Below, piece by piece: positions 1-64,000 of a stretch of DNA of 64,000 bases. The DNA comes from Nitrospirota bacterium. Its GTDB lineage: Bacteria > Nitrospirota > Nitrospiria > SBBL01 > JAADHI01. The stretch lies in the NCBI GenBank assembly GCA_029261195.1, contig JAJDBU010000059.1, positions 1 to 64,000 on the forward strand. The letters are read 5' to 3'. The translations under genes were made by a program, and so were the position numbers. The notes below the pieces were generated by a model, which ran no database searches, was not told the DNA's origin, and saw only the letters and a list, made by a program, of their open reading frames with translations. The number at the start of each line of letters is the position of its first letter. Positions within the stretch are counted from its first letter, which is position 1.

Positions 1-122
1 ATAGGACAAAAGATGCCGCTTATGAGCTTGCGAGTGACATGAGTGAAGGATCAGATCAGAAAAACGTGAGAAATTTTTCTCACGAAATCGCTGTGCTCCT
101 TCTGAGGGGTAAGCGGGCCTGA
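1..122 (+). CDS. C-terminal tail of an unknown protein (cut by window edge)
   Basis: An open frame runs in from the left edge (frame of base 3) and stops at TGA 120-122, leaving 39 residues that end in LLLRGKRA. The composition (AAYELASDM, a charged middle, a hydrophobic IAVLLL near the end) looks protein-like and no other frame stays open. I do not recognise the family. A short palindrome (65-84) falls inside it. It could still be a chance open frame, because only 40 codons are visible. Confidence 0.4.
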   Translation, partial: RTKDAAYELASDMSEGSDQKNVRNFSHEIAVLLLRGKRA

Positions 123-291
123 CTTTTTCAGCAAGCCCTAAATAGGAACACGATTATTCAATTATAGATTTTAAAGACCATAAAAACCCAGAATCACCTT
201 ACAGTCTTTACCCATGGCTACCAATCTCTTGCTTTTCTTGCGGGTGTTTTAAGACTATGATATAGTTCCGCCGTTCATTTTCAACTTCACA

Positions 292-1581
292 GTGGACGGT
301 GTTTTTAATGGAAAAATATTGAAGAAATCCCCAGCAAAAACAGAGGCTTCCACGAGACACGATTCTTTGGAAAACGCCCTAAGCGAAAAAACAAAAGAGC
401 TTGAACTGCTCCAGCGCATTACCACCTCCATCAGTTCGAACCTCGACTTAAATGTCGTATTAAAAGAGATTGTCGCACTGGTTGTTGAATTGACCGGCGC
501 CGATGCCTGCCTGATTTACCTCTTAAATGAGCAGAAAGAGGAACTGGTACTTCAAGCCTCCAGAATTCCTCATCCGAAATTGATAGGCTGCATCCGGGTT
601 CAAGTGGGAGAAGGCATTACCGGATGGGTTGCGCGTGAGCGGCGCATGGTGGTCATTTCAGAAAACGCAGGAGAGGACCCGCGCTTTAAATTCTTCCAGC
701 GCCTGCCGGAAGATCGCTATCAGGCCTTTCTATCTGTCCCCGTCATTAGCAAGGGAGAGGTAATTGGGGTCCTGAACCTGCATCATCAAAAGACCCACCA
801 GCACCCCGAGGGAGAACTGGTCTTGATGTCGACGATCGGTCAGCAGGTTGGCAGTGCCATCGAAAATGCACGGCTTTATGACGAGATGAAAAAAAAGGCG
901 ATGCAGCTCGACACCCTCTCTCGTGTCAGCCAGACGATTACCTCCGGACGTTATCTCGAAGAAATTTTAAACCTGATCGTTACAATGACGGCGAGCATGA
1001 TGAATTCAGCTATTTGCTCCATCATGATTCTTGATGAAGAGTTGAGTGAACTAAAAATTGTCGCAACACAGAGCCTCAGTGAAGAATACCGGCGTAAAGC
1101 CAACGTAAAAGTGGGCGAAAGTATCGCCGGTCGCGCTGTTCATGAAAAATTGCCCGTCAGTACCCTGGATGTTCAAGATGACCCGGAATATCGCTTTCCG
1201 GAACTTGCAAAAAGAGAGGGACTCATATCGATGCTTTCTGTCCCGATGTGGATTAAGAACCGCATTGTCGGTGTCCTGAACAGCTACACTGCAGAACGAC
1301 ATATCTTCACTGAAGAAGAGATTAACTTGCTTCAATCGGTTGCAAATCAAGCGGCAGTGGCCATTGAAAATACAAACCTTTCAGAACAGTCCTCAGCGAT
1401 GCGGGAGGCCCTTGAAACCAGGAAGGTGGTCGAACGCGCAAAAGGCATCTTGATGAAGCAAAACAACATCCTTGAGGATGGTGCCTTTAAGTTGATCCAA
1501 CGCCAAAGTATGAACAAGCGGAGAACCATGCGAGAGGTCGCTGAAGCCATTATCCTGACCTCTCAAATCAAACCCTCCTAG
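292..1581 (+). CDS. GAF-GAF-ANTAR signal-sensing antiterminator
   Basis: A 429-residue soluble regulator. A short coiled-coil-like N-terminus (about residues 25-45) leads into a first GAF domain (about 45-200), a second GAF domain (about 210-365) and a C-terminal ANTAR domain (about 370-425), recognisable from VVERAKGILM and the following helices. ANTAR domains bind paired RNA hairpins and prevent transcription termination; GAF domains bind small ligands or partners. It therefore probably senses a small molecule and acts on leader RNAs. The chosen start is GTG with no clear ribosome site; no in-frame ATG occurs before the first GAF domain, so the N-terminus is uncertain. No cognate kinase or target operon is adjacent. 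Confidence 0.85.
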   Translation: MDGVFNGKILKKSPAKTEASTRHDSLENALSEKTKELELLQRITTSISSNLDLNVVLKEIVALVVELTGADACLIYLLNEQKEELVLQASRIPHPKLIGCIRVQVGEGITGWVARERRMVVISENAGEDPRFKFFQRLPEDRYQAFLSVPVISKGEVIGVLNLHHQKTHQHPEGELVLMSTIGQQVGSAIENARLYDEMKKKAMQLDTLSRVSQTITSGRYLEEILNLIVTMTASMMNSAICSIMILDEELSELKIVATQSLSEEYRRKANVKVGESIAGRAVHEKLPVSTLDVQDDPEYRFPELAKREGLISMLSVPMWIKNRIVGVLNSYTAERHIFTEEEINLLQSVANQAAVAIENTNLSEQSSAMREALETRKVVERAKGILMKQNNILEDGAFKLIQRQSMNKRRTMREVAEAIILTSQIKPS

Positions 1582-1673
1582 AGAGATAGAGTCTTCATCC
1601 ACTCCAGATTCACGAAAGGCTTTCCCCTGTTTAAGTACCGCCCATTTCCCAAAATAATGAATAGGACACTTCA

Positions 1674-2228
1674 ATGCCCCAATCGACACAAAAAGCACAC
1701 CTGATCTGGCTAGACCTCGAAATGACCGGGCTGGACCCGAACAAATATACCATTATTGAGATTGCGACGATCATCACGGATAGCCACCTGAATGTACTTG
1801 AAGAGGGCCCGGAGATTGCGATATGGCACGATCAGAAGACATTGAATCGTATTGAAAAGTGGAGTCTCGGAACCCACACAAGGTCCGGTTTGCTTGATCG
1901 AGTCAAGGCCTCCACAACACCAATCGAAGAGGCACAAAAACAGACCCTCAATTTTGTGAAGATGTATTGCGAAAAGCAAAAATCACCGCTATGCGGTAAT
2001 TCAATCGGGCATGACCGCCGATTTCTGGAACGCTACATGCCTCAGCTCTTCGACTTCCTCCATTATAGGAACATTGATGTGAGTACCGTGAAAGAATTAA
2101 TCAAGCGATGGTATGTCGACGGCCCCAAGGCTCCGGCGAAGGACGGAAAGCACCTGGCTCTGACCGATATCCGGGAATCGATCGCGGAGTTAAAGTTTTA
2201 CCGGGATCACTATTTTATGAAGTTGTAA
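1674..2228 (+). CDS. orn: Oligoribonuclease
   Basis: A 184-residue DEDDh-family 3'-5' exonuclease that degrades 2-5-nt RNA and c-di-GMP-derived pGpG in the cytoplasm. Exo I is WLDLEMTGLDP (Asp14, Glu16), Exo II lies in GNSIGHDRRFLERY, and the C-terminal catalytic His/Asp lie in HLALTDIRESI. Length matches the family (about 180 residues). ATG 1674 is preceded by a modest AGGAC ribosome site. It follows the ANTAR regulator by about 90 bases and may be separately transcribed. Confidence 0.95.
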   Translation: MPQSTQKAHLIWLDLEMTGLDPNKYTIIEIATIITDSHLNVLEEGPEIAIWHDQKTLNRIEKWSLGTHTRSGLLDRVKASTTPIEEAQKQTLNFVKMYCEKQKSPLCGNSIGHDRRFLERYMPQLFDFLHYRNIDVSTVKELIKRWYVDGPKAPAKDGKHLALTDIRESIAELKFYRDHYFMKL

Positions 2229-2259
2229 GATAGGGAGGGGGTAGGTTTACTCTAAGGGC

Positions 2260-2520
2260 TCAGTCCTCTGTTTCTACGGCAAGGACACGTTCTTGTTTTT
2301 TATAGAATGTAATGGCCTTACTTGCAAGTTTGTCTTCGACCTGCACCCAAATTTCTCGCCACTCGCCTTCGCTATGCGCCTGTTTCTTGGTATGTTTGCA
2401 GTCTGCTTTTTTGGGGCTGATCACTGCAGCCTCAAAAAAGCCTTTGGGCTGCTCAATCGCAGTCCAAGCCTCATCACCACATGTCCCAGCCACATCCAAC
2501 TCTAACCAGATCTTCTTCAA
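2260..2520 (-). CDS. Small hypothetical protein, TTG start
   Basis: An 86-residue protein with no family I recognise. It begins KKIWLELDVAG and is rich in Trp, Lys and Glu, with no signal peptide or membrane segment. The main evidence that it is real is the start site: an exact AGGAGG sits five bases upstream of TTG 2520 on the minus strand, which fixes the start. It is transcribed towards orn (convergent) and away from the FAD-dependent dehydrogenase. The GAWT/EQPKGFFEA region could be a small fold, but no function is proposed. Confidence 0.6.
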   Translation of the reverse strand: MKKIWLELDVAGTCGDEAWTAIEQPKGFFEAAVISPKKADCKHTKKQAHSEGEWREIWVQVEDKLASKAITFYKKQERVLAVETED

Positions 2521-2754
2521 GATTGCCTCCTAGTAAAATTCCAGATGGCAATGTACAAGCTTTGATCCATTGCTTTCAAGAAAAAAGTGCTGTTTTTCTT
2601 AAAGAAAATGCATCGGGGCTGCTTAGCCACTTGCTAAGCGCTCGCAGGGGAAGCTCTGCCAGGATTTAGCTGTCATTTTCCAGCAAATCCGACCCAAAGT
2701 ACGATATGCTGAGCGACGCCAAGAACTGAAGTATTCTAATCTGGGAATATCTTT

Positions 2755-4362
2755 ATGCTGAGATTATCTGAAATTAAACTGCCGCTGGATCATTCTGAGA
2801 GTGAACTCCTGACCGCCATTCAAAAAAAACTAAAAATCAAAGCGGAGCTCATCATCCGTTATGACATCGGCAGACGAAGCGTCGATGCGCGTAAGCGGAG
2901 TGCGATTGTCTTGATTTACACGCTTGATGTTGAGCTGACAAATGAAGCCCACGTATTTTATCGCTTCAGAGCGGATCCTCAGGTTTCAAAGACACCCGAC
3001 CTCCGTTATCACTTGCTTGCAAAAGCGCCGGATAAGCTTAGCAATCGACCGATTGTCATAGGTACAGGACCTTGCGGTCTTTTTTGCGGATTGCTGCTGG
3101 CACAGATGGGTTTTCGTCCGATTATTCTGGAGCGGGGCAAGGCGGTGCGAGAGCGGACGGTCGATACCTTTGCCTTCTGGCGAAAAGGTCACTTCAATCC
3201 AGAATCGAATGTACAATTCGGCGAAGGCGGTGCGGGGACTTTTTCAGATGGCAAGCTCTACAGCCGGATCAAAGACCCTGAAAATCGTGCACGCAAGGTT
3301 ATGGCCGAATTCGTTAAAGCGGGAGCAAAACCTGAAATTCTCACTGTCAGCAAACCTCATATCGGGACGTTCAAACTTGTGGAAATTATTGAAAAAATAC
3401 GTGCCGAAATTGAAGACCTCGGCGGTGAAATCCGTTTTCAGTCCCGAGTTGATTCCCTTAATATTGTAGACAAAAAGCTTAAAGGCATCACACTTTCTAG
3501 CGGTGAAAGGCTTCGATCTGCCCATGTCATTCTTGCCGTGGGACATAGCGCCCGCGATACCTTTCAAATGCTCTACGAGCGGGGAGTCGCGATTGAGCCG
3601 AAACCTTTTTCAATCGGTTTTCGCATTGAACACCCGCAGTCCTTGATTGATCGAAGATATTTCGGCCCGGATATCGGCCACCCTGTTCTGGGTGCAGCGG
3701 ATTACAAGCTGGTGCACCATTGCAGTAATGGCCGCACTGTCTATAGTTTCTGCATGTGCCCCGGCGGAACGGTTGTCGCCTCTGCTTCCGAACACGGGGG
3801 CATCGTGACAAACGGTATGAGCCAGTATTCCCGACATGAACGTAATGCCAACAGCGCCATTGTTGTAGGCGTGACACCGGAGGATTATCCAGGAGGACCC
3901 ATGGCCGGGATAGACTTTCAGCGCTCTCTGGAAATGGCGGCATTTCAATTAGGCGGAGGCAACTATCATGCGCCGGGACAGCGTCTTGCCGATTTCCTGG
4001 CCAATCGCCCCTCTCTTACGCTTGGCTCGGTACAGCCCTCCTATACACCCGGCGTCCATCTCACAGATTTATCACAAAGTCTGCCCACATACGCCATTGA
4101 GGCCATCCGGGAAGCCCTGCCCGCCTTCGACAAGCAGATCAAGGGATTTTTAATGGATGATGCCATCTTGACCGGCGTTGAAACACGCACCTCATCTCCC
4201 ATCCGAATTGTAAGAACCGCCAACTTCCAAAGCGATAACACCGAAGGCCTGTACCCGGCAGGGGAAGGTGCCGGGTATGCCGGTGGCATTCTTTCAGCCG
4301 CCGTGGATGGCATCAAGGTCGCTGAGGCAGTCGCTCTTGATCTCTTAAAAACAGAAAAATAA
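2755..4362 (+). CDS. FAD-dependent dehydrogenase (COG2509 type)
   Basis: A 535-residue flavoprotein. The dinucleotide-binding motif GTGPCG (residues 103-108) follows an N-terminal domain of about 95 residues, as in the COG2509 uncharacterised FAD-dependent dehydrogenases; the C-terminus carries a second FAD-contacting glycine-rich stretch (PAGEGAGYAGGI). An ERGK acidic end after the first beta-alpha-beta unit fits FAD ribose binding. The substrate is unknown for the family. It is a monocistronic-looking gene between the small TTG gene and motB-like. No signal peptide; cytoplasmic. Confidence 0.85.
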   Translation: MLRLSEIKLPLDHSESELLTAIQKKLKIKAELIIRYDIGRRSVDARKRSAIVLIYTLDVELTNEAHVFYRFRADPQVSKTPDLRYHLLAKAPDKLSNRPIVIGTGPCGLFCGLLLAQMGFRPIILERGKAVRERTVDTFAFWRKGHFNPESNVQFGEGGAGTFSDGKLYSRIKDPENRARKVMAEFVKAGAKPEILTVSKPHIGTFKLVEIIEKIRAEIEDLGGEIRFQSRVDSLNIVDKKLKGITLSSGERLRSAHVILAVGHSARDTFQMLYERGVAIEPKPFSIGFRIEHPQSLIDRRYFGPDIGHPVLGAADYKLVHHCSNGRTVYSFCMCPGGTVVASASEHGGIVTNGMSQYSRHERNANSAIVVGVTPEDYPGGPMAGIDFQRSLEMAAFQLGGGNYHAPGQRLADFLANRPSLTLGSVQPSYTPGVHLTDLSQSLPTYAIEAIREALPAFDKQIKGFLMDDAILTGVETRTSSPIRIVRTANFQSDNTEGLYPAGEGAGYAGGILSAAVDGIKVAEAVALDLLKTEK

Positions 4363-4539
4363 CCCCCTGACCTGCTTATTTTTTCGACAGCCTCCTAGGC
4401 AATCCTTTCCAAGTGTCTAGGCAAAAGTTTCTAAGCACAGCCTCCTCTATTCGATAAGACCCCGAATCAAGGCAGTACTCACTTGGTACAGGCTTTGCTT
4501 TCATCCAGAGTTGTACGCGCTGAAATATGGAGCAGGGCA

Positions 4540-5397
4540 ATGGCAGATCAACAAGATTTTGAGGCAGGCTTTGGACAATTTTCAAAATCAGGCTGGCTCC
4601 AAAGTCGCATAAAGTTTCCGAAGTCATCCAATCAAAAAGAGGATGATTGGGAGACCGAAGGATTCACAGGGGATGGCGCTTTTTCAAGCGCCGAAAATAG
4701 GGGTGCTGCCCTGAATGACTTTACTGAGTCCTCAAACGCTTTTACTTCCTCCGAACATTGGAGCCTACCCTGGTCCGATCTCATGATGACGATGTTTGTC
4801 TTGTTTGCGGTCTTACTTTCAGTCCATGTTTCCGAAAGAAATGTCGTTGAAGCGGCTCATTCACAAGTTGAGGTGAGCAAAGAAAAGACCTCTGCAAAAG
4901 ATCCGATTACATTTCCATCCGGAGAAGTAAAACTCAGTCCTGAAAAGATTTATCGCCTCAGTGATCAAGCCGTCCGGAAGAGTAATCTTGAACAGATTGA
5001 AGTTATTTTTGAAGAAGATAAGACGGTGCGTATCAGTGTTCGAGGACCGCTTTTTTTCGATAGTGGGAATGCGGCGCTCAGAGATGATACAAAAATATTC
5101 CTGGACCAATTTTTACCTATTCTTCAAAAAATTGATAATGAAATAAATATTGTGGGGCACACAGATGATCTTCCCGTGCATAGTCCACTTTACGCATCGA
5201 ACTGGGAGCTTTCGTCCATTCGAGCCTCAAATGTGGCAAAATACCTGATTAAAGCGGGTCTTCTGGAGCCGGGACGCTTTAGCGTCATCGGACGCTCAAT
5301 GTACAGACCTGAACGACCGAACATCACGAAAGAAAACCGCCAGATCAATCGAAGAGTGGATATCGTCATTACCAGAAGACACTATGATGGAATTTAG
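4540..5397 (+). CDS. motB: MotB-like stator subunit with OmpA domain
   Basis: A 285-residue protein. One membrane helix at about residues 79-97 begins LPWSDLMMTM; its Asp aligns with the proton-binding Asp32 of E. coli MotB. A C-terminal OmpA/MotB peptidoglycan-binding domain follows (VGHTDDLPV, NRRVDIVI). ATG 4540 is chosen over an upstream TTG because GGAGCAGGG lies just before it. The roughly 78-residue, acidic, low-complexity N-terminal extension ahead of the helix is much longer than in ordinary MotB. It is followed at 23 bases by the MotA-like gene. No other flagellar genes are in view, so a non-flagellar MotAB-type motor cannot be excluded. Confidence 0.82.
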   Translation: MADQQDFEAGFGQFSKSGWLQSRIKFPKSSNQKEDDWETEGFTGDGAFSSAENRGAALNDFTESSNAFTSSEHWSLPWSDLMMTMFVLFAVLLSVHVSERNVVEAAHSQVEVSKEKTSAKDPITFPSGEVKLSPEKIYRLSDQAVRKSNLEQIEVIFEEDKTVRISVRGPLFFDSGNAALRDDTKIFLDQFLPILQKIDNEINIVGHTDDLPVHSPLYASNWELSSIRASNVAKYLIKAGLLEPGRFSVIGRSMYRPERPNITKENRQINRRVDIVITRRHYDGI

Positions 5398-5420
5398 AAA
5401 ATATCAGTAAGGAGGGAAAA

Positions 5421-6263
5421 GTGGGCGCTAAGAATTTTTACGGGATTTTGATTTGTGTACTGGTTTTTTTTGCAAGTTTTCTCCTGAGCAAGGGAGCCAG
5501 CATGTACCTTAATGTCGTCGCATTTCTGGTTGTCGTTTCAGGCACAATTGGTTCGATGTTTTTGAGTTACTCATTTGAACGAATCAAATCGGCCTATTTA
5601 GTCTCAAAAAATGCCTACCTTGTGAAGCTGCCGAGCCAGGATGATTTGATCAAGGCCTTATTGGGACTTGCAGTCAAAAGCCGCTATGACGGCATTTTAT
5701 CTCTTGAAAAAGCATTAAGTAAAACAACCGCTTCTTTCTTAAGAGGTGGGCTGGATATGCTTGTTGATGGTTTTAAGGGTAGCGAAGTGAAAGACATGCT
5801 GAGTTCAGAAAGCTATTTTTTCAAGCAACGACGGGCGGCAAATGAACGTGTTTTCCGGAGCATGGCACGGTCTGCGCCCGCCTTTGGCATCATCGGAAGT
5901 GTCATCGGCCTCATCGGCATGTTATCCGATTTAGGCAATACGACGGTGATCTTGCAAACCATCCCGATCGCTCTGACATCCACCCTCTACGGCATACTGC
6001 TTAGCAATTATATTCTGACGCCGATTGCCGAAAATATTCACGCACGGACACACGAAGAGCTGCTCCTACAAAAGATGATCCTCAATGGCATCCTGGCCAT
6101 CAGCAACGAACAAAACGTCTACAAACTGGAAAAGAAACTCTGTTTATTCCTAACGCCAGCCGTTCGCAGAGGTCACGAACAAGACTTCACAAATATCCGG
6201 CGACGATATGTAGGCATGAATTTTCAGGAAAGAGAAGAGGTTTTCCAGGCCGCCCACTCTTAG
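5421..6263 (+). CDS. motA: MotA-like stator subunit
   Basis: A 280-residue inner-membrane protein of the MotA/TolQ/ExbB proton-channel superfamily with the MotA layout: two N-terminal helices (about residues 5-25 and 30-50), a cytoplasmic loop of about 90 residues, and two C-terminal helices (about 150-200). The third helix contains SAPAFGIIGSVIG, whose Pro matches the conserved channel proline (Pro173 in E. coli). GTG 5421 is fixed by AGGAGGG just upstream. The gene order here is motB then motA, the reverse of the usual order. Together they would form a peptidoglycan-anchored ion-driven stator. Confidence 0.85.
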   Translation: MGAKNFYGILICVLVFFASFLLSKGASMYLNVVAFLVVVSGTIGSMFLSYSFERIKSAYLVSKNAYLVKLPSQDDLIKALLGLAVKSRYDGILSLEKALSKTTASFLRGGLDMLVDGFKGSEVKDMLSSESYFFKQRRAANERVFRSMARSAPAFGIIGSVIGLIGMLSDLGNTTVILQTIPIALTSTLYGILLSNYILTPIAENIHARTHEELLLQKMILNGILAISNEQNVYKLEKKLCLFLTPAVRRGHEQDFTNIRRRYVGMNFQEREEVFQAAHS

Positions 6264-6420
6264 TCAGGGCAAAGCGCCGGCAGGACTGACTCAGGCTTCA
6301 CTTAAGGCCCGATTTTTCCCGGCGCCATGATAAGCGTCTCCTTTTCTGATTAGAATAAAATCACTTTGTTTGAAACTGAGAGAGCATGACTCAGTCTGTC
6401 TCATCTTCTAGGTGCTTATC

Positions 6421-6729
6421 TCACAATGAAGCGATCAAAACCCGTAGACGCTTAATCGCTTTAGGGTTAATGCAGTAGCAGATTGCCGGCCCCTGAACCT
6501 CACCTTGAATGAGTTCACATGCTTTGAGGACTTTAAGATGTTGAGACACCGTTGATTGTGAAATCGGCAATTCATCGACGATTTCACCGCAAATGCATGC
6601 ATTCCTCTCAATGAGAACCCTGAGAATCATGATCCTGGCTTCATGCCCCAGCGCCTTGCAGAGCTTTGCAAGTTCTCTATCCGTTTCAACCAGGCTCGTT
6701 TTTTTTAGCTTCGCGTCATCGCATTTCAT
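6421..6729 (-). CDS. arsR: ArsR-family arsenic-responsive repressor
   Basis: A 102-residue winged-helix repressor. The recognition region reads CGEIVDELPISQSTVSQHLK, and the preceding NACIC pair sits where ArsR proteins carry their As(III)-binding Cys-x-Cys. The start is ATG 6729, preceded by AAGGGG; a longer reading would translate through the operator region and is rejected. It is divergent from gapdh-arsJ, and the two inverted repeats at 6769-6818 lie between, so it probably represses both directions until As(III) binds. Confidence 0.9.
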   Translation of the reverse strand: MKCDDAKLKKTSLVETDRELAKLCKALGHEARIMILRVLIERNACICGEIVDELPISQSTVSQHLKVLKACELIQGEVQGPAICYCINPKAIKRLRVLIASL

Positions 6730-6768
6730 CAGCCCCTTTATACACAAAAAAAAACCGACTTGATAGCT

Positions 6769-6818
6769 TTTATCGTATAAAAACGATAAAGTGCCTCCAT
6801 TATCGTAAAAATACGATA
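6769..6818. promoter_or_regulatory. Tandem ArsR operators
   Basis: Two inverted repeats of identical form, TATCGT-N6-ACGATA, lie at 6771-6788 and 6801-6818. The first extends to TTTATCGT/ACGATAAA (6769-6790) and the second to TATCGTA/TACGATA. They are offset by exactly 30 bases, about three helical turns, so dimers would sit on the same face. They fill the divergent arsR/gapdh intergenic region and are the obvious binding sites for the adjacent ArsR (inference from position and symmetry). Confidence 0.85.
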
Positions 6819-6856
6819 GACTGTTTGAGTTGAAAAAAATTCTTCGGAGGATAAAC

Positions 6857-7885
6857 ATGGGTATCCGTATTGCGATTAACGGCTTTGGGCGCATGGGAAG
6901 GCTGGGCATGAGAGCAGGATTCGCTAATCCAAATTTTGAGATCGTCCATATCAATGACCCGGAAGGCTCTGCGAAAGCCGCGGCCCACCTGCTTCAGTTT
7001 GATTCAGTGCATGGCAAGTGGAATAAAAATATTTCCTGCTCTTGTGACGAATACTTTAAGGTTGAGGAAAAGAAAATTTCATGGAGCGCCTACGCTTCCA
7101 TTGAAGAAATGCCGTGGCCTGAAATTCAGGCCGATCTCGTACTCGATTGCACAGGAAAACATAAATCAAAAGAGGCACTTCAGAAATACTTTGATGCCGG
7201 AATAAAAAAAGTGGTGGTCTCTACCCCTGTTAAAGATGACGGCGTACTCAATATCGTTATGGGTATTAATGATCATCTGTATCAGTCGAATGAAGCCCAC
7301 CTTGTTACAGCTGCTTCATGTACAACCAATGCTCTGGCGCCTGTTGTAAAGACCATTCATGAAGGCCTTGGCATTAAACATGGCACGGTAACAAGCATTC
7401 ATGACCTTACGAACACCCAAACAATCATCGATAAATTCCACAAAGATTTAAGACGTGCCCGATCAAGTTCAACTTCTTTGATTCCCACGTCATCGGGTTC
7501 TTCAAAAGCGATTATTAAAATATTCCCTGAGCTTGAGGGACGTTTAGAATGCATGGCGATTCGCGTCCCGCTGCAGAATAGTTCAATGATTGACTGTGTA
7601 TTTGAAGTCAATAGAAAAACAACGAAAGAGGAAGTGAATCAAATCCTTCAAAAAGCTGCCGAAGGAGAATTATCGAATATTTTTGGCTATGAGACCTTGC
7701 CTCTTGTCTCGGTTGACTATCTTCATGAATCAAAATCGTCTGTCGTAGATGCGCTATCCACTTCTGTTGTTAACGGGACACAAGTCAAAATTATCGCCTG
7801 GTATGACAATGAATGGGGCTACGTATCCAGAATGATGGAACTGGTTGGCAAAGTCGCAAAAAGCATGACTGGACAGGGATTTTAG
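6857..7885 (+). CDS. gapdh: Glyceraldehyde-3-phosphate dehydrogenase of the ars operon
   Basis: A 342-residue GAPDH with INGFGRMGR at the N-terminus and the catalytic Cys in SCTTN (about Cys155). ATG 6857 is chosen over an upstream TTG because CGGAGG lies six bases before it. Its position directly before arsJ and divergent from arsR marks it as the arsenical-resistance GAPDH. In characterised systems this enzyme uses arsenate in place of phosphate and makes 1-arseno-3-phosphoglycerate, which ArsJ expels. A housekeeping glycolytic role is less likely here but cannot be excluded from sequence alone. Confidence 0.9.
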   Translation: MGIRIAINGFGRMGRLGMRAGFANPNFEIVHINDPEGSAKAAAHLLQFDSVHGKWNKNISCSCDEYFKVEEKKISWSAYASIEEMPWPEIQADLVLDCTGKHKSKEALQKYFDAGIKKVVVSTPVKDDGVLNIVMGINDHLYQSNEAHLVTAASCTTNALAPVVKTIHEGLGIKHGTVTSIHDLTNTQTIIDKFHKDLRRARSSSTSLIPTSSGSSKAIIKIFPELEGRLECMAIRVPLQNSSMIDCVFEVNRKTTKEEVNQILQKAAEGELSNIFGYETLPLVSVDYLHESKSSVVDALSTSVVNGTQVKIIAWYDNEWGYVSRMMELVGKVAKSMTGQGF

Positions 7886-7888
7886 CAA

Positions 7889-9082
7889 GTGTACAGCTCT
7901 AAAAGCTTTTTGAGTATCGCATTATCGTATTTAGGCTTTTCTGTTACAGACGGCGCAATACGCGTACTTGTTGTGCTTTATTTTCATGAACTGGGATTCT
8001 CAGCCCTTCAAATCGCATCATTATTTTTACTTTACGAAATCGCAGGCATAGTGACCAATTTCATCGGAGGATGGATGGGTTCTATTTTTGGCTTAAATAT
8101 CACGCTTATTGCCGGAATGCTGCTGCAAGTCCTGGCGATGGGGCTTTTGACAGTTGATCATATCTTCTTAACTGTGCCCTACATTATGTTGATGCAAGGT
8201 TTCTCGGGCATCGCAAAAGACCTTGTTAAAATGAGTGCTAAAAGTAGCTTGAAGGCGCTGAATCAGGACGAAACAGAATCCGGTTTATTTAAGTGTGTTT
8301 CTATTCTTACAGGCTCAAAAAATGCCATGAAAGGTCTGGGCTTCCTTCTCGGTGGTATTTTTCTAACTCAATTTGGTTTTCAATTTTCTATGGGCTTGAT
8401 GGCGGGGACGCTACTTGCGCTTACCCTGTTTTCCATCATCTCCCTGCCTAAGAATCTTGGGAGATCAAAAGAGAAAATCGCGTTTACAAGTCTTTTTTCA
8501 AAGTCGAAATCGATTAATATTCTCTCGCTTGCCCGGTTTTTTCTATTTGGCTCAAGAGATATTTGGTTTGTCATCGGACTGCCTGTTTTCTTGCAAGTCA
8601 ACTTAGAGTGGTCTTACTCATCCGTGGGCTCTTTTTTAGCTTCATGGATTATTGGATATGGTTTAGCCCAGACACTCGTCCCCAAATTTATTACAGGAGA
8701 TCAACTGGCCCGGGCGATGGGAAACAAGGCTGTCGCATTTTGGACCGGGATATTGGTCTTGTTTCCTGCAGGTATCGCACTGTTATTAAACAAGGGATTC
8801 AATAACGAAATCATCATCATCGGCCTTTTGTCCTATGGAATCGTCTTCGCTGTGAATTCAATTATTCACTCCTATTTAGTGCTTGCCTATAGCAATGAAG
8901 AAAGCGTGTCTACTGATGTCGGTTTTTACTATATGGCGAATGCCGGCGGACGACTTGTTGGGACACTTCTTTCAGGATGGGTGTTTCAAAGTTACGGCTT
9001 TCTTGCCTGCCTTTGGTGGTCTGTCAGTTTCTTAGTGATGGCATCCCTTATCTCGATAAGACTGCCAAACGTCCGTGTTTGA
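7889..9082 (+). CDS. arsJ: ArsJ organoarsenical efflux permease (MFS)
   Basis: A 397-residue major-facilitator protein with about 11-12 hydrophobic segments, starting at GTG 7889 three bases after the GAPDH stop, so translation is probably coupled. The family exports 1-arseno-3-phosphoglycerate, which then falls apart to arsenate outside the cell; together with GAPDH it forms an arsenate-specific efflux route. N-terminal VTDGAIRVLVVLYFHELGF and the length match ArsJ. It converges with dinB, the two stop codons being one base apart. Confidence 0.88.
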   Translation: MYSSKSFLSIALSYLGFSVTDGAIRVLVVLYFHELGFSALQIASLFLLYEIAGIVTNFIGGWMGSIFGLNITLIAGMLLQVLAMGLLTVDHIFLTVPYIMLMQGFSGIAKDLVKMSAKSSLKALNQDETESGLFKCVSILTGSKNAMKGLGFLLGGIFLTQFGFQFSMGLMAGTLLALTLFSIISLPKNLGRSKEKIAFTSLFSKSKSINILSLARFFLFGSRDIWFVIGLPVFLQVNLEWSYSSVGSFLASWIIGYGLAQTLVPKFITGDQLARAMGNKAVAFWTGILVLFPAGIALLLNKGFNNEIIIIGLLSYGIVFAVNSIIHSYLVLAYSNEESVSTDVGFYYMANAGGRLVGTLLSGWVFQSYGFLACLWWSVSFLVMASLISIRLPNVRV

Positions 9083-9083
9083 A

Positions 9084-10238
9084 CTATGCGCCACCCCCGC
9101 CCCGTTTAATGGCAGATTGTCCGTATTTGGATTTAATGAGGTCTGTCGCGACATCAATGCCTTGCTGCTTTTGCTGGCTTTCATTGATAAAAAGTTCCCC
9201 TTGTATGATCTCGCCGGGTACCAGGTGGCTCACAGCCATGCCGAGCAATCGGATAGGGCCTTGTTTTTTCTTAAGGTTTGTTTTTAAAAGGTCTATTGCG
9301 ATGCTCAAGAGGTCCTGGGTCGTGTGAGTTGCTTTGGGCAGGCTATGGGATCGGGTGATGGTCTTAAAATCGGCAAAGCGGATTTTAAGACCCACGGTAC
9401 GGGCACGGAGATCTTGACGGCGCAAACGCCAGGCCACCTGTTCTGTCAGTGTAACGATATGGGATTGCAGCAAATCAATATCATCAAGATCCTTTTCAAA
9501 GGTCGTTTCATTTGAGATTGATTTGACTTCGTGATCAGGGATCACTGGCCGGTCATCCCGTCCATGAGCAAAGGCCCACAGTTGTTCGCCCCATAAGCCA
9601 AAACACTCACGGAGCAGACGACGAGGCCGCTGCCGAAGCTGATGGATGGTGCGGATGCCTTTTTTCGCAAGGATCTGGTCACCAGACTTTCCAATGCCCC
9701 AGAGACGACGCACAGGAAGCGGATCGAGAAAGGCCTGGACCGCTTCCGGCTGAACGACCAGGAAGCCGTCCGGCTTTCCCAAGTCACTTGCCACCTTGGC
9801 AACAAATTTATTGGGCGCAATGCCGACAGAGGCGCAGAGGTGGATCTTTGCCTTAATTTCTTCTTTGATCTGCCTCCCGATGGCCTCGGAATCTCCAAAG
9901 AGTTTTTCGCTCCCGGTGGCATCGAGAAAGGCCTCATCTAAAGAAAGGGGTTCTACTAGGGGGGTATAGTTCAGGAAGATCTGATGGATTTGCTCGGAGA
10001 CTTCTGCATAACAAGCGATACGCGGGGCTAAAAAGATGGCCTCGGGACAAAGTCTCCGGGCCTGAGATGCAGGCATCGCACTCCGTATACCGTAGCTGCG
10101 AGCCTTATAATTTGCGGCTGCAACGACTCCACGCCCTTTAGGATTTCCTCCGACAATGACGGGTTTTCCACGAAGTTCCGGCTGATCCCTCTCCTCAACC
10201 GAAGCATAAAATGCGTCCATATCTATATGTAGAATCAT
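9084..10238 (-). CDS. dinB: DNA polymerase IV
   Basis: A 384-residue Y-family translesion polymerase. The N-terminal HIDMDAFYASVE holds the first catalytic Asp, SLDEAFLD the palm Asp-Glu pair, and AKVASDLGKPDG the following conserved segment; a little-finger domain fills the last 120 residues. The C-terminus (QSAIKRGGGGA) lacks an evident beta-clamp motif of the usual QLxLF type. GGAATGAG precedes ATG 10238. It is convergent with arsJ and has fxsA upstream on the same strand, with 33 bases between. Confidence 0.95.
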   Translation of the reverse strand: MILHIDMDAFYASVEERDQPELRGKPVIVGGNPKGRGVVAAANYKARSYGIRSAMPASQARRLCPEAIFLAPRIACYAEVSEQIHQIFLNYTPLVEPLSLDEAFLDATGSEKLFGDSEAIGRQIKEEIKAKIHLCASVGIAPNKFVAKVASDLGKPDGFLVVQPEAVQAFLDPLPVRRLWGIGKSGDQILAKKGIRTIHQLRQRPRRLLRECFGLWGEQLWAFAHGRDDRPVIPDHEVKSISNETTFEKDLDDIDLLQSHIVTLTEQVAWRLRRQDLRARTVGLKIRFADFKTITRSHSLPKATHTTQDLLSIAIDLLKTNLKKKQGPIRLLGMAVSHLVPGEIIQGELFINESQQKQQGIDVATDLIKSKYGQSAIKRGGGGA

Positions 10239-10271
10239 GAGATCTCATTCCAAAATAAGCATGGGCCATAG

Positions 10272-10667
10272 TCAGAAGGGGCGAATGAAACCCCCGTTGC
10301 CGCGATTGATTCGGGAGTCAAATTGTCGGCGAAGCCATCTTTTGAAAATATTCCGTGTCGGTGGAAGGAGGAGGGCGAATCCGACAAGATCGGTCAGAAG
10401 CCCCGGTGTCATCAAAACAATGCCTGCGGCAAAAATCAACACACCATTGAGCATGTCTTCTGCCGGAACTCGCCCGACTTGTAATTCCGCCTGGATTTTT
10501 CCCCAGACGAGGAGGCCCTGAAGCCTGGCAAGAGAGGCCCCCAAAATGCCGGTCACCACTTGAATGAGCAGTGTTGGCCAAAAACCGATGACACTGCCCA
10601 GTTTGATGAGGAGAGAGATTTCAATGAATGGAACCAGGATAAAAAGAAAAAGCAGTTTTCCAAACAT
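10272..10667 (-). CDS. fxsA: FxsA family membrane protein
   Basis: A 131-residue inner-membrane protein. Hydrophobic segments lie at about residues 4-24, 25-48 and 70-100, with the family signature PFIEI near the N-terminus and MTPGLLTDLVGF in the third segment. In E. coli FxsA counters F-exclusion of phage T7; its cellular role is unclear. TGGAG lies seven bases before ATG 10667. It probably shares transcription with dinB downstream. Confidence 0.9.
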   Translation of the reverse strand: MFGKLLFLFILVPFIEISLLIKLGSVIGFWPTLLIQVVTGILGASLARLQGLLVWGKIQAELQVGRVPAEDMLNGVLIFAAGIVLMTPGLLTDLVGFALLLPPTRNIFKRWLRRQFDSRINRGNGGFIRPF

Positions 10668-10690
10668 ACGATGCTCCAGAGGTGGAGGTG

Positions 10691-10852
10691 ATGAGCCAAT
10701 CAGAACCTTATGAGTTTAAAATAAAAACGACCGAAAGCCAATGCCTGTTTTATCGGGATATTCAATCTCTGAGTGATGCCCTTGGGCTGCCGTTGACTGT
10801 AGTTGAAGTGAAGTGTTTTAATCTCGAAATATTGCAAGAGTCACTCCTGTAA
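10691..10852 (+). CDS. Small hypothetical protein, 53 aa
   Basis: A 53-residue ORF starting at ATG 10691, immediately preceded by GGTGGAGGTG, and ending at TAA 10850-10852. It is divergent from fxsA, whose start lies 23 bases away on the other strand. The protein is mixed in character (SQSEPYEFKIKTTESQC at the start, LGLPLTVVEVKCFNLE later), with two Cys and no membrane segment. I recognise no family. The ribosome site is good but closely spaced, so it may be real or chance. Confidence 0.45.
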   Translation: MSQSEPYEFKIKTTESQCLFYRDIQSLSDALGLPLTVVEVKCFNLEILQESLL

Positions 10853-10964
10853 ATTTATAATTTTTAATGTAAAATTTACTGTAACGCATTGAAAAATAAA
10901 AAATATATTACAAGTGGCTCCGCTGCTTCCGTGATCCAAGTGATTTTTATAGATTTAAAATAGT

Positions 10965-12320
10965 ATGGATATTTTTGGTCAGAAAAATAAAAAGGATGTC
11001 CCCGAAGTAAATGCTCTGGATGGGCAACTGGAAGGAGGGATTGCCTCTATTCGTGAAGGAAGAAGGTCCGTGGGACGTACCCTTCTTCTCGACCTTGTTA
11101 AAAGCCGTCCAAATGACTTGTGCGCCTGGTTATGGCTCAGCAGCATTGCCGAAAGCGATCACGACCGTCGGGACTGCCTGCTTAAGATTTTGGAGATTGA
11201 CCCGGAAAATCAGGAGGCAAGGAGAGGGCTTATTTATTTGAACGCACCTCCCTCCGACAAAGCGTCCGAATCTCTCGCCCCTTCTCAAGAGCCTAGCTCC
11301 GCTCCTCTGCAAAAGAAACGGAAAAAACGCAGAAGAAGACATCGAAGCAGCCAAGAAAAAAAGCGTGACAGGATGGCATATCTTGCATCGGTGCTATGCA
11401 TACTTGGCGTCCTGAGTTTCTTTTATTTCAAGTTCATTATTCCCCCCGGAGAATCGGCTTCGACGCCAAGAGTGAAAACAAGTTCGAAAAAACCAATGTC
11501 GAGCCAAATAGGTATTATCCCGATGAGCATGGCGCTATCGCGGGCAAGTGATGGCTGGCAAGCCGTCCGAATTAAGATCGCTTATGAAAATCAGTCAAAA
11601 TTCTTCAGGAGATTTAGAATGCCCACTGCTCAGGGAACGATGGTCACGGAGGAAGATTATCGTTACCCGAGTATCATAAAAAAGGTGAGCAAAGGCGCAC
11701 TTTCCGGTAGGCCTCTCTCATTATGGTTGCCGCCCGGTTTCCGGTTTTGGCGGACTTATTCCCATAGCCCGGGATCGGTCTTTGAATCTCATTATGAAAT
11801 TGAGAGCAGAGTGGCGGAACAATCACACCCGAGTCGGGTCTCCATTTCGGGACACGCGGATATTGATCTTCTGAAAATCTCCGAAAGGAATCTGAAATTT
11901 CCTATTGTGAATCAGGATGCTGTGACACGACAGATCGGTCATATCATAGAACTGCCAAAAGAGGAACTCAGGTTGAAAATTGAAGGGATCAAGCGCGAAA
12001 AGCTGCAATTTGATCCGAAAGGGCATGTCAGTGATCTCTTTATCCTTTCCCTAGCTCAGGAAAATCTCAATGCGGGTTATGAAAAAAGAATCCCCTTCTC
12101 CATCATTGCGATCAGCGAAACTGGCATTGTCGGGAGTCTTTCTGACGAGGCGATGCAAAAGATTGCAGATTGCCCTCCCTTGCCGACTCTGGGGCCGAAT
12201 CAGAAAGCATTAGCCCGTGGATGCACGGTGATGCCGGAAGGCGCAAGCGGAGTTAAAATTATTCTGGCGATTAAAACGAGTGCCAGCCATAAATTTGTCG
12301 TTGTCGACTCAGGGTATTGA
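10965..12320 (+). CDS. TPR-like, membrane-anchored protein of unknown function
   Basis: A 451-residue protein in three parts. Residues about 15-85 form a degenerate tetratricopeptide-like helical repeat (WLWLSSIAE, LLKILEIDPENQEARRGL). Residues about 110-130 are an extremely basic Lys/Arg stretch. A single membrane helix at about 135-155 is followed by an extracytoplasmic domain of about 290 residues that I do not recognise. The topology would place the repeats in the cytoplasm and the large domain in the periplasm. ATG 10965 has no clear ribosome site. It stands alone between small ORFs. Confidence 0.7.
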   Translation: MDIFGQKNKKDVPEVNALDGQLEGGIASIREGRRSVGRTLLLDLVKSRPNDLCAWLWLSSIAESDHDRRDCLLKILEIDPENQEARRGLIYLNAPPSDKASESLAPSQEPSSAPLQKKRKKRRRRHRSSQEKKRDRMAYLASVLCILGVLSFFYFKFIIPPGESASTPRVKTSSKKPMSSQIGIIPMSMALSRASDGWQAVRIKIAYENQSKFFRRFRMPTAQGTMVTEEDYRYPSIIKKVSKGALSGRPLSLWLPPGFRFWRTYSHSPGSVFESHYEIESRVAEQSHPSRVSISGHADIDLLKISERNLKFPIVNQDAVTRQIGHIIELPKEELRLKIEGIKREKLQFDPKGHVSDLFILSLAQENLNAGYEKRIPFSIIAISETGIVGSLSDEAMQKIADCPPLPTLGPNQKALARGCTVMPEGASGVKIILAIKTSASHKFVVVDSGY

Positions 12321-12488
12321 TTCCCCTGACCGGATCGTTGTTGAATCGCTCACTGATCGATAAGCCTCTCCATTTCCACATCCAGCCTTCAAAAAAAATA
12401 GCCAGGCGAACTTACAGCCTTGCAAGAGATTCATCCGAGTCGTATTCTTTCCCCGCAATCAAACAGATCATTTAAAGAGGAGAGCATA

Positions 12489-12827
12489 ATGGAAAACTTA
12501 TATCACTATCGTGGGCGCGTCATAAAAGTATATGATGGAGATACCATAACAGTGGACATTGATCTTGGCTTTAAGATCTCAATGAATCGACAAAAGTTCA
12601 GGCTTTACCGAATCAACACACCGGAAGTCCGTGGCCCTGAAAAAGCGCAAGGCATTATTTCAAGAGATTGGCTCCGGGAAAGAATTTTAGATCAGGACGT
12701 CATTTTAGTGACGCATAAAGATAAAAAAGGAAAGTACGGGCGTTGGCTGGCAGACATCTGGCTTGATGCTGTTTGCGTGAATGACGAACTGGTTGCAAAA
12801 GGCCTGGCAGAATATAAAGATTACTAA
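12489..12827 (+). CDS. Staphylococcal-nuclease-like (SNase) protein
   Basis: A 112-residue OB-fold nuclease-like protein. YDGDTITVD supplies the acidic calcium-site residues (Asp16, Asp18). FRLYRINTPE matches the FRLLLVDTPE region of staphylococcal nuclease: Arg35 corresponds to Arg38 and Glu43 to Glu46, but Asp40 is Asn43. KYGRWLADIW carries the second catalytic Arg. ATG 12489 with AAAGAGGAGAGC upstream is preferred to a TTG 69 bases earlier. No signal peptide, so it is probably cytoplasmic. The Asp-to-Asn change may weaken metal binding. Confidence 0.85.
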   Translation: MENLYHYRGRVIKVYDGDTITVDIDLGFKISMNRQKFRLYRINTPEVRGPEKAQGIISRDWLRERILDQDVILVTHKDKKGKYGRWLADIWLDAVCVNDELVAKGLAEYKDY

Positions 12828-12869
12828 TCGCTCCGGATCAGGTGATTGTTGAGTATAGGAGTTTTATAG

Positions 12870-14021
12870 ATGCAGGAGGTGATCATCGCAAGCGCCGTGC
12901 GTACCCCCATCGGCCGATTTCAGGGAGGGCTTTCCTCTCAATCCGCTACAGAGCTCGGCAGTATCGCCATTCGTGAAGCAGTCCGTCTTGCCGGGGCGCC
13001 TCCTGAAACCATTGATGAAGTCCTTATGGGCAATGTGCTTTCCGCCGGTCTGGGGCAGGCGCCTGCACGTCAGGCAGCGATTGGCGCCGGACTTCCCGCT
13101 TGTGTCCCCTGTACAACGCTGAACAAGGTCTGCGGATCGGGCTTGAAGGCTGTGATGATCGGGGCACAGGCCATTGCCGCAGGCGACGCAGAAGTGGTCG
13201 TCGCTGGAGGGATGGAGAGCATGAGCCATGCCCCCTACCTACTGGAGCGTGTACGCACAGGTAGGCGAGTCGGTCATGTCAAAATGATCGACAGCATCAT
13301 TCACGACGGACTATGGGATGTCTACAACGATTTCCACATGGGTTCGGCAGCGGAATTGTGCGCAGGGAAGTATCGGCTCACACGGGAAGAACTGGATGAC
13401 TTTGCCATTGAAAGTTATCAACGGGCACAAAGGGCACAGCAAGCAGGAGATTTTAAAAAAGAGATCATTGCCACAGCTTCCTTGTCAGAGGACGAAGAAC
13501 CCACGCGTGTCAATTTTGAGCGCATCCGAAACTTAAGTCCGGTCTTTGATGCAGAAGGCAAGGTCACGGCAGGCAATGCTTCCCCCTTGAGCGACGGGGC
13601 CTCAGCCCTGGTCTTAATGTCGGAAGCGGCGGCTGTTCGCTATGCCGCGCCGGTTCGTGCCGTCATCGGTGGCGCTGCAATGACAGCGACCGCACCGGCA
13701 CAATTCACGATTGCCCCGGCTGAGGCCATCACACGCCTGCTTGACAAAATCAAACTGTCTCTTGATAAAATCGACCTCTTCGAGATCAACGAGGCCTTTG
13801 CGGCCTCTTCAATTGCGGTGATGCGGATCTTAGGGATTCCAAGCCATCGTGTGAATTGTCGGGGTGGTGCGGTTGCGCTTGGGCACCCGATTGGCGCAAG
13901 CGGGGCGCGGATCCTCACCACCTTGATTCACCTCTTAGAAGATCGTCATCTGAAAAATGGCATCGCCTCCCTTTGCATCGGAGGAGGAGAGGCGATTGCC
14001 CTCTTCATCGAACGCAAGTAA
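12870..14021 (+). CDS. atoB: Acetyl-CoA C-acetyltransferase (thiolase)
   Basis: A 383-residue thiolase II. Nucleophile Cys88 lies in NKVCGSGLKAV, the catalytic His in GGAVALGHPIGASGAR, and the second catalytic Cys in CIGGGEAIAL at the C-terminus (usually CIGGGMG). It condenses two acetyl-CoA or cleaves acetoacetyl-CoA in the cytosol. It opens a same-strand cluster with a 3-hydroxyacyl-CoA dehydrogenase, an acyl-CoA dehydrogenase and a B12 acyl-CoA mutase, pointing to C4 (butyryl/isobutyryl) CoA metabolism. No enoyl-CoA hydratase is in the cluster. Confidence 0.95.
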   Translation: MQEVIIASAVRTPIGRFQGGLSSQSATELGSIAIREAVRLAGAPPETIDEVLMGNVLSAGLGQAPARQAAIGAGLPACVPCTTLNKVCGSGLKAVMIGAQAIAAGDAEVVVAGGMESMSHAPYLLERVRTGRRVGHVKMIDSIIHDGLWDVYNDFHMGSAAELCAGKYRLTREELDDFAIESYQRAQRAQQAGDFKKEIIATASLSEDEEPTRVNFERIRNLSPVFDAEGKVTAGNASPLSDGASALVLMSEAAAVRYAAPVRAVIGGAAMTATAPAQFTIAPAEAITRLLDKIKLSLDKIDLFEINEAFAASSIAVMRILGIPSHRVNCRGGAVALGHPIGASGARILTTLIHLLEDRHLKNGIASLCIGGGEAIALFIERK

Positions 14022-14081
14022 ATAAGTCGAACGCAAGTCATGAATGACATATCAGCAACGAAAGAAAGGGAAGCGGAAAAA

Positions 14082-14948
14082 ATGGATTTTAATGCAGTCG
14101 GAATCGTCGGGGCGGGACAGATGGGGCGGGGCATTGCACAGCTTGTCGCCAACACCGTTCCGCACGTTGTCTTATACGATTTGGAATACTCAATTTTGGA
14201 AAAGGCCCTTGAGCAGATTACACGGAACCTGAACAAGGCGGTTAAACGGGAAAAACTCACCGAGTGGGTCCGGGAAAAAACCCTGAAAAGCATCAAAATC
14301 ACGACAAAATTTGAAGAACTCATCCATTGTGATCTGATCATTGAGGCCGTTCCGGAAAAAGAGGAAATCAAGATCGACATCTTTGAGGGCCTTGATGAGT
14401 TTTGTCACCATGACACCCTCTTCGCCAGCAACACCTCCTCCCTCCCGATTACCCGGCTCGCTTCGACCGTGACCCATCCGGAACGCTTTATCGGCCTGCA
14501 CTTTATGAATCCGGCACCGCTGATGCCACTGGTTGAAATTGTTCGTGGCTGGCAGACCTCGGATGAAACATTCGACAAAGCAAAGCAGTTTGTCGAGCGC
14601 CTCGGAAAGCAAGTGATTGTTTCAAAAGATTATCCCGGTTTTATCGTGAACCGGATTTTGGTGCCGATGATCAATGAAGCCGTCTTCGCCCTCACCGAGG
14701 GCGTCGCGACGGCCAAGGAGATCGACAGTGCCATGAGACTCGGTGCCGGACACCCGATGGGACCGCTTGAACTGGCCGACATGATCGGGCTGGATGTCTG
14801 CCTCGACGTGATGGAAATCCTCTACACCGAATTCAGCGACAGCAAATACCGCCCCGCCCCTCTCTTACGCAAATATGTCGAGGCCGATTGGCTTGGTAAA
14901 AAAACGGGCAAGGGCTTTTATGAGTATGGGCAAAACAAGTCGAAATAG
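14082..14948 (+). CDS. hbd: 3-hydroxybutyryl-CoA dehydrogenase
   Basis: A 288-residue NAD(P)-dependent dehydrogenase interconverting 3-hydroxybutyryl-CoA and acetoacetyl-CoA. The Rossmann motif GIVGAGQMGRG is at the N-terminus, the catalytic His/Glu region reads GLHFMNPAP...VEIVRG, and the C-terminal domain holds GAGHPMGPLELADMIGLD. An in-frame ATG at 14040 gives 14 more residues without a ribosome site; ATG 14082 fits the usual family start (MDF.AVGIVGAG). It lies between thiolase and acyl-CoA dehydrogenase in one apparent operon. Confidence 0.93.
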   Translation: MDFNAVGIVGAGQMGRGIAQLVANTVPHVVLYDLEYSILEKALEQITRNLNKAVKREKLTEWVREKTLKSIKITTKFEELIHCDLIIEAVPEKEEIKIDIFEGLDEFCHHDTLFASNTSSLPITRLASTVTHPERFIGLHFMNPAPLMPLVEIVRGWQTSDETFDKAKQFVERLGKQVIVSKDYPGFIVNRILVPMINEAVFALTEGVATAKEIDSAMRLGAGHPMGPLELADMIGLDVCLDVMEILYTEFSDSKYRPAPLLRKYVEADWLGKKTGKGFYEYGQNKSK

Positions 14949-14972
14949 CTTAGTCCTAGGATCTAAACTAAA

Positions 14973-16121
14973 ATGAACCTGAGCCTGACAGAAGAACAAG
15001 AGATGGTCATCCAAATGGTCCGGGCCTTTGCTGAAAAAGAGGTCAAAGCGGTCGCTTCTAAGATGGACGCCGTCTGTGAATTCCCGAAAGTCCTGGTCAA
15101 AAAACTGGGCGAAATGGGTTTGATGGGGGCTTTTATCCCTCTTGAATACAATGGTTCCGGCATGGATTTACTGACTTATGTGCTTGCCATGGAGGAAATT
15201 TCAAAGGTCTGGGCCTCGCTCGGGGTCATCATGACGGTCAATAATTCCCTGGTTTGCGATCCCCTCCACCGCTTCGGCAACGCCGCACAAAAAGAGCAAT
15301 TTCTTAAAGCTCTGGCTGCGGGAGACTTGCTCGGTTGTTATGCCCTGACCGAACCGGAAGCCGGTTCAGACGCCGGTGCGCTCTCAACGAGCGCGGTTGA
15401 GGATGGAGACAGTTACATCCTGAACGGAACAAAACGATTTATCACCAATGGTAAACATGCCGATATCGCCATCGTTTACGCCGTGACCGACCCTTCGCTT
15501 GGGAAAAAGGGCATCACGTCCTTTATTGTTGAGACAAAAACACCGGGATTTGTCGTCAGTAAAACCGAAGAAAAGATGGGGCTACATGGTTCCGACACGG
15601 CTGAGCTGGTTTTTCAGGACTGCCCTGTTCCCAAAGCCAATCTTCTTGGCAAAAAGAATGAGGGCTTTAAGATCGCTCTGGCGACACTGGATGGCGGCCG
15701 TATCGGCATCGCCGCCCAGGCCATCGGCATTGCTCAAGGCTGTCTTGAAGCGTCGATTGAATATGCAAAAATGCGGCATCAATTCGGCCAGGCCATTGCC
15801 GGTTTTCAAATGATCCAATGGATGATCGCCGATATGCAGACGGAGATTGATGCGGCACGTCTCCTCTGTCATCGTGCCGCCTGGCTCCGGCAGATGGAGA
15901 AGCCGGGGGTAACGCTTGCCGCCTCGCAGGCAAAACTCTACGCCTCAGAGATGTCAAACCGCATTGCCTACAAAGCGGTGCAAATCTTCGGCGGTTACGG
16001 CTACATCAAAGAATTTCCGGTGGAACGCTTCTACCGGGATGCCCGAATTACCACCCTTTATGAGGGGACTTCCGAGATCCAACGCATTGTCATTGCAAGG
16101 GAGCTCATGAAAACAAGCTGA
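14973..16121 (+). CDS. Short-chain acyl-CoA dehydrogenase
   Basis: A 382-residue FAD enzyme introducing the alpha-beta double bond in short acyl-CoAs. Family signatures are YALTEPEAGSDAG (FAD/substrate) and, near the C-terminus, the catalytic Glu in LYEGTSEIQRIVIARELM. Length and layout match butyryl-CoA or branched short-chain dehydrogenases. It starts 24 bases after the hydroxyacyl-CoA dehydrogenase and ends ten bases before the mutase. Given the mutase's predicted specificity, butyryl- or isobutyryl-CoA is the likely substrate (inference). No EtfAB genes are visible. Confidence 0.93.
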   Translation: MNLSLTEEQEMVIQMVRAFAEKEVKAVASKMDAVCEFPKVLVKKLGEMGLMGAFIPLEYNGSGMDLLTYVLAMEEISKVWASLGVIMTVNNSLVCDPLHRFGNAAQKEQFLKALAAGDLLGCYALTEPEAGSDAGALSTSAVEDGDSYILNGTKRFITNGKHADIAIVYAVTDPSLGKKGITSFIVETKTPGFVVSKTEEKMGLHGSDTAELVFQDCPVPKANLLGKKNEGFKIALATLDGGRIGIAAQAIGIAQGCLEASIEYAKMRHQFGQAIAGFQMIQWMIADMQTEIDAARLLCHRAAWLRQMEKPGVTLAASQAKLYASEMSNRIAYKAVQIFGGYGYIKEFPVERFYRDARITTLYEGTSEIQRIVIARELMKTS

Positions 16122-16131
16122 GGTCTTTTCT

Positions 16132-17778
16132 ATGAAAAAGAAGTCGCTTGAGAACAAGAATCTGATAGATAAAACGAAAACAAAAGCTAAAAAGAGAACA
16201 GACGAACGCAAAGCCAAATTCTCAAACCTCTCCAATACCGAAATTGATCCGCTCTATACCGAAGCCCCTCCCGAAACAACACTAGGTAAACCGGGAGAAT
16301 ATCCCTACACCCGTGGCATCTATCCGAGCATGTATCGCGGTAGGCTCTGGACGATGCGCCAATTTGCAGGCTTCGGTACGGCCGCAGATACAAACAAACG
16401 CTATCGCTACCTATTGAGAGAAGGACAGACCGGCCTTTCCGTCGCCTTCGACATGCCGACCTTAATGGGTTATGACTCGGACGATCCAAAGTCGCTGGGC
16501 GAAGTGGGTAAATGCGGCGTCGCCATTGATACGGTCAGCGATATGGAGCGCCTCTTCGATCAAATTCCACTGGATCAAGTCAGTACTTCGATGACAATCA
16601 ATGGCCCCGCAATCATCCTTTTTGCGATGTACCTGGTTGTCGCAGAACGTCGTGGCATTTCCTTTGATCGTTTGAGGGGAACCCTTCAGAATGACATTTT
16701 GAAGGAGTATATCGCCCAAAAAGAATGGATCATTCCGCCCAAGCCCTCTCTACGTCTCATCAACGACACAATCCGATTTTGTGTTGAAGAAGCCCCGCTT
16801 TTTCATCCGGTAAGCATCAGCGGTTACCACATCCGAGAGGCGGGATCGACCGCAATTCAGGAGCTGGCCTTTACGCTTTATGACGGACTGACTTACGCGG
16901 CATCCGCAGTGGAGGCGGGGCTTGAAATTGATGCCTTCGCACCGCGTCTGTCCTTCTTTTTTAATGCCCATAACGATTTTTTTGAAGAGATTGCAAAATA
17001 TCGTGCAGCGCGGCGTTTGTGGGCGAAGGAAATGAACAAGCGCTTTCATCCGCACAATCCAAAATCACTCGCCCTGCGATTCCACACCCAGACCGCCGGA
17101 TGCAGTCTGAGCGCTCAGCAGCCTCATAATAATATCGTTCGTGTCGCCCTTCAGGCCCTCTCTGCCGTCCTGGGGGGAACACAGTCCCTGCATACCAATT
17201 CGATGGATGAGGCCCTGGCCCTTCCTGCAGAGCAGGCCGTCAAGATTGCCCTTCGCACACAGCAGATCATCGCGCATGAGAGTGGCGTTTGCGATACCAT
17301 TGATCCTCTCGGAGGATCGTATTACCTGGAAACGCTCACGACACGGATGGAAAAGGAAGCACGGCGCTACTTTAAGAAACTCGATGACATGGGGGGCATG
17401 GTGAAGGCCATAGAATGCGGCTTCCCTCAGGCGGAGATCCATCGCGCTGCTGTGGCTTATCAGGGCGAGATTGATCGTAAAGAGCGCATTATTGTGGGCG
17501 TCAATGATTTTATCGAAAAAAAGGCGACGGCGATTCCAATGCTGAACATACCGCAAGCCGTCGAGAATACACAGATTGCGCGTTTAAAAAAGATCAAAAA
17601 TAATCGTGATCGAAAAAAAATAATGGAGACACTCAAAGCGCTCACCCTTGCCGCCAAGGAGAGGGACGATCTTATGCTTCCTGTATTAAATACGGTTCGT
17701 GCCGGGGCGACGGTGGGTGAAATTTCAGATATTTTCCGAAAGGTTTTTGGGAGCTACAGGGAACGATTGGCTTTTTGA
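16132..17778 (+). CDS. icmA: B12-dependent acyl-CoA mutase large subunit, isobutyryl-CoA mutase type
   Basis: A 548-residue catalytic TIM-barrel chain of the methylmalonyl-CoA mutase family (GLSVAFDMPTLMGYDSD, ISGYHIREAG, LHTNSMDEALALP), without the B12-binding domain, which must be a separate chain not in this window. In methylmalonyl-CoA mutase, Tyr89 and Arg207 hold the substrate carboxylate; isobutyryl-CoA mutase has Phe80 and Gln198. Here the positions are Phe78 (MRQFAGF) and Gln196 (KEYIAQKEW), with the same 118-residue spacing. Automatic annotation would say methylmalonyl-CoA mutase. The Lys-rich first 35 residues are unusual. It follows the acyl-CoA dehydrogenase by ten bases. Confidence 0.85.
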   Translation: MKKKSLENKNLIDKTKTKAKKRTDERKAKFSNLSNTEIDPLYTEAPPETTLGKPGEYPYTRGIYPSMYRGRLWTMRQFAGFGTAADTNKRYRYLLREGQTGLSVAFDMPTLMGYDSDDPKSLGEVGKCGVAIDTVSDMERLFDQIPLDQVSTSMTINGPAIILFAMYLVVAERRGISFDRLRGTLQNDILKEYIAQKEWIIPPKPSLRLINDTIRFCVEEAPLFHPVSISGYHIREAGSTAIQELAFTLYDGLTYAASAVEAGLEIDAFAPRLSFFFNAHNDFFEEIAKYRAARRLWAKEMNKRFHPHNPKSLALRFHTQTAGCSLSAQQPHNNIVRVALQALSAVLGGTQSLHTNSMDEALALPAEQAVKIALRTQQIIAHESGVCDTIDPLGGSYYLETLTTRMEKEARRYFKKLDDMGGMVKAIECGFPQAEIHRAAVAYQGEIDRKERIIVGVNDFIEKKATAIPMLNIPQAVENTQIARLKKIKNNRDRKKIMETLKALTLAAKERDDLMLPVLNTVRAGATVGEISDIFRKVFGSYRERLAF

Positions 17779-17839
17779 TCAGAGCCATGCACTCAGACTT
17801 CCGGTAGACCTTCGCTATCCAGGACAGTGCAATCCAAAT

Positions 17840-18544
17840 CTAATCTTTCTTTCTCCGAATCACCTTTTTGAGCGGGCTGAGATTGATCTCGTCAATGACC
17901 GTACCGCGACGCAGATGGAGAGCGCTCAAGATCGCCTCGGCGACGTCATCCGCCTCAATGGCCTGAGTCTCTTCAGCACCGGGTTCAAAGTGGAGTGAGT
18001 CAAAAAACGGAGTGCGGACCATGCCGGGATTAATCAGAGTCACTCGCACCGAAGAGCTTGCACATTCTTGTCTCAGGGATTGCGCCATCCCTCTCAAAGC
18101 AAACTTCGATGCACAATAAATTGCCCCGTGTTTTCCTCCAGACAATGCTGACTCCGAACCCATCAATATTATGTCGGCCTGTTCTGCACGTTTGAAACTT
18201 GGTATCAGGGCCTTCACCAGGAAGGCCTGGCTGATCAAGTTGAGATCAATCAAGTCCCGGATCTGCTCGTATGAAAAAGTTTCGATGTTGCCGAAACGCC
18301 CTGAACCGGCACAGGCGATGAGGCCGGTGATTTCGGGATGTTCACGGCTGAGCGCTGACAGGGCTTGCGGCAATACAGAAAGTTTGGAGAGGTCGATTTT
18401 AATTGGAATGAAATCTTTATCGGAGATTGGATTGCGCTGAAAGTTTCTTGCGATGCCGATCACACGGTAGCCATGACTCAGTAGTTTCTTCGTCGTTTCA
18501 TACCCGATACCGGAAGAAGCCCCGGTGACAAGCAGTGTTCTCAT
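17840..18544 (-). CDS. Short-chain dehydrogenase/reductase
   Basis: A 234-residue classical SDR. The cofactor motif is TGASSGIG at the N-terminus, NAG is represented by ACAGSG, the catalytic Ser lies in ILMGSES and the Tyr/Lys pair in IYCASK. Substrate unknown. Its ATG overlaps the stop of the upstream radical SAM gene by four bases, so it is the last gene of a proS-splB-like-SDR unit. It converges with the acyl-CoA mutase gene. Confidence 0.9.
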   Translation of the reverse strand: MRTLLVTGASSGIGYETTKKLLSHGYRVIGIARNFQRNPISDKDFIPIKIDLSKLSVLPQALSALSREHPEITGLIACAGSGRFGNIETFSYEQIRDLIDLNLISQAFLVKALIPSFKRAEQADIILMGSESALSGGKHGAIYCASKFALRGMAQSLRQECASSSVRVTLINPGMVRTPFFDSLHFEPGAEETQAIEADDVAEAILSALHLRRGTVIDEINLSPLKKVIRRKKD

Positions 18545-19554
18545 GATGTGGGTGCCTCAATCCGACAATGGTAATAAATCTGTTTCGGAATGTATTCAAA
18601 TAAGGCTTTTTCACAAGTCGCGATCATCTGCTCTTCAAGTGCTGAAGGATAGGACGTCAGGCCGTTTTGTGTTTCGTAGCGCTCTGCAAAGAGAGCTTCA
18701 TCCGGATAGATCTTAAGAATGTTTTTAAAAAAAGTCTGAGGAATACGAAAAAAACCGGTGCTGACCGAGTGGAGTTGATTCACATCCAATCCATCAAAGA
18801 GTTGCCCGAAGAGTGCGTGATAATACTGCTCGCTATTCTCATGAGCAATCAAGGGTTCAAAGCGGAGCGCCAGCGGCCATCCAGCCTGCTGTAGCTTTTG
18901 TGCGGCTGCAATGCGCTTTGCAAAAGAAGGCACACGATGTTCCAATTTTTCGTAGATCGGAGCGGTGGAAAAACTCATTGCAACGACAACATTCGGTAGG
19001 GCTTCGTGACGCAGGAGGCTTTGAATCTGGGCGCTTTTTGTTCTCAACTCTAACGTTGCCAGAGGATAGTCTTTGAAAAAGGGAAGGAAGTGTTCTGCAA
19101 AGCGGCTATAGGATTCAAAGGCCAAGCTGTCGCAGTCGTAACCGGAATAAAAATAGCTCGGGCGCTCACCACAGTTTTGAATGACTTGTGAAATTTCCTG
19201 CTTGAAGTCCTCGTAGTTCACAAAGAGTACATGGTGGGCCGAACGATACATGCCTTGCAGAAAACAATAGCGGCAATCATAGGGGCAGTTCAGCAGGTGG
19301 GAAAAATAATAGCTGTTCTCATCCCCAAAACCGTAGCCCGGAGGAGCGGGCAGGACGAAACGATGGTGCTTTTTCGCCAGGATCAGTCCGGGCCGTCTTT
19401 TCTGCAAACGAAAATTCTGGGCGTTACGATTAAACACTTCACCATAACGCTCGCAGGCGATTTGTGGGACATCCGGACATTGTTTGATGATGGTTTCCAC
19501 GAGGGGAAAGTCCCGGCATTGATCCTCAATATAGAGTGCGGAAAATGAAGGCAT
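18541..19554 (-). CDS. Spore-photoproduct-lyase-like radical SAM protein
   Basis: A 337-residue radical SAM protein. The cluster motif CPYDCRYC (Cx3Cx2C) lies near residue 90, preceded by a region of the SplB type (HRFVLPAPPGYGFGDE) and followed by the LELRTKSAQ strand typical of spore photoproduct lyases. SplB repairs the spore photoproduct thymine dimer, but this organism looks Gram-negative and no sporulation gene is seen, so the substrate may be another lesion or none. It lies between proS (6-base gap) and an SDR (4-base overlap). Confidence 0.8.
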   Translation of the reverse strand: MPSFSALYIEDQCRDFPLVETIIKQCPDVPQIACERYGEVFNRNAQNFRLQKRRPGLILAKKHHRFVLPAPPGYGFGDENSYYFSHLLNCPYDCRYCFLQGMYRSAHHVLFVNYEDFKQEISQVIQNCGERPSYFYSGYDCDSLAFESYSRFAEHFLPFFKDYPLATLELRTKSAQIQSLLRHEALPNVVVAMSFSTAPIYEKLEHRVPSFAKRIAAAQKLQQAGWPLALRFEPLIAHENSEQYYHALFGQLFDGLDVNQLHSVSTGFFRIPQTFFKNILKIYPDEALFAERYETQNGLTSYPSALEEQMIATCEKALFEYIPKQIYYHCRIEAPTS

Positions 19555-19560
19555 GGCAAC

Positions 19561-21276
19561 TCATTGACAGCGACATTTTTCAAGCAAAAAGGCTTCAACC
19601 TCATCAATCGGAATGCACGTTTTTTCGCCGGTGCGGCGGTCTTTCAATTCGACCAATCCTTGTTCCAGGTTTTTCTGTCCGACCACAACCTGGAAAGGAA
19701 TGCCGAGCAGGTCGGCGTCATTAAACTTCACCCCTGCCCGTTCTTTCCGGTCTTCAAAAAGCGTTTCGATACCCTGTTTAGTGAGTGCTGTGTAGATGGT
19801 TTTTGCCGCAGTCAGGACCGCTTCTTTTTTCTCCTGCACCGGAATCACCTCGACGGCAAAAGGGGCAATTGAAATAGGCCAGATCATGCCGCGCTCGTCA
19901 TGGTTCTGTTCAATGGCGGCGGCCATAATCCGTGAAACGCCAATGCCGTAACATCCCATGACAAAAGGTTTGTCTTTCCCGTTTTGGTCGAGAAAGCTTG
20001 CCTGCATCGCCTCGCTGTACTTCGTCCCCAGCATGAAGACATGACCGACTTCGATGCCCCGGTCGATTACCAGGGCTTCCCGGCATCTCGGACAGGAATC
20101 ACCTGCAACTGCGTTTCTGAGGTCGGCGTAAGTATCGACATTGAAATCACGGCCAGCTATGGCCTGAATGTAGTGCGTATCTTTTTGATTTGCCCCGATG
20201 ACGGCAGCAGGCATTGCTGCGACTGAATAGTCTGCGAGGATTTCAATATCCTTCAAAGCGACCGGGCCGGAATAGCCGGACGGCCCTTTTGTGACCCGCT
20301 TGACGGTTTCTTTATCCGCAAGCACAAGCTCAGTCACTGCAAGTTGATGCCGCAATTTGATTTCGTTGACTTCGTGATCACCACGGACCAGGACGGCAAC
20401 AATGCGATCATCGGCAAGGAAGAGGAGGGTTTTGAGCAATGCAGTCGCTTCAAGCTTTAAAAATTCACAGACCTCTTCGACCGATTTTTTTCCGGGGGTC
20501 GTAACCGCACACATTGCCTCCGCTTCTTCGTGATCCGTCTTTTTGAAACCTTCAAGCTGAAGGAGTTCTGCCCGTTCGACATTGGCTGCATAATCACAAA
20601 GGCTGCACGAGGCAATATCGTCTTCACCTGTCTCCGCAAGTACCATGAATTCATGGGAAGAGGAACCACCAATCATCCCGGCATCGGCTTCGACTGCTCG
20701 AAAATCAAGTCCTACGCGTTTGAAGATACGCTGGTAAGTCTCGTACATACCTTGATAAGTCGCTTTGGCCTCCTCAATGTCGGCATCAAAGCTGTAAGCA
20801 TCTTTCATCACAAATTCACGACCGCGCATAAGGCCGAAGCGGGGACGGATTTCATCTCGAAACTTGGTCTGAATCTGGTAGAGATTGAGGGGAAGCTGTT
20901 TGTAAGATCGGACTTCATTGCGGATCAGGTCTGTGATCACTTCTTCATGCGTCGGGCCGAGGCAGAAATCACGATTGTGGCGATCTTTCACGCGCATGAG
21001 TTCCTTGCCGTACTGTGCCCAACGACCGGTCTCCTCCCAGAGTTCCGAGGGCTGAAGGGCGGGCAGACGCACTTCCTGGGCTCCGGCAGTATTCATCTCC
21101 TCGCGGATAATTTGTTCAACCTTGTAAAGCACACGCAAGCCCAGTGGCAGAAACGAATAGATCCCGGCGGCTACTTTTCGGATGTAGCCTCCTCGAAGCA
21201 TCAGGCGGTGGCTCACGATTTCAGCGTCGGAGGGATTGTCTCGGAGAGTCGGGATAAACAGTTTGGAAAAATACAT
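19561..21276 (-). CDS. proS: Prolyl-tRNA synthetase
   Basis: A 571-residue class II synthetase of the bacterial ProS type, charging tRNA-Pro in the cytosol. Motif 2 is FRDEIRPRFGLMRGREF, with the substrate loop GPTHEE just before it, motif 3 contains GCYGIGVSRIMAA, and a YbaK-like editing insertion lies at about residues 230-390. ATG 21276 is preceded by AAGGACTGACG, and a good sigma70 promoter is at 21317-21344. It is the first gene of a three-gene minus-strand unit. Confidence 0.97.
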   Translation of the reverse strand: MYFSKLFIPTLRDNPSDAEIVSHRLMLRGGYIRKVAAGIYSFLPLGLRVLYKVEQIIREEMNTAGAQEVRLPALQPSELWEETGRWAQYGKELMRVKDRHNRDFCLGPTHEEVITDLIRNEVRSYKQLPLNLYQIQTKFRDEIRPRFGLMRGREFVMKDAYSFDADIEEAKATYQGMYETYQRIFKRVGLDFRAVEADAGMIGGSSSHEFMVLAETGEDDIASCSLCDYAANVERAELLQLEGFKKTDHEEAEAMCAVTTPGKKSVEEVCEFLKLEATALLKTLLFLADDRIVAVLVRGDHEVNEIKLRHQLAVTELVLADKETVKRVTKGPSGYSGPVALKDIEILADYSVAAMPAAVIGANQKDTHYIQAIAGRDFNVDTYADLRNAVAGDSCPRCREALVIDRGIEVGHVFMLGTKYSEAMQASFLDQNGKDKPFVMGCYGIGVSRIMAAAIEQNHDERGMIWPISIAPFAVEVIPVQEKKEAVLTAAKTIYTALTKQGIETLFEDRKERAGVKFNDADLLGIPFQVVVGQKNLEQGLVELKDRRTGEKTCIPIDEVEAFLLEKCRCQ

Positions 21277-21316
21277 CGTCAGTCCTTATTGAAGTTGAGT
21301 TTATTTGATGCGGGAC

Positions 21317-21344
21317 ATCATACAGCAGTGATTCGGCAAGTCAA
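21317..21344 (-). promoter_or_regulatory. Sigma70 promoter of proS
   Basis: On the minus strand TTGACT (21344-21339) and TATGAT (21322-21317) are separated by 16 bases; both hexamers match the consensus at five of six positions. The site is about 40 bases upstream of the proS start codon. Confidence 0.7.
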
Positions 21345-21545
21345 TTGTAACATTCAATCGAATAATGTCCGCACCTGCGCTATCCTATAAAAATCAGTCG
21401 AACCCAGAATTTCTTTTCTTAAATGTCGCAAGAGTAGTTCTCTATGGACAGTTACATCATCTTTTTACAGACTTAAACATTTTAGTTATGTTGCACTTCT
21501 ATTTTGAGTCCGCCCTGCATGAACTCTTGACCCCAAACAAATAAC

Positions 21546-21592
21546 AAAAAAACGGCCCTGCCGAGGAATGTACTTCCTCTGAGCAGGGCCGT
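21546..21592 (-). terminator. Rho-independent terminator after the Spy-like gene
   Basis: Perfect 10-base arms ACGGCCCTGC/GCAGGGCCGT (21552-21561 and 21583-21592) enclose an inner GAGGAA/TTCCTC stem. On the minus strand the hairpin is followed by seven T residues (plus-strand A run 21546-21552). It ends the minus-strand transcription unit that contains the CobN-like C-half and the Spy-like gene. Confidence 0.9.
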
Positions 21593-21629
21593 CATCACAG
21601 CGCTCTAGTCAAATCTCAAAATACAAGAC

Positions 21630-22142
21630 TCACTTTGGGTGGCCTTGCATCTTTTTGTGAGGCAATCCGGGTTTTCCTTTCCGGTGTGCACCTGCACCGG
21701 CCATCTGCTTGTGCATCTGGGAGCGCTGTTCTTTTGTGAGTACCTTACGGGCCGCAAGTTTCACGCGAACCTCTTCCTTCATCAAAGTCGTCTTCAACTT
21801 GCCACGCTCTTCCACCTTTGCAAAGAGTTTATCTTCAGAGAGGTTCTCAGCATAAACGAGCTCCCCCATCTCCAGCTCGGCGATTGCAATATCCGCCTTC
21901 AAACGGATCTTCTTCTTTTTAAAATCTATGCTCATCGCCTTGAGATCTTTCCGCTGCTGATCGCTCAGGTGGAGCGCCTCGCCATGCTTTAAAATACGGG
22001 CAGCGCTGTCCATTTCTTGTCCGTATTTGCTCCGCTTGCCATACTCCCCCTTCGGTTTTTCAGCCATCGCGCCTGGAACCAGGACAATGACCATCAATAC
22101 ACTGAATAAAGAAATCATGGCTCTTCTGTAAGTCGTTTTCAT
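21630..22142 (-). CDS. Spy/CpxP-like periplasmic protein
   Basis: A 170-residue exported protein. A Sec signal peptide occupies about residues 1-27 (hydrophobic ISLFSVLMVIVLVP, cleavage after AMA), followed by an all-helical charged region with LSDQQRKDLKAM and LTKEQRSQM, matching the LTxxQ repeats of Spy/CpxP/ZraP proteins. These act as periplasmic chaperones or metal/stress sensors. ATG 22142 is chosen because GAGGGGGAAG lies just upstream; a longer reading adds eight residues. It follows the exported CobN-like C-half in the same direction and ends at a strong terminator. Confidence 0.75.
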   Translation of the reverse strand: MKTTYRRAMISLFSVLMVIVLVPGAMAEKPKGEYGKRSKYGQEMDSAARILKHGEALHLSDQQRKDLKAMSIDFKKKKIRLKADIAIAELEMGELVYAENLSEDKLFAKVEERGKLKTTLMKEEVRVKLAARKVLTKEQRSQMHKQMAGAGAHRKGKPGLPHKKMQGHPK

Positions 22143-22255
22143 TCTTCCCCCTCTTATTTTGGACAAGCCGATTGCTCATCCTCTTTAAGGGCGACCGCAT
22201 GGGCCGCCCAAATTTCAAAAACTCAATCCTGGAATCCGAATCAACTCCCCTGACC

Positions 22256-24007
22256 TCATGCAACTTCCTTCCGCCGGAATCCCTGCCAGAGCAGCATGAA
22301 AAGGGTCAGAGCCAGGAGCAATCCAACGATCGAAAAGGTGATGACCTGCTTCTGCCGGGCCGCTTCTTCCTGCTTCTCCATCTTGAATCCCTCAACCACG
22401 TTCTCGCTCGCTGCCAACTTCTCCATCGCCTCCTGATATTGCGGCATCAAGGCGGCGCCGGCGACATTGCCGGGGGCATTCAAGACCTCTTTGACGACCC
22501 GATCGAGGGCCTGATTTGCTGCCGTCCGGGCACTTGCGGAAGAGCCGTGTGCCGCCACCGATTCGGCATAGGCGTTCACCAGTTCCTGTTTGATCGTATC
22601 CGATGCATCCCAGTATCCCTTCCGGATCGTCTCGATCATAATTGCCGTCAGATCCTGAAAGGCGTAGGGGTTTTCCTTGTCAAACCACTCCCGCAATTCA
22701 AGATTGTATTTGTCCTTGTGGTAAATCTCGTAGGCCTCTTCCCACATGTAGTCATCAACCAGGGCCGGTTTTGTGATCTGCCAGCCGAAGAGGTTGCCCG
22801 TCATCCGCGCCATCTCGGCCGCGCCGGAGAAGTCGTGTTCTTGATTCCCTTCAATCCATTTTGGGTTGAAGTAGCGGGTCCGCGCCTCGGCCATGAGGGC
22901 TTCCTTCAGGTTCATCATCACCGGCTTTGTCGGGTCACGTGTATCGGAGAAGACCCCTTCAGGGTCTTTGCCTGTGACCTGCCGAATCGCCATGATCATC
23001 CCGCCCATGTATTCAAAGACATGGTCGAGCTGCATCGGGCCTCCGGTCAGGTTGGAGGAACGGCTGTGAACGACGACTTCCGTATCCTGCAATCCGGTCT
23101 CGTAGAGTCCCTCGTAGAACTCTCCCCAGAGATCCTTGTGATAGACCGCCCCCTGACGTTCAAGATAAAGATTCACCAGTTTTTCGTCATCCTCGTAGGT
23201 ATCGCTACGTGCAATTGCGCCGGTGAGACCGGTGCCATACATGCCGGGCGGTCCGCCGAAAATCCGCGCAGCCGAAAGCGCCCGCGCCTGTTTCGGGGCA
23301 AAACCCTTTTCTTTAAGCTGCTGTTCCATCTTCAGCGTTCCCGCTTTGACGAAGTTGTCTTCTCCCTGATCCTGGGCATTATTGGCCATCGTCACGGCCT
23401 CATCAATCAGGGCCATTCGGGAGGGAAAGACATCCCGGTATTGACCCGCCGCCAGGACAACGACATCAATACGAGGCCGTCCCAATTCCTCCGCCGGGAT
23501 CAGTTCCAATTCGCGGACATTGTTGCGCTTTGTCCAGATCGGGCGAACGCCGAGCAGGTAGAGGATTTCCGACATCGTCACCCCATGTTGCCGCACCGTC
23601 TCCGTACTCCAAAGGTTGAAACCGATCTTTTTGGGGTAACGCCCCAGCTCGCCGACCTTCTTCGCCAAGAGATCCTCCGTCAGCTTCATCCCGACCCGCC
23701 AGGCCGCCTTGGTGGGCACCTCTTCCGGATTGATCGCATAGAGGTTCTTTCCAGTGGGCAGGGCCTGGGGAGAACGGATCGGATCGCCCCCCTGCCCCGG
23801 CGAGACAAATCCCCCATCCAGTCCATGCAGGGCCGCCTCGATTTCTTTTTCAGATTGTTGATAATCCGACAGGTAGCGCTCTGCTTCAGCAAGATGTTCG
23901 CTGAGACTGAGCAAGGGGGATGTTTCCCACTCATCGGCATGGATCGTCTGGGAAAAACCCACACCAACTAAAAGCAAGATAGAAAGCATTGTGATGAGAT
24001 GTTTCAT
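22256..24007 (-). CDS. Exported CobN-like metal-chelatase, C-terminal half
   Basis: A 583-residue protein equal to the C-terminal part of CobN/BchH-family chelatases: PTGKNLYAINPEEVPTKAAW, RIFGGPPGMYGTGL, HSRSSNLTGGPMQLDHVFEY and HDFSGAAEMARMTGNLFGW are all diagnostic. It carries its own signal peptide (about residues 1-25, TIHA-DE cleavage) and a C-terminal membrane helix (about 557-575) followed by RRKE, so it is anchored with its body in the periplasm. AGGAGG lies just before ATG 24007. The N-terminal half is encoded 3.3 kb upstream on the same strand. The closest functional analogue I know is membrane-anchored HmuS of haem-uptake operons, not cytosolic cobalamin CobN. Confidence 0.88.
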   Translation of the reverse strand: MKHLITMLSILLLVGVGFSQTIHADEWETSPLLSLSEHLAEAERYLSDYQQSEKEIEAALHGLDGGFVSPGQGGDPIRSPQALPTGKNLYAINPEEVPTKAAWRVGMKLTEDLLAKKVGELGRYPKKIGFNLWSTETVRQHGVTMSEILYLLGVRPIWTKRNNVRELELIPAEELGRPRIDVVVLAAGQYRDVFPSRMALIDEAVTMANNAQDQGEDNFVKAGTLKMEQQLKEKGFAPKQARALSAARIFGGPPGMYGTGLTGAIARSDTYEDDEKLVNLYLERQGAVYHKDLWGEFYEGLYETGLQDTEVVVHSRSSNLTGGPMQLDHVFEYMGGMIMAIRQVTGKDPEGVFSDTRDPTKPVMMNLKEALMAEARTRYFNPKWIEGNQEHDFSGAAEMARMTGNLFGWQITKPALVDDYMWEEAYEIYHKDKYNLELREWFDKENPYAFQDLTAIMIETIRKGYWDASDTIKQELVNAYAESVAAHGSSASARTAANQALDRVVKEVLNAPGNVAGAALMPQYQEAMEKLAASENVVEGFKMEKQEEAARQKQVITFSIVGLLLALTLFMLLWQGFRRKEVA

Positions 24008-24112
24008 TTTGACCTCCTGTTTGTAATCCTATGAAAATATTTTTTCCGCTCTTTTGTGGTAGTTCTTAAAAAGATAAAGTACAATTGTTCCAAAACGACA
24101 TGGAGGCACACG

Positions 24113-24307
24113 ATGTTTAAAATCCATAAAAGCTTCGTTGTAGATGAACACCGGAAACCGGTTGCGGTGCAGATTCCAATCGAAGAATATGAACGCCTGG
24201 AAGAGATCCTCGAAAACCACGGCTTATCCAAATTGATGGATGAAACAACAGATGATGAAGGGCTTTCTGTCGAAGAGGCCAAAGCGTATTACCAGTCATT
24301 GAAGTAA
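24113..24307 (+). CDS. Lone Phd/YefM- or RelB-like antitoxin
   Basis: A 64-residue protein. The N-terminal AVQIPIEEYERLEEILENHGL segment resembles antitoxins of the Phd/YefM and RelB groups, and the acidic C-terminus (DETTDDEGLSVEEAKAYY) would be the toxin-binding tail. ATG 24113 is preceded by TGGAGG. No toxin gene follows: the next gene, tlpA-like, is convergent 60 bases away. It may be an orphan or solitary regulator. Confidence 0.6.
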   Translation: MFKIHKSFVVDEHRKPVAVQIPIEEYERLEEILENHGLSKLMDETTDDEGLSVEEAKAYYQSLK

Positions 24308-24367
24308 AATTTTGATCCATCAACGCATTGCACACCGCAAAGATATTTATCGGGGATTTCCTTAAAA

Positions 24368-24946
24368 TTACATCAAGCCGCGAATAAACCGCCGACTCGC
24401 TTTGTCATCCCATTTTGCCGGCCCCACATGTTTGAAGACAATATTGCCCTCAGAATCGATGATCATCGTCAACGGTATTCCTTTTGATATGAAAATATCG
24501 GGAAAATTCCTATCGGACAGATAAAAGGGCAGACTGTATTTTTCCTTTTCCACAAAATTGCGAACGACCGCCTCCTCTTCGTCAGAGACAAGAAGGAAGG
24601 CAACTTCCTCGTCTTTCATTGCATCGTAAAGTTTTTGGATATTCGGCATCTCGGCCAGGCAAGGCTTGCACCATGTCGCCCAGCGGTTCAGAAAAACGAC
24701 CTTGCCGGAAAACTCGGAAAGGGTGATTTCTTTGCCATCAAGGTCTCTGATGGGCCAATCCTGATCCGCCTGGCCGTAAATCGTCAGCTTCGACTGCTCG
24801 GGGTACTGTGGCGCTGAAAGCAGCAATTCCTTATTGCCAGTACGCATTGTGAAAAAAAGGTGTACGCCAAGAGCAATCAAAACCAGCGCAAGGACTGCAC
24901 CGGTGATCATGCCTTTTATGAACTTTTTATTGAAACGCGAGGTCAT
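24368..24946 (-). CDS. TlpA/ResA-like membrane-anchored thioredoxin
   Basis: A 192-residue protein with an N-terminal membrane anchor (about residues 12-33) and a periplasmic thioredoxin fold. The active site is CKPC (Cys93, Cys96) in RWATWCKPCLAEMP, followed by VAFLLVSDEEE and the cis-Pro region GIPLTMIID. TlpA-type proteins reduce periplasmic disulfides, often in cytochrome or metal-cofactor maturation. Its start overlaps the stop of the S41 peptidase gene by four bases. The pair is inserted between the two halves of the CobN-like gene. Confidence 0.88.
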   Translation of the reverse strand: MTSRFNKKFIKGMITGAVLALVLIALGVHLFFTMRTGNKELLLSAPQYPEQSKLTIYGQADQDWPIRDLDGKEITLSEFSGKVVFLNRWATWCKPCLAEMPNIQKLYDAMKDEEVAFLLVSDEEEAVVRNFVEKEKYSLPFYLSDRNFPDIFISKGIPLTMIIDSEGNIVFKHVGPAKWDDKASRRFIRGLM

Positions 24947-26541
24947 ATCTCGTCCTTATCTATTTCTTGAATCACCCAGTCGTAAACGGGATCGCGTCCT
25001 TCGAAAAAATCATCGATGGTCGTCGGCACCGCTACATCCGGGAAAAAGGACGGTTCGTCACGTTTTGTCCTGTCGGGCCGGTAGAATGCCTTGTAGGAAA
25101 GAGAGAGGTGGATGCTGGTGTTGGGAAGTTTTAGAAAAAGCATGTCGCCGAAGGCATCCGGTTTCTGGCCCGTGGGCTCACCGACAACTGTGCCCAGTCC
25201 GTTATCGATCATGAACCCCGTCAACATCCCCGCAGAACTGTAGGTCCCGGGGCCGATCAAGAGATAAACCTTCCCTGCAAACTTCTCCTTCGGTTCTTCC
25301 ATAAAAGAGACATTTTCCTTATCGGCAATGCTGTCGAAGAAGTCCTCCCCATCGGTTCTGGCCCCGACCACAGTCTGATGATGCAGGAAGGGGAGCGATT
25401 TCTCTTTGTTCTCCTCCATTTGTAAGATTTCTTCCACCTCGTCGGGTTCGTGAAGCCGGTAGAGTTCTGAGATTTTCACGGCGTTTGTAAAGTCTTTCAG
25501 GTCTTTCCTCTTCCCTGTATCCAAATGATAGAGCAACTGTTTAGCCATGGGGCCATACCCACCGCTGTTATTTCTCACATCAATGATGAACGTCCGAACG
25601 TTCTCATTCCGCATGGCATCGAACATCTCATCAAGAAATCCCCTGAAATCCACCGCACCCTTGTAGGCAAGGAAGAGGCGGAAGGGAAGCCGAAGGAACA
25701 TATTCATGTGGCTTGCTATTTGAGCATCCAAAAAATAATTGAACTGAAAATAACAGAGCTTGTATTCGGGGATGATTTTGTAAGAGAAGAATTTCCCGGT
25801 AGGTCCCATCACCGGATGTGCGGGGACTTGATTCAACCATTTGATCCGCTTTCGGGGAGAGAGGGTCAATACAAGTTCAACACCCGCTCGAGTGCGTATT
25901 CGCAGATCCAGGGTTTCCGAAGGGGAGGCAATACCAAGGGCCTTCAGAAAGAGGGAATCTGACAGGGATGCCGCCGCCCGCCTTCTACGCCAGATCGCGT
26001 TTTCAGAAGGAATGCTGTCAGACAATATCCCAAGCACCTCCTCTAGAGGCCGCTTTCCGATGGAAAGGACCTCTGCCCCGATCCACTCCGGATTAAGCGA
26101 CTCTCCGACATCTGTAAGATAAAGCGCATCGCCGAACCAACGGAATTTCACGAGGAACCGCTTTTTTGACTTATAAGAAGGTCTTAAGATCTGGGTATGG
26201 GAGTCACCGATCCGGGTGATGAAACTTGTCAGGATCAATTCAAATTGCATCTGGTCGGTAACGTCTTCCAGTTCAGAGAGAGCTGTATCCCGCTCTGTTT
26301 CAAATGCCTCCTTCTGAAGTTGATGGGTGACATCCGGATGGGCATCGGCCAGGACCGCTGCAAAATAGGCGAAATCTTTCTGAAAAGAATTGTATTGCCG
26401 GTATGCTTCCGTGTGCTCAATCGGGTGAGGCACGGTCTCCGAAGTCAGGTTCATGTAGATCCCTACCAGTGGACCACATCCCCAGGTTGAAGAGAGCGAT
26501 AAGACAACAAAAATAAACATCACGGTCTTAAATGCCTTCAT
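24943..26541 (-). CDS. S41-family peptidase lipoprotein
   Basis: A 532-residue protein whose N-terminus (MKAFKTVMFIFVVLSLSSTWGC) is a lipoprotein signal with the Cys at about residue 22. The C-terminal half is an S41 (C-terminal processing) peptidase domain: DVRNNSGGYG and the nucleophile Ser in GTYSSAGM. No PDZ domain is obvious. ATG 26541 is chosen because it begins the signal peptide; a longer reading adds 30 unlikely residues. The gene overlaps tlpA-like downstream and is divergent from vapBC. Substrate unknown. Confidence 0.85.
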   Translation of the reverse strand: MKAFKTVMFIFVVLSLSSTWGCGPLVGIYMNLTSETVPHPIEHTEAYRQYNSFQKDFAYFAAVLADAHPDVTHQLQKEAFETERDTALSELEDVTDQMQFELILTSFITRIGDSHTQILRPSYKSKKRFLVKFRWFGDALYLTDVGESLNPEWIGAEVLSIGKRPLEEVLGILSDSIPSENAIWRRRRAAASLSDSLFLKALGIASPSETLDLRIRTRAGVELVLTLSPRKRIKWLNQVPAHPVMGPTGKFFSYKIIPEYKLCYFQFNYFLDAQIASHMNMFLRLPFRLFLAYKGAVDFRGFLDEMFDAMRNENVRTFIIDVRNNSGGYGPMAKQLLYHLDTGKRKDLKDFTNAVKISELYRLHEPDEVEEILQMEENKEKSLPFLHHQTVVGARTDGEDFFDSIADKENVSFMEEPKEKFAGKVYLLIGPGTYSSAGMLTGFMIDNGLGTVVGEPTGQKPDAFGDMLFLKLPNTSIHLSLSYKAFYRPDRTKRDEPSFFPDVAVPTTIDDFFEGRDPVYDWVIQEIDKDEI

Positions 26542-26607
26542 GACCATTCTCTTTCTGAATAATGGAAGCAATGCCACGCTTGTTGCCGCCCGCTTGACCA
26601 GAAGTGG

Positions 26608-26634
26608 TGTATGCGGTAACGTACAACACATACA
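26608..26634. promoter_or_regulatory. Possible VapB autoregulatory inverted repeat
   Basis: TGTATG (26608-26613) and CATACA (26629-26634) form 6-base arms separated by 15 bases, 23 bases before the vapB start and within the divergent region shared with the S41 gene. Ribbon-helix-helix antitoxins usually bind such a repeat. Position and symmetry are the only evidence. Confidence 0.4.
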
Positions 26635-26656
26635 TTGAAAGGAGGTGTATTGCTAT

Positions 26657-26893
26657 ATGAAGCGCACACAAATTCTTCTTGAAGAGGCTCAATACCTGCA
26701 ATTGAAGGACGAGGTATCGGCAACCGGGAAAAGCCTGTCGGAAATTGTCCGGGATTCCATTGCCTCTCACCTCAGAGAGAGGGAAAAGGACCCTCTGTTT
26801 GATATCGTGGGCTCGGTCAAATCTCAAAAAGATCCGGCTCCGGCCGATCTTGGGGCACAACATGATCAATACCTCTACGGAGAAAAAATGTGA
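26657..26893 (+). CDS. vapB: VapB-type ribbon-helix-helix antitoxin
   Basis: A 78-residue antitoxin. The N-terminal KRTQILLEEAQYLQLKDEV and KSLSEIVRDSI segments give the ribbon-helix-helix DNA-binding fold; the C-terminus is the flexible toxin-binding tail. A GGAGGTG ribosome site lies ten bases before ATG 26657. Its stop overlaps the toxin's GTG start by four bases, so the two are translationally coupled. The pair faces the CobN-like N-half in convergent orientation. Confidence 0.85.
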   Translation: MKRTQILLEEAQYLQLKDEVSATGKSLSEIVRDSIASHLREREKDPLFDIVGSVKSQKDPAPADLGAQHDQYLYGEKM

Positions 26894-27285
26894 TCTTTGC
26901 CGATACAGGCGCCTTCGTCGCGCTTCTGAGGGAGAAGGATCAGCATCACCCTTCCGCCAGGAAATTTCTGACAAAACGAACCCTCCTGGTCACGACCGAT
27001 TACATTGTGGATGAGACCGTGACCCTTCTCTTGACGCGGGTCAGCCGCACGGCTTCGGAACAGTTCCTGCGTATGATCCAGCAAAGCCGCTTTGTCCGGC
27101 TCGAAATGATTGGGCCGGAGACTTTCGAAGAAGCTTCGCGCATCTTTCTTCATCACCACGATAAGGCCTGGAGCTTTACCGATTGCACATCGAATGCCGT
27201 CATGAAGCGCCTCAAAATCACCCAGGTCTTTGGCTATGATGCCCATTTCGAGCAGATGGGCTTCTCTCTTGTCCCGGGGAAATAG
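26890..27285 (+). CDS. vapC: VapC-type PIN-domain toxin ribonuclease
   Basis: A 131-residue PIN-domain protein. The acidic metal-binding residues are visible as Asp5 (FADTGAF), Glu42 (VDETV) and Asp98 (SFTDCTS). VapC toxins cleave tRNA or rRNA when released from VapB. GTG start at 26890 overlaps the vapB stop (GTGA). It ends nine bases before the stop codon of the convergent CobN-like N-half. Confidence 0.88.
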   Translation: MIFADTGAFVALLREKDQHHPSARKFLTKRTLLVTTDYIVDETVTLLLTRVSRTASEQFLRMIQQSRFVRLEMIGPETFEEASRIFLHHHDKAWSFTDCTSNAVMKRLKITQVFGYDAHFEQMGFSLVPGK

Positions 27286-27294
27286 CCTGGCACA

Positions 27295-29580
27295 TTACTC
27301 CCTCGCAGCCATCACCTTCTTCAATGCCGCTTCCTGCGTCAGACCATCGACCAACACATACCTCAGTAATGCTTCGCCTTTCTCTTTTGCAATCTCGTGT
27401 TTCGTCTCCTCGTCAACCGTCTCTTCAAATGGCAAAATCTCTGCTAAGGTTTCAAGGTAGTTGTCTCCGATCATGCTTCGGACAATCGGAACCAAGGCGT
27501 CTGTCTCCGGGACTTTTCCGTGGACATGAAGACCATCCGGCATCTTTTCCGCCGCCAGACGGTGGAGGTAGGCATCGACCTCTTTAATCTGGTCTTCAGT
27601 CATGAGTCCCTCTTTGATTGTGATGCCGAGGTCAAGATCGAGTTTTAATTCGGTAAATTTGTTGGTGACATCCCGGCTGTATTCCACCTTCAGCATCCCG
27701 TCATCTGCATTCTTGTAGTGATGGATCAGGTTCTGAAGGACCTTCAGGTCGCCGTAGATATCGGCCTCGACCAGGGGCGGGGTGAGATAACTGACGATGG
27801 CGGCATAACTCCGGTGTTTCGCCGTCAAGGCCTCTCCCACATCATCCATGATGTAGACATAGATATTCGGCATCGTCCCGACCAGGAGGTCTCCCCAGTC
27901 ATCCCCGGTCATGATCGCCGGTTTGCCAGGAAGGAATTCCAGGTTGCCATGTGTTCCGTAATGAACCAGTCCTTCTGCTTTAAAGCCTTTTTCCAGCCAG
28001 AAGTAGACGGCTAAATACTGATGGGGCGGAGGCGTGGCATCGGCGCCGTAGATGGTTTCGTCATCTTCATCGCCGCCCTTTCCAGGCTGCGGAAGAAGCA
28101 CCACATTGCCCATCGGAACCTGAGGAATCACGAGGTACTCCTTTCCCTCTTTGATATAAACCATGCCGTTTCCGGGCGCTTCGCCATGGGCCTTGATCAC
28201 CCGTTCCTGATTTTTAGGAGAGAGAATTTCTTTGAACCAGGCTTTATAGGTCTCGAGCGGGAGCATCACCACCTGCTCGTTTTTGACGAGGCGTTCCAAC
28301 TCGCCCGGTGCCCAGCTACCGACATTTCTACCGAAGGAATCAACCATCGCCCGAAGGGCATCTTTGTCGGGAATGTCGTTTACCTGATAGCCCGCTTTTT
28401 TCATCCGCTCTAAAAAAGTGACTAAACTTGGATAGACATCTAAACCGCCGCCGCCGATGTCTCCCTTGCCCGGCCCGGCGTAATAGACAATCGCCACACG
28501 CTTGTTCGGGTTGGAGGTTCTTTGCAGGCGAATCCAGCCCAGGGTTCGCTCGACCACCCGTTCGATCCGTTCCGGGATCGGCACCCGGATTGCGTAACCC
28601 TCATCATTCACGCCCCGCCCGGCAATGGCCATGGGCTCAACCGCACCGTCCAGCTCGGGGACACTCACATTCATCGCCATGCCCCGCCCGTTCGGCTTTT
28701 TCCCGCCCGTCATCCAGTCTTCAACGGTTTCAGAAAGCCAGGTGGAATGGATGAGGGGGATGTCGTTTTCTTCAAGGAAGGCCGGTCCCTGATTCCCCTG
28801 CCAGCGGCCATGAGCACGGGTGACGATGGCATCGGTCTTGGCCTCTTTGATCATCTCTAAACGCTTTTCACGACCGAAGATGGCTGCGACACGAACCCCC
28901 TCTTTTTCAAAACGGCGGATGACGGCATCGGTCGTGGCCGTATCGCCCGTCTGCCAACCGACACTACCTGTCATGACAACCATCGGAGATTCTGCTTTAT
29001 ATCCCTCCTGCGCTTTGTACCACTTGTCGTAGTCACTGTAAGAGGTGAAAATATCTTCAGAATCAGGATGATAGATACCGTCGCTCGGTGTCGGGATGGG
29101 CGCTTCGACTTGACCGGAAGCATTGCTGAATTGAATGTCTGAGTAGCTCAGCAGACGTTTGTAATTCTCCAGTCCGCCATAACGCCAATAATCCATGAGC
29201 TCGGGATGCTCTGCTTTTAGATCGACATTGGAGACCTGTTGAACGAGATCCCGATTCCCTCCAAGTGCAACCACCTTTGTTCCCTTAGCCTTCATCTGAT
29301 CCAGAGCCTTGGTCACCGCCTCATTGATATTCAGGCCGTGGACATTCAGGTAGATCAGATCGTGGGAAGGCAGGTCCTCACCCAACAGCCGATCCGGTGA
29401 AATCCCCGCGACACGGATGCCGGTTTTTTCGCTTGCCTTGGCCAGGAGCATCATTCGCGGCCCGTCAAAGCCGATCAAACCGATCTTTGCTTCACTATTT
29501 GCGGTCAGGCGAAAGGCCGCAATCATGACGATGGCGGCAATTGCGATTGCGCTAAAATACCGAACTTCTTTTCGTGCCAT
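27295..29580 (-). CDS. Membrane-anchored CobN-like metal-chelatase, N-terminal half
   Basis: A 761-residue protein with an N-terminal signal anchor (about residues 8-23) and a large periplasmic body of the CobN/BchH chelatase family. Conserved landmarks are IGLIGFDG, IVYYAGPGKGDIGG, and the diagnostic HYGTHGNLEFLPGK. It stops just before the region that begins the separate C-half (22256-24007); together they total about 1340 residues, the usual size of one CobN/HmuS chain. AAGGAGG precedes ATG 29580, and the start lies inside the apbE gene (29-base overlap), showing it is co-translated with apbE. Likely role: metal insertion into, or removal from, an imported tetrapyrrole such as haem. Confidence 0.88.
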   Translation of the reverse strand: MARKEVRYFSAIAIAAIVMIAAFRLTANSEAKIGLIGFDGPRMMLLAKASEKTGIRVAGISPDRLLGEDLPSHDLIYLNVHGLNINEAVTKALDQMKAKGTKVVALGGNRDLVQQVSNVDLKAEHPELMDYWRYGGLENYKRLLSYSDIQFSNASGQVEAPIPTPSDGIYHPDSEDIFTSYSDYDKWYKAQEGYKAESPMVVMTGSVGWQTGDTATTDAVIRRFEKEGVRVAAIFGREKRLEMIKEAKTDAIVTRAHGRWQGNQGPAFLEENDIPLIHSTWLSETVEDWMTGGKKPNGRGMAMNVSVPELDGAVEPMAIAGRGVNDEGYAIRVPIPERIERVVERTLGWIRLQRTSNPNKRVAIVYYAGPGKGDIGGGGLDVYPSLVTFLERMKKAGYQVNDIPDKDALRAMVDSFGRNVGSWAPGELERLVKNEQVVMLPLETYKAWFKEILSPKNQERVIKAHGEAPGNGMVYIKEGKEYLVIPQVPMGNVVLLPQPGKGGDEDDETIYGADATPPPHQYLAVYFWLEKGFKAEGLVHYGTHGNLEFLPGKPAIMTGDDWGDLLVGTMPNIYVYIMDDVGEALTAKHRSYAAIVSYLTPPLVEADIYGDLKVLQNLIHHYKNADDGMLKVEYSRDVTNKFTELKLDLDLGITIKEGLMTEDQIKEVDAYLHRLAAEKMPDGLHVHGKVPETDALVPIVRSMIGDNYLETLAEILPFEETVDEETKHEIAKEKGEALLRYVLVDGLTQEAALKKVMAARE

Positions 29581-30640
29581 TGCTTTTCCTCCTTGTTGAA
29601 AAATTCTTATTGAAAAGTTCTGTCCACCCCGCCGTCGTCTCCAACTGAGGGGAATTCACATTTCCTGAGTCTGAGGCCACAACAAGCCCATCTACTTTTT
29701 TCTCTTTTAAATAATGCACTCCCTCCTCCAGCCCGAGGACAAAGGCTGCGGTTGAATAGGCATCGGCTTCTGTCGCTGAATGGGCCACGACGGCAGTCAT
29801 CGCCACGCCTTCAACCGGTCTGCCCGTCCGGGGATCAAGGATATGGCTATAACGCTTCCCAGAAAACTCAAAAAAACGCTCGGCATCACCGGAAACCGAT
29901 AAGGCTTTGTCTCTAAGTCGGATGGTCCCGAATGCTTTCTTTTTTTTGAAGGGATGACGGAGGCCGACCAACCAGCTTGTCTTATCCGGCGGATACCCGA
30001 TCGCAAGTTGAACAGACTGAAAATCAAGCAGCGCCGCTTCAATCCCCGCCTCCCGAAGACTCTTCGCGGCTTGATCGAGGGCGTAGCCTTTTCCGATTGC
30101 GCCAAGGTCGATCTCCATGTTCTCCCTATTGAGCCGGATGCGGTTCTTTTCCATATCCATATCGATTTCGATCCCTTGATACCCGGTTAATGACATTAAT
30201 TTGAGGCGTTCTTTTTCAGAGGGAATGCGCCCTTGTTTCCGAAAAAATCCCCAGCCCTTCATTAGAGCGCCGACAGTGATATCAAAAGCCCCGTGCGTCT
30301 CTTCTGATATCTGCCTGGAAACGGAGAGAATTTCCAGCAGTTCAGATGGGGCAGAGACGGAAGTCATCGCACCCACTTGATTGATCTTTGAAACCAGACT
30401 GTTCGGATCGTAATGGCTCATGAGATGGTCCAAATCTTTGATTTTTTTAAAGGCCTTTTCAAGGGCCATCCGCGTCTTTTGCTCATCTTCTCCATAGGCC
30501 GTAATCGTGCAGAGGGTCCCCATGACCTCTTCTTCTTGAACAATGCGGACATAGCTCCCCACTCCTGGAGAGGCAGTCCGGTAAACCGACCAGAGCAGGA
30601 TTAAAACAAATACGATGATTCCGATGGAGATGCGGTTCAT
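29552..30640 (-). CDS. apbE: FAD:protein FMN transferase ApbE
   Basis: A 362-residue ApbE protein with an N-terminal membrane anchor (about residues 5-21). Conserved segments are DLGAIGKGYALD, SGDAERFFEFSGKRYSHILDP and the metal/FAD motif TEADAYSTA. ApbE attaches FMN to Ser/Thr in the periplasm; the RnfD/NqrB-like protein at 31548-32417 is the obvious local target. Its start overlaps the PhyH-type gene by four bases and its end overlaps the CobN-like gene by 29, so the three are tightly coupled. Confidence 0.93.
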   Translation of the reverse strand: MNRISIGIIVFVLILLWSVYRTASPGVGSYVRIVQEEEVMGTLCTITAYGEDEQKTRMALEKAFKKIKDLDHLMSHYDPNSLVSKINQVGAMTSVSAPSELLEILSVSRQISEETHGAFDITVGALMKGWGFFRKQGRIPSEKERLKLMSLTGYQGIEIDMDMEKNRIRLNRENMEIDLGAIGKGYALDQAAKSLREAGIEAALLDFQSVQLAIGYPPDKTSWLVGLRHPFKKKKAFGTIRLRDKALSVSGDAERFFEFSGKRYSHILDPRTGRPVEGVAMTAVVAHSATEADAYSTAAFVLGLEEGVHYLKEKKVDGLVVASDSGNVNSPQLETTAGWTELFNKNFSTRRKSNGTKRSSVF

Positions 30641-31392
30641 GTCTGTCTTTCTAGCAATATTTCATCTCCTGTTAAGCCTGTAAAAAGTTCTTCGTGCCAG
30701 TAAAGAAATGCGTCCGTTTTTGCGCCAAACTGAATCACAACGAGGGTCCTTCCCCGCATTGATCTGTTTTCTCTTCCTCCATGCAAGAGCTTTGGGTGAA
30801 TAATCACCATATCCCCTATCTGCGTTTCTAAGGGAATAGAGGCGCTTGTATCGAAATTTCTAAGCTTCTCCTGCTGAATGGCTTCCACATCGGTGATTTC
30901 ATGGCTGCGCGGAATTATTTCCGTACAAGCATTCTCTTCATTCATGCCTTCGAGGGGAATCAGAACTCTGAAGAAATGGCTGGAAGCTTGCGGGCAAATA
31001 TAGCGATTCGGATAATCTCGGTGCCAGTTGATCTTGGGGCCTACATAGGCCGGTTTTCGGGTCACATTCGAAAAATGGTAGACCACCTCATCTGAACCTA
31101 AAATATCTTTTGCAATGTCCCACAAGGGCTGATGCAGAACAAACTCTTTTAACCCTTCCGAAAAAGCAGGGAGCTCCCCGATCAAAAAAGGAATGTCTTG
31201 AAGTACATCCTTCCCGAGTCCGGGATTACGGTGGTCGCCTAAATCAGAAATGAGTGTCATATTCCTTTTCCATCTTAGGTCTTCAGGCCGGATCTCCCAG
31301 CAAATGCGTTCTACTGCTTGTTCTGCACATTCAATTTCTACCTGTTTGTAAATATTAGAAAATATTTGGTAGCCCTGCTCAAAAAAGGTCAT
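30637..31392 (-). CDS. Phytanoyl-CoA dioxygenase (PhyH) family protein
   Basis: A 251-residue Fe(II)/2-oxoglutarate-dependent dioxygenase-like protein. The iron ligands are visible as HxD in WHRDYPN and a distal His in HPKLLHGG, with a downstream Arg (RGRTLVV) placed for 2-oxoglutarate. No signal peptide, so cytoplasmic. ATG 31392 is preceded by TGGAGC and overlaps by one base the stop of a 30-codon ORF (TAATG). Substrate unknown; its presence inside a periplasmic chelatase operon is unexpected. Confidence 0.82.
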   Translation of the reverse strand: MTFFEQGYQIFSNIYKQVEIECAEQAVERICWEIRPEDLRWKRNMTLISDLGDHRNPGLGKDVLQDIPFLIGELPAFSEGLKEFVLHQPLWDIAKDILGSDEVVYHFSNVTRKPAYVGPKINWHRDYPNRYICPQASSHFFRVLIPLEGMNEENACTEIIPRSHEITDVEAIQQEKLRNFDTSASIPLETQIGDMVIIHPKLLHGGRENRSMRGRTLVVIQFGAKTDAFLYWHEELFTGLTGDEILLERQT

Positions 31393-31484
31393 TATTGCTC
31401 CAGTAAACATGTTTTCTCAGCGCACCAAGAGAACAGCTCGAACGTGATCACCATTGCAAAACCGACGATGTATTCTTTCCTCAT
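31392..31484 (-). CDS. 30-aa hydrophobic microprotein
   Basis: A 30-residue ORF (MRKEYIVGFAMVITFEL, then SWCAEKTC) with an excellent ribosome site, AAGGAG six bases before ATG 31484. Its TAA overlaps the ATG of the PhyH-type gene (TAATG), typical of translational coupling. The peptide has a charged N-terminus and a hydrophobic core and could be a small membrane protein or a leader that couples translation. No family is recognised. Confidence 0.5.
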   Translation of the reverse strand: MRKEYIVGFAMVITFELFSWCAEKTCLLEQ

Positions 31485-31547
31485 TTCGAACTCCTTTCCG
31501 TATTCCCTCTTCCACGGTAGAAGAAGGTCAGAGTGAAGGAACCGCCG

Positions 31548-32417
31548 TCATCTCCGGCAAACCTTATTAATTAAGGGTGTCAATCCATTCATTGCCAAAA
31601 TCCCATAGGCGACTCCTTCTGATGGGATCTTTGTAAACTCCCGGATCAGGACGATGACCACGCCCAGCCACAATGCGTGAATCACCCTTCCAAGCGGCGT
31701 GTGGGGCGAAATCGCAATATCGGTCGCCATAAAAAAAGCACAGAGGAACAAACCTCCCGATGAAACTTGTAGAAGTGGATCTCCGCCATAAAGAAACGAA
31801 AGTAGCCCAACTGTCGCAAAGAGCACTACCGGAACGCGCCAGTCGATCGCCCGACGGATCATCAGAAAAAATCCCCCGAGAAGGAGCGCCCCGCCGCTGC
31901 TCTCTCCAATCGACGCGCCGACTGCTCCCGTTCCCAATTCAATGAATCTTTCCTGAAGGGAAGGCGTAATCTGAAGCGCCGCCCGTTGCAAGGGGGTGGG
32001 TCCGCTCATCGCATCAAGCCCTAATGAATACCCCATAAAGAGACTGGGGAAGAGGGCCACCAAAGCAACAATCCCGACAATGGCCGGATTGAAAATGTTT
32101 TTAAATCGGCCTCCAAAAGCCATTTTCCCCAGTCCTAACCCGACAATCGACCCAAAGACAGGCACCCACAAGGGGGCCGAGGGGGGAAGAATCAAACCGA
32201 CCAATCCTCCGGTGATGAGTGCGCCTCCCCGAATTTCGAGACGCTGTTTTGTCAGGAAGGCAACCAGCCATTCAAAGCTCTGGGCAGAAAACATGGCAAT
32301 CGTCACGATGATGAGGGCCTCTGTGCCATAGCGATAGACCCCTGCCGCAAGTGCGGGCAACAAGGCAAGCAATGTTTCCCGTTTGTGGCGGCTGATTTGG
32401 ATGTGGATTCGGTTCAA
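31548..32417 (-). CDS. RnfD/NqrB-like flavin-site membrane protein
   Basis: A 289-residue polytopic membrane protein of the NqrB/RnfD/RseC-type family with about nine to ten helices. The FMN attachment site is recognisable as DAMSGPT (Asp135-Thr141), where family members usually have SGAT; Thr141 would be flavinylated by ApbE encoded in the same operon. NPAIVGIVALV and TDIAISPHTPLGR are further family landmarks. There are no other Rnf/Nqr subunits here, so it is a stand-alone flavoprotein, probably moving electrons across the inner membrane to a periplasmic acceptor. Confidence 0.85.
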   Translation of the reverse strand: MNRIHIQISRHKRETLLALLPALAAGVYRYGTEALIIVTIAMFSAQSFEWLVAFLTKQRLEIRGGALITGGLVGLILPPSAPLWVPVFGSIVGLGLGKMAFGGRFKNIFNPAIVGIVALVALFPSLFMGYSLGLDAMSGPTPLQRAALQITPSLQERFIELGTGAVGASIGESSGGALLLGGFFLMIRRAIDWRVPVVLFATVGLLSFLYGGDPLLQVSSGGLFLCAFFMATDIAISPHTPLGRVIHALWLGVVIVLIREFTKIPSEGVAYGILAMNGLTPLINKVCRR

Positions 32418-32420
32418 GAA

Positions 32421-32513
32421 AAAATCCCCCTCAATCCCCCTTTATCAAGGGGGAAGTTTTTGAAACAAGAAAAGGCAATTCCCCCCTTATGAAGGGGGGA
32501 TAGGGGGGATTTT
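32421..32513. repeat. C/G-rich inverted repeat element (MITE/REP-like)
   Basis: A 93-base element with outer inverted ends AAAATCCCCC (from 32421) and GGGGGGATTTT (to 32513). Inside are two further palindromes, TCCCCCTTTATCAAGGGGGA (32435-32454) and CCCCCCTTATGAAGGGGGG (32481-32499). This form resembles the dispersed palindromic repeats of many environmental genomes. It covers the 3' end of the DUF2149 gene and supplies that protein's last residues (KIPPIPPS) and stop codon. Only one copy is in the window. Confidence 0.75.
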
Positions 32514-32894
32514 CATTCTTCCCCCTTCGGGGACGTAGACCACTTCTCCCGAATCGAGCTTGTAGGCGGTGCCCAGTTTCTTTCCCGATCCTCCGGAGCT
32601 TTGGTCTGTTGCCTTGTAATGCTCCAGTTTCTTCCCTTTTTTGACGACGATTTCCATGTCGGGCTGTCCCGCATTCTTGATAATCGTCAGCGTGTCATCC
32701 TTGCTGAGCAGTTCCGGCATCCGAAACTGGGTCACCAGGGCGACGAGAAAGGCCAGGGCGAAGACAAAGGCCACGTCAAAGAGGTTTGCCAGCATCGCCA
32801 TGGGATCGGGCATCGCTTTTGATGCCAGTGCTCTAGGCCGAAGCCGTTTCCCTGAAGGCTTTTTTACTATCCATCTTTCTGAAGGCGGGGTCAT
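32487..32894 (-). CDS. DUF2149 family protein (ExbD-like partner)
   Basis: A 135-residue protein with one membrane helix (about residues 36-54) beginning NLFDVAFVFALAF, where the Asp sits as in ExbD and MotB proton-binding helices. The C-terminal periplasmic part contains GTAYKLDSGEVVYVPE, the DUF2149 hallmark. AAGGAG before ATG 32894 sets the start, which means a 62-base overlap with the ExbB-like gene upstream. The last eight residues are encoded by an inserted repeat. DUF2149 proteins accompany MotA/TolQ/ExbB and CobN-like genes in haem-type operons. Confidence 0.85.
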   Translation of the reverse strand: MTPPSERWIVKKPSGKRLRPRALASKAMPDPMAMLANLFDVAFVFALAFLVALVTQFRMPELLSKDDTLTIIKNAGQPDMEIVVKKGKKLEHYKATDQSSGGSGKKLGTAYKLDSGEVVYVPEGGRMKIPPIPPS

Positions 32895-33489
32895 TTGCTA
32901 TCTCCTTTATCTGCTGTGTTTTTGTTTCTTCTATTTCTGCTACATGTGCTTGACCCAGCAGGCGGTTGGCCATTCGGTTGATCTCCCGGAGTTCCAAGTC
33001 ATACCAGCGTCTTCGGACGGTGCCCACCCAAAGGGACAGCGCCGAGGTGGCTAGACCAATGACCGTTGTCGTAAAGGCGACGACCAGTTTTTTTGCCAGG
33101 GTTTCCATGTCTCCACCGGATAAGGCCATCAGGGCCGGGCCCAGCGGGATCAAGGTCCCCATCAGACCGAGCATCGGGGCAACGCGGCAGCAGAGGTCCG
33201 TCTTCTCCAGCTTGCGGGTCATGTGATCAGCTGTTGCATCAATCAGATCATCCATCTTGAGCATCGCTTCCTCTTCGGATTGACTCACTCGAACGACCTC
33301 AAAAAATTGCCCTTCCAGTTTTTCAGTCAGGGCCGTTTTTGTCTTATTCCGTCGGCGACGTTCCAGGGTTTCTCTCAGGAAATCGCCCATTGTCAGCAGG
33401 CTCCACCCGAAAAGCCCGATCAGCAGAACAATCACAGGAATCAGGAAGGCAGAAGAGAGGGTGTACAAAATGGTTGTAAATGCAGTCAT
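32833..33489 (-). CDS. MotA/TolQ/ExbB proton-channel protein
   Basis: A 218-residue inner-membrane protein with a first helix at about residues 12-33 and two further helices at about 107-160 (PMLGLMGTLIPLGPALMAL, AFTTTVIGLATSALSL), the ExbB/TolQ plan. With the DUF2149 protein it would form an ExbB/ExbD-like energiser, either for the TonB-dependent receptor upstream or for the chelatase itself. Its start overlaps the preceding membrane-protein gene by four bases. Confidence 0.9.
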   Translation of the reverse strand: MTAFTTILYTLSSAFLIPVIVLLIGLFGWSLLTMGDFLRETLERRRRNKTKTALTEKLEGQFFEVVRVSQSEEEAMLKMDDLIDATADHMTRKLEKTDLCCRVAPMLGLMGTLIPLGPALMALSGGDMETLAKKLVVAFTTTVIGLATSALSLWVGTVRRRWYDLELREINRMANRLLGQAHVAEIEETKTQQIKEIANDPAFRKMDSKKAFRETASA

Positions 33490-34211
33490 GTGTGACTCCT
33501 TTTTGAAAATATCCGGACGATGTTCGGCAGAACAAAACCAAGGGCAATGATCACTAAAACCGCTCCGATCATCAGAACTGTGGTTTGCCCGGGAAAGTTA
33601 AAATCTCCCGTCTCCATGGGTCTTAAATTTAAGGTGGCGGGGAGAAGAATGGAGAGGGCTGCCACCACAATATGGACAAGAATAAAACCGATGAGCGACT
33701 CATCCGGAAGCAGAATCGCCCGACGGCCCAGCCAACGGATCAGCAGCGCGAATAAAATGAATCCACCGGCGAGAACGATCCCGACCTCTGAGCCCTGTCG
33801 GGCGACGAATTCGGTTTGAATCATTCCGACGGCAAGGATCATCCAAAAACAAAGCACCGGAGAGGGAAAGAGCAGGAGCAGAGGGCGTAAAAACCGCTTC
33901 ACCCGAAGCATCACTCTCCCCCCGGACAGTGGGTTTTCCTCACGCGAAAAGGAGAGGGACGTGCGAATCAGGATGAATGAAAGGGAGAGCTCCGCCATCT
34001 GAAAGAGAATCAGCTTTTCTTCATCAAGAAACCAGAGTAGCCAATCCTGAGAGGCCATCGATTCCGAGAAACTTCCCAGGAAAAAACCGATTGTGATATA
34101 TGCAAGCGTCATCAATAATAAATGACGTTTTTTCGGCCTTAGCTGTAAAAAGATGCCAAGACCCAAACGGGCGGATAGAATCAAAGCTATGAATGCGATT
34201 AAGATCAACAT
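33486..34211 (-). CDS. Seven-TM membrane protein (DUF2162-like)
   Basis: A 241-residue protein with seven hydrophobic segments and few charged loops. The opening helix, ending in SARLGLGIFLQLRPKK, resembles DUF2162 predicted transporters that accompany CobN/ExbB/DUF2149 genes; this assignment is from memory and tentative. ATG 34211 is preferred to a GTG 12 bases upstream that has its purine-rich site too close. It overlaps the ExbB-like gene and follows the receptor gene by 35 bases. Confidence 0.7.
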   Translation of the reverse strand: MLILIAFIALILSARLGLGIFLQLRPKKRHLLLMTLAYITIGFFLGSFSESMASQDWLLWFLDEEKLILFQMAELSLSFILIRTSLSFSREENPLSGGRVMLRVKRFLRPLLLLFPSPVLCFWMILAVGMIQTEFVARQGSEVGIVLAGGFILFALLIRWLGRRAILLPDESLIGFILVHIVVAALSILLPATLNLRPMETGDFNFPGQTTVLMIGAVLVIIALGFVLPNIVRIFSKRSHT

Positions 34212-34246
34212 TGTCTTCAGCACTCTCCGGCAGGAATGATTAGGTC

Positions 34247-36457
34247 CTACCCAATTTCAAAACTGACATTAAAAAAGTAAGTCCGCTTCAGGCCGTCGAG
34301 GACTGAAAAGGGCTCGTGATAGACCTCGTCGCCCAGGTTTCGTATGCCAGCGTTGAAACTGATCTCCGAATTTTTTTTTGTCGGATATTTAAAACCCGTA
34401 AAAAGATCCGCGACAAAAAATTCATTGAAGCCTTCTTTCTGATCCACGCTGGGGGTATTCGTCACATAACGGCCCTTGATCCGGACCCATGGCCTGGCCG
34501 TCCAGACTGAAAAATAACGCTTGTAATAAAAAGAAACTTCGAGCGGATTCGAATCGACAATCACCACATCCTTGTCGGCCGGGTCATGCACATCGCGGAC
34601 ATCAAAATCGTTCATACCGAAATTAAGTCCCGCTTCATAGTCCTCTTCCCGGACCCGTTTTAAGGACACTTCAAAACCGCGATTGACCACCCGCTTGACA
34701 TTAAAATAGGGGAAATCACTTGCAAAAAATTCATCCTCCCGATCATTGAATTCCCCATTGGGGGGATCGCAGTCACCCTGGCGGATACAGTCTTGAAGGG
34801 CAGGCAAATTAATAATCCGCGTCCGTTGCTTACGCGTGATGTAGTTGTCAAAATCGCTGTGAAAGACCGAAACCGAGGCGAAGAAGAGGCCATCGTAGAA
34901 TTTCCAGGCGGCCTCGAAGTTATCGGCCTCCTCTGGTCGGCAGCGCAGACCGCAGCCCTTAAAATTATCGAAGGCAAAGCGCTCGAAGAGGGAGGGATAG
35001 CGGTGGGTTCTGCTGTAATTGAAGGAGAGGTTATGTAAAGGGTTGAGCGCATAAATCACGCCGGTGGCATAGGTCGTAGCCGTCTTGCTCAAGGCATCAA
35101 ACTCACCGGTATCGACATTGAATTGTCCCTCTACATTTACAAGATCGTTCACAATCGAAGGATCCCGTCCCGGCAGAAGCTTTGCCCGTACCTCCCAATG
35201 GTTTGCCCGGACACCGGCAAGAAAGGTGAGGTCCTTATGCAGATGCTCCGCACTCACATAGCCCGCCACATAGTTCTGCTCGGAAAAGACCCGTGTATCG
35301 GCCTGATCATCCACAAACTCCCCCCCGAACGTCAGTGTTGTATTGTTGATCGGGATGACGCTGCTAAAATTGATACTCTCGCTTTCGAGGATCGTTCGGG
35401 CCACGACCACACGCCGGGTCAATTCCTGATCGGCATAGGAGAGGCTGATATCCTGAAAAACGCCGAGGTTCTTAATTTGGTAGCGGGCCTGATGCGATTT
35501 CCGGGTGAGTAAATCAACCTGAGAGATGGTCGAGTCCACGTCAGCACGATTGGAAAAGATGTCTCTCGCTTCGTAATCCGTATGCTGAAAGGAGAGCTTA
35601 TGCTTCGCATTGATACGATAGCCCAGGTGAAGACTGAGAGATTCATCCTCAAAACCCAAACCCTTGATTTCAAACGGCGTCCCCAAGCGCTCTTCCCGTT
35701 CATTCGTCCGACGGATTGCGACATCCAGCTTTGCCCGGTTTTTGATCTTGTAGTCATCGGCATCGGTCTGGCTGTATGAAAGGGCGGCGCCGAAACCGGA
35801 TCTTGCACCGGAGAGGGAGGTGGCATGCTTTGTTTTTTCAGTGCCGTCGTCATAGCCGAAGGTGTATTTCAGCTTCAGGTGGTCTTCCTCAGTGATATCC
35901 TTCGTCTCCACCAGAATAATGCCGCCGGTCGCTCCCGGATCATAGACGACTGCCGGAGAGCCTTTCACGATTTCGATTGACTCGACGGTTGAGATATCGA
36001 CCAGATTGATCTCCCCACCGCCGCGATAGGTCATCCCCTGATTGGAAAGACGGACACCATCGACATAGGAGATGATCCGGTCACCAGAGAGGCCGCGGAT
36101 CTCGATGCGTTTTGTAAAGGCCCCCGACTCCCGGACCGTGACATTCGGCAGTTCTTTTAAGGCTGACTTGACATCGGGGATTGACTCTTCTTCGATCTTA
36201 TCGGAGAAGACTTTCTCCCGGGTAAAAGACTCCTCGAAAGAGGTCTCCAGGTCGACTATAGACTTTTCGACTTCCTTCTCCGCTTCAACCTCCAGGGTAT
36301 CAAGGACAATCGGTTCCTCTTCTTCAGCGCCAGCCGTCTGAAGTCCGGGGACAAAGGACAGAAAAATCAAAAGAAACAGAACTGGGAGGAGGGCCGGAAG
36401 CCCTCCTCCCATATTGTCTCCCAGACGGATGAAACCGCGTCGGCGCAGCTTAGTCAT
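34247..36457 (-). CDS. TonB-dependent outer-membrane receptor (haem/cobalamin type)
   Basis: A 736-residue receptor: signal peptide (KLRRRG followed by a hydrophobic stretch, cleavage near TAGA), a TonB-box-like segment IVLDTLEVEA, a plug domain (SALKELPNVTVRE, RIEIRGLSGDRI, GGEINLVDISTVESIEIVKG) and a 22-strand barrel. The NYSRTHRYPSLFERFAF region matches the FRAP/NPNL area of haem receptors. Two Cys pairs (GCGLRC, DCIRQGDC) lie in probable outer loops. ATG 36457 overlaps the lipoprotein stop; an ATG at 36412 has a better ribosome site but would remove the charged signal-peptide N-region. Confidence 0.92.
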   Translation of the reverse strand: MTKLRRRGFIRLGDNMGGGLPALLPVLFLLIFLSFVPGLQTAGAEEEEPIVLDTLEVEAEKEVEKSIVDLETSFEESFTREKVFSDKIEEESIPDVKSALKELPNVTVRESGAFTKRIEIRGLSGDRIISYVDGVRLSNQGMTYRGGGEINLVDISTVESIEIVKGSPAVVYDPGATGGIILVETKDITEEDHLKLKYTFGYDDGTEKTKHATSLSGARSGFGAALSYSQTDADDYKIKNRAKLDVAIRRTNEREERLGTPFEIKGLGFEDESLSLHLGYRINAKHKLSFQHTDYEARDIFSNRADVDSTISQVDLLTRKSHQARYQIKNLGVFQDISLSYADQELTRRVVVARTILESESINFSSVIPINNTTLTFGGEFVDDQADTRVFSEQNYVAGYVSAEHLHKDLTFLAGVRANHWEVRAKLLPGRDPSIVNDLVNVEGQFNVDTGEFDALSKTATTYATGVIYALNPLHNLSFNYSRTHRYPSLFERFAFDNFKGCGLRCRPEEADNFEAAWKFYDGLFFASVSVFHSDFDNYITRKQRTRIINLPALQDCIRQGDCDPPNGEFNDREDEFFASDFPYFNVKRVVNRGFEVSLKRVREEDYEAGLNFGMNDFDVRDVHDPADKDVVIVDSNPLEVSFYYKRYFSVWTARPWVRIKGRYVTNTPSVDQKEGFNEFFVADLFTGFKYPTKKNSEISFNAGIRNLGDEVYHEPFSVLDGLKRTYFFNVSFEIG

Positions 36458-39323
36458 AAAGCCAGGCCGAGGTCGGAATCTGATCAACATGCACCAGACC
36501 GGTTGCCGCATCGACTTCTCCGGCAAAGAGGTGCCAGCGGTGGTCGCCATTGTGTCCTCTCAGGGCATAGAGGGTGCCGATGCCAGAAAGCGGCACGCCA
36601 CTGGTTCGCCCGAAGACAGCAGACAGCGCCTTGACATCACCACTGAGTGCCTGCGCATCCCCCAGCACAAGCTCGTTCCGGGTGATATTGAGGAGATTAT
36701 TTGAAACGGCATCCCAGGCAAGGACCTCACCGTCAAAGACGCCGCTTGCGCGTTCGGCCGTCTTCGTCATGGCGGTTCGTCCGACCGAAGTCCCGACCTC
36801 CACGGCATCGGAAAGCTTGTAGATGTGCAATCGATAGAGCGCCTCTGAAACGCCACGAACGGCTTCCTGTTCCAGGATGCTGACAAAGAGCTTCCCGTTC
36901 ATGGCCAGCGGGGCAGTCCTTCTGGAGCTAAACATGGTCAGTCCACTCTTTTCGACCAGGAGCGCGTCAAATGCGGTCTTTCCTGTGCTGCCCACATTCA
37001 GATAGCCGTATTTGACAGAAGAACATTTTTCTCCGTTTGAATTCGCCTGACAGGCACCCGGAAAGGCGGGATCGGGGACAGCGGCCGCATTGTTTCTCGC
37101 ATCATAATTTCCACTCTCCACAAAGAGCTTCCCATCGGAAACCGCAGCCAGATTGAGGTGACCCACAGACGTTTCACTATCGGAGTTGTCCCCGTGGTCA
37201 ATGCCATCCCCGTTGTCGAACATCTTCACCCCGGTCGTCCCGGTCAGCTTGACGATCTGTCCATGTTTGTAAAGACGGATTTTCGTCGTCCCCTTCCTGA
37301 ATCCGAGGGGATCCTGGAGGTCAATGTCGTAATTAATCACGAGGTAGGCATTCGGACCGTCGCTCACAAAGCGGTTGGCACCTGAAAGGGAAAAGAAATC
37401 GGTCAACACACCTGAGAAGCCGTGAGAAGGCCCGACGAACAAGAGGTGGACATTGGCATCGAAAGGCCCCGGATAGGTGATCCCGGTGACCGCACTCAGT
37501 GCCAGCGTCGTCTTATCAAGGGCATGGACATTGACGTCGCCATCCTTTCCGAGATAGAGATGGGTGTCACTCTCCGCCAGGAAGGAGAAGGTGCCATCGC
37601 CTCCGGCGACATCGCTGCAAGTGCTCAGATCGGCCGGACAGGTCTGTAGTTTCCTGGCCGGTGCGCCATCTGCCGGTTTGTGGATTCCGATTGCCGTAAT
37701 CAGGATGTGCTCGGTTGCACCTGTTCCGTTTTTCAGGATCCGGACCATTCTCCCCTGAGTCATCTTGCCATCAACCAGCCGGGCGATAATCGGCGTCTGG
37801 AAGATGCTGTCGCCGGTCTCTCCCCGGAGTGCATCTGCATTCCGCTGTAACGCGGTCAAGTCAACGTAGGAATTATCCGGGTCCGTGATGTTGTTGTGGA
37901 GCCGGTATTGACCCGAGAGATGCTGTATTCCCTGATCCCGCAAAGCCTGGGAAAGCATTGAAGAATCAAAAATGAGCGTTTCAATTGACGGCGTGCCGAC
38001 CTCATAGCGCTTGAAGGCATTGTCAAAGAAAAACTCATATTGAAAGGGTCCCCTGCGGCCTTGACCGATCCGTGTCTCACGCGACTGATTCGGGTCCAGG
38101 AAGATGCCGTATTTTTTCCCGGTAATCGTCGTCTTGTCCCCGTCCTGAGTGCCTTCTAAAACAAAGGCCTGGCCGCCGCGGCTGGTGTCGAGGATGACAT
38201 TGTTTTTGACAACCGTCTGTTTTCCGGTTGCACCATCGTAGACAACCAGTTGGAGATTTCCGGTGACCGGGTTATCGACATGGTAATAGGCGAGTTTCGC
38301 CACGTTTGAGAAAGTGGCTGCGTTGTTGAGCAGGACGAGGTTGAAGATCGCAGGATCAAAGCTGGTTCCCGTAAACGCTGCGACAAATTTTCCACGACTC
38401 GAAAGCCCTCCGCCGCCGGTCACTGTCGCCACCACATCGGCTTTCATTAAATAGCTCCTGGATGCGCTCCCCTTGAGTCCAATCAGGTGGGCGACAAGCT
38501 TGTCGATATTGGCATTGACGTTGTCAATCTCGACCGGATCCGTCAGCGCGGCCAGCTCGGCCTTAAAGGTCTCCCGAATCGCCGCCTCAATCAAGGCTTT
38601 CTGATAGGCCGGAGCGAGTGCCTCACCAACGGACGCCGCCGCATCAATGACAGCGAAGAAGGCAACAAGACTATCCTTCGTCGCCGCTTCGCTGGCCTTG
38701 TTAAAGATATTGGAAAGGTCATTGGCGTCAATCCCTTGTGTGATATCTAGTCCGGCCAGAATCTCTGGAAATGACTTTCCCTCCGCTGCGATCAAAGTCA
38801 GCTTCATCGCCAATGCCTGACGTGTGGGATCGGTTGCCGGATCGGCCGTCACATTGATATCCCCAAGACGGGCCTTGACCTTTGCGATGGCCGCGTTGAT
38901 ATCCGACCCGTCATATGCCGCGCTGAGAAGACAAGTGATTGGCGAAACGACGACATTGTCATATTGGCTGTAAAGCGCCAGCGGGAGGCAGAGGGCAATC
39001 CCCTGAAAGTCCTGACCCGTCCCCGTGTCGGCGCCGCCGGATGTTTTCACGACATAGCCGGAGAGATCTCCACCGGGGACTTTCGTCAAGGTAAATCCGC
39101 CATCGGCGCCGCTCTTTCCGGAAATTTTGGCAAGCGTACCATCCAGTTTTACCAGGATGACATCTGCATGCTCGACGGCCGGATCGGAAACAATACCGGA
39201 AATCGACTGGCTGGCTGCGCCACCGTCGTCGCCGCCGCCGCTACTTCCGCTGGAACAGCCTCCGATCAGGAAGGTGCCCAGAAGGGCAAATATAAAATTT
39301 TGAAAAATCTTTCTTTGTTTCAT
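36450..39323 (-). CDS. Very large lipoprotein preceding the TonB receptor
   Basis: A 957-residue lipoprotein with signal and lipobox LIGGC at about residue 22, then a Ser/Gly/Asp-rich linker. Residues about 38-80 look like a carboxypeptidase-regulatory beta domain (ISGIVSDPAVEHADVILVKLDG); about 120-290 are helical; the remaining 650 residues are beta-rich with repeated LFV/KLF strand patterns suggestive of a propeller. AAGGAG precedes ATG 39323. It takes the place of the haemophore HmuY in hmu-type operons, but I see no HmuY similarity. A surface-exposed ligand-capture role is inferred from position only. Confidence 0.75.
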   Translation of the reverse strand: MKQRKIFQNFIFALLGTFLIGGCSSGSSGGGDDGGAASQSISGIVSDPAVEHADVILVKLDGTLAKISGKSGADGGFTLTKVPGGDLSGYVVKTSGGADTGTGQDFQGIALCLPLALYSQYDNVVVSPITCLLSAAYDGSDINAAIAKVKARLGDINVTADPATDPTRQALAMKLTLIAAEGKSFPEILAGLDITQGIDANDLSNIFNKASEAATKDSLVAFFAVIDAAASVGEALAPAYQKALIEAAIRETFKAELAALTDPVEIDNVNANIDKLVAHLIGLKGSASRSYLMKADVVATVTGGGGLSSRGKFVAAFTGTSFDPAIFNLVLLNNAATFSNVAKLAYYHVDNPVTGNLQLVVYDGATGKQTVVKNNVILDTSRGGQAFVLEGTQDGDKTTITGKKYGIFLDPNQSRETRIGQGRRGPFQYEFFFDNAFKRYEVGTPSIETLIFDSSMLSQALRDQGIQHLSGQYRLHNNITDPDNSYVDLTALQRNADALRGETGDSIFQTPIIARLVDGKMTQGRMVRILKNGTGATEHILITAIGIHKPADGAPARKLQTCPADLSTCSDVAGGDGTFSFLAESDTHLYLGKDGDVNVHALDKTTLALSAVTGITYPGPFDANVHLLFVGPSHGFSGVLTDFFSLSGANRFVSDGPNAYLVINYDIDLQDPLGFRKGTTKIRLYKHGQIVKLTGTTGVKMFDNGDGIDHGDNSDSETSVGHLNLAAVSDGKLFVESGNYDARNNAAAVPDPAFPGACQANSNGEKCSSVKYGYLNVGSTGKTAFDALLVEKSGLTMFSSRRTAPLAMNGKLFVSILEQEAVRGVSEALYRLHIYKLSDAVEVGTSVGRTAMTKTAERASGVFDGEVLAWDAVSNNLLNITRNELVLGDAQALSGDVKALSAVFGRTSGVPLSGIGTLYALRGHNGDHRWHLFAGEVDAATGLVHVDQIPTSAWLYD

Positions 39324-39398
39324 GGTGACTTTCTCCTTTGTGTTCAATTATGGAAGTGAAATAAAGTTTCACTTCCCCCAAAGCATTCAAGGCCGGGC

Positions 39399-39468
39399 AA
39401 AAAAAAGCCCAAGGCGCTGTTGCTCTTGCCTTGGGCTTTTGGGTTCGGTGTTTTGCAGACCGCTAGCC
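39399..39468 (-). promoter_or_regulatory. Leader element with conserved box and terminator hairpin, copy 1
   Basis: On the minus strand GGCTAGCGGTCTGC (39468-39455) is followed after 16 bases by a hairpin with perfect 11-base arms, AAGCCCAAGGC/GCCTTGGGCTT (39438-39428 and 39415-39405), and a run of eight T residues. It lies 76 bases before the lipoprotein start. The same arrangement with the same spacing precedes the CbiK-like gene at 41220-41287. It is either an attenuator/riboregulator or an intergenic terminator with a shared upstream box. Confidence 0.75.
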
Positions 39469-39498
39469 TCTATTTGAGTTGGTATTGCTATTACGAGT

Positions 39499-39810
39499 TT
39501 ATTTCATTGAGCTTGCCAGCAGGTGAGCTCCTGCTGATTCGCCGGCTGCTTTGACTTTGTCACGCAATCCGACTTTGCCTTTTTCGATCTGGCCTTCTAC
39601 CCACTTCAGGAAATTCGGGTGAGGTGCGAAACCGGTGGCGTAGCGGTAGCTCATGCCTTCAAGAAGGTCGTCCGCATGGCCCTGCCCGGTGGTGCGTTCC
39701 GGAACAAGAATGGCGGTTCCGCCGTCCCGACTGGCCTCCTCAATCATTTGACGAATCACTTCAACAGACTTTTTCCGCTTATCCGGCCAATCTTCACGCC
39801 AGGTGTAATA
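39499..39810 (-). pseudogene. Cut-off C-terminal part of the exported CbiK/CbiX-like chelatase
   Basis: These 104 codons continue, in the same reading frame and without any other stop, from the TAA that ends the chelatase ORF at 39811. The encoded segment starts YYTWREDWPDKRKKSVE and continues through a well-formed helix (IRQMIEEA), a TAILVPE strand and HADDLLEGMSYRYA, the expected second half of a CbiK/CbiX lobe. An internal GTG could start an 86-residue fragment, but no ribosome site supports it. A single nonsense change is the simplest explanation; recoding or a sequence error are alternatives. Confidence 0.75.
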
Positions 39811-41190
39811 TTAAATGTCCTTGAACGCCGACCCGCCGTTCTTCCGCATTTGATCGGCTATGCTGGCAAGGTTGTTCATCCAACGGCCATTGACTTCCTC
39901 ATTATCCGTTCCGTGGGCCAGGAGGATGAGTGTTTCCTTCTTCGGGTTTTTGCTCAAGGCCTTGGCCCGCTCTAACATGACCTCGGCCACCAGCGGATCA
40001 TCCTCCGACCCGCCAAAGGTAGTGAAGACTACCGGGCTGGCAACACGTATCACTTTTCCGCCTCGGCGGTAAGCGCCATTCAATCCGAGGATGTATTCTG
40101 TTTTTTCACGGAAGGATGCGGCCAGGGAATAAATCCGAATGAGCATGATCGCTCGAACACCTCTCTTTTCCAGACGTTTGACTGCACGTTCAATCACTTT
40201 CGGATCGGCCATGCTAAATGCATATTCGATTTTATAGCGGTCTATGAGAGGCTCCAGATTTTCTCGGATTGTCTCGTTCCAGTTAAAATCGGAGCCGTGG
40301 GGCATCAGCACCACGCCGATTTCGTCATCGGACAGGGGAAGGCGGAGGTTCGCTTCCTTCTCCAGCCATATACCGACATTTTTATGAGGGATCACCCCTT
40401 TGCCATTGGCAACAATGTTGTCAAATTTTGAGATCTGTCGTTTAAGACGATTCCAGGAAGACATCATGTGGGTCGCCTTTCTCCCGAAATTAAAGGGGAC
40501 AACCACAACACGCTCTCCCTTCGCCCGATTGAGGGCAATTCTATCAACCACCCGATCAGAGGCTGCTTTGCGAACCGCTTTCTCGGCCACTCGGTCATAT
40601 AAAACAACAACCTCAGTCGCGCTGAATCCAAAAGAGCGATTTACTCGTTTCAGCATCGCTTCCAGATCCTCCTTGATTTCGGCCTCTTCCTGTTGGTTGC
40701 TTGCTCCGGAACCGACAACGACCAGTACCTCCTTAGAGGCTTTTTTGCTCAGGTCTTTGATTCGTTTTTTCAAGATCTCTTCGATGAGATAACTGCCATC
40801 CATCGTTTCGCCGATCTTCATCGGCACTCCCCAGGCCTGCGTATTTAAAACCCCAAGGGCCTTTTTATAGAGAATATTCTCGGGGGAGAGAAAGAGTGGA
40901 AGCACCCAGATTTTCCGAACCTGCTTCGCCTTGAGTACATTGACTCCGGCTGCAATATTTTTTGCCGTCTTCTTGCTTGTAGCAAAAACAAGCGCCGTTG
41001 CATATTCTTTTGAAAAGGCCTCGTAAGCATCCCGGACTTCTTCGTTCCCCAAAAACCCACGATCGGGTGCCACGACAAGGAAGCCGACTTCAGGATGAAT
41101 GACCTCAGCCATGAGCTGTGAAGGACCAAAGGGAATATACAAACCCGTAACAATCAAACTGAGCACCAGGATGTTTTTGACTCTTTGCAT
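39811..41190 (-). CDS. Exported CbiK/CbiX-like chelatase, truncated by in-frame TAA
   Basis: A 459-residue protein with a Sec signal peptide (about residues 1-28) and repeated sirohydrochlorin-chelatase-like lobes: lobe A around VLPLFLSPENILYKKALG, lobe B from VVLMPHGSDFNWNE, lobe C from LILLAHGTDNEEVN, the His in MPHG and AHG being the metal-site candidates. Lobe C is interrupted by TAA 39811-39813, after which the same frame stays open for 104 codons. GTGAGG lies before ATG 41190. Periplasmic CbiK homologues are known from sulphate reducers and bind haem. It opens the chelatase/receptor unit, behind a Fur-like box and a terminator-bearing leader. Confidence 0.75.
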   Translation of the reverse strand: MQRVKNILVLSLIVTGLYIPFGPSQLMAEVIHPEVGFLVVAPDRGFLGNEEVRDAYEAFSKEYATALVFATSKKTAKNIAAGVNVLKAKQVRKIWVLPLFLSPENILYKKALGVLNTQAWGVPMKIGETMDGSYLIEEILKKRIKDLSKKASKEVLVVVGSGASNQQEEAEIKEDLEAMLKRVNRSFGFSATEVVVLYDRVAEKAVRKAASDRVVDRIALNRAKGERVVVVPFNFGRKATHMMSSWNRLKRQISKFDNIVANGKGVIPHKNVGIWLEKEANLRLPLSDDEIGVVLMPHGSDFNWNETIRENLEPLIDRYKIEYAFSMADPKVIERAVKRLEKRGVRAIMLIRIYSLAASFREKTEYILGLNGAYRRGGKVIRVASPVVFTTFGGSEDDPLVAEVMLERAKALSKNPKKETLILLAHGTDNEEVNGRWMNNLASIADQMRKNGGSAFKDI

Positions 41191-41219
41191 TTCTTTCCTC
41201 ACTTTCATGTGCTTTAAAC

Positions 41220-41287
41220 AAAAAAAGCCCAAGGCTTTGTGACTTTGCCTTGGGCTTCTGGGTTCTAAATTGTGCTGACCGCTAGCC
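41220..41287 (-). promoter_or_regulatory. Leader element with conserved box and terminator hairpin, copy 2
   Basis: On the minus strand GGCTAGCGGTCAGC (41287-41274) is followed after 16 bases by the hairpin AAGCCCAAGGC/GCCTTGGGCTT (41257-41247 and 41235-41225) and seven T residues, ending 29 bases before the chelatase start codon. Box, hairpin arms and spacing match copy 1 at 39399-39468; the loops and flanks differ, so the conservation is selective. Placed between promoter and gene, it should act as a transcription attenuator. Confidence 0.8.
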
Positions 41288-41300
41288 GCTACATTCAGCT

Positions 41301-41319
41301 GCAACTGATAATCACTATC
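41301..41319. promoter_or_regulatory. Fur-like box
   Basis: GCAACTGATAATCACTATC, read on the minus strand as GATAGTGATTATCAGTTGC, matches 14 of 19 positions of the Fur consensus GATAATGATAATCATTATC. It lies just downstream of a candidate -10 for the chelatase/receptor unit, where repressor binding would block transcription, and would make the locus iron-responsive. Confidence 0.6.
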
Positions 41320-41332
41320 AATAACGAGGTGA

Positions 41333-41362
41333 ACAGTAGAGCAATGGTCGGAATCTTGTCAA
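41333..41362 (-). promoter_or_regulatory. Candidate sigma70 promoter of the chelatase/receptor unit
   Basis: On the minus strand a perfect TTGACA (41362-41357) is followed after 18 bases by TACTGT (41338-41333), a weak -10. The Fur-like box begins 13 bases further downstream and the attenuator follows. Confidence 0.45.
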
Positions 41363-41620
41363 GATGTTTTTTTGACATAGCGAAAAATGTCAGGTTAGGA
41401 GAAGGGTGGGGCCGGAACGGGATGGCACCCCCTGGAAGGAACTGAGGTTTTTATCAACTCCTAAAGAAGTGGACGGGGAAGTAAATTATGATTTGCCCCG
41501 AGGGAATTTCAGGTGTCTCTAATGAAGTTCGGGTTGAATTTTTCAAGAGAGGAAATTTGCAACACAGAAGATGGGAATTTTTGTCTCGAATAAACAATTC
41601 ATGATTTAACCAGAGTTTTT
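41363..41620. other. Intergenic stretch upstream of the chelatase promoter
   Basis: About 260 bases between the chelatase promoter and the end of the tolC-like gene. I find no ORF with a ribosome site and no clear terminator for the efflux operon, so read-through into the chelatase unit is possible. Confidence 0.5.
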
Positions 41621-42910
41621 TCAATTCAAGGGCATAAAAAATCCGACCTTCTTTTTCAGTTGGAGGATACTGAATTCCCTGTCGTAGACGGCGTTGGAAA
41701 ACCGTCGCTCTGCATCCAGAAGGCCGGCGCTGGCATCAAGTACATCAATGTGAGTGCCTAAGCCGACATCAAATTGCCGTGAGGCGAGCGAATAGGCCTC
41801 TCGTTCAAAACGCACTCTGTTTTTCAGATGCTCAAGCTCTCCGCTTAAGGTCGAGAGATCCAGCATCGCCGCTCGTACTTCCACTCCGATTTCGTCCTTG
41901 ATTTGCTGTCGAATCAGAGCAGCTTCCCGAAGCTGTGATTTAGCCTGCGCCAGTTCCGCAGTGCGGAGTTTTCCTTCAAAGATGGGCATCGTCAGTTTTA
42001 ATATGGCCAGAGGGTCGTTCTGGATCAAAAAATCGCTTTTCGGATCTTGATCTATCCAACGATATTCAAGGTCGAGCGTAATCAGGGGGTAAAAGCTGCC
42101 ACGGGCGAAAAAGATACCTTCACTCGCCTGGTCGATATGAACCTCCTCCTGTTTGATTTCCAGTCGCTCCTTTTGTGATAGATCGACCCAGTCCGATCTT
42201 GATCGCTTGGGTAGAGAAAGCATCGGCGGATCGGCGAGATCGAAATCGCCCTCGATTTTTGCCAAAAAGGCAAGCCGGTCTTTCATTGCAAGCTCATGAT
42301 TGATGGCACGTATCAGCTTGGCACGAGCGTCCGACAACTCGGCTTCTGCCCGGAACAAGACGGTTTTTGTGACCTCGCCCACCTGAAGTCGTTTTTCGGC
42401 GCTGTCGCGATGTGCCTTGAGACGCTCCAGTTCTTTCACCCCGATTCGGACATTATTTTTTGTCTTCAAGACTTCGTAATAGGCCCGGGCAATTTCAAAA
42501 AGTAGGTCTTCTTTTGTGAGCGCAAGATCGAAGGATGCTGACTTTGTACCAAGCAATGCGCTGCGATAGCTTGCCGTCGCCCGTCCGCCGGTGTAAAGCG
42601 GCTGCGAAAGCGTGAGTGTAAACCGGCTTTCCGACTCTGATCTGAGCAGGAAACGATCCCGCTTTAGGACTTTTGGACGGCGCAAGTAACTCAGATCTCC
42701 CGTTATTTTCGGGTAGAGGGCACTTTTTTTACGAATCACTTCTTCTTGCGCCTGAAAAAGTCCCTCCCTGCTGAACTTGATGCGTTCACTTTTTGAGAGT
42801 GCTGAACGGTAGGCCTCATTCAGCGTGATCATTTTTTGGGCGAAAACAGTTCCCGACAATAAAAAGGGGATGAATAAACCGGCACAGGCATAAATAAAAG
42901 TTTTTTGCAT
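41621..42910 (-). CDS. tolC: TolC-family outer-membrane efflux protein
   Basis: A 429-residue protein with a signal peptide (cleavage near VFA-QK) and two repeats of the TolC/OEP coiled-coil fold: ITLNEAYRSALSKSERI opens the first, LSQPLYTGGRA marks the first beta-hairpin, and MPIFEGKLRTAELAQAKSQL opens the second half. It forms a trimeric outer-membrane channel. It is the last gene of the hlyD-ABC-permease-tolC unit, so the four probably make one tripartite exporter. Confidence 0.92.
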   Translation of the reverse strand: MQKTFIYACAGLFIPFLLSGTVFAQKMITLNEAYRSALSKSERIKFSREGLFQAQEEVIRKKSALYPKITGDLSYLRRPKVLKRDRFLLRSESESRFTLTLSQPLYTGGRATASYRSALLGTKSASFDLALTKEDLLFEIARAYYEVLKTKNNVRIGVKELERLKAHRDSAEKRLQVGEVTKTVLFRAEAELSDARAKLIRAINHELAMKDRLAFLAKIEGDFDLADPPMLSLPKRSRSDWVDLSQKERLEIKQEEVHIDQASEGIFFARGSFYPLITLDLEYRWIDQDPKSDFLIQNDPLAILKLTMPIFEGKLRTAELAQAKSQLREAALIRQQIKDEIGVEVRAAMLDLSTLSGELEHLKNRVRFEREAYSLASRQFDVGLGTHIDVLDASAGLLDAERRFSNAVYDREFSILQLKKKVGFFMPLN

Positions 42911-42935
42911 GTTGTATTTTCCTTACAAGCTTAGT

Positions 42936-44051
42936 TTACAAAGTTCGCTTAAAATTCAAAGTCGCAAGAGTGTACATGACAATCGTAAATCCGGACAGAA
43001 AAATAAGGTCGTCCCGGACGGCAGACCAGTTCATTCCTTTAAACAGAATCGATTTTAGGGCATGAACGGCGTAACTTTCCGGATTGACCTTTGAAAAGGC
43101 ACGCAACCAGGGTGGAAAACTTTCAATGGGATAGACGGCGCCGCTCGGAAAGAAAAGGATGATGTTCAAAAATCCACCAAAAATGCCTACGATTCTAGGA
43201 TGATCAATTCGGGCGAGCAAAAAACACATCATGCTTAAAAGACCCATAGCCGAGAGCATGATGACCATGACAATCGCCAAATAGGCGCTGAGTCCGCTGG
43301 CGACTTCCAAATCTGTTAGCCGGATGCCTGCGCCAAGTACGATCAGGGCAATGAGGGTTGTCACAAAAACACCGCTGATGAGGATGGCCAGGGTCAACTC
43401 CCCCTTGGTGAGCGGCGTGGAAAGATAGGCTTCATGCACCCCCTGGAAGCGATCCATGACGACGCTGAAGGCACCCGTGGTCATGGTGCCCATGAAGATG
43501 GCCATGATGACCGCGCCGGGCACAATCGACGCATCGTAATCGAGTTTTCGATAGAGTTCGAGTGTGCGCAGTTGCGGAATGCGTCGGTCGGGACGCACAG
43601 AAATGGCGTCAACTTTCAGATAAGTAAAGGCCTCAGTCATCACTCTTTGCAAGGCGGCTGTGGAAATGGCATCGGTATTGTCAACGATCAGACCGACTTG
43701 CGGGCTTGTGCCTCGAGAGACAGACTTGGAAAAATTGGGCGGGATGATCAGGGCTCCTTTGAGGCGACCGGAACGCACATCAGCCTCGGCCTTTCCTGCA
43801 TCCAGCATGATGATGTGCTCGACGGTTCCAGGCCCGGCTTCAATTGAGGCAATGCGTTCGATCATCCGTTTTGCGTAAGGGCCATGGTCCTGATCAATAA
43901 CGGCAAACGGCAGATTTTTTACAGTGCCTTGAAATGAATTGCCGAGCACCAGCAGGTAGACCATCGGGAGGCAGACAGAAGAAAAAATAATGACGGGGTT
44001 CCGCGTGAATTTCCGGAGGTCCCGTTCCACAAAGGCCAGAACGCGTCCCAT
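42936..44051 (-). CDS. ABC-2 type transporter permease
   Basis: A 371-residue permease of the YhhJ/YbhR/DrrB group: one N-terminal helix (about residues 23-40), a large extracytoplasmic loop (about 45-175, with AVIDQDHGPYAKRMIE), then five helices in the C-terminal half. It starts five bases after the ATPase gene ends. With the HlyD-type adaptor and TolC it would export an unknown substrate. Confidence 0.9.
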   Translation of the reverse strand: MGRVLAFVERDLRKFTRNPVIIFSSVCLPMVYLLVLGNSFQGTVKNLPFAVIDQDHGPYAKRMIERIASIEAGPGTVEHIIMLDAGKAEADVRSGRLKGALIIPPNFSKSVSRGTSPQVGLIVDNTDAISTAALQRVMTEAFTYLKVDAISVRPDRRIPQLRTLELYRKLDYDASIVPGAVIMAIFMGTMTTGAFSVVMDRFQGVHEAYLSTPLTKGELTLAILISGVFVTTLIALIVLGAGIRLTDLEVASGLSAYLAIVMVIMLSAMGLLSMMCFLLARIDHPRIVGIFGGFLNIILFFPSGAVYPIESFPPWLRAFSKVNPESYAVHALKSILFKGMNWSAVRDDLIFLSGFTIVMYTLATLNFKRTL

Positions 44052-44056
44052 GGTCC

Positions 44057-45115
44057 TCAGCCTCCCATCCGTCTCGGTACACCGGCCCCGATAAAAAAGT
44101 TGACCTTGTGTCCCTCTTCCGCTCGAATCGAGCGGCCTGTGTAGTGAATGAATACATCTTCAAGGGAGCACTGCTTGAGTCCGATGGATTGGACTTTTAG
44201 CGACTGCTTCTGTAGCGACGACATCAAAACAGGGATGGCTTCCGCTGCATTAGAGACATAGACTTGTAGATGATGGCTTTCAGTCGCATCTCCCTCTGTG
44301 TAAGGCCCCTCTTCTTTTTGAATAATCTGCTCGACAAAGTTATGAGCGGAGAGTTCGGCAACGACCTCAGCAAGCGGGGGGTTGACCATCCCATCCTGCC
44401 TGGCCACTGTGACGATTTCGACAATGTCGTCGCCGGGGATGCTCTCCTTGAGCAAAGCCGGGCTGTCCATGATCTTGATTTTTCCTCGATCAATAATGGC
44501 GATACGGTCACAAAGAAAGTCGGCCTCGTCCATGTAGTGGGTGGTCAGGAAAATGGTCAAGTGCTCGTCCTGGAGAAATTGATGGAGCAGATCCCAAACG
44601 GTACGCCGAGATTGCGGGTCGAGTCCGATGGTCGGTTCGTCTAAAAAAAGGATCTTCGGTTTGTGAATCAGCCCTCTCGCAATTTCCAGCCGGCGGCGCA
44701 TCCCCCCGGAATAGGTCGCCACAAGGTCTTTGGCGCGGTCGCTCAGTTCCACTCGGTCAAGCAAGTAGGCAATGCGTTCCCGACGTTCTTTTGAAGGGAC
44801 ACTGTAATATCGGGCATAGATATCGAGGTTTTCCCTGCCACTGAGGTCGAGATCGGTCGTCATGGCTTGAGAAACCACTCCGATGGCCCCCCGAACCGCG
44901 TCGGGCTTTTTTGAGACATCCCATCCGGCGACAATCGCTTTCCCGCTTGTCGGTTTAACCAGGCCGGTCAGAATGCGTATGAGCGTGGTTTTTCCCGCAC
45001 CGTTGGGGCCGAGCGAGCCGAAGCAAGTACCTGAGGCGACTTCAAAATCAATCCCGTCAATGGCCGATAAAGTGCCATAGCGTTTGACCAGATCTTGAAC
45101 GACAACTGCCGACAT
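44057..45115 (-). CDS. ABC transporter ATP-binding protein
   Basis: A 352-residue ATPase. Walker A is GPNGAGKTT, the signature is YSGGMRRRLE and Walker B is ILFLDEPTIGLDP; the last 110 residues form the extra domain typical of DrrA/CcmA-like and YbhF-like ATPases. ATG 45115 is preferred to one 57 bases upstream because it falls four bases after the adaptor gene's stop and begins the nucleotide-binding domain at the normal distance. Confidence 0.92.
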   Translation of the reverse strand: MSAVVVQDLVKRYGTLSAIDGIDFEVASGTCFGSLGPNGAGKTTLIRILTGLVKPTSGKAIVAGWDVSKKPDAVRGAIGVVSQAMTTDLDLSGRENLDIYARYYSVPSKERRERIAYLLDRVELSDRAKDLVATYSGGMRRRLEIARGLIHKPKILFLDEPTIGLDPQSRRTVWDLLHQFLQDEHLTIFLTTHYMDEADFLCDRIAIIDRGKIKIMDSPALLKESIPGDDIVEIVTVARQDGMVNPPLAEVVAELSAHNFVEQIIQKEEGPYTEGDATESHHLQVYVSNAAEAIPVLMSSLQKQSLKVQSIGLKQCSLEDVFIHYTGRSIRAEEGHKVNFFIGAGVPRRMGG

Positions 45116-45119
45116 GCTC

Positions 45120-46079
45120 TTACGATGATTCTTCGAGATGCGCTGTCTCTCCATCTCTTCCAGGATGATCAAAATAAATACGGGCGTTCACGGTCATGCC
45201 CGGCTTCAAAAAACCTTCCGGAGATGTTAACGCGATTTTGACTCGAAAGGTTTTAATGTCCTGTCTGCCCCGTGTCGTATCCCTTTGTGTCGCAAAAGCC
45301 CCCGCCGTTCCGATTTCGACGACCCTGGCAACAAAAACATTTCCCTGCCCGGAACCCAGCAGGAGTTCGGCACGGCTTCCGATTCGGATATTGCCAAGTT
45401 CGCCTTCTTCGAGATCGACCCGCGCCCAGATTGATGAAGGGTCGATGAGGGTCATAATCGTCATGCCGGGTGAGACCAACTCGCCCGCCTCATGGGCCTT
45501 CAAGCTTACGCGTCCCGGAATCGGGGCATGGAGGCTGCCTTCTTTCAGTCGGACCTGGTAGAGATGGAGGTGGGCCTGGCGTTGATGTAGCTCAGCTTCT
45601 GAGGAATGAATGCGTGCCTGAGCGACGGCGACCTCGGCCTCGGCCAGAGAAAATTCTGTCTCTGCCTTTTCGAGTTTTGCAGTGGACATCAATCCGTCTT
45701 TGTGAAGTTTTGAGATGCGGTTCAGGTTTCGCTGTGAGTCTTTCTGAGCCGCTTTCTCCTTTGCCAGCACAGCTTTAGCAGTGAGGATGTCGGCTTCTCC
45801 CCGAAGGACATCCGCCGCAGCCTGTGCGGCTTCGGCTTCCAATTCTTCCATGTGCAGACGAATGACTTCGGCGTTTAAAGGCACCAGATCACCTTCATTA
45901 AAGGGGATGGCTTCAATGCGTCCCGAAATTTTAGCGCTTAAGTGGACTTCAGTCGCCTCAATAACGCCAACCCGTTCGATGTAGTCCAAGTTGAGCGGTT
46001 TTTCAATAAAAGGAAAACCCGAAAAAGAAACAACGACTCCAACTGAAATCAGCACAATGGCAAACAAACGACCGCTCAT
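45120..46079 (-). CDS. HlyD-family periplasmic adaptor
   Basis: A 319-residue membrane-fusion protein: N-terminal membrane anchor (about residues 4-20), a lipoyl half (RVGVIEATEVHLSAKISGRIEAIP), a long coiled coil (about 75-175, rich in Ala/Glu/Lys), the second lipoyl half (LHAPIPGRVSLKAHEAGELV) and a beta-barrel domain. It bridges the inner-membrane ABC pump to TolC. First gene of the four-gene operon. Confidence 0.92.
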   Translation of the reverse strand: MSGRLFAIVLISVGVVVSFSGFPFIEKPLNLDYIERVGVIEATEVHLSAKISGRIEAIPFNEGDLVPLNAEVIRLHMEELEAEAAQAAADVLRGEADILTAKAVLAKEKAAQKDSQRNLNRISKLHKDGLMSTAKLEKAETEFSLAEAEVAVAQARIHSSEAELHQRQAHLHLYQVRLKEGSLHAPIPGRVSLKAHEAGELVSPGMTIMTLIDPSSIWARVDLEEGELGNIRIGSRAELLLGSGQGNVFVARVVEIGTAGAFATQRDTTRGRQDIKTFRVKIALTSPEGFLKPGMTVNARIYFDHPGRDGETAHLEESS

Positions 46080-46372
46080 ATCTACTCAAACCCGCTAATA
46101 GGCACTTTGGATCTCCACACCTATTTTCAGAGAAAATGTTGATTATACACAATGCAGCAAGGGCTTGTCTGAGCGAAGCGGATGTTTCATTTTTTGCAAT
46201 GCCTCCCGTATTTTACGCAGAATCTTACATTTTTTTTGCCGGAATGTAGTGAGATGAAGTCGTCCGACAAGATATACTCTATTCGCAATCAATCGGCATC
46301 AAATCATAGGAAGCAGTCTCGGCCTCATTCATTGCTGGAGATGAACTTGTTAATAAAGAAATGGAGAATAGA

Positions 46373-46744
46373 ATGAAAAAAATCGTTTTAATGGTGACAT
46401 TGTTCGTATTGGTTTCATCAAATCATGTGAGTGCCCGTGGTTTTGTGAACAACCCGGATCGCTTTCCAAGCATCGGGCTTTCTTTTGGTTTCAGTTCGCT
46501 GGGAGGGGATGCGGCGTTTCCCGGAGTGGTTCCAAGCACTAAGATAGTCGGGGTGGATACCCAGACTAAGGATCTGACACTTGATTTTCGTCTCCCCGTT
46601 TCCCATTCATTGACAATTTTTGGGGGGATTTCAGTAATAAGAGATGAATTTGGCATAGACGTGAACAGCGTTAACTTTGAACAGGATCGGGAGTTAGAGG
46701 GATATGGCGTCCGCTTTGGCGCAAGATTTTATTTTAACCGATAG
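46373..46744 (+). CDS. Small exported beta-rich protein
   Basis: A 123-residue protein with a signal peptide (about residues 1-22, cleavage near VSA-RG) and alternating hydrophobic/polar strands (SIGLSFGFSSLGG, LTLDFRLPVSHSLTIFGGI) ending in GVRFGARFYFNR, a pattern like a small outer-membrane barrel. ATG 46373 has GGAG seven bases upstream and begins the signal peptide; an ATG 12 bases earlier lacks a site. Function unknown. It ends at a bidirectional terminator. Confidence 0.65.
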   Translation: MKKIVLMVTLFVLVSSNHVSARGFVNNPDRFPSIGLSFGFSSLGGDAAFPGVVPSTKIVGVDTQTKDLTLDFRLPVSHSLTIFGGISVIRDEFGIDVNSVNFEQDRELEGYGVRFGARFYFNR

Positions 46745-46750
46745 AAAGTA

Positions 46751-46790
46751 AAAAATCCCCGCTCTTTTTTCTAAGGGCGGGGATTTTTTT
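46751..46790. terminator. Bidirectional rho-independent terminator
   Basis: AAAAATCCCCGC (46751-46762) pairs with GCGGGGATTTTT (46777-46788), with a run of seven T to the right and an A run to the left. It can end both the plus-strand small exported-protein gene and the convergent minus-strand AMIN-lipoprotein gene. Confidence 0.9.
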
Positions 46791-46849
46791 GTTCCGAATT
46801 GGAGTGAGGTTTTTTCAGTCCATAAGAATCATTCCGAAAAGCTTGGTAC

Positions 46850-47803
46850 TTAAGGGGTTTCCTCGAAAATGATTTCCAGCTTATCCTGATTCTGAACTAC
46901 GGTGTATTCCACAGGTAAAAGCAAATCAATCACCAAGCGAAGTTTATCCGTATGGACACCGGTTCGAACTCGCTGGATAATACGACCATCTCCGGGCACC
47001 CGATTACCCTGCATATTTTTTATGACACCCGGAAAATCAAGGACAATGTGTTTTTTCGTTCGATCTGAATAGAACACTTTGGGCGTTGATTTACCATTCA
47101 TAGAAATCAGCATTTTGAGATTATTACCTTCAATGAACTGAAGCGACATGACCTTTGTCGCCGCCGCAAGCAGCATAACTGGAGGCTTTGATTTCTTTTT
47201 GAGAGCAGGTTTAGATGCCTTTACCGATACAGAAGGTACGATAGGAGGAGGGAGTGTCTCGACAAGCGATCCTGCAACTGCTTTTGTCCCTAGATCGGGA
47301 GTGCTGAGCTCCCTCTTTCTGGGTGGTACTCGGTCTTGAAAAAACTCGAAGTTGTTTCTGGTACTCGCAACCCGTTCTCTGCCTTCTCTGTCTAGCTGCG
47401 TCACTTCAACAACAATATTTAAGCCTTCCGGCCGAACATCGGTTCTGACTGACCCGGACAGTTGAAATTCGAGGCGAGAAACGTGGATATCCCCGCTCGG
47501 GACAGGCACGATCGAATGGATCGGCCCTTCGTTCAGGTTGATTTCGTCATGGTATTTCCCGAGACCGACCTCTGAGATCTCAAGGACCAGTCGATCAGGA
47601 GAAGTGAGACGAAAAGTCGTAAACAGCATCAGGCCTTCCCCTTCCACCTCAACGATTGTTTTATCGCTCCCTTCTGCAACACGAATATCCTGTATATTTA
47701 AGGGGCGTGAGCCCACCCTGCGATTTGTTGTCTTCACAACGCATGACGATAGAACACTCGTCATCAACAACATCACTACAAATCGCATCCATTGAACCAT
47801 CAT
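46850..47803 (-). CDS. AMIN-domain lipoprotein
   Basis: A 317-residue lipoprotein with an N-terminal hydrophobic signal ending in the lipobox LSSC. Two AMIN-like beta domains follow: about residues 35-140 (LVLEISEVGLGKYHDEINL) and about 225-315 (KKHIVLDFPGVIKNM, VRTGVHTDKLRLVIDL), joined by a Pro/Lys-rich linker. AMIN domains target proteins to cell-wall or envelope sites, as in PilQ and AmiC. ATG 47803 is set by AGGAGG six bases upstream; an upstream GTG adds 15 residues. No secretin or amidase domain is present. Confidence 0.8.
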   Translation of the reverse strand: MMVQWMRFVVMLLMTSVLSSCVVKTTNRRVGSRPLNIQDIRVAEGSDKTIVEVEGEGLMLFTTFRLTSPDRLVLEISEVGLGKYHDEINLNEGPIHSIVPVPSGDIHVSRLEFQLSGSVRTDVRPEGLNIVVEVTQLDREGRERVASTRNNFEFFQDRVPPRKRELSTPDLGTKAVAGSLVETLPPPIVPSVSVKASKPALKKKSKPPVMLLAAATKVMSLQFIEGNNLKMLISMNGKSTPKVFYSDRTKKHIVLDFPGVIKNMQGNRVPGDGRIIQRVRTGVHTDKLRLVIDLLLPVEYTVVQNQDKLEIIFEETP

Positions 47804-48075
47804 CCTAGACCTCCTTCGGGAACGGATCTTGTCGGCAAGCGAATCCACTCGCTACCGCTCTACTCAGTTTAAGAATATTTCCTGCAATGAGACAACAAGG
47901 GATAGTATGTATCGAATTTCTATAAAAAAAGCAATCGTAAAGCCGAATTCTATCAATTTTGATCAAAAGAGAATTTATTTGTGACGGCCTGAGTGTCTTT
48001 CTCGTCCCACTCCATTATTTTGGGTCAGAATAAACCGGACACATTATTACCTCCCTACCGGGCAAGCCTGTTACC

Positions 48076-48104
48076 TTGACAGTCCCAATCCGCTTACTTA
48101 TAAT
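48076..48104 (+). promoter_or_regulatory. Perfect-consensus sigma70 promoter of the yceD-rpmF-plsX-fab operon
   Basis: TTGACA (48076-48081), a 17-base spacer and TATAAT (48099-48104) match the consensus exactly. The start codon of yceD is 28 bases downstream of the -10, leaving a short leader. Confidence 0.9.
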
Positions 48105-48118
48105 TTCACGCGAAATTA
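48101..48118. promoter_or_regulatory. Palindromic operator candidate over the fab promoter -10
   Basis: TAATTTC-ACGC-GAAATTA is an 18-base palindrome with perfect 7-base arms that begins inside the -10 hexamer and covers the expected +1. A repressor bound here would block initiation. A fatty-acid regulator is the natural candidate, but no regulator gene is in the window. Confidence 0.55.
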
Positions 48119-48132
48119 ATTGCTGAGGTCGT

Positions 48133-48690
48133 ATGAACATAAAAGTACAGGATGTCAACATGGAAGGACAGCATTTATCCTTCCATGTTGATCCGCTTCA
48201 CTGGGAGCAGATTGCAAGCGACTTGGCCTTGCTGGGTCCGATTCAGGCTGATCTTGATATTTGCAATCAAGGAAATCAGGATGAAGGAGAACTCTATATC
48301 TCTGCGTCAGTTTCTTCAAAAGTGCAATGCGAATGTAGTCGATGTCTAAAGCCGTTTTCTCAATCAATTGCTTCTGATTTTCATTTGTTGTACATCCCCA
48401 GCCCCGACTCCCTTCCTGCAGAAGGATATGCCCTGACCTCCGATGCACTTGATCTCCACTATTATGTGGGGGATCAGATTGATGTCGATGATGAGTTGGT
48501 GAGCCAGCTTGTTTTGTCCATCCCGATGCTCCCGCTCTGTAGGAGCGATTGCCAGGGGCTTTGTCCGCATTGCGGGGAGAACTTAAATCTCATGACTTGT
48601 CTCTGCCGGAACGAGGGGGGCAGTCCCTCAACTTGGGCGGACCTTAAAAACTTTAGCCATAAGGAATTTCATGCCGAATCCAAAACATAA
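48133..48690 (+). CDS. yceD: YceD/DUF177 family protein
   Basis: A 185-residue protein with the family's Cys-rich regions: CECSRC near residue 58 and CQGLCPHCGENL near the C-terminus, probably zinc-binding. YceD is linked to 23S rRNA processing or ribosome assembly and is nearly always encoded before rpmF. GAGGT precedes ATG 48133. Its 3' end overlaps rpmF by 20 bases. First gene of the fab operon. Confidence 0.92.
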   Translation: MNIKVQDVNMEGQHLSFHVDPLHWEQIASDLALLGPIQADLDICNQGNQDEGELYISASVSSKVQCECSRCLKPFSQSIASDFHLLYIPSPDSLPAEGYALTSDALDLHYYVGDQIDVDDELVSQLVLSIPMLPLCRSDCQGLCPHCGENLNLMTCLCRNEGGSPSTWADLKNFSHKEFHAESKT

Positions 48691-48853
48691 AACCTCTAAA
48701 CAGCGTCGTAATAAACGAAGGACGCACAAAAAATTGCAGGCTCCGAACACGGTGCAGTGTCCACAGTGTCATGAACCTAAATTGCCTCACCACGTTTGTC
48801 TGAGCTGTGGAACCTATAAAAAGCGCCAGGTTCTTGCAGTCGAAGAGGTTTAA
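48671..48853 (+). CDS. rpmF: Ribosomal protein L32
   Basis: A 60-residue basic ribosomal protein: PNPKHKTSKQRRNKRRTH at the N-terminus, then a zinc ribbon with CPQC and CLSC pairs (the four-Cys form). It is a component of the 50S subunit. The 20-base overlap with yceD implies coupled translation. Confidence 0.96.
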   Translation: MPNPKHKTSKQRRNKRRTHKKLQAPNTVQCPQCHEPKLPHHVCLSCGTYKKRQVLAVEEV

Positions 48854-48906
48854 ATTCCTCCACCACCGTTATCTAACTTGAATTGTAAGCCCTGAAAAAA
48901 TAGACC

Positions 48907-49917
48907 ATGAAAATTGCCGTAGATGCGATGGGCGGGGATGATGCGCCGGGTCCGATTGTGCATGGGGCGATTGAGGCTGCGCGTGATCTCGGTGTTGAAC
49001 CGATTCTTGTCGGAGATGAAGCCGAGATTAACAAAGCGCTTGCCCGGCATCAGATTAAAGGCCTTCCACTCTCCGTCGTCCATGCCACTCAGCGCGTTAC
49101 AATGGATGAAGCCCCCTCTTCCGTAGTACGAAAAAAAAGAGACTCTTCGATCTGGGTTGCAACCCGTCTGGTTAAAGAAGGTAAGGCGGTCGCCGTAATC
49201 AGCGCTGGAAATACCGGTGCAAGTATGGCAGCAGGGCTCTTCAATTTAAGACCCTTGAGTGGTGTCGAACGTCCTGCCATTGCGACACCCCTTCCCACAT
49301 TAACAGGCACCGCCATCATGATTGATGTCGGCGCAAATGTGGATTGCAAACCGAATCACCTATTGCAATTCGCTATTATGGGGAAGATCTATGCGGAGGA
49401 GATCTTCGGAATTTCCAATCCGAGGGTAGGCCTGCTGAGTATCGGTGGTGAAGAATCGAAGGGAAATGAGCTCACCAAGGAAGTCTTTAAGCTTTTGAAA
49501 AAAAGCGGTCTTCGCTTTATTGGTAATGTTGAGGGAGGCGATGTCTACTCAGGCGGTGCCGATGTGATTGTTTGTGACGGATTTACCGGAAATGTCGCGC
49601 TCAAGATCTCTGAGGGACTTTCAGATGCAATGATCCAATTCCTGAAAAAGGAGATCCTGGCTTCAACGACGGGAAAACTCGGTTATGCCCTGCTCAAGTC
49701 TTCTTTTTCACGTTTCAGAAAAAAAGTCGATTATGCAGAATATGGCGGTGCGCCCCTGCTCGGACTCGACGGCATCAGCATTATCTGTCACGGCCATTCC
49801 TCCTCCCTGGCGATAAAAAATGCCATCCGGGTTGCAAAAGAATCGCACGAAAGAGGGGTCAATTTTCATATCAAAGAACAGATCGAAGCCCAGATGAGGC
49901 GGGATACCGAAGCATGA
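48907..49917 (+). CDS. plsX: Phosphate acyltransferase PlsX
   Basis: A 336-residue cytoplasmic enzyme converting acyl-ACP to acyl-phosphate for phospholipid synthesis. N-terminal IAVDAMGGDDAPG and GFTGNVALKISEG are family signatures; length matches. Its stop overlaps the fabH start by four bases (ATGA). Confidence 0.96.
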   Translation: MKIAVDAMGGDDAPGPIVHGAIEAARDLGVEPILVGDEAEINKALARHQIKGLPLSVVHATQRVTMDEAPSSVVRKKRDSSIWVATRLVKEGKAVAVISAGNTGASMAAGLFNLRPLSGVERPAIATPLPTLTGTAIMIDVGANVDCKPNHLLQFAIMGKIYAEEIFGISNPRVGLLSIGGEESKGNELTKEVFKLLKKSGLRFIGNVEGGDVYSGGADVIVCDGFTGNVALKISEGLSDAMIQFLKKEILASTTGKLGYALLKSSFSRFRKKVDYAEYGGAPLLGLDGISIICHGHSSSLAIKNAIRVAKESHERGVNFHIKEQIEAQMRRDTEA

Positions 49918-50894
49918 TCAAAGCCCGAATTGCCGCGAGCGGTTCCTACGTCCCGGAAACAGTTTTAACGAATCATGACCTTGAAAAAAAGATCGACACT
50001 TCCGACGAGTGGATTCTTGGCAGGACCGGCATTCGCGAACGCCGGATTGCATCAAAGGACGAATCAACCTCTGATCTTGCAGTCAAGGCGGCTCGACGGG
50101 CTTTGGAGGCTGGCGGCATCAGTGCTGAGACGCTTGATCTCATTATTGTCGCGACATCAATGCCGGATATGTTCTTTCCTTCGACGGCCTGTATCGTTCA
50201 AGACAAGCTTGGCGCAACTGGAGCCGCTGCCTTTGATCTCTCTGCCGCCTGCTCCGGTTTTCTCTATGCCCTTTCGGTGGGAGAGCAGTATATTCGATCC
50301 GGGACCTATCAAAATGTTCTCGTCATCGGGGCAGAAGTGATGTCCCGCCTGACAAACTGGGACGACAGACGGACCTGCATTCTCTTCGGCGACGGAGCGG
50401 GCGCTGTGCTGCTCTCCCCCTCAAAATCCGATAGAGGGATTGCCTCAGTCCATCTTCATTCCGATGGCAGTCTGTGGGATTTGATCTGTGTCCCAGGGGG
50501 CGGTTCGGCCATCCCTCCTTCGGAAAAGGTACTGTTAGAGCAACTCAACACCATCCGAATGAAGGGCAATGAAACCTTCAAGGTTGCCGTTCGGAACCTT
50601 GAAGAGGTCGCCTTGCAGGCTCTAAGCGCCGACAATCTCTCGGCCTCCGACATCGACTGGCTCATTCCTCACCAGGCAAATATCCGCATTCTCAAGGCAG
50701 TTGCAAATCGCCTCAAGTTCCCGCAAGAGAAAATGATCATCAACTTAGATAAGTATGGGAACACCTCTGCGGCATCCGTCCCTCTGGCTTTCGACGAGGC
50801 GGTTCGGGACGGTCGGATTAATGAGGGAGACACCCTGCTTTTTCTCGCTTTTGGAGGCGGACTCACCTGGGGTGCTTCCGTCGTACACTACTAA
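49914..50894 (+). CDS. fabH: 3-oxoacyl-ACP synthase III
   Basis: A 326-residue initiating condensing enzyme, joining acetyl-CoA (or a branched acyl-CoA) to malonyl-ACP. The Cys-His-Asn triad lies in SAACSGFLYA, LIPHQANIRI and YGNTSAASVP. The neighbouring isobutyryl-CoA mutase cluster makes branched primers conceivable, but specificity cannot be read here. It overlaps plsX and precedes the enoyl reductase by about 40 bases. Confidence 0.96.
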   Translation: MIKARIAASGSYVPETVLTNHDLEKKIDTSDEWILGRTGIRERRIASKDESTSDLAVKAARRALEAGGISAETLDLIIVATSMPDMFFPSTACIVQDKLGATGAAAFDLSAACSGFLYALSVGEQYIRSGTYQNVLVIGAEVMSRLTNWDDRRTCILFGDGAGAVLLSPSKSDRGIASVHLHSDGSLWDLICVPGGGSAIPPSEKVLLEQLNTIRMKGNETFKVAVRNLEEVALQALSADNLSASDIDWLIPHQANIRILKAVANRLKFPQEKMIINLDKYGNTSAASVPLAFDEAVRDGRINEGDTLLFLAFGGGLTWGASVVHY

Positions 50895-50935
50895 AATCTG
50901 CACGATTTTCAACAGAAAACATGATAGAGGAGAAG

Positions 50936-51727
50936 ATGAAAGTGGAAAAACAATTAAATGGATGGGCCTTGATTCTCGGGGCCTCCAGTGGTTTTGGAGA
51001 GGCAATTGTCCTGGAACTGGCCCAAGCAGGAATGAATATCATCGGTATCCACCTCGACCGAAAGAGCACCTTGAAGAATGTCGATCGGATTAAATCCCGG
51101 ATCGAAGCCTGTGGGCGCGAGGCCTGTTTTTACAATGTGAATGCCGCCGATGCTGAAAAGCGAAAGGCCATTCTTGAGGAAATGTCCGAAAAGGGCATGA
51201 AGATTCGCGTTTTGGTTCACTCGCTGGCTTTCGGGACATTAAAGCCCTTGATTGGGAAAACCGAAGGGGAAGCCATTAGCGCAAAACAGATGGAAATGAC
51301 TCTGGATGTCATGGCTAACAGCCTTGTTTACTGGACGCAGGATCTGATGTTGCGTGGCCTCTTAGAAAAAGGCGGGCGCATCTTTGCCATGACATCGGCC
51401 GGCGGCGCTCGGGTCTGGCCGAGCTATGGCGCCGTATCGGCGGCGAAGTCGGCCATCGAATCGCACACTCGGCAGCTTGCCCTCGAACTTGGGAGCCACA
51501 AAATTTCGGTCAATGCCATCCGTGCCGGAGTCACCGACACCCCTGCCTTACGAAAGATTCCCGGACATGAACAAATGATTGAGATGGCAAAAGAAAAAAA
51601 CCCCTGGGGACGTCTGACTACGCCAGAGGATGTGGCCGGTTTCATCGCCCTGCTCTGCCATCCGAAGGCCTTTTGGGTGACCGGAAATGTCATCGGCGTT
51701 GATGGCGGTGAATTCATCGTCGATTGA
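50936..51727 (+). CDS. fabL: Enoyl-ACP reductase, FabL/FabI-type SDR
   Basis: A 263-residue SDR-fold enzyme. Tyr and Lys are spaced Yx6K (SYGAVSAAK), as in enoyl-ACP reductases, not Yx3K as in FabG. The ALRKIPGHEQMIEMAKEKNP segment resembles B. subtilis FabL more than E. coli FabI. It would perform the last reduction of each elongation round. ATG 50936 lies just after GAGGAG; an ATG 15 bases earlier has no site. Its insertion between fabH and fabD is unusual but appropriate in function. Confidence 0.85.
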   Translation: MKVEKQLNGWALILGASSGFGEAIVLELAQAGMNIIGIHLDRKSTLKNVDRIKSRIEACGREACFYNVNAADAEKRKAILEEMSEKGMKIRVLVHSLAFGTLKPLIGKTEGEAISAKQMEMTLDVMANSLVYWTQDLMLRGLLEKGGRIFAMTSAGGARVWPSYGAVSAAKSAIESHTRQLALELGSHKISVNAIRAGVTDTPALRKIPGHEQMIEMAKEKNPWGRLTTPEDVAGFIALLCHPKAFWVTGNVIGVDGGEFIVD

Positions 51728-51769
51728 TCTTTCAGACTGTCCACGCTTAAAAACCTAAAACCTTGAACT

Positions 51770-51856
51770 ATGAATTTGGAACCGCTCTTTTTTTTATTGA
51801 CATCGGTCTATATTTTGATCAATATCGCGCTTAATTTTTTGGGGCTACCATTATGA
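51770..51856 (+). CDS. Possible 28-aa hydrophobic peptide
   Basis: ATG 51770 opens 28 codons, nearly all hydrophobic (NLEPLFFLLTSVYILINIAL), a possible single membrane helix, ending in TGA 51854-51856, 14 bases before fabD. There is no ribosome site, and the same stretch contains TTGACA (51799), so it may instead be promoter-like DNA. Low confidence. Confidence 0.2.
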   Translation: MNLEPLFFLLTSVYILINIALNFLGLPL

Positions 51857-51870
51857 GGGGTCAAGGTTAA

Positions 51871-52824
51871 ATGAAAACCGCATTTCTATTTCCAGGCCAG
51901 GGTTCGCAATACGTCGGCATGGGGCAGGCGCTCTTTGAACAGTTTGAGGTGGTTCGAGAAGTCTATGCTGAAGCCGAGAAGGTCTTGGGATGGGATGTTG
52001 CGGCACTCTGCTTTGAAGGACCCGAGGCAAAACTTAATCAGACCCAATATACCCAGCCAGCACTCCTGACCACCAGCATCGCAGCATGGCGTGCAATAGG
52101 ATCGCCAATCGACGCCGCCTCTGCCCTTGCCGGTCACAGCCTGGGAGAATACACAGCATTGGTTGCTGCGGGCGCGCTTTCTTTTTCGGATGCCGTGAGA
52201 ACCGTTCATCTTCGGGGGCGATTCATGCAAGAAGCCGTACCGGAAGGAGAAGGGGCGATGGCGGCGATCATCGGACTCAAACGGCAGGCAGTCGATGCAA
52301 TTTGCGCCGAAGTCTCTGAAGTTTCTGAAGTCGCTAAAGGCTCCGGTATCGTTTCAGCTGCTAATTATAACGGACCGATTCAAGTGGTAATTGCCGGAGA
52401 GGCAAAGGCAGTTGAGAAGGCGATGGCAGTTGCCCGTGAAAACGGAGCGAAACGCTCGATTCGGCTTGCCGTCAGTGTGCCCTCTCACTGCGCCCTCATG
52501 CAGAGCGCTTCGGTGAAACTGTCTTCGGAGTTAGACCAGGTCGAAGGGCAGGATTTTAAAGTCCCCCTGATCAATAACCTGAGCGCGGCTAAGGTTACGA
52601 CCTGGAAGGCGGCCAAAGCCGGACTCGTCAGTCAAGTCTCCTGTCCTCTGCTTTGGGAGGAAATCATTACCGTCATGCTAAAAGATGAGATTGAACTCTT
52701 TTTTGAGGTCGGGCCGGGAAAGGTCCTTGCCGGATTACAGAAACGCATCGATCGACGCTCAAAGCTGGTTAATGTTGAGGATCCTGAAGGGGCCTCATTG
52801 GGCTTGGCTGTTCTAAGGCAATAA
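51871..52824 (+). CDS. fabD: Malonyl-CoA:ACP transacylase
   Basis: A 317-residue enzyme loading malonyl onto ACP. The nucleophile Ser is in AGHSLGEYTA, the N-terminal FLFPGQGSQ and the later SVPSHCALM (catalytic His) are family signatures. ATG 51871 is preceded by AAGG. Part of the fab operon. Confidence 0.96.
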   Translation: MKTAFLFPGQGSQYVGMGQALFEQFEVVREVYAEAEKVLGWDVAALCFEGPEAKLNQTQYTQPALLTTSIAAWRAIGSPIDAASALAGHSLGEYTALVAAGALSFSDAVRTVHLRGRFMQEAVPEGEGAMAAIIGLKRQAVDAICAEVSEVSEVAKGSGIVSAANYNGPIQVVIAGEAKAVEKAMAVARENGAKRSIRLAVSVPSHCALMQSASVKLSSELDQVEGQDFKVPLINNLSAAKVTTWKAAKAGLVSQVSCPLLWEEIITVMLKDEIELFFEVGPGKVLAGLQKRIDRRSKLVNVEDPEGASLGLAVLRQ

Positions 52825-52862
52825 GGCCTGGCGCTTCTAATTATAGATAAAAGGGGAACAGT

Positions 52863-53612
52863 TTGTTGAATCTGGAAGGAAAGGTTTCGATTGTCACCGG
52901 TGGGGCACAGGGCATTGGAAAGGCGATCTGTGAATCTCTTGCGGCACTTGGCGGGGCTGTGATAGTCTCCGACATGAATCTTGAAGGAGCCAAAACAACG
53001 GCATCCGAATTGACGGCAAAGGGATATCGGGCAATGGCATGTCAGGTCGATGTCTCCGATGCAAAATCAGTCAAGGTCATGGTCGATGCGGCGCTTTCCG
53101 AATATGGAAAGATCGACCACCTCATCAATAATGCCGGGATTACAAGAGACGCCCTCCTACTGAGGATGAAAGATGCCGAGTGGGATGCAGTGCTTTCCGT
53201 TAATTTGAAAGGGGTATTCAACTGCATGAAGGCGGTCCTCCGATCAATGTCGAAACAGCGTAGCGGAAGGATCGTGAACATCTCGTCGATTGTCGGAGCC
53301 ATCGGCAATGCAGGGCAGGCCAATTATGCAGCCTCGAAGGCGGCGGTGGTCGGATTAACCAAGACGGTTGCGCGGGAATATGCAGGCCGTGGCATTACGG
53401 TCAATGCAGTGGCTCCCGGATTTATTGAAACAGCGATGACGGCAGCCCTTCCCGATTCTGTCCAGAAAACCCTGAAAGAACAGATCCCCATGGCGCGGCT
53501 TGGCATGCCTTCTGACATTGCGGATACAGTCGCCTTTCTGGTTTCAAATCGGGCAAACTACATCACCGGCCAGGTACTGCATGTGAACGGCGGCATGTAT
53601 ATGAGCGGGTAG
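52863..53612 (+). CDS. fabG: 3-oxoacyl-ACP reductase
   Basis: A 249-residue SDR using NADPH. TGGAQGIG cofactor motif, NNAG, Ser in NISSIVGAIG and Yx3K in NYAASKAAV. The start is TTG 52863 (or the next TTG), with AAGGGGAAC upstream; no ATG is available. Placed before acpP as usual. Confidence 0.96.
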   Translation: MLNLEGKVSIVTGGAQGIGKAICESLAALGGAVIVSDMNLEGAKTTASELTAKGYRAMACQVDVSDAKSVKVMVDAALSEYGKIDHLINNAGITRDALLLRMKDAEWDAVLSVNLKGVFNCMKAVLRSMSKQRSGRIVNISSIVGAIGNAGQANYAASKAAVVGLTKTVAREYAGRGITVNAVAPGFIETAMTAALPDSVQKTLKEQIPMARLGMPSDIADTVAFLVSNRANYITGQVLHVNGGMYMSG

Positions 53613-53661
53613 TTCAGTGAACCATATTTTAATCACCAATTAATTAAGGAGGAAAAGAACA

Positions 53662-53892
53662 TTGGCAATCGAAGAGCGAGTCAAAAAAATTATTTCAGAG
53701 CAGTTGGGTGTCGAGGATAACGAAGTGGTTTCAGGCGCTTCATTTGTGGAGGATCTCGGAGCCGATTCATTGGACACGGTTGAACTGGTCATGGCCTTTG
53801 AAGAAGAATTCGACATTGAAATTCAGGACGAAGATGCAGAAAAGATCCTGACTGTCCAGAACGCAGTCGACTACATCACCGACAAGGTGTAA
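53662..53892 (+). CDS. acpP: Acyl carrier protein
   Basis: A 76-residue acidic carrier. The phosphopantetheine Ser lies in [13 protein letters not shown]. The start is TTG 53662 (MAIEERVKK) with AAGGAGG eight to nine bases upstream, a strong site that compensates for the weak codon. It carries all fatty-acid intermediates. Confidence 0.97.
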
Positions 53893-53931
53893 TTACCGGA
53901 ACACTGCAGCACAAAAGTAATAAAGGTGTCT

Positions 53932-55194
53932 ATGGTCGCTTCAAAAGCAACTGAAAAAAGACGTGTCGTCGTCACCGGCTTAGGGATGGTCTCTCCCTTG
54001 GGAATTGGCGTCGACAAATCATGGCAGGCCCTTTGTGCGGGGGAATCGGGGATCGACAGAGTCACCCGTTTTGATCCAACTGACTATCCCTGCCAAATCG
54101 CCGGAGAAGTGAAGGATTTCCGACCGAGCGATTTCATAGCGGCCAAAGAAGTCAAAAAAATGGACACCTTCATCCATTACGCGGTTGCTGCGGCAAGAAT
54201 GGCTATCGAAGACGCAGACTTTGAGGTTACGCCTAAAAATGCAGAGCGGGTCGGCACCTATGTCGGTTCCGGCATCGGCGGACTCCAGGCGATAGAGCAT
54301 TGGCATAATGTTTTGAATAAGAAAGGACCTAAACGGGTCACGCCTTTTTTCATTCCCATGTCCATCATCAATCTGGCCTCCGGGCAAATCGCCATCTCGG
54401 TCGGAGCAAAAGGACCGAATTCCTGTGCAGTCACCGCCTGCTCAACAGGAACCCACTGTATCGGTGATGCCTTTCGCTTGATCCAGGAAGGCAAGGCCGA
54501 CACAATGCTTGCCGGAGGGACAGAGGCGGCAATTACCCCCCTGGGTATGGCCGGTTTTGCAGCCTCACGTGCCCTATCACTTAGAAATGATGCACCGCAG
54601 CAAGCAAGTCGCCCCTTCGATAAGGGACGCGACGGTTTTGTCATGGGCGACGGATCAGGTGTTGTACTGCTTGAATCTCTGGAAACTGCCCGAGCACGGG
54701 GGGCCAGGATTTATGCCGAAATCATTGGCTACGGCATGACCTCAGACGCCTATCATATGACAGCGCCTCCGGAAGGCGGAGAGGGAGCCGTTCGTTGCAT
54801 GAATCTCGCTCTGGATGATGCGGGTATTGAGGCCAGGCAAGTTGATCATATCAATGCCCACGCCACATCAACAATGGCCGATGCCATTGAAACCGCCGCC
54901 GTCAAGACAGTATTCGGCGCACATGCCGCTAACATCGCCCTTAGCGGAACCAAGTCGATGACAGGACATCTTCTTGGAGCGGCGGGGGGAATCGAGGCGA
55001 TTTTTACGATTCTGGCAATCCGGGATAGTCTCATCCCGCCCACGATCAACCTTGAAGATCCCGACCCTTTGTGCGATCTGGATTACACTCCACTCAAGTC
55101 GTCAAACAGAGCAGTAAACATCGCCCTCTCCAACTCCTTTGGTTTTGGCGGCACCAATGCGACTATCCTTTTAAGAAAATATCCCGAAGCGTAA
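53932..55194 (+). CDS. fabF: 3-oxoacyl-ACP synthase II
   Basis: A 420-residue elongating condensing enzyme. RRVVVTGLGMVSPLG at the N-terminus; catalytic Cys in ACSTGTHCIGDAF and the two His in NAHATSTM and KSMTGHLLGAAG. ATG 53932 is chosen; a GTG six bases upstream is also possible. It follows acpP in the fab operon. Confidence 0.95.
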   Translation: MVASKATEKRRVVVTGLGMVSPLGIGVDKSWQALCAGESGIDRVTRFDPTDYPCQIAGEVKDFRPSDFIAAKEVKKMDTFIHYAVAAARMAIEDADFEVTPKNAERVGTYVGSGIGGLQAIEHWHNVLNKKGPKRVTPFFIPMSIINLASGQIAISVGAKGPNSCAVTACSTGTHCIGDAFRLIQEGKADTMLAGGTEAAITPLGMAGFAASRALSLRNDAPQQASRPFDKGRDGFVMGDGSGVVLLESLETARARGARIYAEIIGYGMTSDAYHMTAPPEGGEGAVRCMNLALDDAGIEARQVDHINAHATSTMADAIETAAVKTVFGAHAANIALSGTKSMTGHLLGAAGGIEAIFTILAIRDSLIPPTINLEDPDPLCDLDYTPLKSSNRAVNIALSNSFGFGGTNATILLRKYPEA

Positions 55195-55209
55195 CGTTCT
55201 CTCCTCGCC

Positions 55210-55911
55210 ATGCAAACAAACAGACTTCCCCTTCTACAGGAACACCTAGGCTACTCTTTTGAAAACGTCTCATGGCTTCAACGGGCCTTGACCCACAGAT
55301 CCTACGTCAATGAAAGCCGGGAAAAGTCTGCGGAAGACAACGAACGCCTGGAATTTCTGGGTGATGCCGTCCTGGACCTCGTCATCTGCCAAGCTCTGAT
55401 GGATCGCTTCCCGAAATCACCTGAGGGCGAGCTTTCCAAAATGAAGGCGAAGATCGTCAGCGAGACAAGTCTTGCTGACCTCGCAAGACAGATTGATCTG
55501 GGGGCCTTCCTTTTTCTCGGGAAAGGTGAAGAACGAACTCGAGGGAGTGAAAAACCTTCCCTGCTCGCAAATGCCTTTGAAGCCTTGATCGCGGCCATCT
55601 ACCTGGATACGGGATTGGAGTCGGCCCGCCAGCTGATCTTAGCTCACTTTGAAAACACGCTGGCGGCTCTTAAGCCTGGAGAAATCTCCTTTGATTACAA
55701 GACAGCGCTTCAAGAGTATTCCCAGAAGACCTTCGGCACCCTGCCCGTTTATCGAGTATTAAGTGAAACAGGACCGGACCATCAAAAGGAATTCCAGATC
55801 GAAACGATCGTCGAGGGCAAACAATGCGGCATCGGCAGCGGCAAGAGCAAGAAGATTGCGGAACAAATATCAGCGAAAAAGGCTTTACTGCTTCTAAATG
55901 GCACTTCCTAA
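55210..55911 (+). CDS. rnc: Ribonuclease III
   Basis: A 233-residue double-strand RNA endonuclease. The catalytic signature is ERLEFLGDAVLDLVI (about residues 44-58), followed by a C-terminal double-strand RNA-binding domain (DYKTALQEYSQK to AEQISAKKALLLL). It starts 15 bases after fabF and closes the operon, as in many bacteria. Confidence 0.96.
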   Translation: MQTNRLPLLQEHLGYSFENVSWLQRALTHRSYVNESREKSAEDNERLEFLGDAVLDLVICQALMDRFPKSPEGELSKMKAKIVSETSLADLARQIDLGAFLFLGKGEERTRGSEKPSLLANAFEALIAAIYLDTGLESARQLILAHFENTLAALKPGEISFDYKTALQEYSQKTFGTLPVYRVLSETGPDHQKEFQIETIVEGKQCGIGSGKSKKIAEQISAKKALLLLNGTS

Positions 55912-56027
55912 TTTTTTCAGCAGTATCATCAGAACGAGATGCAAAATCGGTCGTGACCCTAGCCCTAAGGGCTTGAGAAAATCACCAATGGGACCGGCCT
56001 GTTTCGTGTTGACTAGGGAAAATTATA

Positions 56028-56861
56028 ATGTCCAGTCTTAAAGCCTCCCTGATCATATCCACCTATAAAAACATCAAAGCCCTTGGCGTCATTCTCGAAT
56101 CACTTCGGAGGCAAACGGAAACGGCATTTGAAATCATCGTTTCTGAAGATGGTCATGATCCTGAAGTCAGACAATTTCTTGATCAGTCCCCTTGTAGAAA
56201 TAATCTTCGTCAGCATTTAACACAGGAAGATTCAGGATTCAGAAAAAATAAAGCACTGAACCGTGCAATCAAACATGCACGAACCGATTATTTGATTTTT
56301 ATTGATGGGGATTGTATCCCTCATCAACGCTTCATCGAAAACCATATTAAGGCTGCTCGCTCAGGCTTTGTCTGCTCAGGAAGGCGCGCGGAACTCGGGC
56401 CAATATTTTCAAAAATAGTCCTTAAATACGATCGGGTTTTTCCTTTTTTCACCAATCCAATTGGGCTGCTCTTGCTTGCTCCTCTGGCTTATCTTGATCA
56501 CGCAAAAAACTATGAAGCAGGCCTCTATTCAAAACAGCTTCATCAAATAAGTAAAAACAAGCGCCGGGGAATCGTTGGATGTAATTTTTCATGCTACAAA
56601 AATGACTTGATTGCAATCAACGGCTTTAATGAAGATTACGTTCTCCCGGGGATTGGAGAAGACAGCGATATTGAATGGCGTTTAAAAAAACAGGGCATAC
56701 AAATCAAAAACATCAAATTTCTAGCACCCGTCTATCACTTATTTCATAAAAATAAGTTCCAAGCTTCAAAGCAAAATAAAGACATTCTCAATAAAACTAT
56801 TAAATTGAATGAGATTATTTGTCATAACGGCCTCCGGAAACTCGGGAAATCAAAGTTTTAA
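56028..56861 (+). CDS. Family 2 glycosyltransferase
   Basis: A 277-residue GT-A fold glycosyltransferase. ASLIISTYKN opens the nucleotide-binding fold, the DxD motif appears as FIDGDCIP, and the C-terminal GEDSDIEWRLKKQGI matches the ED/W acceptor region of galactosyl-type GT2/GT27 enzymes. It is noticeably richer in A/T (Lys, Asn, Ile codons) than its neighbours and stands alone, with no other envelope-sugar genes, suggesting transfer. Acceptor unknown. Confidence 0.85.
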   Translation: MSSLKASLIISTYKNIKALGVILESLRRQTETAFEIIVSEDGHDPEVRQFLDQSPCRNNLRQHLTQEDSGFRKNKALNRAIKHARTDYLIFIDGDCIPHQRFIENHIKAARSGFVCSGRRAELGPIFSKIVLKYDRVFPFFTNPIGLLLLAPLAYLDHAKNYEAGLYSKQLHQISKNKRRGIVGCNFSCYKNDLIAINGFNEDYVLPGIGEDSDIEWRLKKQGIQIKNIKFLAPVYHLFHKNKFQASKQNKDILNKTIKLNEIICHNGLRKLGKSKF

Positions 56862-56870
56862 AAAAAAGTC

Positions 56871-57062
56871 TCATAGAGGAATTGGCATCGTGTAACAGAC
56901 GGCATTGCCGTCAAGAGAGACAGTGCCGCCTGAGAGGTCAACACAAATCTCAAGTTCCGTAATTGCTTTGTCAGCCCGCACTTTGGTGACTTTGATCTCT
57001 CCGGTGAACCTAAAGTTCGCCCTGGGAAGATTCAAATAAGCCGATTTCCAGATTGATTTCAT
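56871..57062 (-). CDS. Possible small ORF after the response regulator
   Basis: A 63-codon frame overlapping the 3' end of the upstream response-regulator gene by about 50 bases. The non-overlapping part (EIKVTKVRADKAITELEICVD, then a short Gly/Thr/Val run) looks like alternating beta strands. No ribosome site precedes ATG 57062, so the start is unclear; it may begin inside the overlap or be spurious. Confidence 0.3.
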   Translation of the reverse strand: MKSIWKSAYLNLPRANFRFTGEIKVTKVRADKAITELEICVDLSGGTVSLDGNAVCYTMPIPL

Positions 57063-57597
57063 TGATGAGTGAATCGAGATCCTCGTTCGTTTCCTCCAAA
57101 ATAATTTCGTCCCGATTCGATCGTTTTACTTTGGCAATTCCGGGGTGTTCTCTTTCCAGATCTGAAAGGAGGGTCCGCTGCTGCCTGGCTGCGACCAGCA
57201 AACGTGAACTCTCACGGGCCAGTTTTTTGAGCTGGAGGGCCTGGCGTATGGTGTTGCTCAGATTCATGATATGACAAGGCTTTGTTAAAAAACGGTAGAT
57301 TTCTCCTTCATTGATTGCACGAATGGCGGCTCCCAGGCTGGCTTGTCCGGTCAGGGTGATTCGGATCGTTTCCGGGTATAAGCGACAAACGACCCCCAAA
57401 AACTCCGAGCCGCACATGCCCGGCATCTGCTCATCCGAAACAACAACATCGGCTGAAGTACAAGCGAGGGCCTTAAGGCCGTCTTCTCCCGAAGTCGCTG
57501 TCAAAATGCGGTACGACTCCTTACGCAATCCATGCCGGAGTCCTTCCAAAATATGAGGTTCATCATCTACAAACAAGACCGTATCTTTACGGTTCAT
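57010..57597 (-). CDS. Response regulator, receiver plus short helical tail
   Basis: A 195-residue protein. The receiver domain (about residues 5-125) has DDEPHILEG, the phospho-Asp in VVVSDEQMPG, the Thr in LTGQAS and the Lys in FLTKPC. The tail (about 125-195) is helical and charged with no DNA-binding motif. It belongs to the RpfG-like receiver group. Third regulator in the kinase cluster; probably acts through protein contacts. Confidence 0.88.
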   Translation of the reverse strand: MNRKDTVLFVDDEPHILEGLRHGLRKESYRILTATSGEDGLKALACTSADVVVSDEQMPGMCGSEFLGVVCRLYPETIRITLTGQASLGAAIRAINEGEIYRFLTKPCHIMNLSNTIRQALQLKKLARESSRLLVAARQQRTLLSDLEREHPGIAKVKRSNRDEIILEETNEDLDSLINEINLEIGLFESSQGEL

Positions 57598-57626
57598 CCA
57601 CTTTCTCCTTCATGGTCATACATGTT

Positions 57627-58760
57627 TTAGCCTGAGCGAAGAATCACCGTCACCGGTTCTTTGATGACACCTTGTTGAAAATTTTTTGCCCGTTCTACAA
57701 AGCTCTGAGTGACTTCATATCCGCGTGCAACGAACAGAGCCCCCGTCTTCATCCAGACATCTTCAACGAAGACCATGCCGACCTGAACATCTCGAACAGG
57801 AATTTCAAGTCTCTCATTCTGGATCTGAGAAGCGCCTCGAAGTTTGGCAAAGATATTCAAGACCTCAGGATCGTAGCGTTCAGCCTTTTTCTGCATTTCG
57901 ATCAAGGCATGCTGAGGTGAATAGCCACGGGTCTCCAGGGTGTCATAATCGATTGCAATCCGGAGGATTTTTGCACCGGGTTGTACAAACCCGCTAGCCC
58001 CCTCACCATGTAATATGAGTGCATCATGCTGGTGAGAGAGGATCTCCATGACAGGTTCTAATCTTGGAATATTGCCAAGAAGCTGACGGACGACGGTAGG
58101 GAGACGAGCCACCATGGCCTCTTCTGCTTCACTCAATTCTTCACCGGAGTACAGCTTTTCGGCGGTAGCAGGAGGCAGTGTAATACTGCCTAGTTCGGAG
58201 ACCATCGCCGCGACTTCCACCTGCCAGGCATCGACAACGACAATATTTTGAAGCAGTTCACTCACATGCTCCTTGACACGACTGGCACGACCAAAGGCCA
58301 TGGGATTGGTCAAAGCCAGGACCTCTGTCAGGGCCTTGATACTCCCGTGCAGGGTCTCTTCCAGCAGCACGCGTTCTGCAGTAATAAGGCGATGCTGCCC
58401 CATGGCCGACTCAAAGGCCGTAAGGAGTCGATCAGGGGGACAGGGCTTGGTTAGAAAACGAAAAATCTGTCCTTCATTAATCGCGGCAATCGCCGAGCTA
58501 ATATCGGTCTGGCCGGTCAGCAACATGCGGACAGAATCAGGGGCCAAAGCCCGAACACGGCTTAAAAAGGTCGCGCCGTTCATCTCCGGCATCCGCATAT
58601 CGGAGAGTACGATGGCAAAGGGCTTCTCCTCATCAAGCATCGCAAGCCCCAGGGCTCCGCTGGTGGCGGTCTCAACGGAGAACTTCCTCCGTAAGTTTAA
58701 GGTGAGACCCTCCAGGACTGCCGGTTCATCATCGACACATAATATACGCGGGCGTTTCAT
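57627..58760 (-). CDS. Response regulator with degenerate HD-GYP-like output
   Basis: A 377-residue protein: receiver domain (DDEPAVLEG, phospho-Asp in VLSDMRMPEM, FLTKPC), then an HD-GYP-like helical region. At the expected HD position the sequence is VSELGSITLP where active enzymes have LHDIGKIGIP, so the metal-binding HD is lost; the GYP position is also not conserved. It is therefore unlikely to cleave c-di-GMP and may be a scaffold or sensor. ATG 58760 overlaps the stop of the HDOD gene by four bases. Confidence 0.85.
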   Translation of the reverse strand: MKRPRILCVDDEPAVLEGLTLNLRRKFSVETATSGALGLAMLDEEKPFAIVLSDMRMPEMNGATFLSRVRALAPDSVRMLLTGQTDISSAIAAINEGQIFRFLTKPCPPDRLLTAFESAMGQHRLITAERVLLEETLHGSIKALTEVLALTNPMAFGRASRVKEHVSELLQNIVVVDAWQVEVAAMVSELGSITLPPATAEKLYSGEELSEAEEAMVARLPTVVRQLLGNIPRLEPVMEILSHQHDALILHGEGASGFVQPGAKILRIAIDYDTLETRGYSPQHALIEMQKKAERYDPEVLNIFAKLRGASQIQNERLEIPVRDVQVGMVFVEDVWMKTGALFVARGYEVTQSFVERAKNFQQGVIKEPVTVILRSG

Positions 58761-59959
58761 ATTGATGTGCCTTTGAGTGAACTCTCCATTAATTCCGGGA
58801 CCATTTTTCGCCACGACTCGACTTGGTCCTTGACGCCCAAGCCTTCCAGATAGTCCAGATCCAAGGAAAGAGCAAGTTCTGGCTCGTCTTCTGCTTCAGA
58901 GATCAGCGTCTCCGCAATGTAGACGGCATCCAGTATTCCAAAATCGTGTGAGGGCACGCGCATTGGGTCATGATGGTTTGCGACCGCTTCCACGATCGGA
59001 TAGGGCAGGCCCCACATCCCGAGCAGGTAGGCGCCGACTTCCGCATGGGTCACACCAAAAAGTCTCTCCTCGGCAACATGCAATGGCAGGGATTCGGCAT
59101 GGGCAATTTCAATCGCTTTTTCTAATTTGTCCGGTAGTTCTGTTGCCATAATCAGTTGACCGATATCGTGGAGCATCCCCGACATGAAGGCATCTTCCGA
59201 CTGTTGTTTGTCCTTCAAAAGGCGAGTGGCCACGCTTGCGACAAGAAAGGAGTGTTCTTGCAGCAAGTCAATGGAGAAACCCTGGACATTCGGTGGGGCC
59301 TTGGACTTGAAAACATCCAGCGACATCGCAAGGTTCTTAATCATCTGAAAACCCAGACGGACGACAGCAAACTTGATGTTGGTGATCGGCATGGCGCTTG
59401 CGAAAAAGGAAGAGTTGACGAGCTGCAAGAGCTTTGCGGACATCGCCATATCCCGCTCCAGAATCCTGGCAATCTCATCTGCGCCGGCATTCGGATCCAC
59501 TAAAGCCTTGGTCAATGCGGTATACATGCGGGGAAGAGGGGGAAGGGTTTCGATTTTTCCGATCGTCTTTACGAGCGTCTCGTCATCCACCAGGTCCTGG
59601 AGATGACATGCACGCTCAATGACCTGATCCAGAAGCTCTGCTTTGCAGGGCTTACTTAAGAATTGATGGGCAACAGGAACAGCCCGAAGTGCGGCTTCCA
59701 TCTCCGAATAGCCCGAGAGCACAATGCGAACCGTCTTTTTATATTTGAGCTGCACTTCCTTAAGGAGCGTGGCGCCGTCCATTCCCGGCATCCGCATATC
59801 GGTGACAATAACGTCAAAGGGTGCAGTTTCAAGGGCTTCAAGCGCCTTTTCCCCTCCTAAGGCGAAAACCATTTCCCACTTGTTGCGCTTACGCCGCAGG
59901 AGGTTTTGGAGCCCCTCAAGAATCATGGACTCATCATCAACAAAGAGAATCCGTTTCAT
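58757..59959 (-). CDS. Response regulator with HDOD output
   Basis: A 400-residue protein: receiver domain (RILFVDDESMILEG, phospho-Asp in VIVTDMRMPGM, LSGYSE, FLSKPC), then an HDOD domain from about residue 140 (LPPLPRMYTAL, LLQLVNSSFFA, GMLHDIGQLIM). HDOD proteins act in signalling and regulation without known catalysis. ATG 59959 is used because it starts the receiver; a longer reading adds 29 residues antisense-like in composition. It lies 13 bases after the kinase gene. Confidence 0.9.
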   Translation of the reverse strand: MKRILFVDDESMILEGLQNLLRRKRNKWEMVFALGGEKALEALETAPFDVIVTDMRMPGMDGATLLKEVQLKYKKTVRIVLSGYSEMEAALRAVPVAHQFLSKPCKAELLDQVIERACHLQDLVDDETLVKTIGKIETLPPLPRMYTALTKALVDPNAGADEIARILERDMAMSAKLLQLVNSSFFASAMPITNIKFAVVRLGFQMIKNLAMSLDVFKSKAPPNVQGFSIDLLQEHSFLVASVATRLLKDKQQSEDAFMSGMLHDIGQLIMATELPDKLEKAIEIAHAESLPLHVAEERLFGVTHAEVGAYLLGMWGLPYPIVEAVANHHDPMRVPSHDFGILDAVYIAETLISEAEDEPELALSLDLDYLEGLGVKDQVESWRKMVPELMESSLKGTSI

Positions 59960-59972
59960 GCTTTTTTTCCGA

Positions 59973-62861
59973 TTACCTGCATTGCTCCTCAGTTGCGATT
60001 GCCTTTCCGTCGATAGGCAGACGCACAAAAAATGTCGTTCCCTCACCGGTCTCGCTCTCCAGGCTCAGGCTACCGCCATGTTTGTCCACTACCGCCGATC
60101 TTGAAATGGCAAGGCCCTGGCCGGTGCCACGGCCCACCTCCTTTGTCGTAAAGAAGGGGTCAAACACACGATCGCGGATCTTTTCCGGAATGCCTCCGCC
60201 CGTATCCCGGACGGTAATGAGTACCGTGTTTTCATTTTCCATCTCTGTCCGGATATGGATTTGTCCTTTCTCCTGGGTATCTTTAACCACACCGCCAATC
60301 GCATGGGCCGCATTGACAATGAGATTGAGAAAGACCTGGTTGATCTCGCCGACATGGCACATTACGGGAGGCAGCTCACCGAATGCGGTCTCGACATCGG
60401 CCACATATTTGTATTCGTTCTTGGCCACCGTCAGGGTGTTCGCTATCCCCTTGTTCAGGTCTGTGACGGCCTTCTCCCGCTGATCCGGGTGGGAAAAGTC
60501 TTTCATGGCCTTTACGATCTCTGATACCCGCTCGATTCCTTCAAAGGTTCGCTCAAAGGACTGAGGCAGGTGCTCCTCCAGATAAGGCAAATCAGCCAAA
60601 TCTTCTGCCTCCTTCACCTCATCAAGAACGGCTTCCTGACCGGGAAACTGCTTTAAGGCAAGACAAACTTGTTTGTACTTTCCTACAAGTTCCGAATAGT
60701 CCTCAAAGGCTGTTTTGAGGAAGTGGACATTATCTCCCAAATACTGCATAGGGGTATTGATTTCATGTGCTATCCCTGCGGCGAGCTGGCCAACGGCCTC
60801 AAGCTTTTGAGCCAAACGTAGCTCCGTCTCGATTCGCTCCCGTTCGCTCATCTCGTCACTGAGTTTGCTGTTTGCAGACTTCAAATCATGATTAAGACGG
60901 TTAAGCTTTTTAGCCGCACGTTTTTGTTCGCTGATATCACTGAACATGGCGATGTAGTGCGTGACCTTTTCCTGCTTATCCCTGACCGCGGAGATGGATA
61001 GCGTTTCCTCGTAGACCGACCCGTCCTTTCGCCGGTTCCATATTTCTCCCTGCCAATGTCCGGTCACGGCAATCTTATCCCACATGCTTTTGTAGAATGC
61101 ACTGTCGTATCTTCCGGATTGAAGGATTTTTGGGTTTTTGCCGATGACCTCTTCGGCTGAATAGCCTGTAATAAGAGAGAAAGCCGGGTTGACCGAGAGG
61201 ATATTGCCCTGAGTGTCGGTGATGGTAATTGCCTCGGTGCAGGCATCGAAGACAATGGCCGCTAAACGTTGTTCCTTCTTCACCTGCTTGCGCCAGGTGA
61301 TGTCACGCACGATTAAAGTGAATATCTGCCGATGATTCAGGTCGACTTTACTCACGGAAAGGTCTATAGGGAAGATCAGTCCATCTTTCCGTTTCCCAAG
61401 CGTCTCACGGCTGGCATCGCCAATCATCGACTCACCTGACTTCATATACCTTAAGAGGTGGCGTTCGGACATCAGGATGCTGATATTTTGGCCAATGATC
61501 TCGTCCGGGGTATAACCGAATATCCCCTCAGCCGCATGATTAAAGGTCTTAACCAGCTCGCTTTCTCCTATCGTGATAATCGCATCTGCGGCAGTCTCAA
61601 GGATGGAATTGATTGTGGCCTCAGACTTCCGGGCCTCTGTTTCAGCCTTCTCTCGGTCCCTTATTTCCTGCTGTAGAGACTGATTCGTTTTCTTAAGATC
61701 CATCGTGAGCGCTTCGCGTGCCGATGAAATATTGGCTAGACTTTCTGTCATCTTGACGAAGACCCGTGAGAGTTGACCGATTTCATCCTGTGCATCGGTA
61801 CCGACCTTGTAATCCAGATTTCCAGCTCCGACAATTTCCATTCCTTTCTGTAAGGCCAGAATCGGCTTGGCAATTGAACTCGCGAAGGCGACACCAAGAG
61901 ATGTCACCAGAAAGAGGACAATCCCTGCAAACATAAAGATTTGCCTTTTCAGTTGCGTCACCGAAGCAAAGGCTTCTTTTTCGTCAATTTTTGCCACCAA
62001 GCCCCAATTCAGAGTGGGGATATAGCGCCAGGCGGCAATAATTTTTTCCTTGCGATAGTCAATGGAGAGTCCAGCCCCTTTTCGACCGAGTACAGCTTCC
62101 TGAATCGGGAAGGCACTGTGACTGCCAATCGCCACCTTTCTCTTGAAAGAGGCATCCTCATCGTGGCGAAGTGGATTTAAAAACAATACAGCTCCATCCA
62201 CTTTTGTGGCAATCAGCGTTTCTCCGGTCTGCCCAAGACCTGTTGTATCCTGAATAAATTGATAGATTGCCGCCATATCGACTTCAAGAGCAATGACACC
62301 GGAAAATCGGCCTTGCAAATCAATGAGGGGTGCGGTGACAAGCATTCCGTAAGAGATATCCGCAACATCGTTCACAAATATTTTACTGAAATAAATTCCC
62401 TTTCGCCCTTCTTCAAAAGCTCTGCCATCATGATCAGGCAGAGTGTGATCTAAATCAAATTTCGCATGTTCGTCATTCGTCACATAGACAATATCGCCTT
62501 CCGGATTCACCAGCATCACGTCGATATATCCACTAATCAGAGTAAAGGGTTTCAACTGTCTATCCAGGCTTTTTTTCGCTTCAATGTAATCAGGGTGACT
62601 CCGATCATTTGCAAGCCGAGTCAGGGTCGGGAGGTGGGTCTTGATATTAAAATAGTGCTGCGCCGCTTTAATATCAGCCTCACGCTCAATAAAAAAGGTT
62701 TCAATCTTATCCACTTTCAGATCAGCAATTGTTTCTAATCCAGCAATTCGAGCCACCTCTAAGGCCTTCTCAGATTGATAAATAGTCCATGATTCGACAA
62801 GCAGTACGGGAACGATTGCAATCGTCAGAAAACTGAGAATCAGCTTGCTTTTGATCGTCAT
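59973..62861 (-). CDS. Membrane sensor histidine kinase (Cache-HAMP-PAS-PAS)
   Basis: A 962-residue kinase. First helix at about residues 6-26, an extracytoplasmic double Cache domain (about 30-290, with FSGVIALEVDMAAIY), second helix (about 300-322), HAMP, a coiled coil, PAS 1 (about 415-530), PAS 2 (about 535-665, VFDACTEAITITD), the phosphoacceptor His in AAGIAHEINTPMQYL, and a HATPase domain (NLIVNAAHAIGG, VRDTGGGIP, GRGTGQGLAIS). GAGGA precedes ATG 62861. A small extracellular ligand is the probable signal. It heads an operon with three response regulators. Confidence 0.92.
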   Translation of the reverse strand: MTIKSKLILSFLTIAIVPVLLVESWTIYQSEKALEVARIAGLETIADLKVDKIETFFIEREADIKAAQHYFNIKTHLPTLTRLANDRSHPDYIEAKKSLDRQLKPFTLISGYIDVMLVNPEGDIVYVTNDEHAKFDLDHTLPDHDGRAFEEGRKGIYFSKIFVNDVADISYGMLVTAPLIDLQGRFSGVIALEVDMAAIYQFIQDTTGLGQTGETLIATKVDGAVLFLNPLRHDEDASFKRKVAIGSHSAFPIQEAVLGRKGAGLSIDYRKEKIIAAWRYIPTLNWGLVAKIDEKEAFASVTQLKRQIFMFAGIVLFLVTSLGVAFASSIAKPILALQKGMEIVGAGNLDYKVGTDAQDEIGQLSRVFVKMTESLANISSAREALTMDLKKTNQSLQQEIRDREKAETEARKSEATINSILETAADAIITIGESELVKTFNHAAEGIFGYTPDEIIGQNISILMSERHLLRYMKSGESMIGDASRETLGKRKDGLIFPIDLSVSKVDLNHRQIFTLIVRDITWRKQVKKEQRLAAIVFDACTEAITITDTQGNILSVNPAFSLITGYSAEEVIGKNPKILQSGRYDSAFYKSMWDKIAVTGHWQGEIWNRRKDGSVYEETLSISAVRDKQEKVTHYIAMFSDISEQKRAAKKLNRLNHDLKSANSKLSDEMSERERIETELRLAQKLEAVGQLAAGIAHEINTPMQYLGDNVHFLKTAFEDYSELVGKYKQVCLALKQFPGQEAVLDEVKEAEDLADLPYLEEHLPQSFERTFEGIERVSEIVKAMKDFSHPDQREKAVTDLNKGIANTLTVAKNEYKYVADVETAFGELPPVMCHVGEINQVFLNLIVNAAHAIGGVVKDTQEKGQIHIRTEMENENTVLITVRDTGGGIPEKIRDRVFDPFFTTKEVGRGTGQGLAISRSAVVDKHGGSLSLESETGEGTTFFVRLPIDGKAIATEEQCR

Positions 62862-63058
62862 GACGATATCCTCTACGTTTGAATTGACCGATATGTCCAT
62901 TCATAGGTTCATTCAAGTGATATAGAAAAAGGCTACCACAAAACAGAAAAACGTCAATGATAGTTGTCGCTGGTCACTTAGGTGGAGACCTGGGGAAGCG
63001 CTGCATCGCTTTATTATTCCGGTATTAAGCCTTAAGCACTTATGCTAAAATCCCGTTC

Positions 63059-64000
63059 ATGAACGATTTTGATGTCATGGTCATCGGGGCGGGAAGCGCC
63101 GGACGGTACGGGGCAAAAGTCGCAGCGAAAGAAGGCGCAAAGGTGGCGCTGATTGAGGCCGGCCCCTTTGGTGGCCTCTGCATTCTTAATGGCTGTATGC
63201 CCACGAAGACCTACCTCCGATCCGCTGAATTGATCGGTCTGATCAAGAAAGGCCCCGAACTCGGCATTACAGTGGACGGAAAAGTCAGGATCGACTTTGA
63301 GCACATCAAAATCCGGAAAGACCGCCTGATCAAGGAAATGGCAGAAGATGCGGAGTCCGGCGTCACTGACAAAGAAAACATCACCCGCCTCAATGGACAG
63401 GCTCACTTTCTCTCAGCCCACCGCCTGCAAGTCGGGAATCAGCGCTACAACTTTGATCAGGCCCTCATCGCCACAGGTTCCAGAGTGTCTGTTCCCCCCA
63501 TTCCCGGCCTTGTCGAAAGTGGATTTTTAACAAGTGATGATGTCCTGGCGCTCGACAGTCTTCCGAAGTCGATGATTGTGTTGGGTGGCGGGGCTGAAGC
63601 ACTTGAGTTCGGACAGTTCTTCAATCGCATGGGCGTCACGACCACGATCATTCAGAGAAGCCCGCATATTCTCAGCGCTGAAGATCCCGATATTGGCGAT
63701 GCACTTGCGGAATATCTTCGGGAGGACGGCATTGAACTCTGGGCCGGAACACGTATTGAAGGCGTTATGAATCAGGGTTCACACAGGCAGGTTAAATTTA
63801 CCCACAAAGGCAGCACTGAATGTCTTGAGGCTGAGGCGCTTTTATTAACCACAGGTCGAACAGGCAATAGTGAGCGACTTCATCTGGAAGCAGCAGGGAT
63901 TGCGAGCGAGTACGGCAATATCAAGGTTAATGACTATCTCCAGACGAGCTGCCCAAATATCTATGCTGCAGGGGATGTGAACGGTATTGACCAGATTGTT
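63059..64000 (+). CDS. Dihydrolipoamide-dehydrogenase-type flavoprotein (3' end missing)
   Basis: The first 314 codons of a pyridine-nucleotide disulfide oxidoreductase, open to the right edge. FAD motif VIGAGSAGRYGA, redox pair Cys41/Cys46 in GGLCILNGCMPTK (normally LNVGCIPSK), second dinucleotide motif VLGGGAEALEFGQFF, and the second FAD contact AAGDVNG near the edge. It could be a lipoamide dehydrogenase, a mercuric-reductase-like or a quinone-linked enzyme; the C-terminal interface is outside the window. ATG 63059 has no strong ribosome site. Confidence 0.9.
   Translation, partial: MNDFDVMVIGAGSAGRYGAKVAAKEGAKVALIEAGPFGGLCILNGCMPTKTYLRSAELIGLIKKGPELGITVDGKVRIDFEHIKIRKDRLIKEMAEDAESGVTDKENITRLNGQAHFLSAHRLQVGNQRYNFDQALIATGSRVSVPPIPGLVESGFLTSDDVLALDSLPKSMIVLGGGAEALEFGQFFNRMGVTTTIIQRSPHILSAEDPDIGDALAEYLREDGIELWAGTRIEGVMNQGSHRQVKFTHKGSTECLEAEALLLTTGRTGNSERLHLEAAGIASEYGNIKVNDYLQTSCPNIYAAGDVNGIDQIV

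Follow-up and report, generated by a model that had tools for sequence, protein, structure and literature searches.

HmuS of Bacteroides thetaiotaomicron (PDB 9d26/9p4s; Nath et al. 2025, PMC12583661) consists of one chain of about 1,400 aa, and its domain IV linker is regarded as a hallmark of the enzyme. In the laboratory, full-length HmuS is unstable and proteolysed (PMC12583661, PMC13227078). Single-chain HmuS proteins of Acidobacteria (L003, VFZW01000193.1; L004, CAMATG010000170.1; and 18 others) are each coded by one ORF of about 1,285–1,400 aa, and genes for ExbB and a DUF2149 protein adjoin it in most cases. Exported CobN-like proteins encoded beside TonB receptors, as on a plasmid of Trichlorobacter lovleyi, are likewise membrane-anchored and have MotA/ExbB and DUF2149 genes alongside, but these single chains carry DD..Q where HmuS has DHxxE, and have no HGR. 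Cytosolic CobN-like subunits are coded by two genes in the same phylum as the locus described here (six cases, whose break in domain IV matches the one here) and in Acidobacteria (six cases, divided near position 545; in several the C-gene comes first). They have CobN motifs and no export signals or anchors, and AAA+ partners adjoin them where checked. The original prediction knew of no described two-subunit form. The literature search agreed, as no two-chain HmuS or split CobN was found there, but genomes of two lineages do hold two-gene cytosolic CobN. Splitting of the chelatase large subunit thus already occurs in the superfamily, and it is the split of a predicted exported, HmuS-type protein that is new.

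The window (the whole 64,000-nt stretch of Nitrospirota DNA analysed) codes for an HmuS-type protein in two ORFs 3.3 kb apart. It shares with B. thetaiotaomicron HmuS the domains and their order, equivalents of His538, His1209, Glu1212 and HGR, both terminal anchors, and hmuR-, hmuU- and hmuV-like neighbours. It differs in having two chains, in the loss of the linker with its methionine-rich insertion, in His at the place of Met79, in identity of 30–40%, and in the absence of hmuY. Acidobacterial single-chain HmuS proteins are 41–48% identical to the C-half and 35–38% to the N-half, and have a P/A/S/G-rich linker where the protein of the window is broken.

Anatomy of the divided gene

Both ORFs are intact and lie on the minus strand. 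The N-chain (27295..29580) has 761 aa and runs from an anchor through head and neck and domain III into the beginning of domain IV. It matches positions 2–637/651 of Pfam CobN-Mg_chel (PF02514) and residues 11–697 of HmuS in PDB 9d26 (E 1.6e-107). The C-chain (22256..24007) has 583 aa and carries what remains of domain IV, then domains V and VI and a C-terminal anchor; it matches positions 676–1087 of the same Pfam family and residues 930–1456 of 9d26 (E 1.7e-118). The Pfam score is about 522 bits for each half, and HmuS 9d26 is the best PDB match of both, far ahead of CobN/ChlH. No stop codon or frameshift interrupts the 1,344 codons. These halves are the only CobN-Mg_chel matches in the genome (3.04 Mb searched, 99% complete), and the complementary coverage of 2–651 and 676–1087, with no further copy, bears out the predicted clean split of an HmuS-type chelatase. 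The N-half was also said to stop just before the C-half starts, which holds in the protein alignment but not in the DNA.

Between the halves are a vapB-vapC-like pair (RHH and PIN; 26645..27285, plus strand; Pfam PIN 8.4e-11, RHH_1 0.017 and below cut-off), an S41-family lipoprotein peptidase with lipobox-like STWGC (24943..26541, minus strand, start probably at 26541; Peptidase_S41 4.8e-16), a TlpA/ResA-like membrane-anchored thioredoxin (24368..24946, minus strand; Redoxin 3.5e-19), and a RelB-like antitoxin (24113..24307, plus strand; RelB-like 8.9e-29). The opposite-strand vapBC and relB-like genes interrupt transcription, and the halves do not form a clean operon. No repeat footprint was found at the edges of this block.

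Alignments and the cryo-EM structure (PMC12583661) place the break within a disordered part of domain IV, the linker known in Bacteroides HmuS as the 'methionine-rich insertion'. In place of the start of this linker, the N-chain has a C-terminal tail (residues 705–761; 27298..27468, minus strand) with no match to single-chain HmuS past about residue 705–711. About 100 linker residues are missing between the halves. The methionine-rich insertion is absent, and linkers of the acidobacterial single-chain sisters hold 0–5 Met. Mean AlphaFold pLDDT was 55 for the N-half and 48 for the C-half, with an alignment of three sequences only (the window, L003 and L004), values too low for the models to be informative. 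If the pair is active, this natural cut would mean that the domain IV linker is dispensable as a covalent link.

Strong ribosome sites had been predicted for both genes and were found on the minus strand as aggagg at 29588..29593 for the N-chain (aaggagg in context) and as a perfect aggagg at 24013..24018 for the C-chain. Sequence likewise predicts all three export and membrane elements that had been proposed, also on the minus strand. The hydrophobic N-terminal anchor of the N-chain (about residues 7–28; 29497..29562) is at the same place as in single-chain HmuS, and the C-terminal hydrophobic helix of the C-chain (22289..22348), followed by RRK, also occurs in single-chain relatives. The start of the C-chain resembles a signal peptide, MKHLITMLSILLLVGVGFSQTIHA|DE (residues 1–24; 23936..24007; predicted cleavage IHA|DE), which the single-chain relatives do not have. 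The 'oppositely anchored' arrangement is not a novelty, because single-chain HmuS already has both anchors at its two ends; compared with those ends, the sole new part is the predicted internal signal peptide with the perfect Shine-Dalgarno sequence on the C-half. When the stretch upstream of the C-core was shuffled with dinucleotides preserved, 2 of 20,000 shuffles yielded by chance an in-frame start that was signal-like and had a good Shine-Dalgarno sequence.

HmuS residues and phylogeny

The motifs HGR, HYGTHG, and LDHxxE are all intact, as originally predicted for the chelatase motifs of both halves. In the alignment, H257-G258-R259 of the N-chain (28804..28812, minus strand) matches His-Gly-Arg 254–256 at the head/neck haem site of B. 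thetaiotaomicron HmuS, where His254 is a haem ligand. The HYGTHG motif (residues 540–545; 27946..27963, minus strand) contains His544, equivalent to catalytic His538, and the DHVFE motif of the C-chain (residues 328–332; 23012..23026, minus strand) contains His329 and Glu332, equivalent to His1209 and Glu1212. The catalytic histidines are therefore on separate chains, and complementation would be a way to study the role of each. Of 139 columns invariant among 24 single-chain HmuS proteins, 127 are kept (56/63 and 71/76 by half), and the faces of domains III and V are as conserved as in single-chain HmuS. Haem-contact Met79, an axial ligand, aligns with His81 and Gln299 with Met303, and the acidobacterial single-chain sisters also lack both; the equivalent of loop I His506 is lost. 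A cytosolic CobN was ruled out by the cavity residues (DHxxE, HGR), the tree, and the export signals and anchors. No AAA+ gene of CobS/CobT type was identified among the neighbours.

In the joined tree, the halves are inside the HmuS clade and apart from CobN, with support of 100. Trees built separately from the N-half and the C-half agree in placing each as sister to acidobacterial single-chain HmuS (support 97–100; 100 in the separate trees), and this shared placement indicates derivation from one gene. Neither half has a longer branch than the single-chain sisters. The same split was found in none of 24 other HmuS-clade proteins, all single-chain; close relatives lack the gene, and the two-chain form was found in one genome only.

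Neighbouring genes

Upstream of the halves and on the same minus strand are genes for an ApbE FAD:protein FMN transferase (29552..30640; Pfam ApbE 4e-79), a lone RnfD/NqrB-like membrane protein, the only one found when its own genome was searched (31548..32417; NQR2_RnfD_RnfE 2.7e-75), an HmuV-like DUF2149 protein with up to about 50% identity to DUF2149 proteins of hmu loci (32487..32894; DUF2149 3.9e-32), an HmuU-like MotA/TolQ/ExbB protein (32833..33489; MotA_ExbB 6.8e-13), a multi-pass membrane protein (33486..34223), and a TonB-dependent receptor that is HmuR-like by position (34247..36550; TonB_dep_Rec 6.1e-29, Plug 4.3e-18). R-, U-, and V-like members of the hmu set are thus present. 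The multi-pass protein is HmuT by position only, with no HmuT/DUF2162 match by BLASTP, and no hmuY was seen at the locus.

A gene 3.3 kb upstream of the receptor codes for a CbiX/CbiK-like exported protein. A search for Fur-like sites upstream of the receptor gave one near match (41306–41320, one mismatch), upstream of the CbiX-like gene, and the count of matches was at chance level.

A probable two-chain enzyme and its alternatives

The locus probably codes for a functional two-chain periplasmic HmuS-type haem de-chelatase (probability of roughly 0.7, judged from sequence). The clean split, the new signal peptide with its Shine-Dalgarno sequence, the kept histidines, and the 127 kept columns favour such an enzyme over decay. 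The original argument from export signals is in this way strengthened by the shuffles, the kept motifs, and the constraint on both halves.

The anatomy and phylogeny of the halves point to an ancestral single-chain, periplasm-facing HmuS cut in the disordered domain IV linker, and the events may have run as follows. About 3.3 kb of other genes came to lie at the cut, and the downstream half would have acquired a Sec signal peptide along with a start and ribosome site of its own. The N-chain, tethered at its N-terminus, would carry domain III with His544 as well as the head/neck haem site; domains V and VI, with His329/Glu332 and the face that binds porphyrin, would come from the C-chain, anchored by its C-terminal helix. 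At the outer surface of the inner membrane the chains would come together non-covalently and restore the central cavity. Each chain would contribute one of the two axial histidines of this cavity, so that neither could presumably work alone. Haem would enter via the TonB-dependent receptor, which the HmuU/HmuV-like pair would drive, and according to HmuS biochemistry it would be reduced and then split into Fe(II) and protoporphyrin IX. The two shorter chains may be easier to produce than full-length HmuS.

Occurrence in one genome, the interrupted operon, and the changed haem contacts (Met79, Gln299, His506) speak against a two-chain enzyme. Also two-chain and exported, a class I chelatase within the HmuS clade that acts on another metal-tetrapyrrole or inserts metal is an unlikely alternative: Met79 and Gln299 are unconserved in this branch, the methionine-rich insertion is absent, and the CbiX/CbiK-like protein is encoded nearby, but the His1209/Glu1212 and HGR equivalents fit HmuS and not CobN, the receptor and HmuU/HmuV-like genes are alongside, and AAA+ partner genes, which accompany split CobN, are not. 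That a toxin-antitoxin/S41/tlpA cassette broke the gene and left two dead pieces still to decay is rather improbable. The single genome, the toxin-antitoxin genes at both edges of the block, and a GC content of 0.54–0.56 in the halves against 0.42–0.54 in most of the block would fit such an insertion, but the uninterrupted codons, kept invariant positions, and unaccelerated branches do not, and export of the C-half called for a ribosome site and a signal peptide that are new; both are there and improbable by chance.

Very unlikely is separate action, with the N-chain as a tethered haem-binding or relay protein and the C-chain as a porphyrin-binding protein that share no active site. The HGR site is entirely on the N-chain and the porphyrin face mainly on the C-chain (alignment; PMC12583661), but the chains have kept His544 and His329/Glu332, which are of no use without each other, and the domain III and V faces are conserved. 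A misjoin that placed foreign sequence within an ordinary single-chain hmuS is most improbable of all. The genome is in 77 contigs, and hmuS of B. thetaiotaomicron was once mis-annotated as two loci through a frameshift error (PMC12583661), but no misjoin can supply the cut with a ribosome site and a signal peptide, and the linker residues are gone. Single-ORF relatives together with an assembly error had been named as what would speak against the split; all 24 relatives are indeed single-chain, but the new signal peptide and ribosome site and the five intact genes in the gap contradict such an error.

For the two-chain de-chelatase, a flavin relay is a doubtful addition. The RnfD-like protein, flavinylated by ApbE, would pass electrons across the membrane to the head/neck haem of the N-chain, and the C-chain would dock to complete the active site, so that iron release by two separately transcribed components would need both redox supply and chain assembly. 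Homologues of RnfD, ApbE, S41, and TlpA were not found around 24 other HmuS genes, and comparative support for the relay is thus absent. Neither PMC12583661 nor PMC13227078 settles what donates electrons to HmuS physiologically, and the adjacent lone RnfD-like protein with ApbE is one candidate.

Two ORFs and their surroundings

The chelatase is coded on the minus strand in two intact ORFs, the N-half at 27295-29580 and the C-half at 22256-24007. In Pfam, they match CobN/Mg-chelatase at positions 2-637/651 and 676-1087, respectively, with about 522 bits each. They are complementary parts of one model, which confirms the proposed two-ORF split of a CobN/HmuS-like chelatase, and no other CobN/Mg-chelatase match was found in the whole genome (3.04 Mb, 99% complete, 0.7% contamination).

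The minus strand continues upstream of the N-half with genes for ApbE, for PhyH-like and lone RnfD/NqrB-like proteins and for DUF2149, followed further upstream by those for MotA/ExbB, a membrane protein of 245 aa and a TonB-dependent receptor. The block between the halves codes, on their strand, for an S41 lipoprotein peptidase and a TlpA-like thioredoxin. This block is edged by a vapBC-like pair (26645-27285) and a RelB-like antitoxin gene (24113-24307, without an obvious toxin), both on the opposite strand. The S41 and C-half starts each adjoin a divergent toxin-antitoxin-type gene (vapB and relB), and vapC reaches as far as the N-half end; the C-half is therefore probably transcribed from its own promoter or by read-through. 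A gene for a CpxP/metal-resistance-like periplasmic protein (21630-22166) lies immediately downstream of the C-half. Two near-identical palindromes (TCCCCCTT...AAGGGGGA) at 32425-32500, between the DUF2149 and RnfD-like genes, may be terminators or repeats and may separate two transcripts.

Assignment to the HmuS clade

HmuS of Bacteroides thetaiotaomicron (PDB 9d26) was the best match of both halves in sequence search, with residues 11-697 for the N-half (E 1.6e-107) and 930-1456 for the C-half (E 1.7e-118); CobN and ChlH matched much more weakly. Key residues named in the cryo-EM paper are His538, essential by mutation, His1209, Glu1212 and HGR with the haem ligand His254 (PMC12583661). All are kept here: the N-chain has H544 for His538 and H257-R259 for HGR, with the His254 equivalent, and the C-chain has H329 for His1209 and E332 for Glu1212. 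HmuS can be told from its look-alikes by HGR and residues 1208-1212, because the exported CobN-like relatives lack the former and carry DD..Q at the latter. In a tree rooted with cytosolic CobN, the window pair joins Bacteroidota HmuS in a single clade (support 100), next to acidobacterial HmuS (support 97). Tree and catalytic residues together support membership of the HmuS clade. His replaces Met79, and neither Gln299 nor the loop I histidine is conserved; Met79 and Gln299 are also absent from the acidobacterial sisters. HmuS in the narrow sense of PMC12583661 is not claimed, since three of its defining features, the methionine-rich insertion, Met79 and the single chain, are lacking.

Function and origin of the two chains

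A working two-chain enzyme is favoured over decay, in line with the original prediction. Both reading frames are open across 1,344 codons, and the pair keeps most of the columns that do not vary among 24 single-chain HmuS, 56 of 63 in the N-half and 71 of 76 in the C-half. To be exported, the C-half must carry a signal separate from that of the N-half; such a signal is present with a perfect Shine-Dalgarno, and a comparable start appeared in 2 of 20,000 dinucleotide shuffles of the stretch carrying it. The N-terminal anchor of the N-chain and the C-terminal anchor of the C-chain are those of the single-chain protein, which should place the two chains at the inner membrane, facing the periplasm. 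From the predicted pair of export signals and opposite anchors, the C-half signal thus stands, while both anchors already exist in the single-chain protein. A functional two-chain enzyme is probable (about 0.7), resting on one genome, and mutual binding and activity of the chains are our inference; the AlphaFold models of the halves were too low in confidence to bear on this. Here a known enzyme takes a new form.

Separate trees of the N-part and C-part placed both as sister to acidobacterial single-chain HmuS (100 in both), and fission of one gene is the simplest reading. The branch lengths of the halves, 0.72 and 0.57, are not above the paths to the single-chain sisters. The N-chain can be aligned to single-chain HmuS until about residue 705-711, and the C-chain from about residue 49. 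The stretch absent between them is the domain IV linker; neither the P/A/S/G-rich segment of Acidobacteria nor the disordered methionine-rich insertion (780-898) of B. thetaiotaomicron (PMC12583661) is present in the window pair. HmuS yields a persistent 60-kDa proteolytic fragment (PMC12583661), of the order of the C-chain in size, and we conjecture a cut in the same linker. The GC content of the inter-half block, mostly below that of the halves, fits insertion at the linker; a repeat footprint was sought at the block and none was found.

Distribution, related split subunits and electron supply

The gene is absent from all 40 close relatives. Across the class as a whole (270 genomes), the only further matches are CobN-like exported proteins, in 7 genomes. 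A CobN-Mg_chel match of some sort occurs in 32 of 396 genomes of the phylum, and 79 of 399 genomes of the acidobacterial class match the C-half. The fully read HmuS-clade members among these acidobacterial matches, with three Bacteroidota plasmid proteins and that of the acidobacterial locus L052, gave 24 proteins, all single-chain. The split sought in related genomes was thus not found among these proteins, and a two-chain HmuS is known from no other genome, the Bacteroidota in the survey being represented by plasmids. In some Acidobacteria (L003, L131-L133), hmuS and DUF2149 have a TonB receptor-like gene between them, and the hmu gene order is therefore reshuffled.

Two-gene cytosolic CobN-like large subunits occur in the same phylum, in five genomes of one genus and a sixth of another family (loci L017-L022, L066, L071). 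Like the window pair they form the large subunit as two proteins divided at the same site in domain IV, but they are cytosolic and not exported. The N and C genes are adjacent in most, with start/stop overlap in several, and two AAA+ chelatase-type genes, recognized by sequence motif, adjoin the loci whose surroundings were read. A cytosolic two-gene chelatase of Acidobacteria (L054-L059, L076-L078, L083-L085) is cut near position 545 of the profile, with the C-part gene before the N-part in several genomes. No description of two-gene cytosolic CobN-like subunits was found in the literature.

HmuS activity requires a reductant, with the physiological donor left open (PMC12583661, PMC13227078); membrane quinones or flavoproteins were suggested in the P. 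gingivalis paper (PMC13227078), and ApbE couples FMN to electron carriers that face the periplasm (PMC8238504). The RnfD/NqrB-like protein beside the N-half is the only one in its genome, its gene lying with those of PhyH and ApbE at 29552-32417, between the hmuV-like (DUF2149) and hmuS-N genes. It has SGPTPL in what we take to be the place of the SGAT-type flavinylation motif of RnfD/NqrB. Together with ApbE it is a candidate flavin-based electron donor to haem, as a lead only, because no other HmuS locus examined has RnfD-like and ApbE genes.

The product of 39811-41304 resembles CbiX (6e-8) and, weakly, CbiK; its N-terminus is signal-like, and it is apparently an exported class II chelatase. 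Just upstream of this gene is a Fur-box-like TGATAATCACTATCA at 41306-41320.
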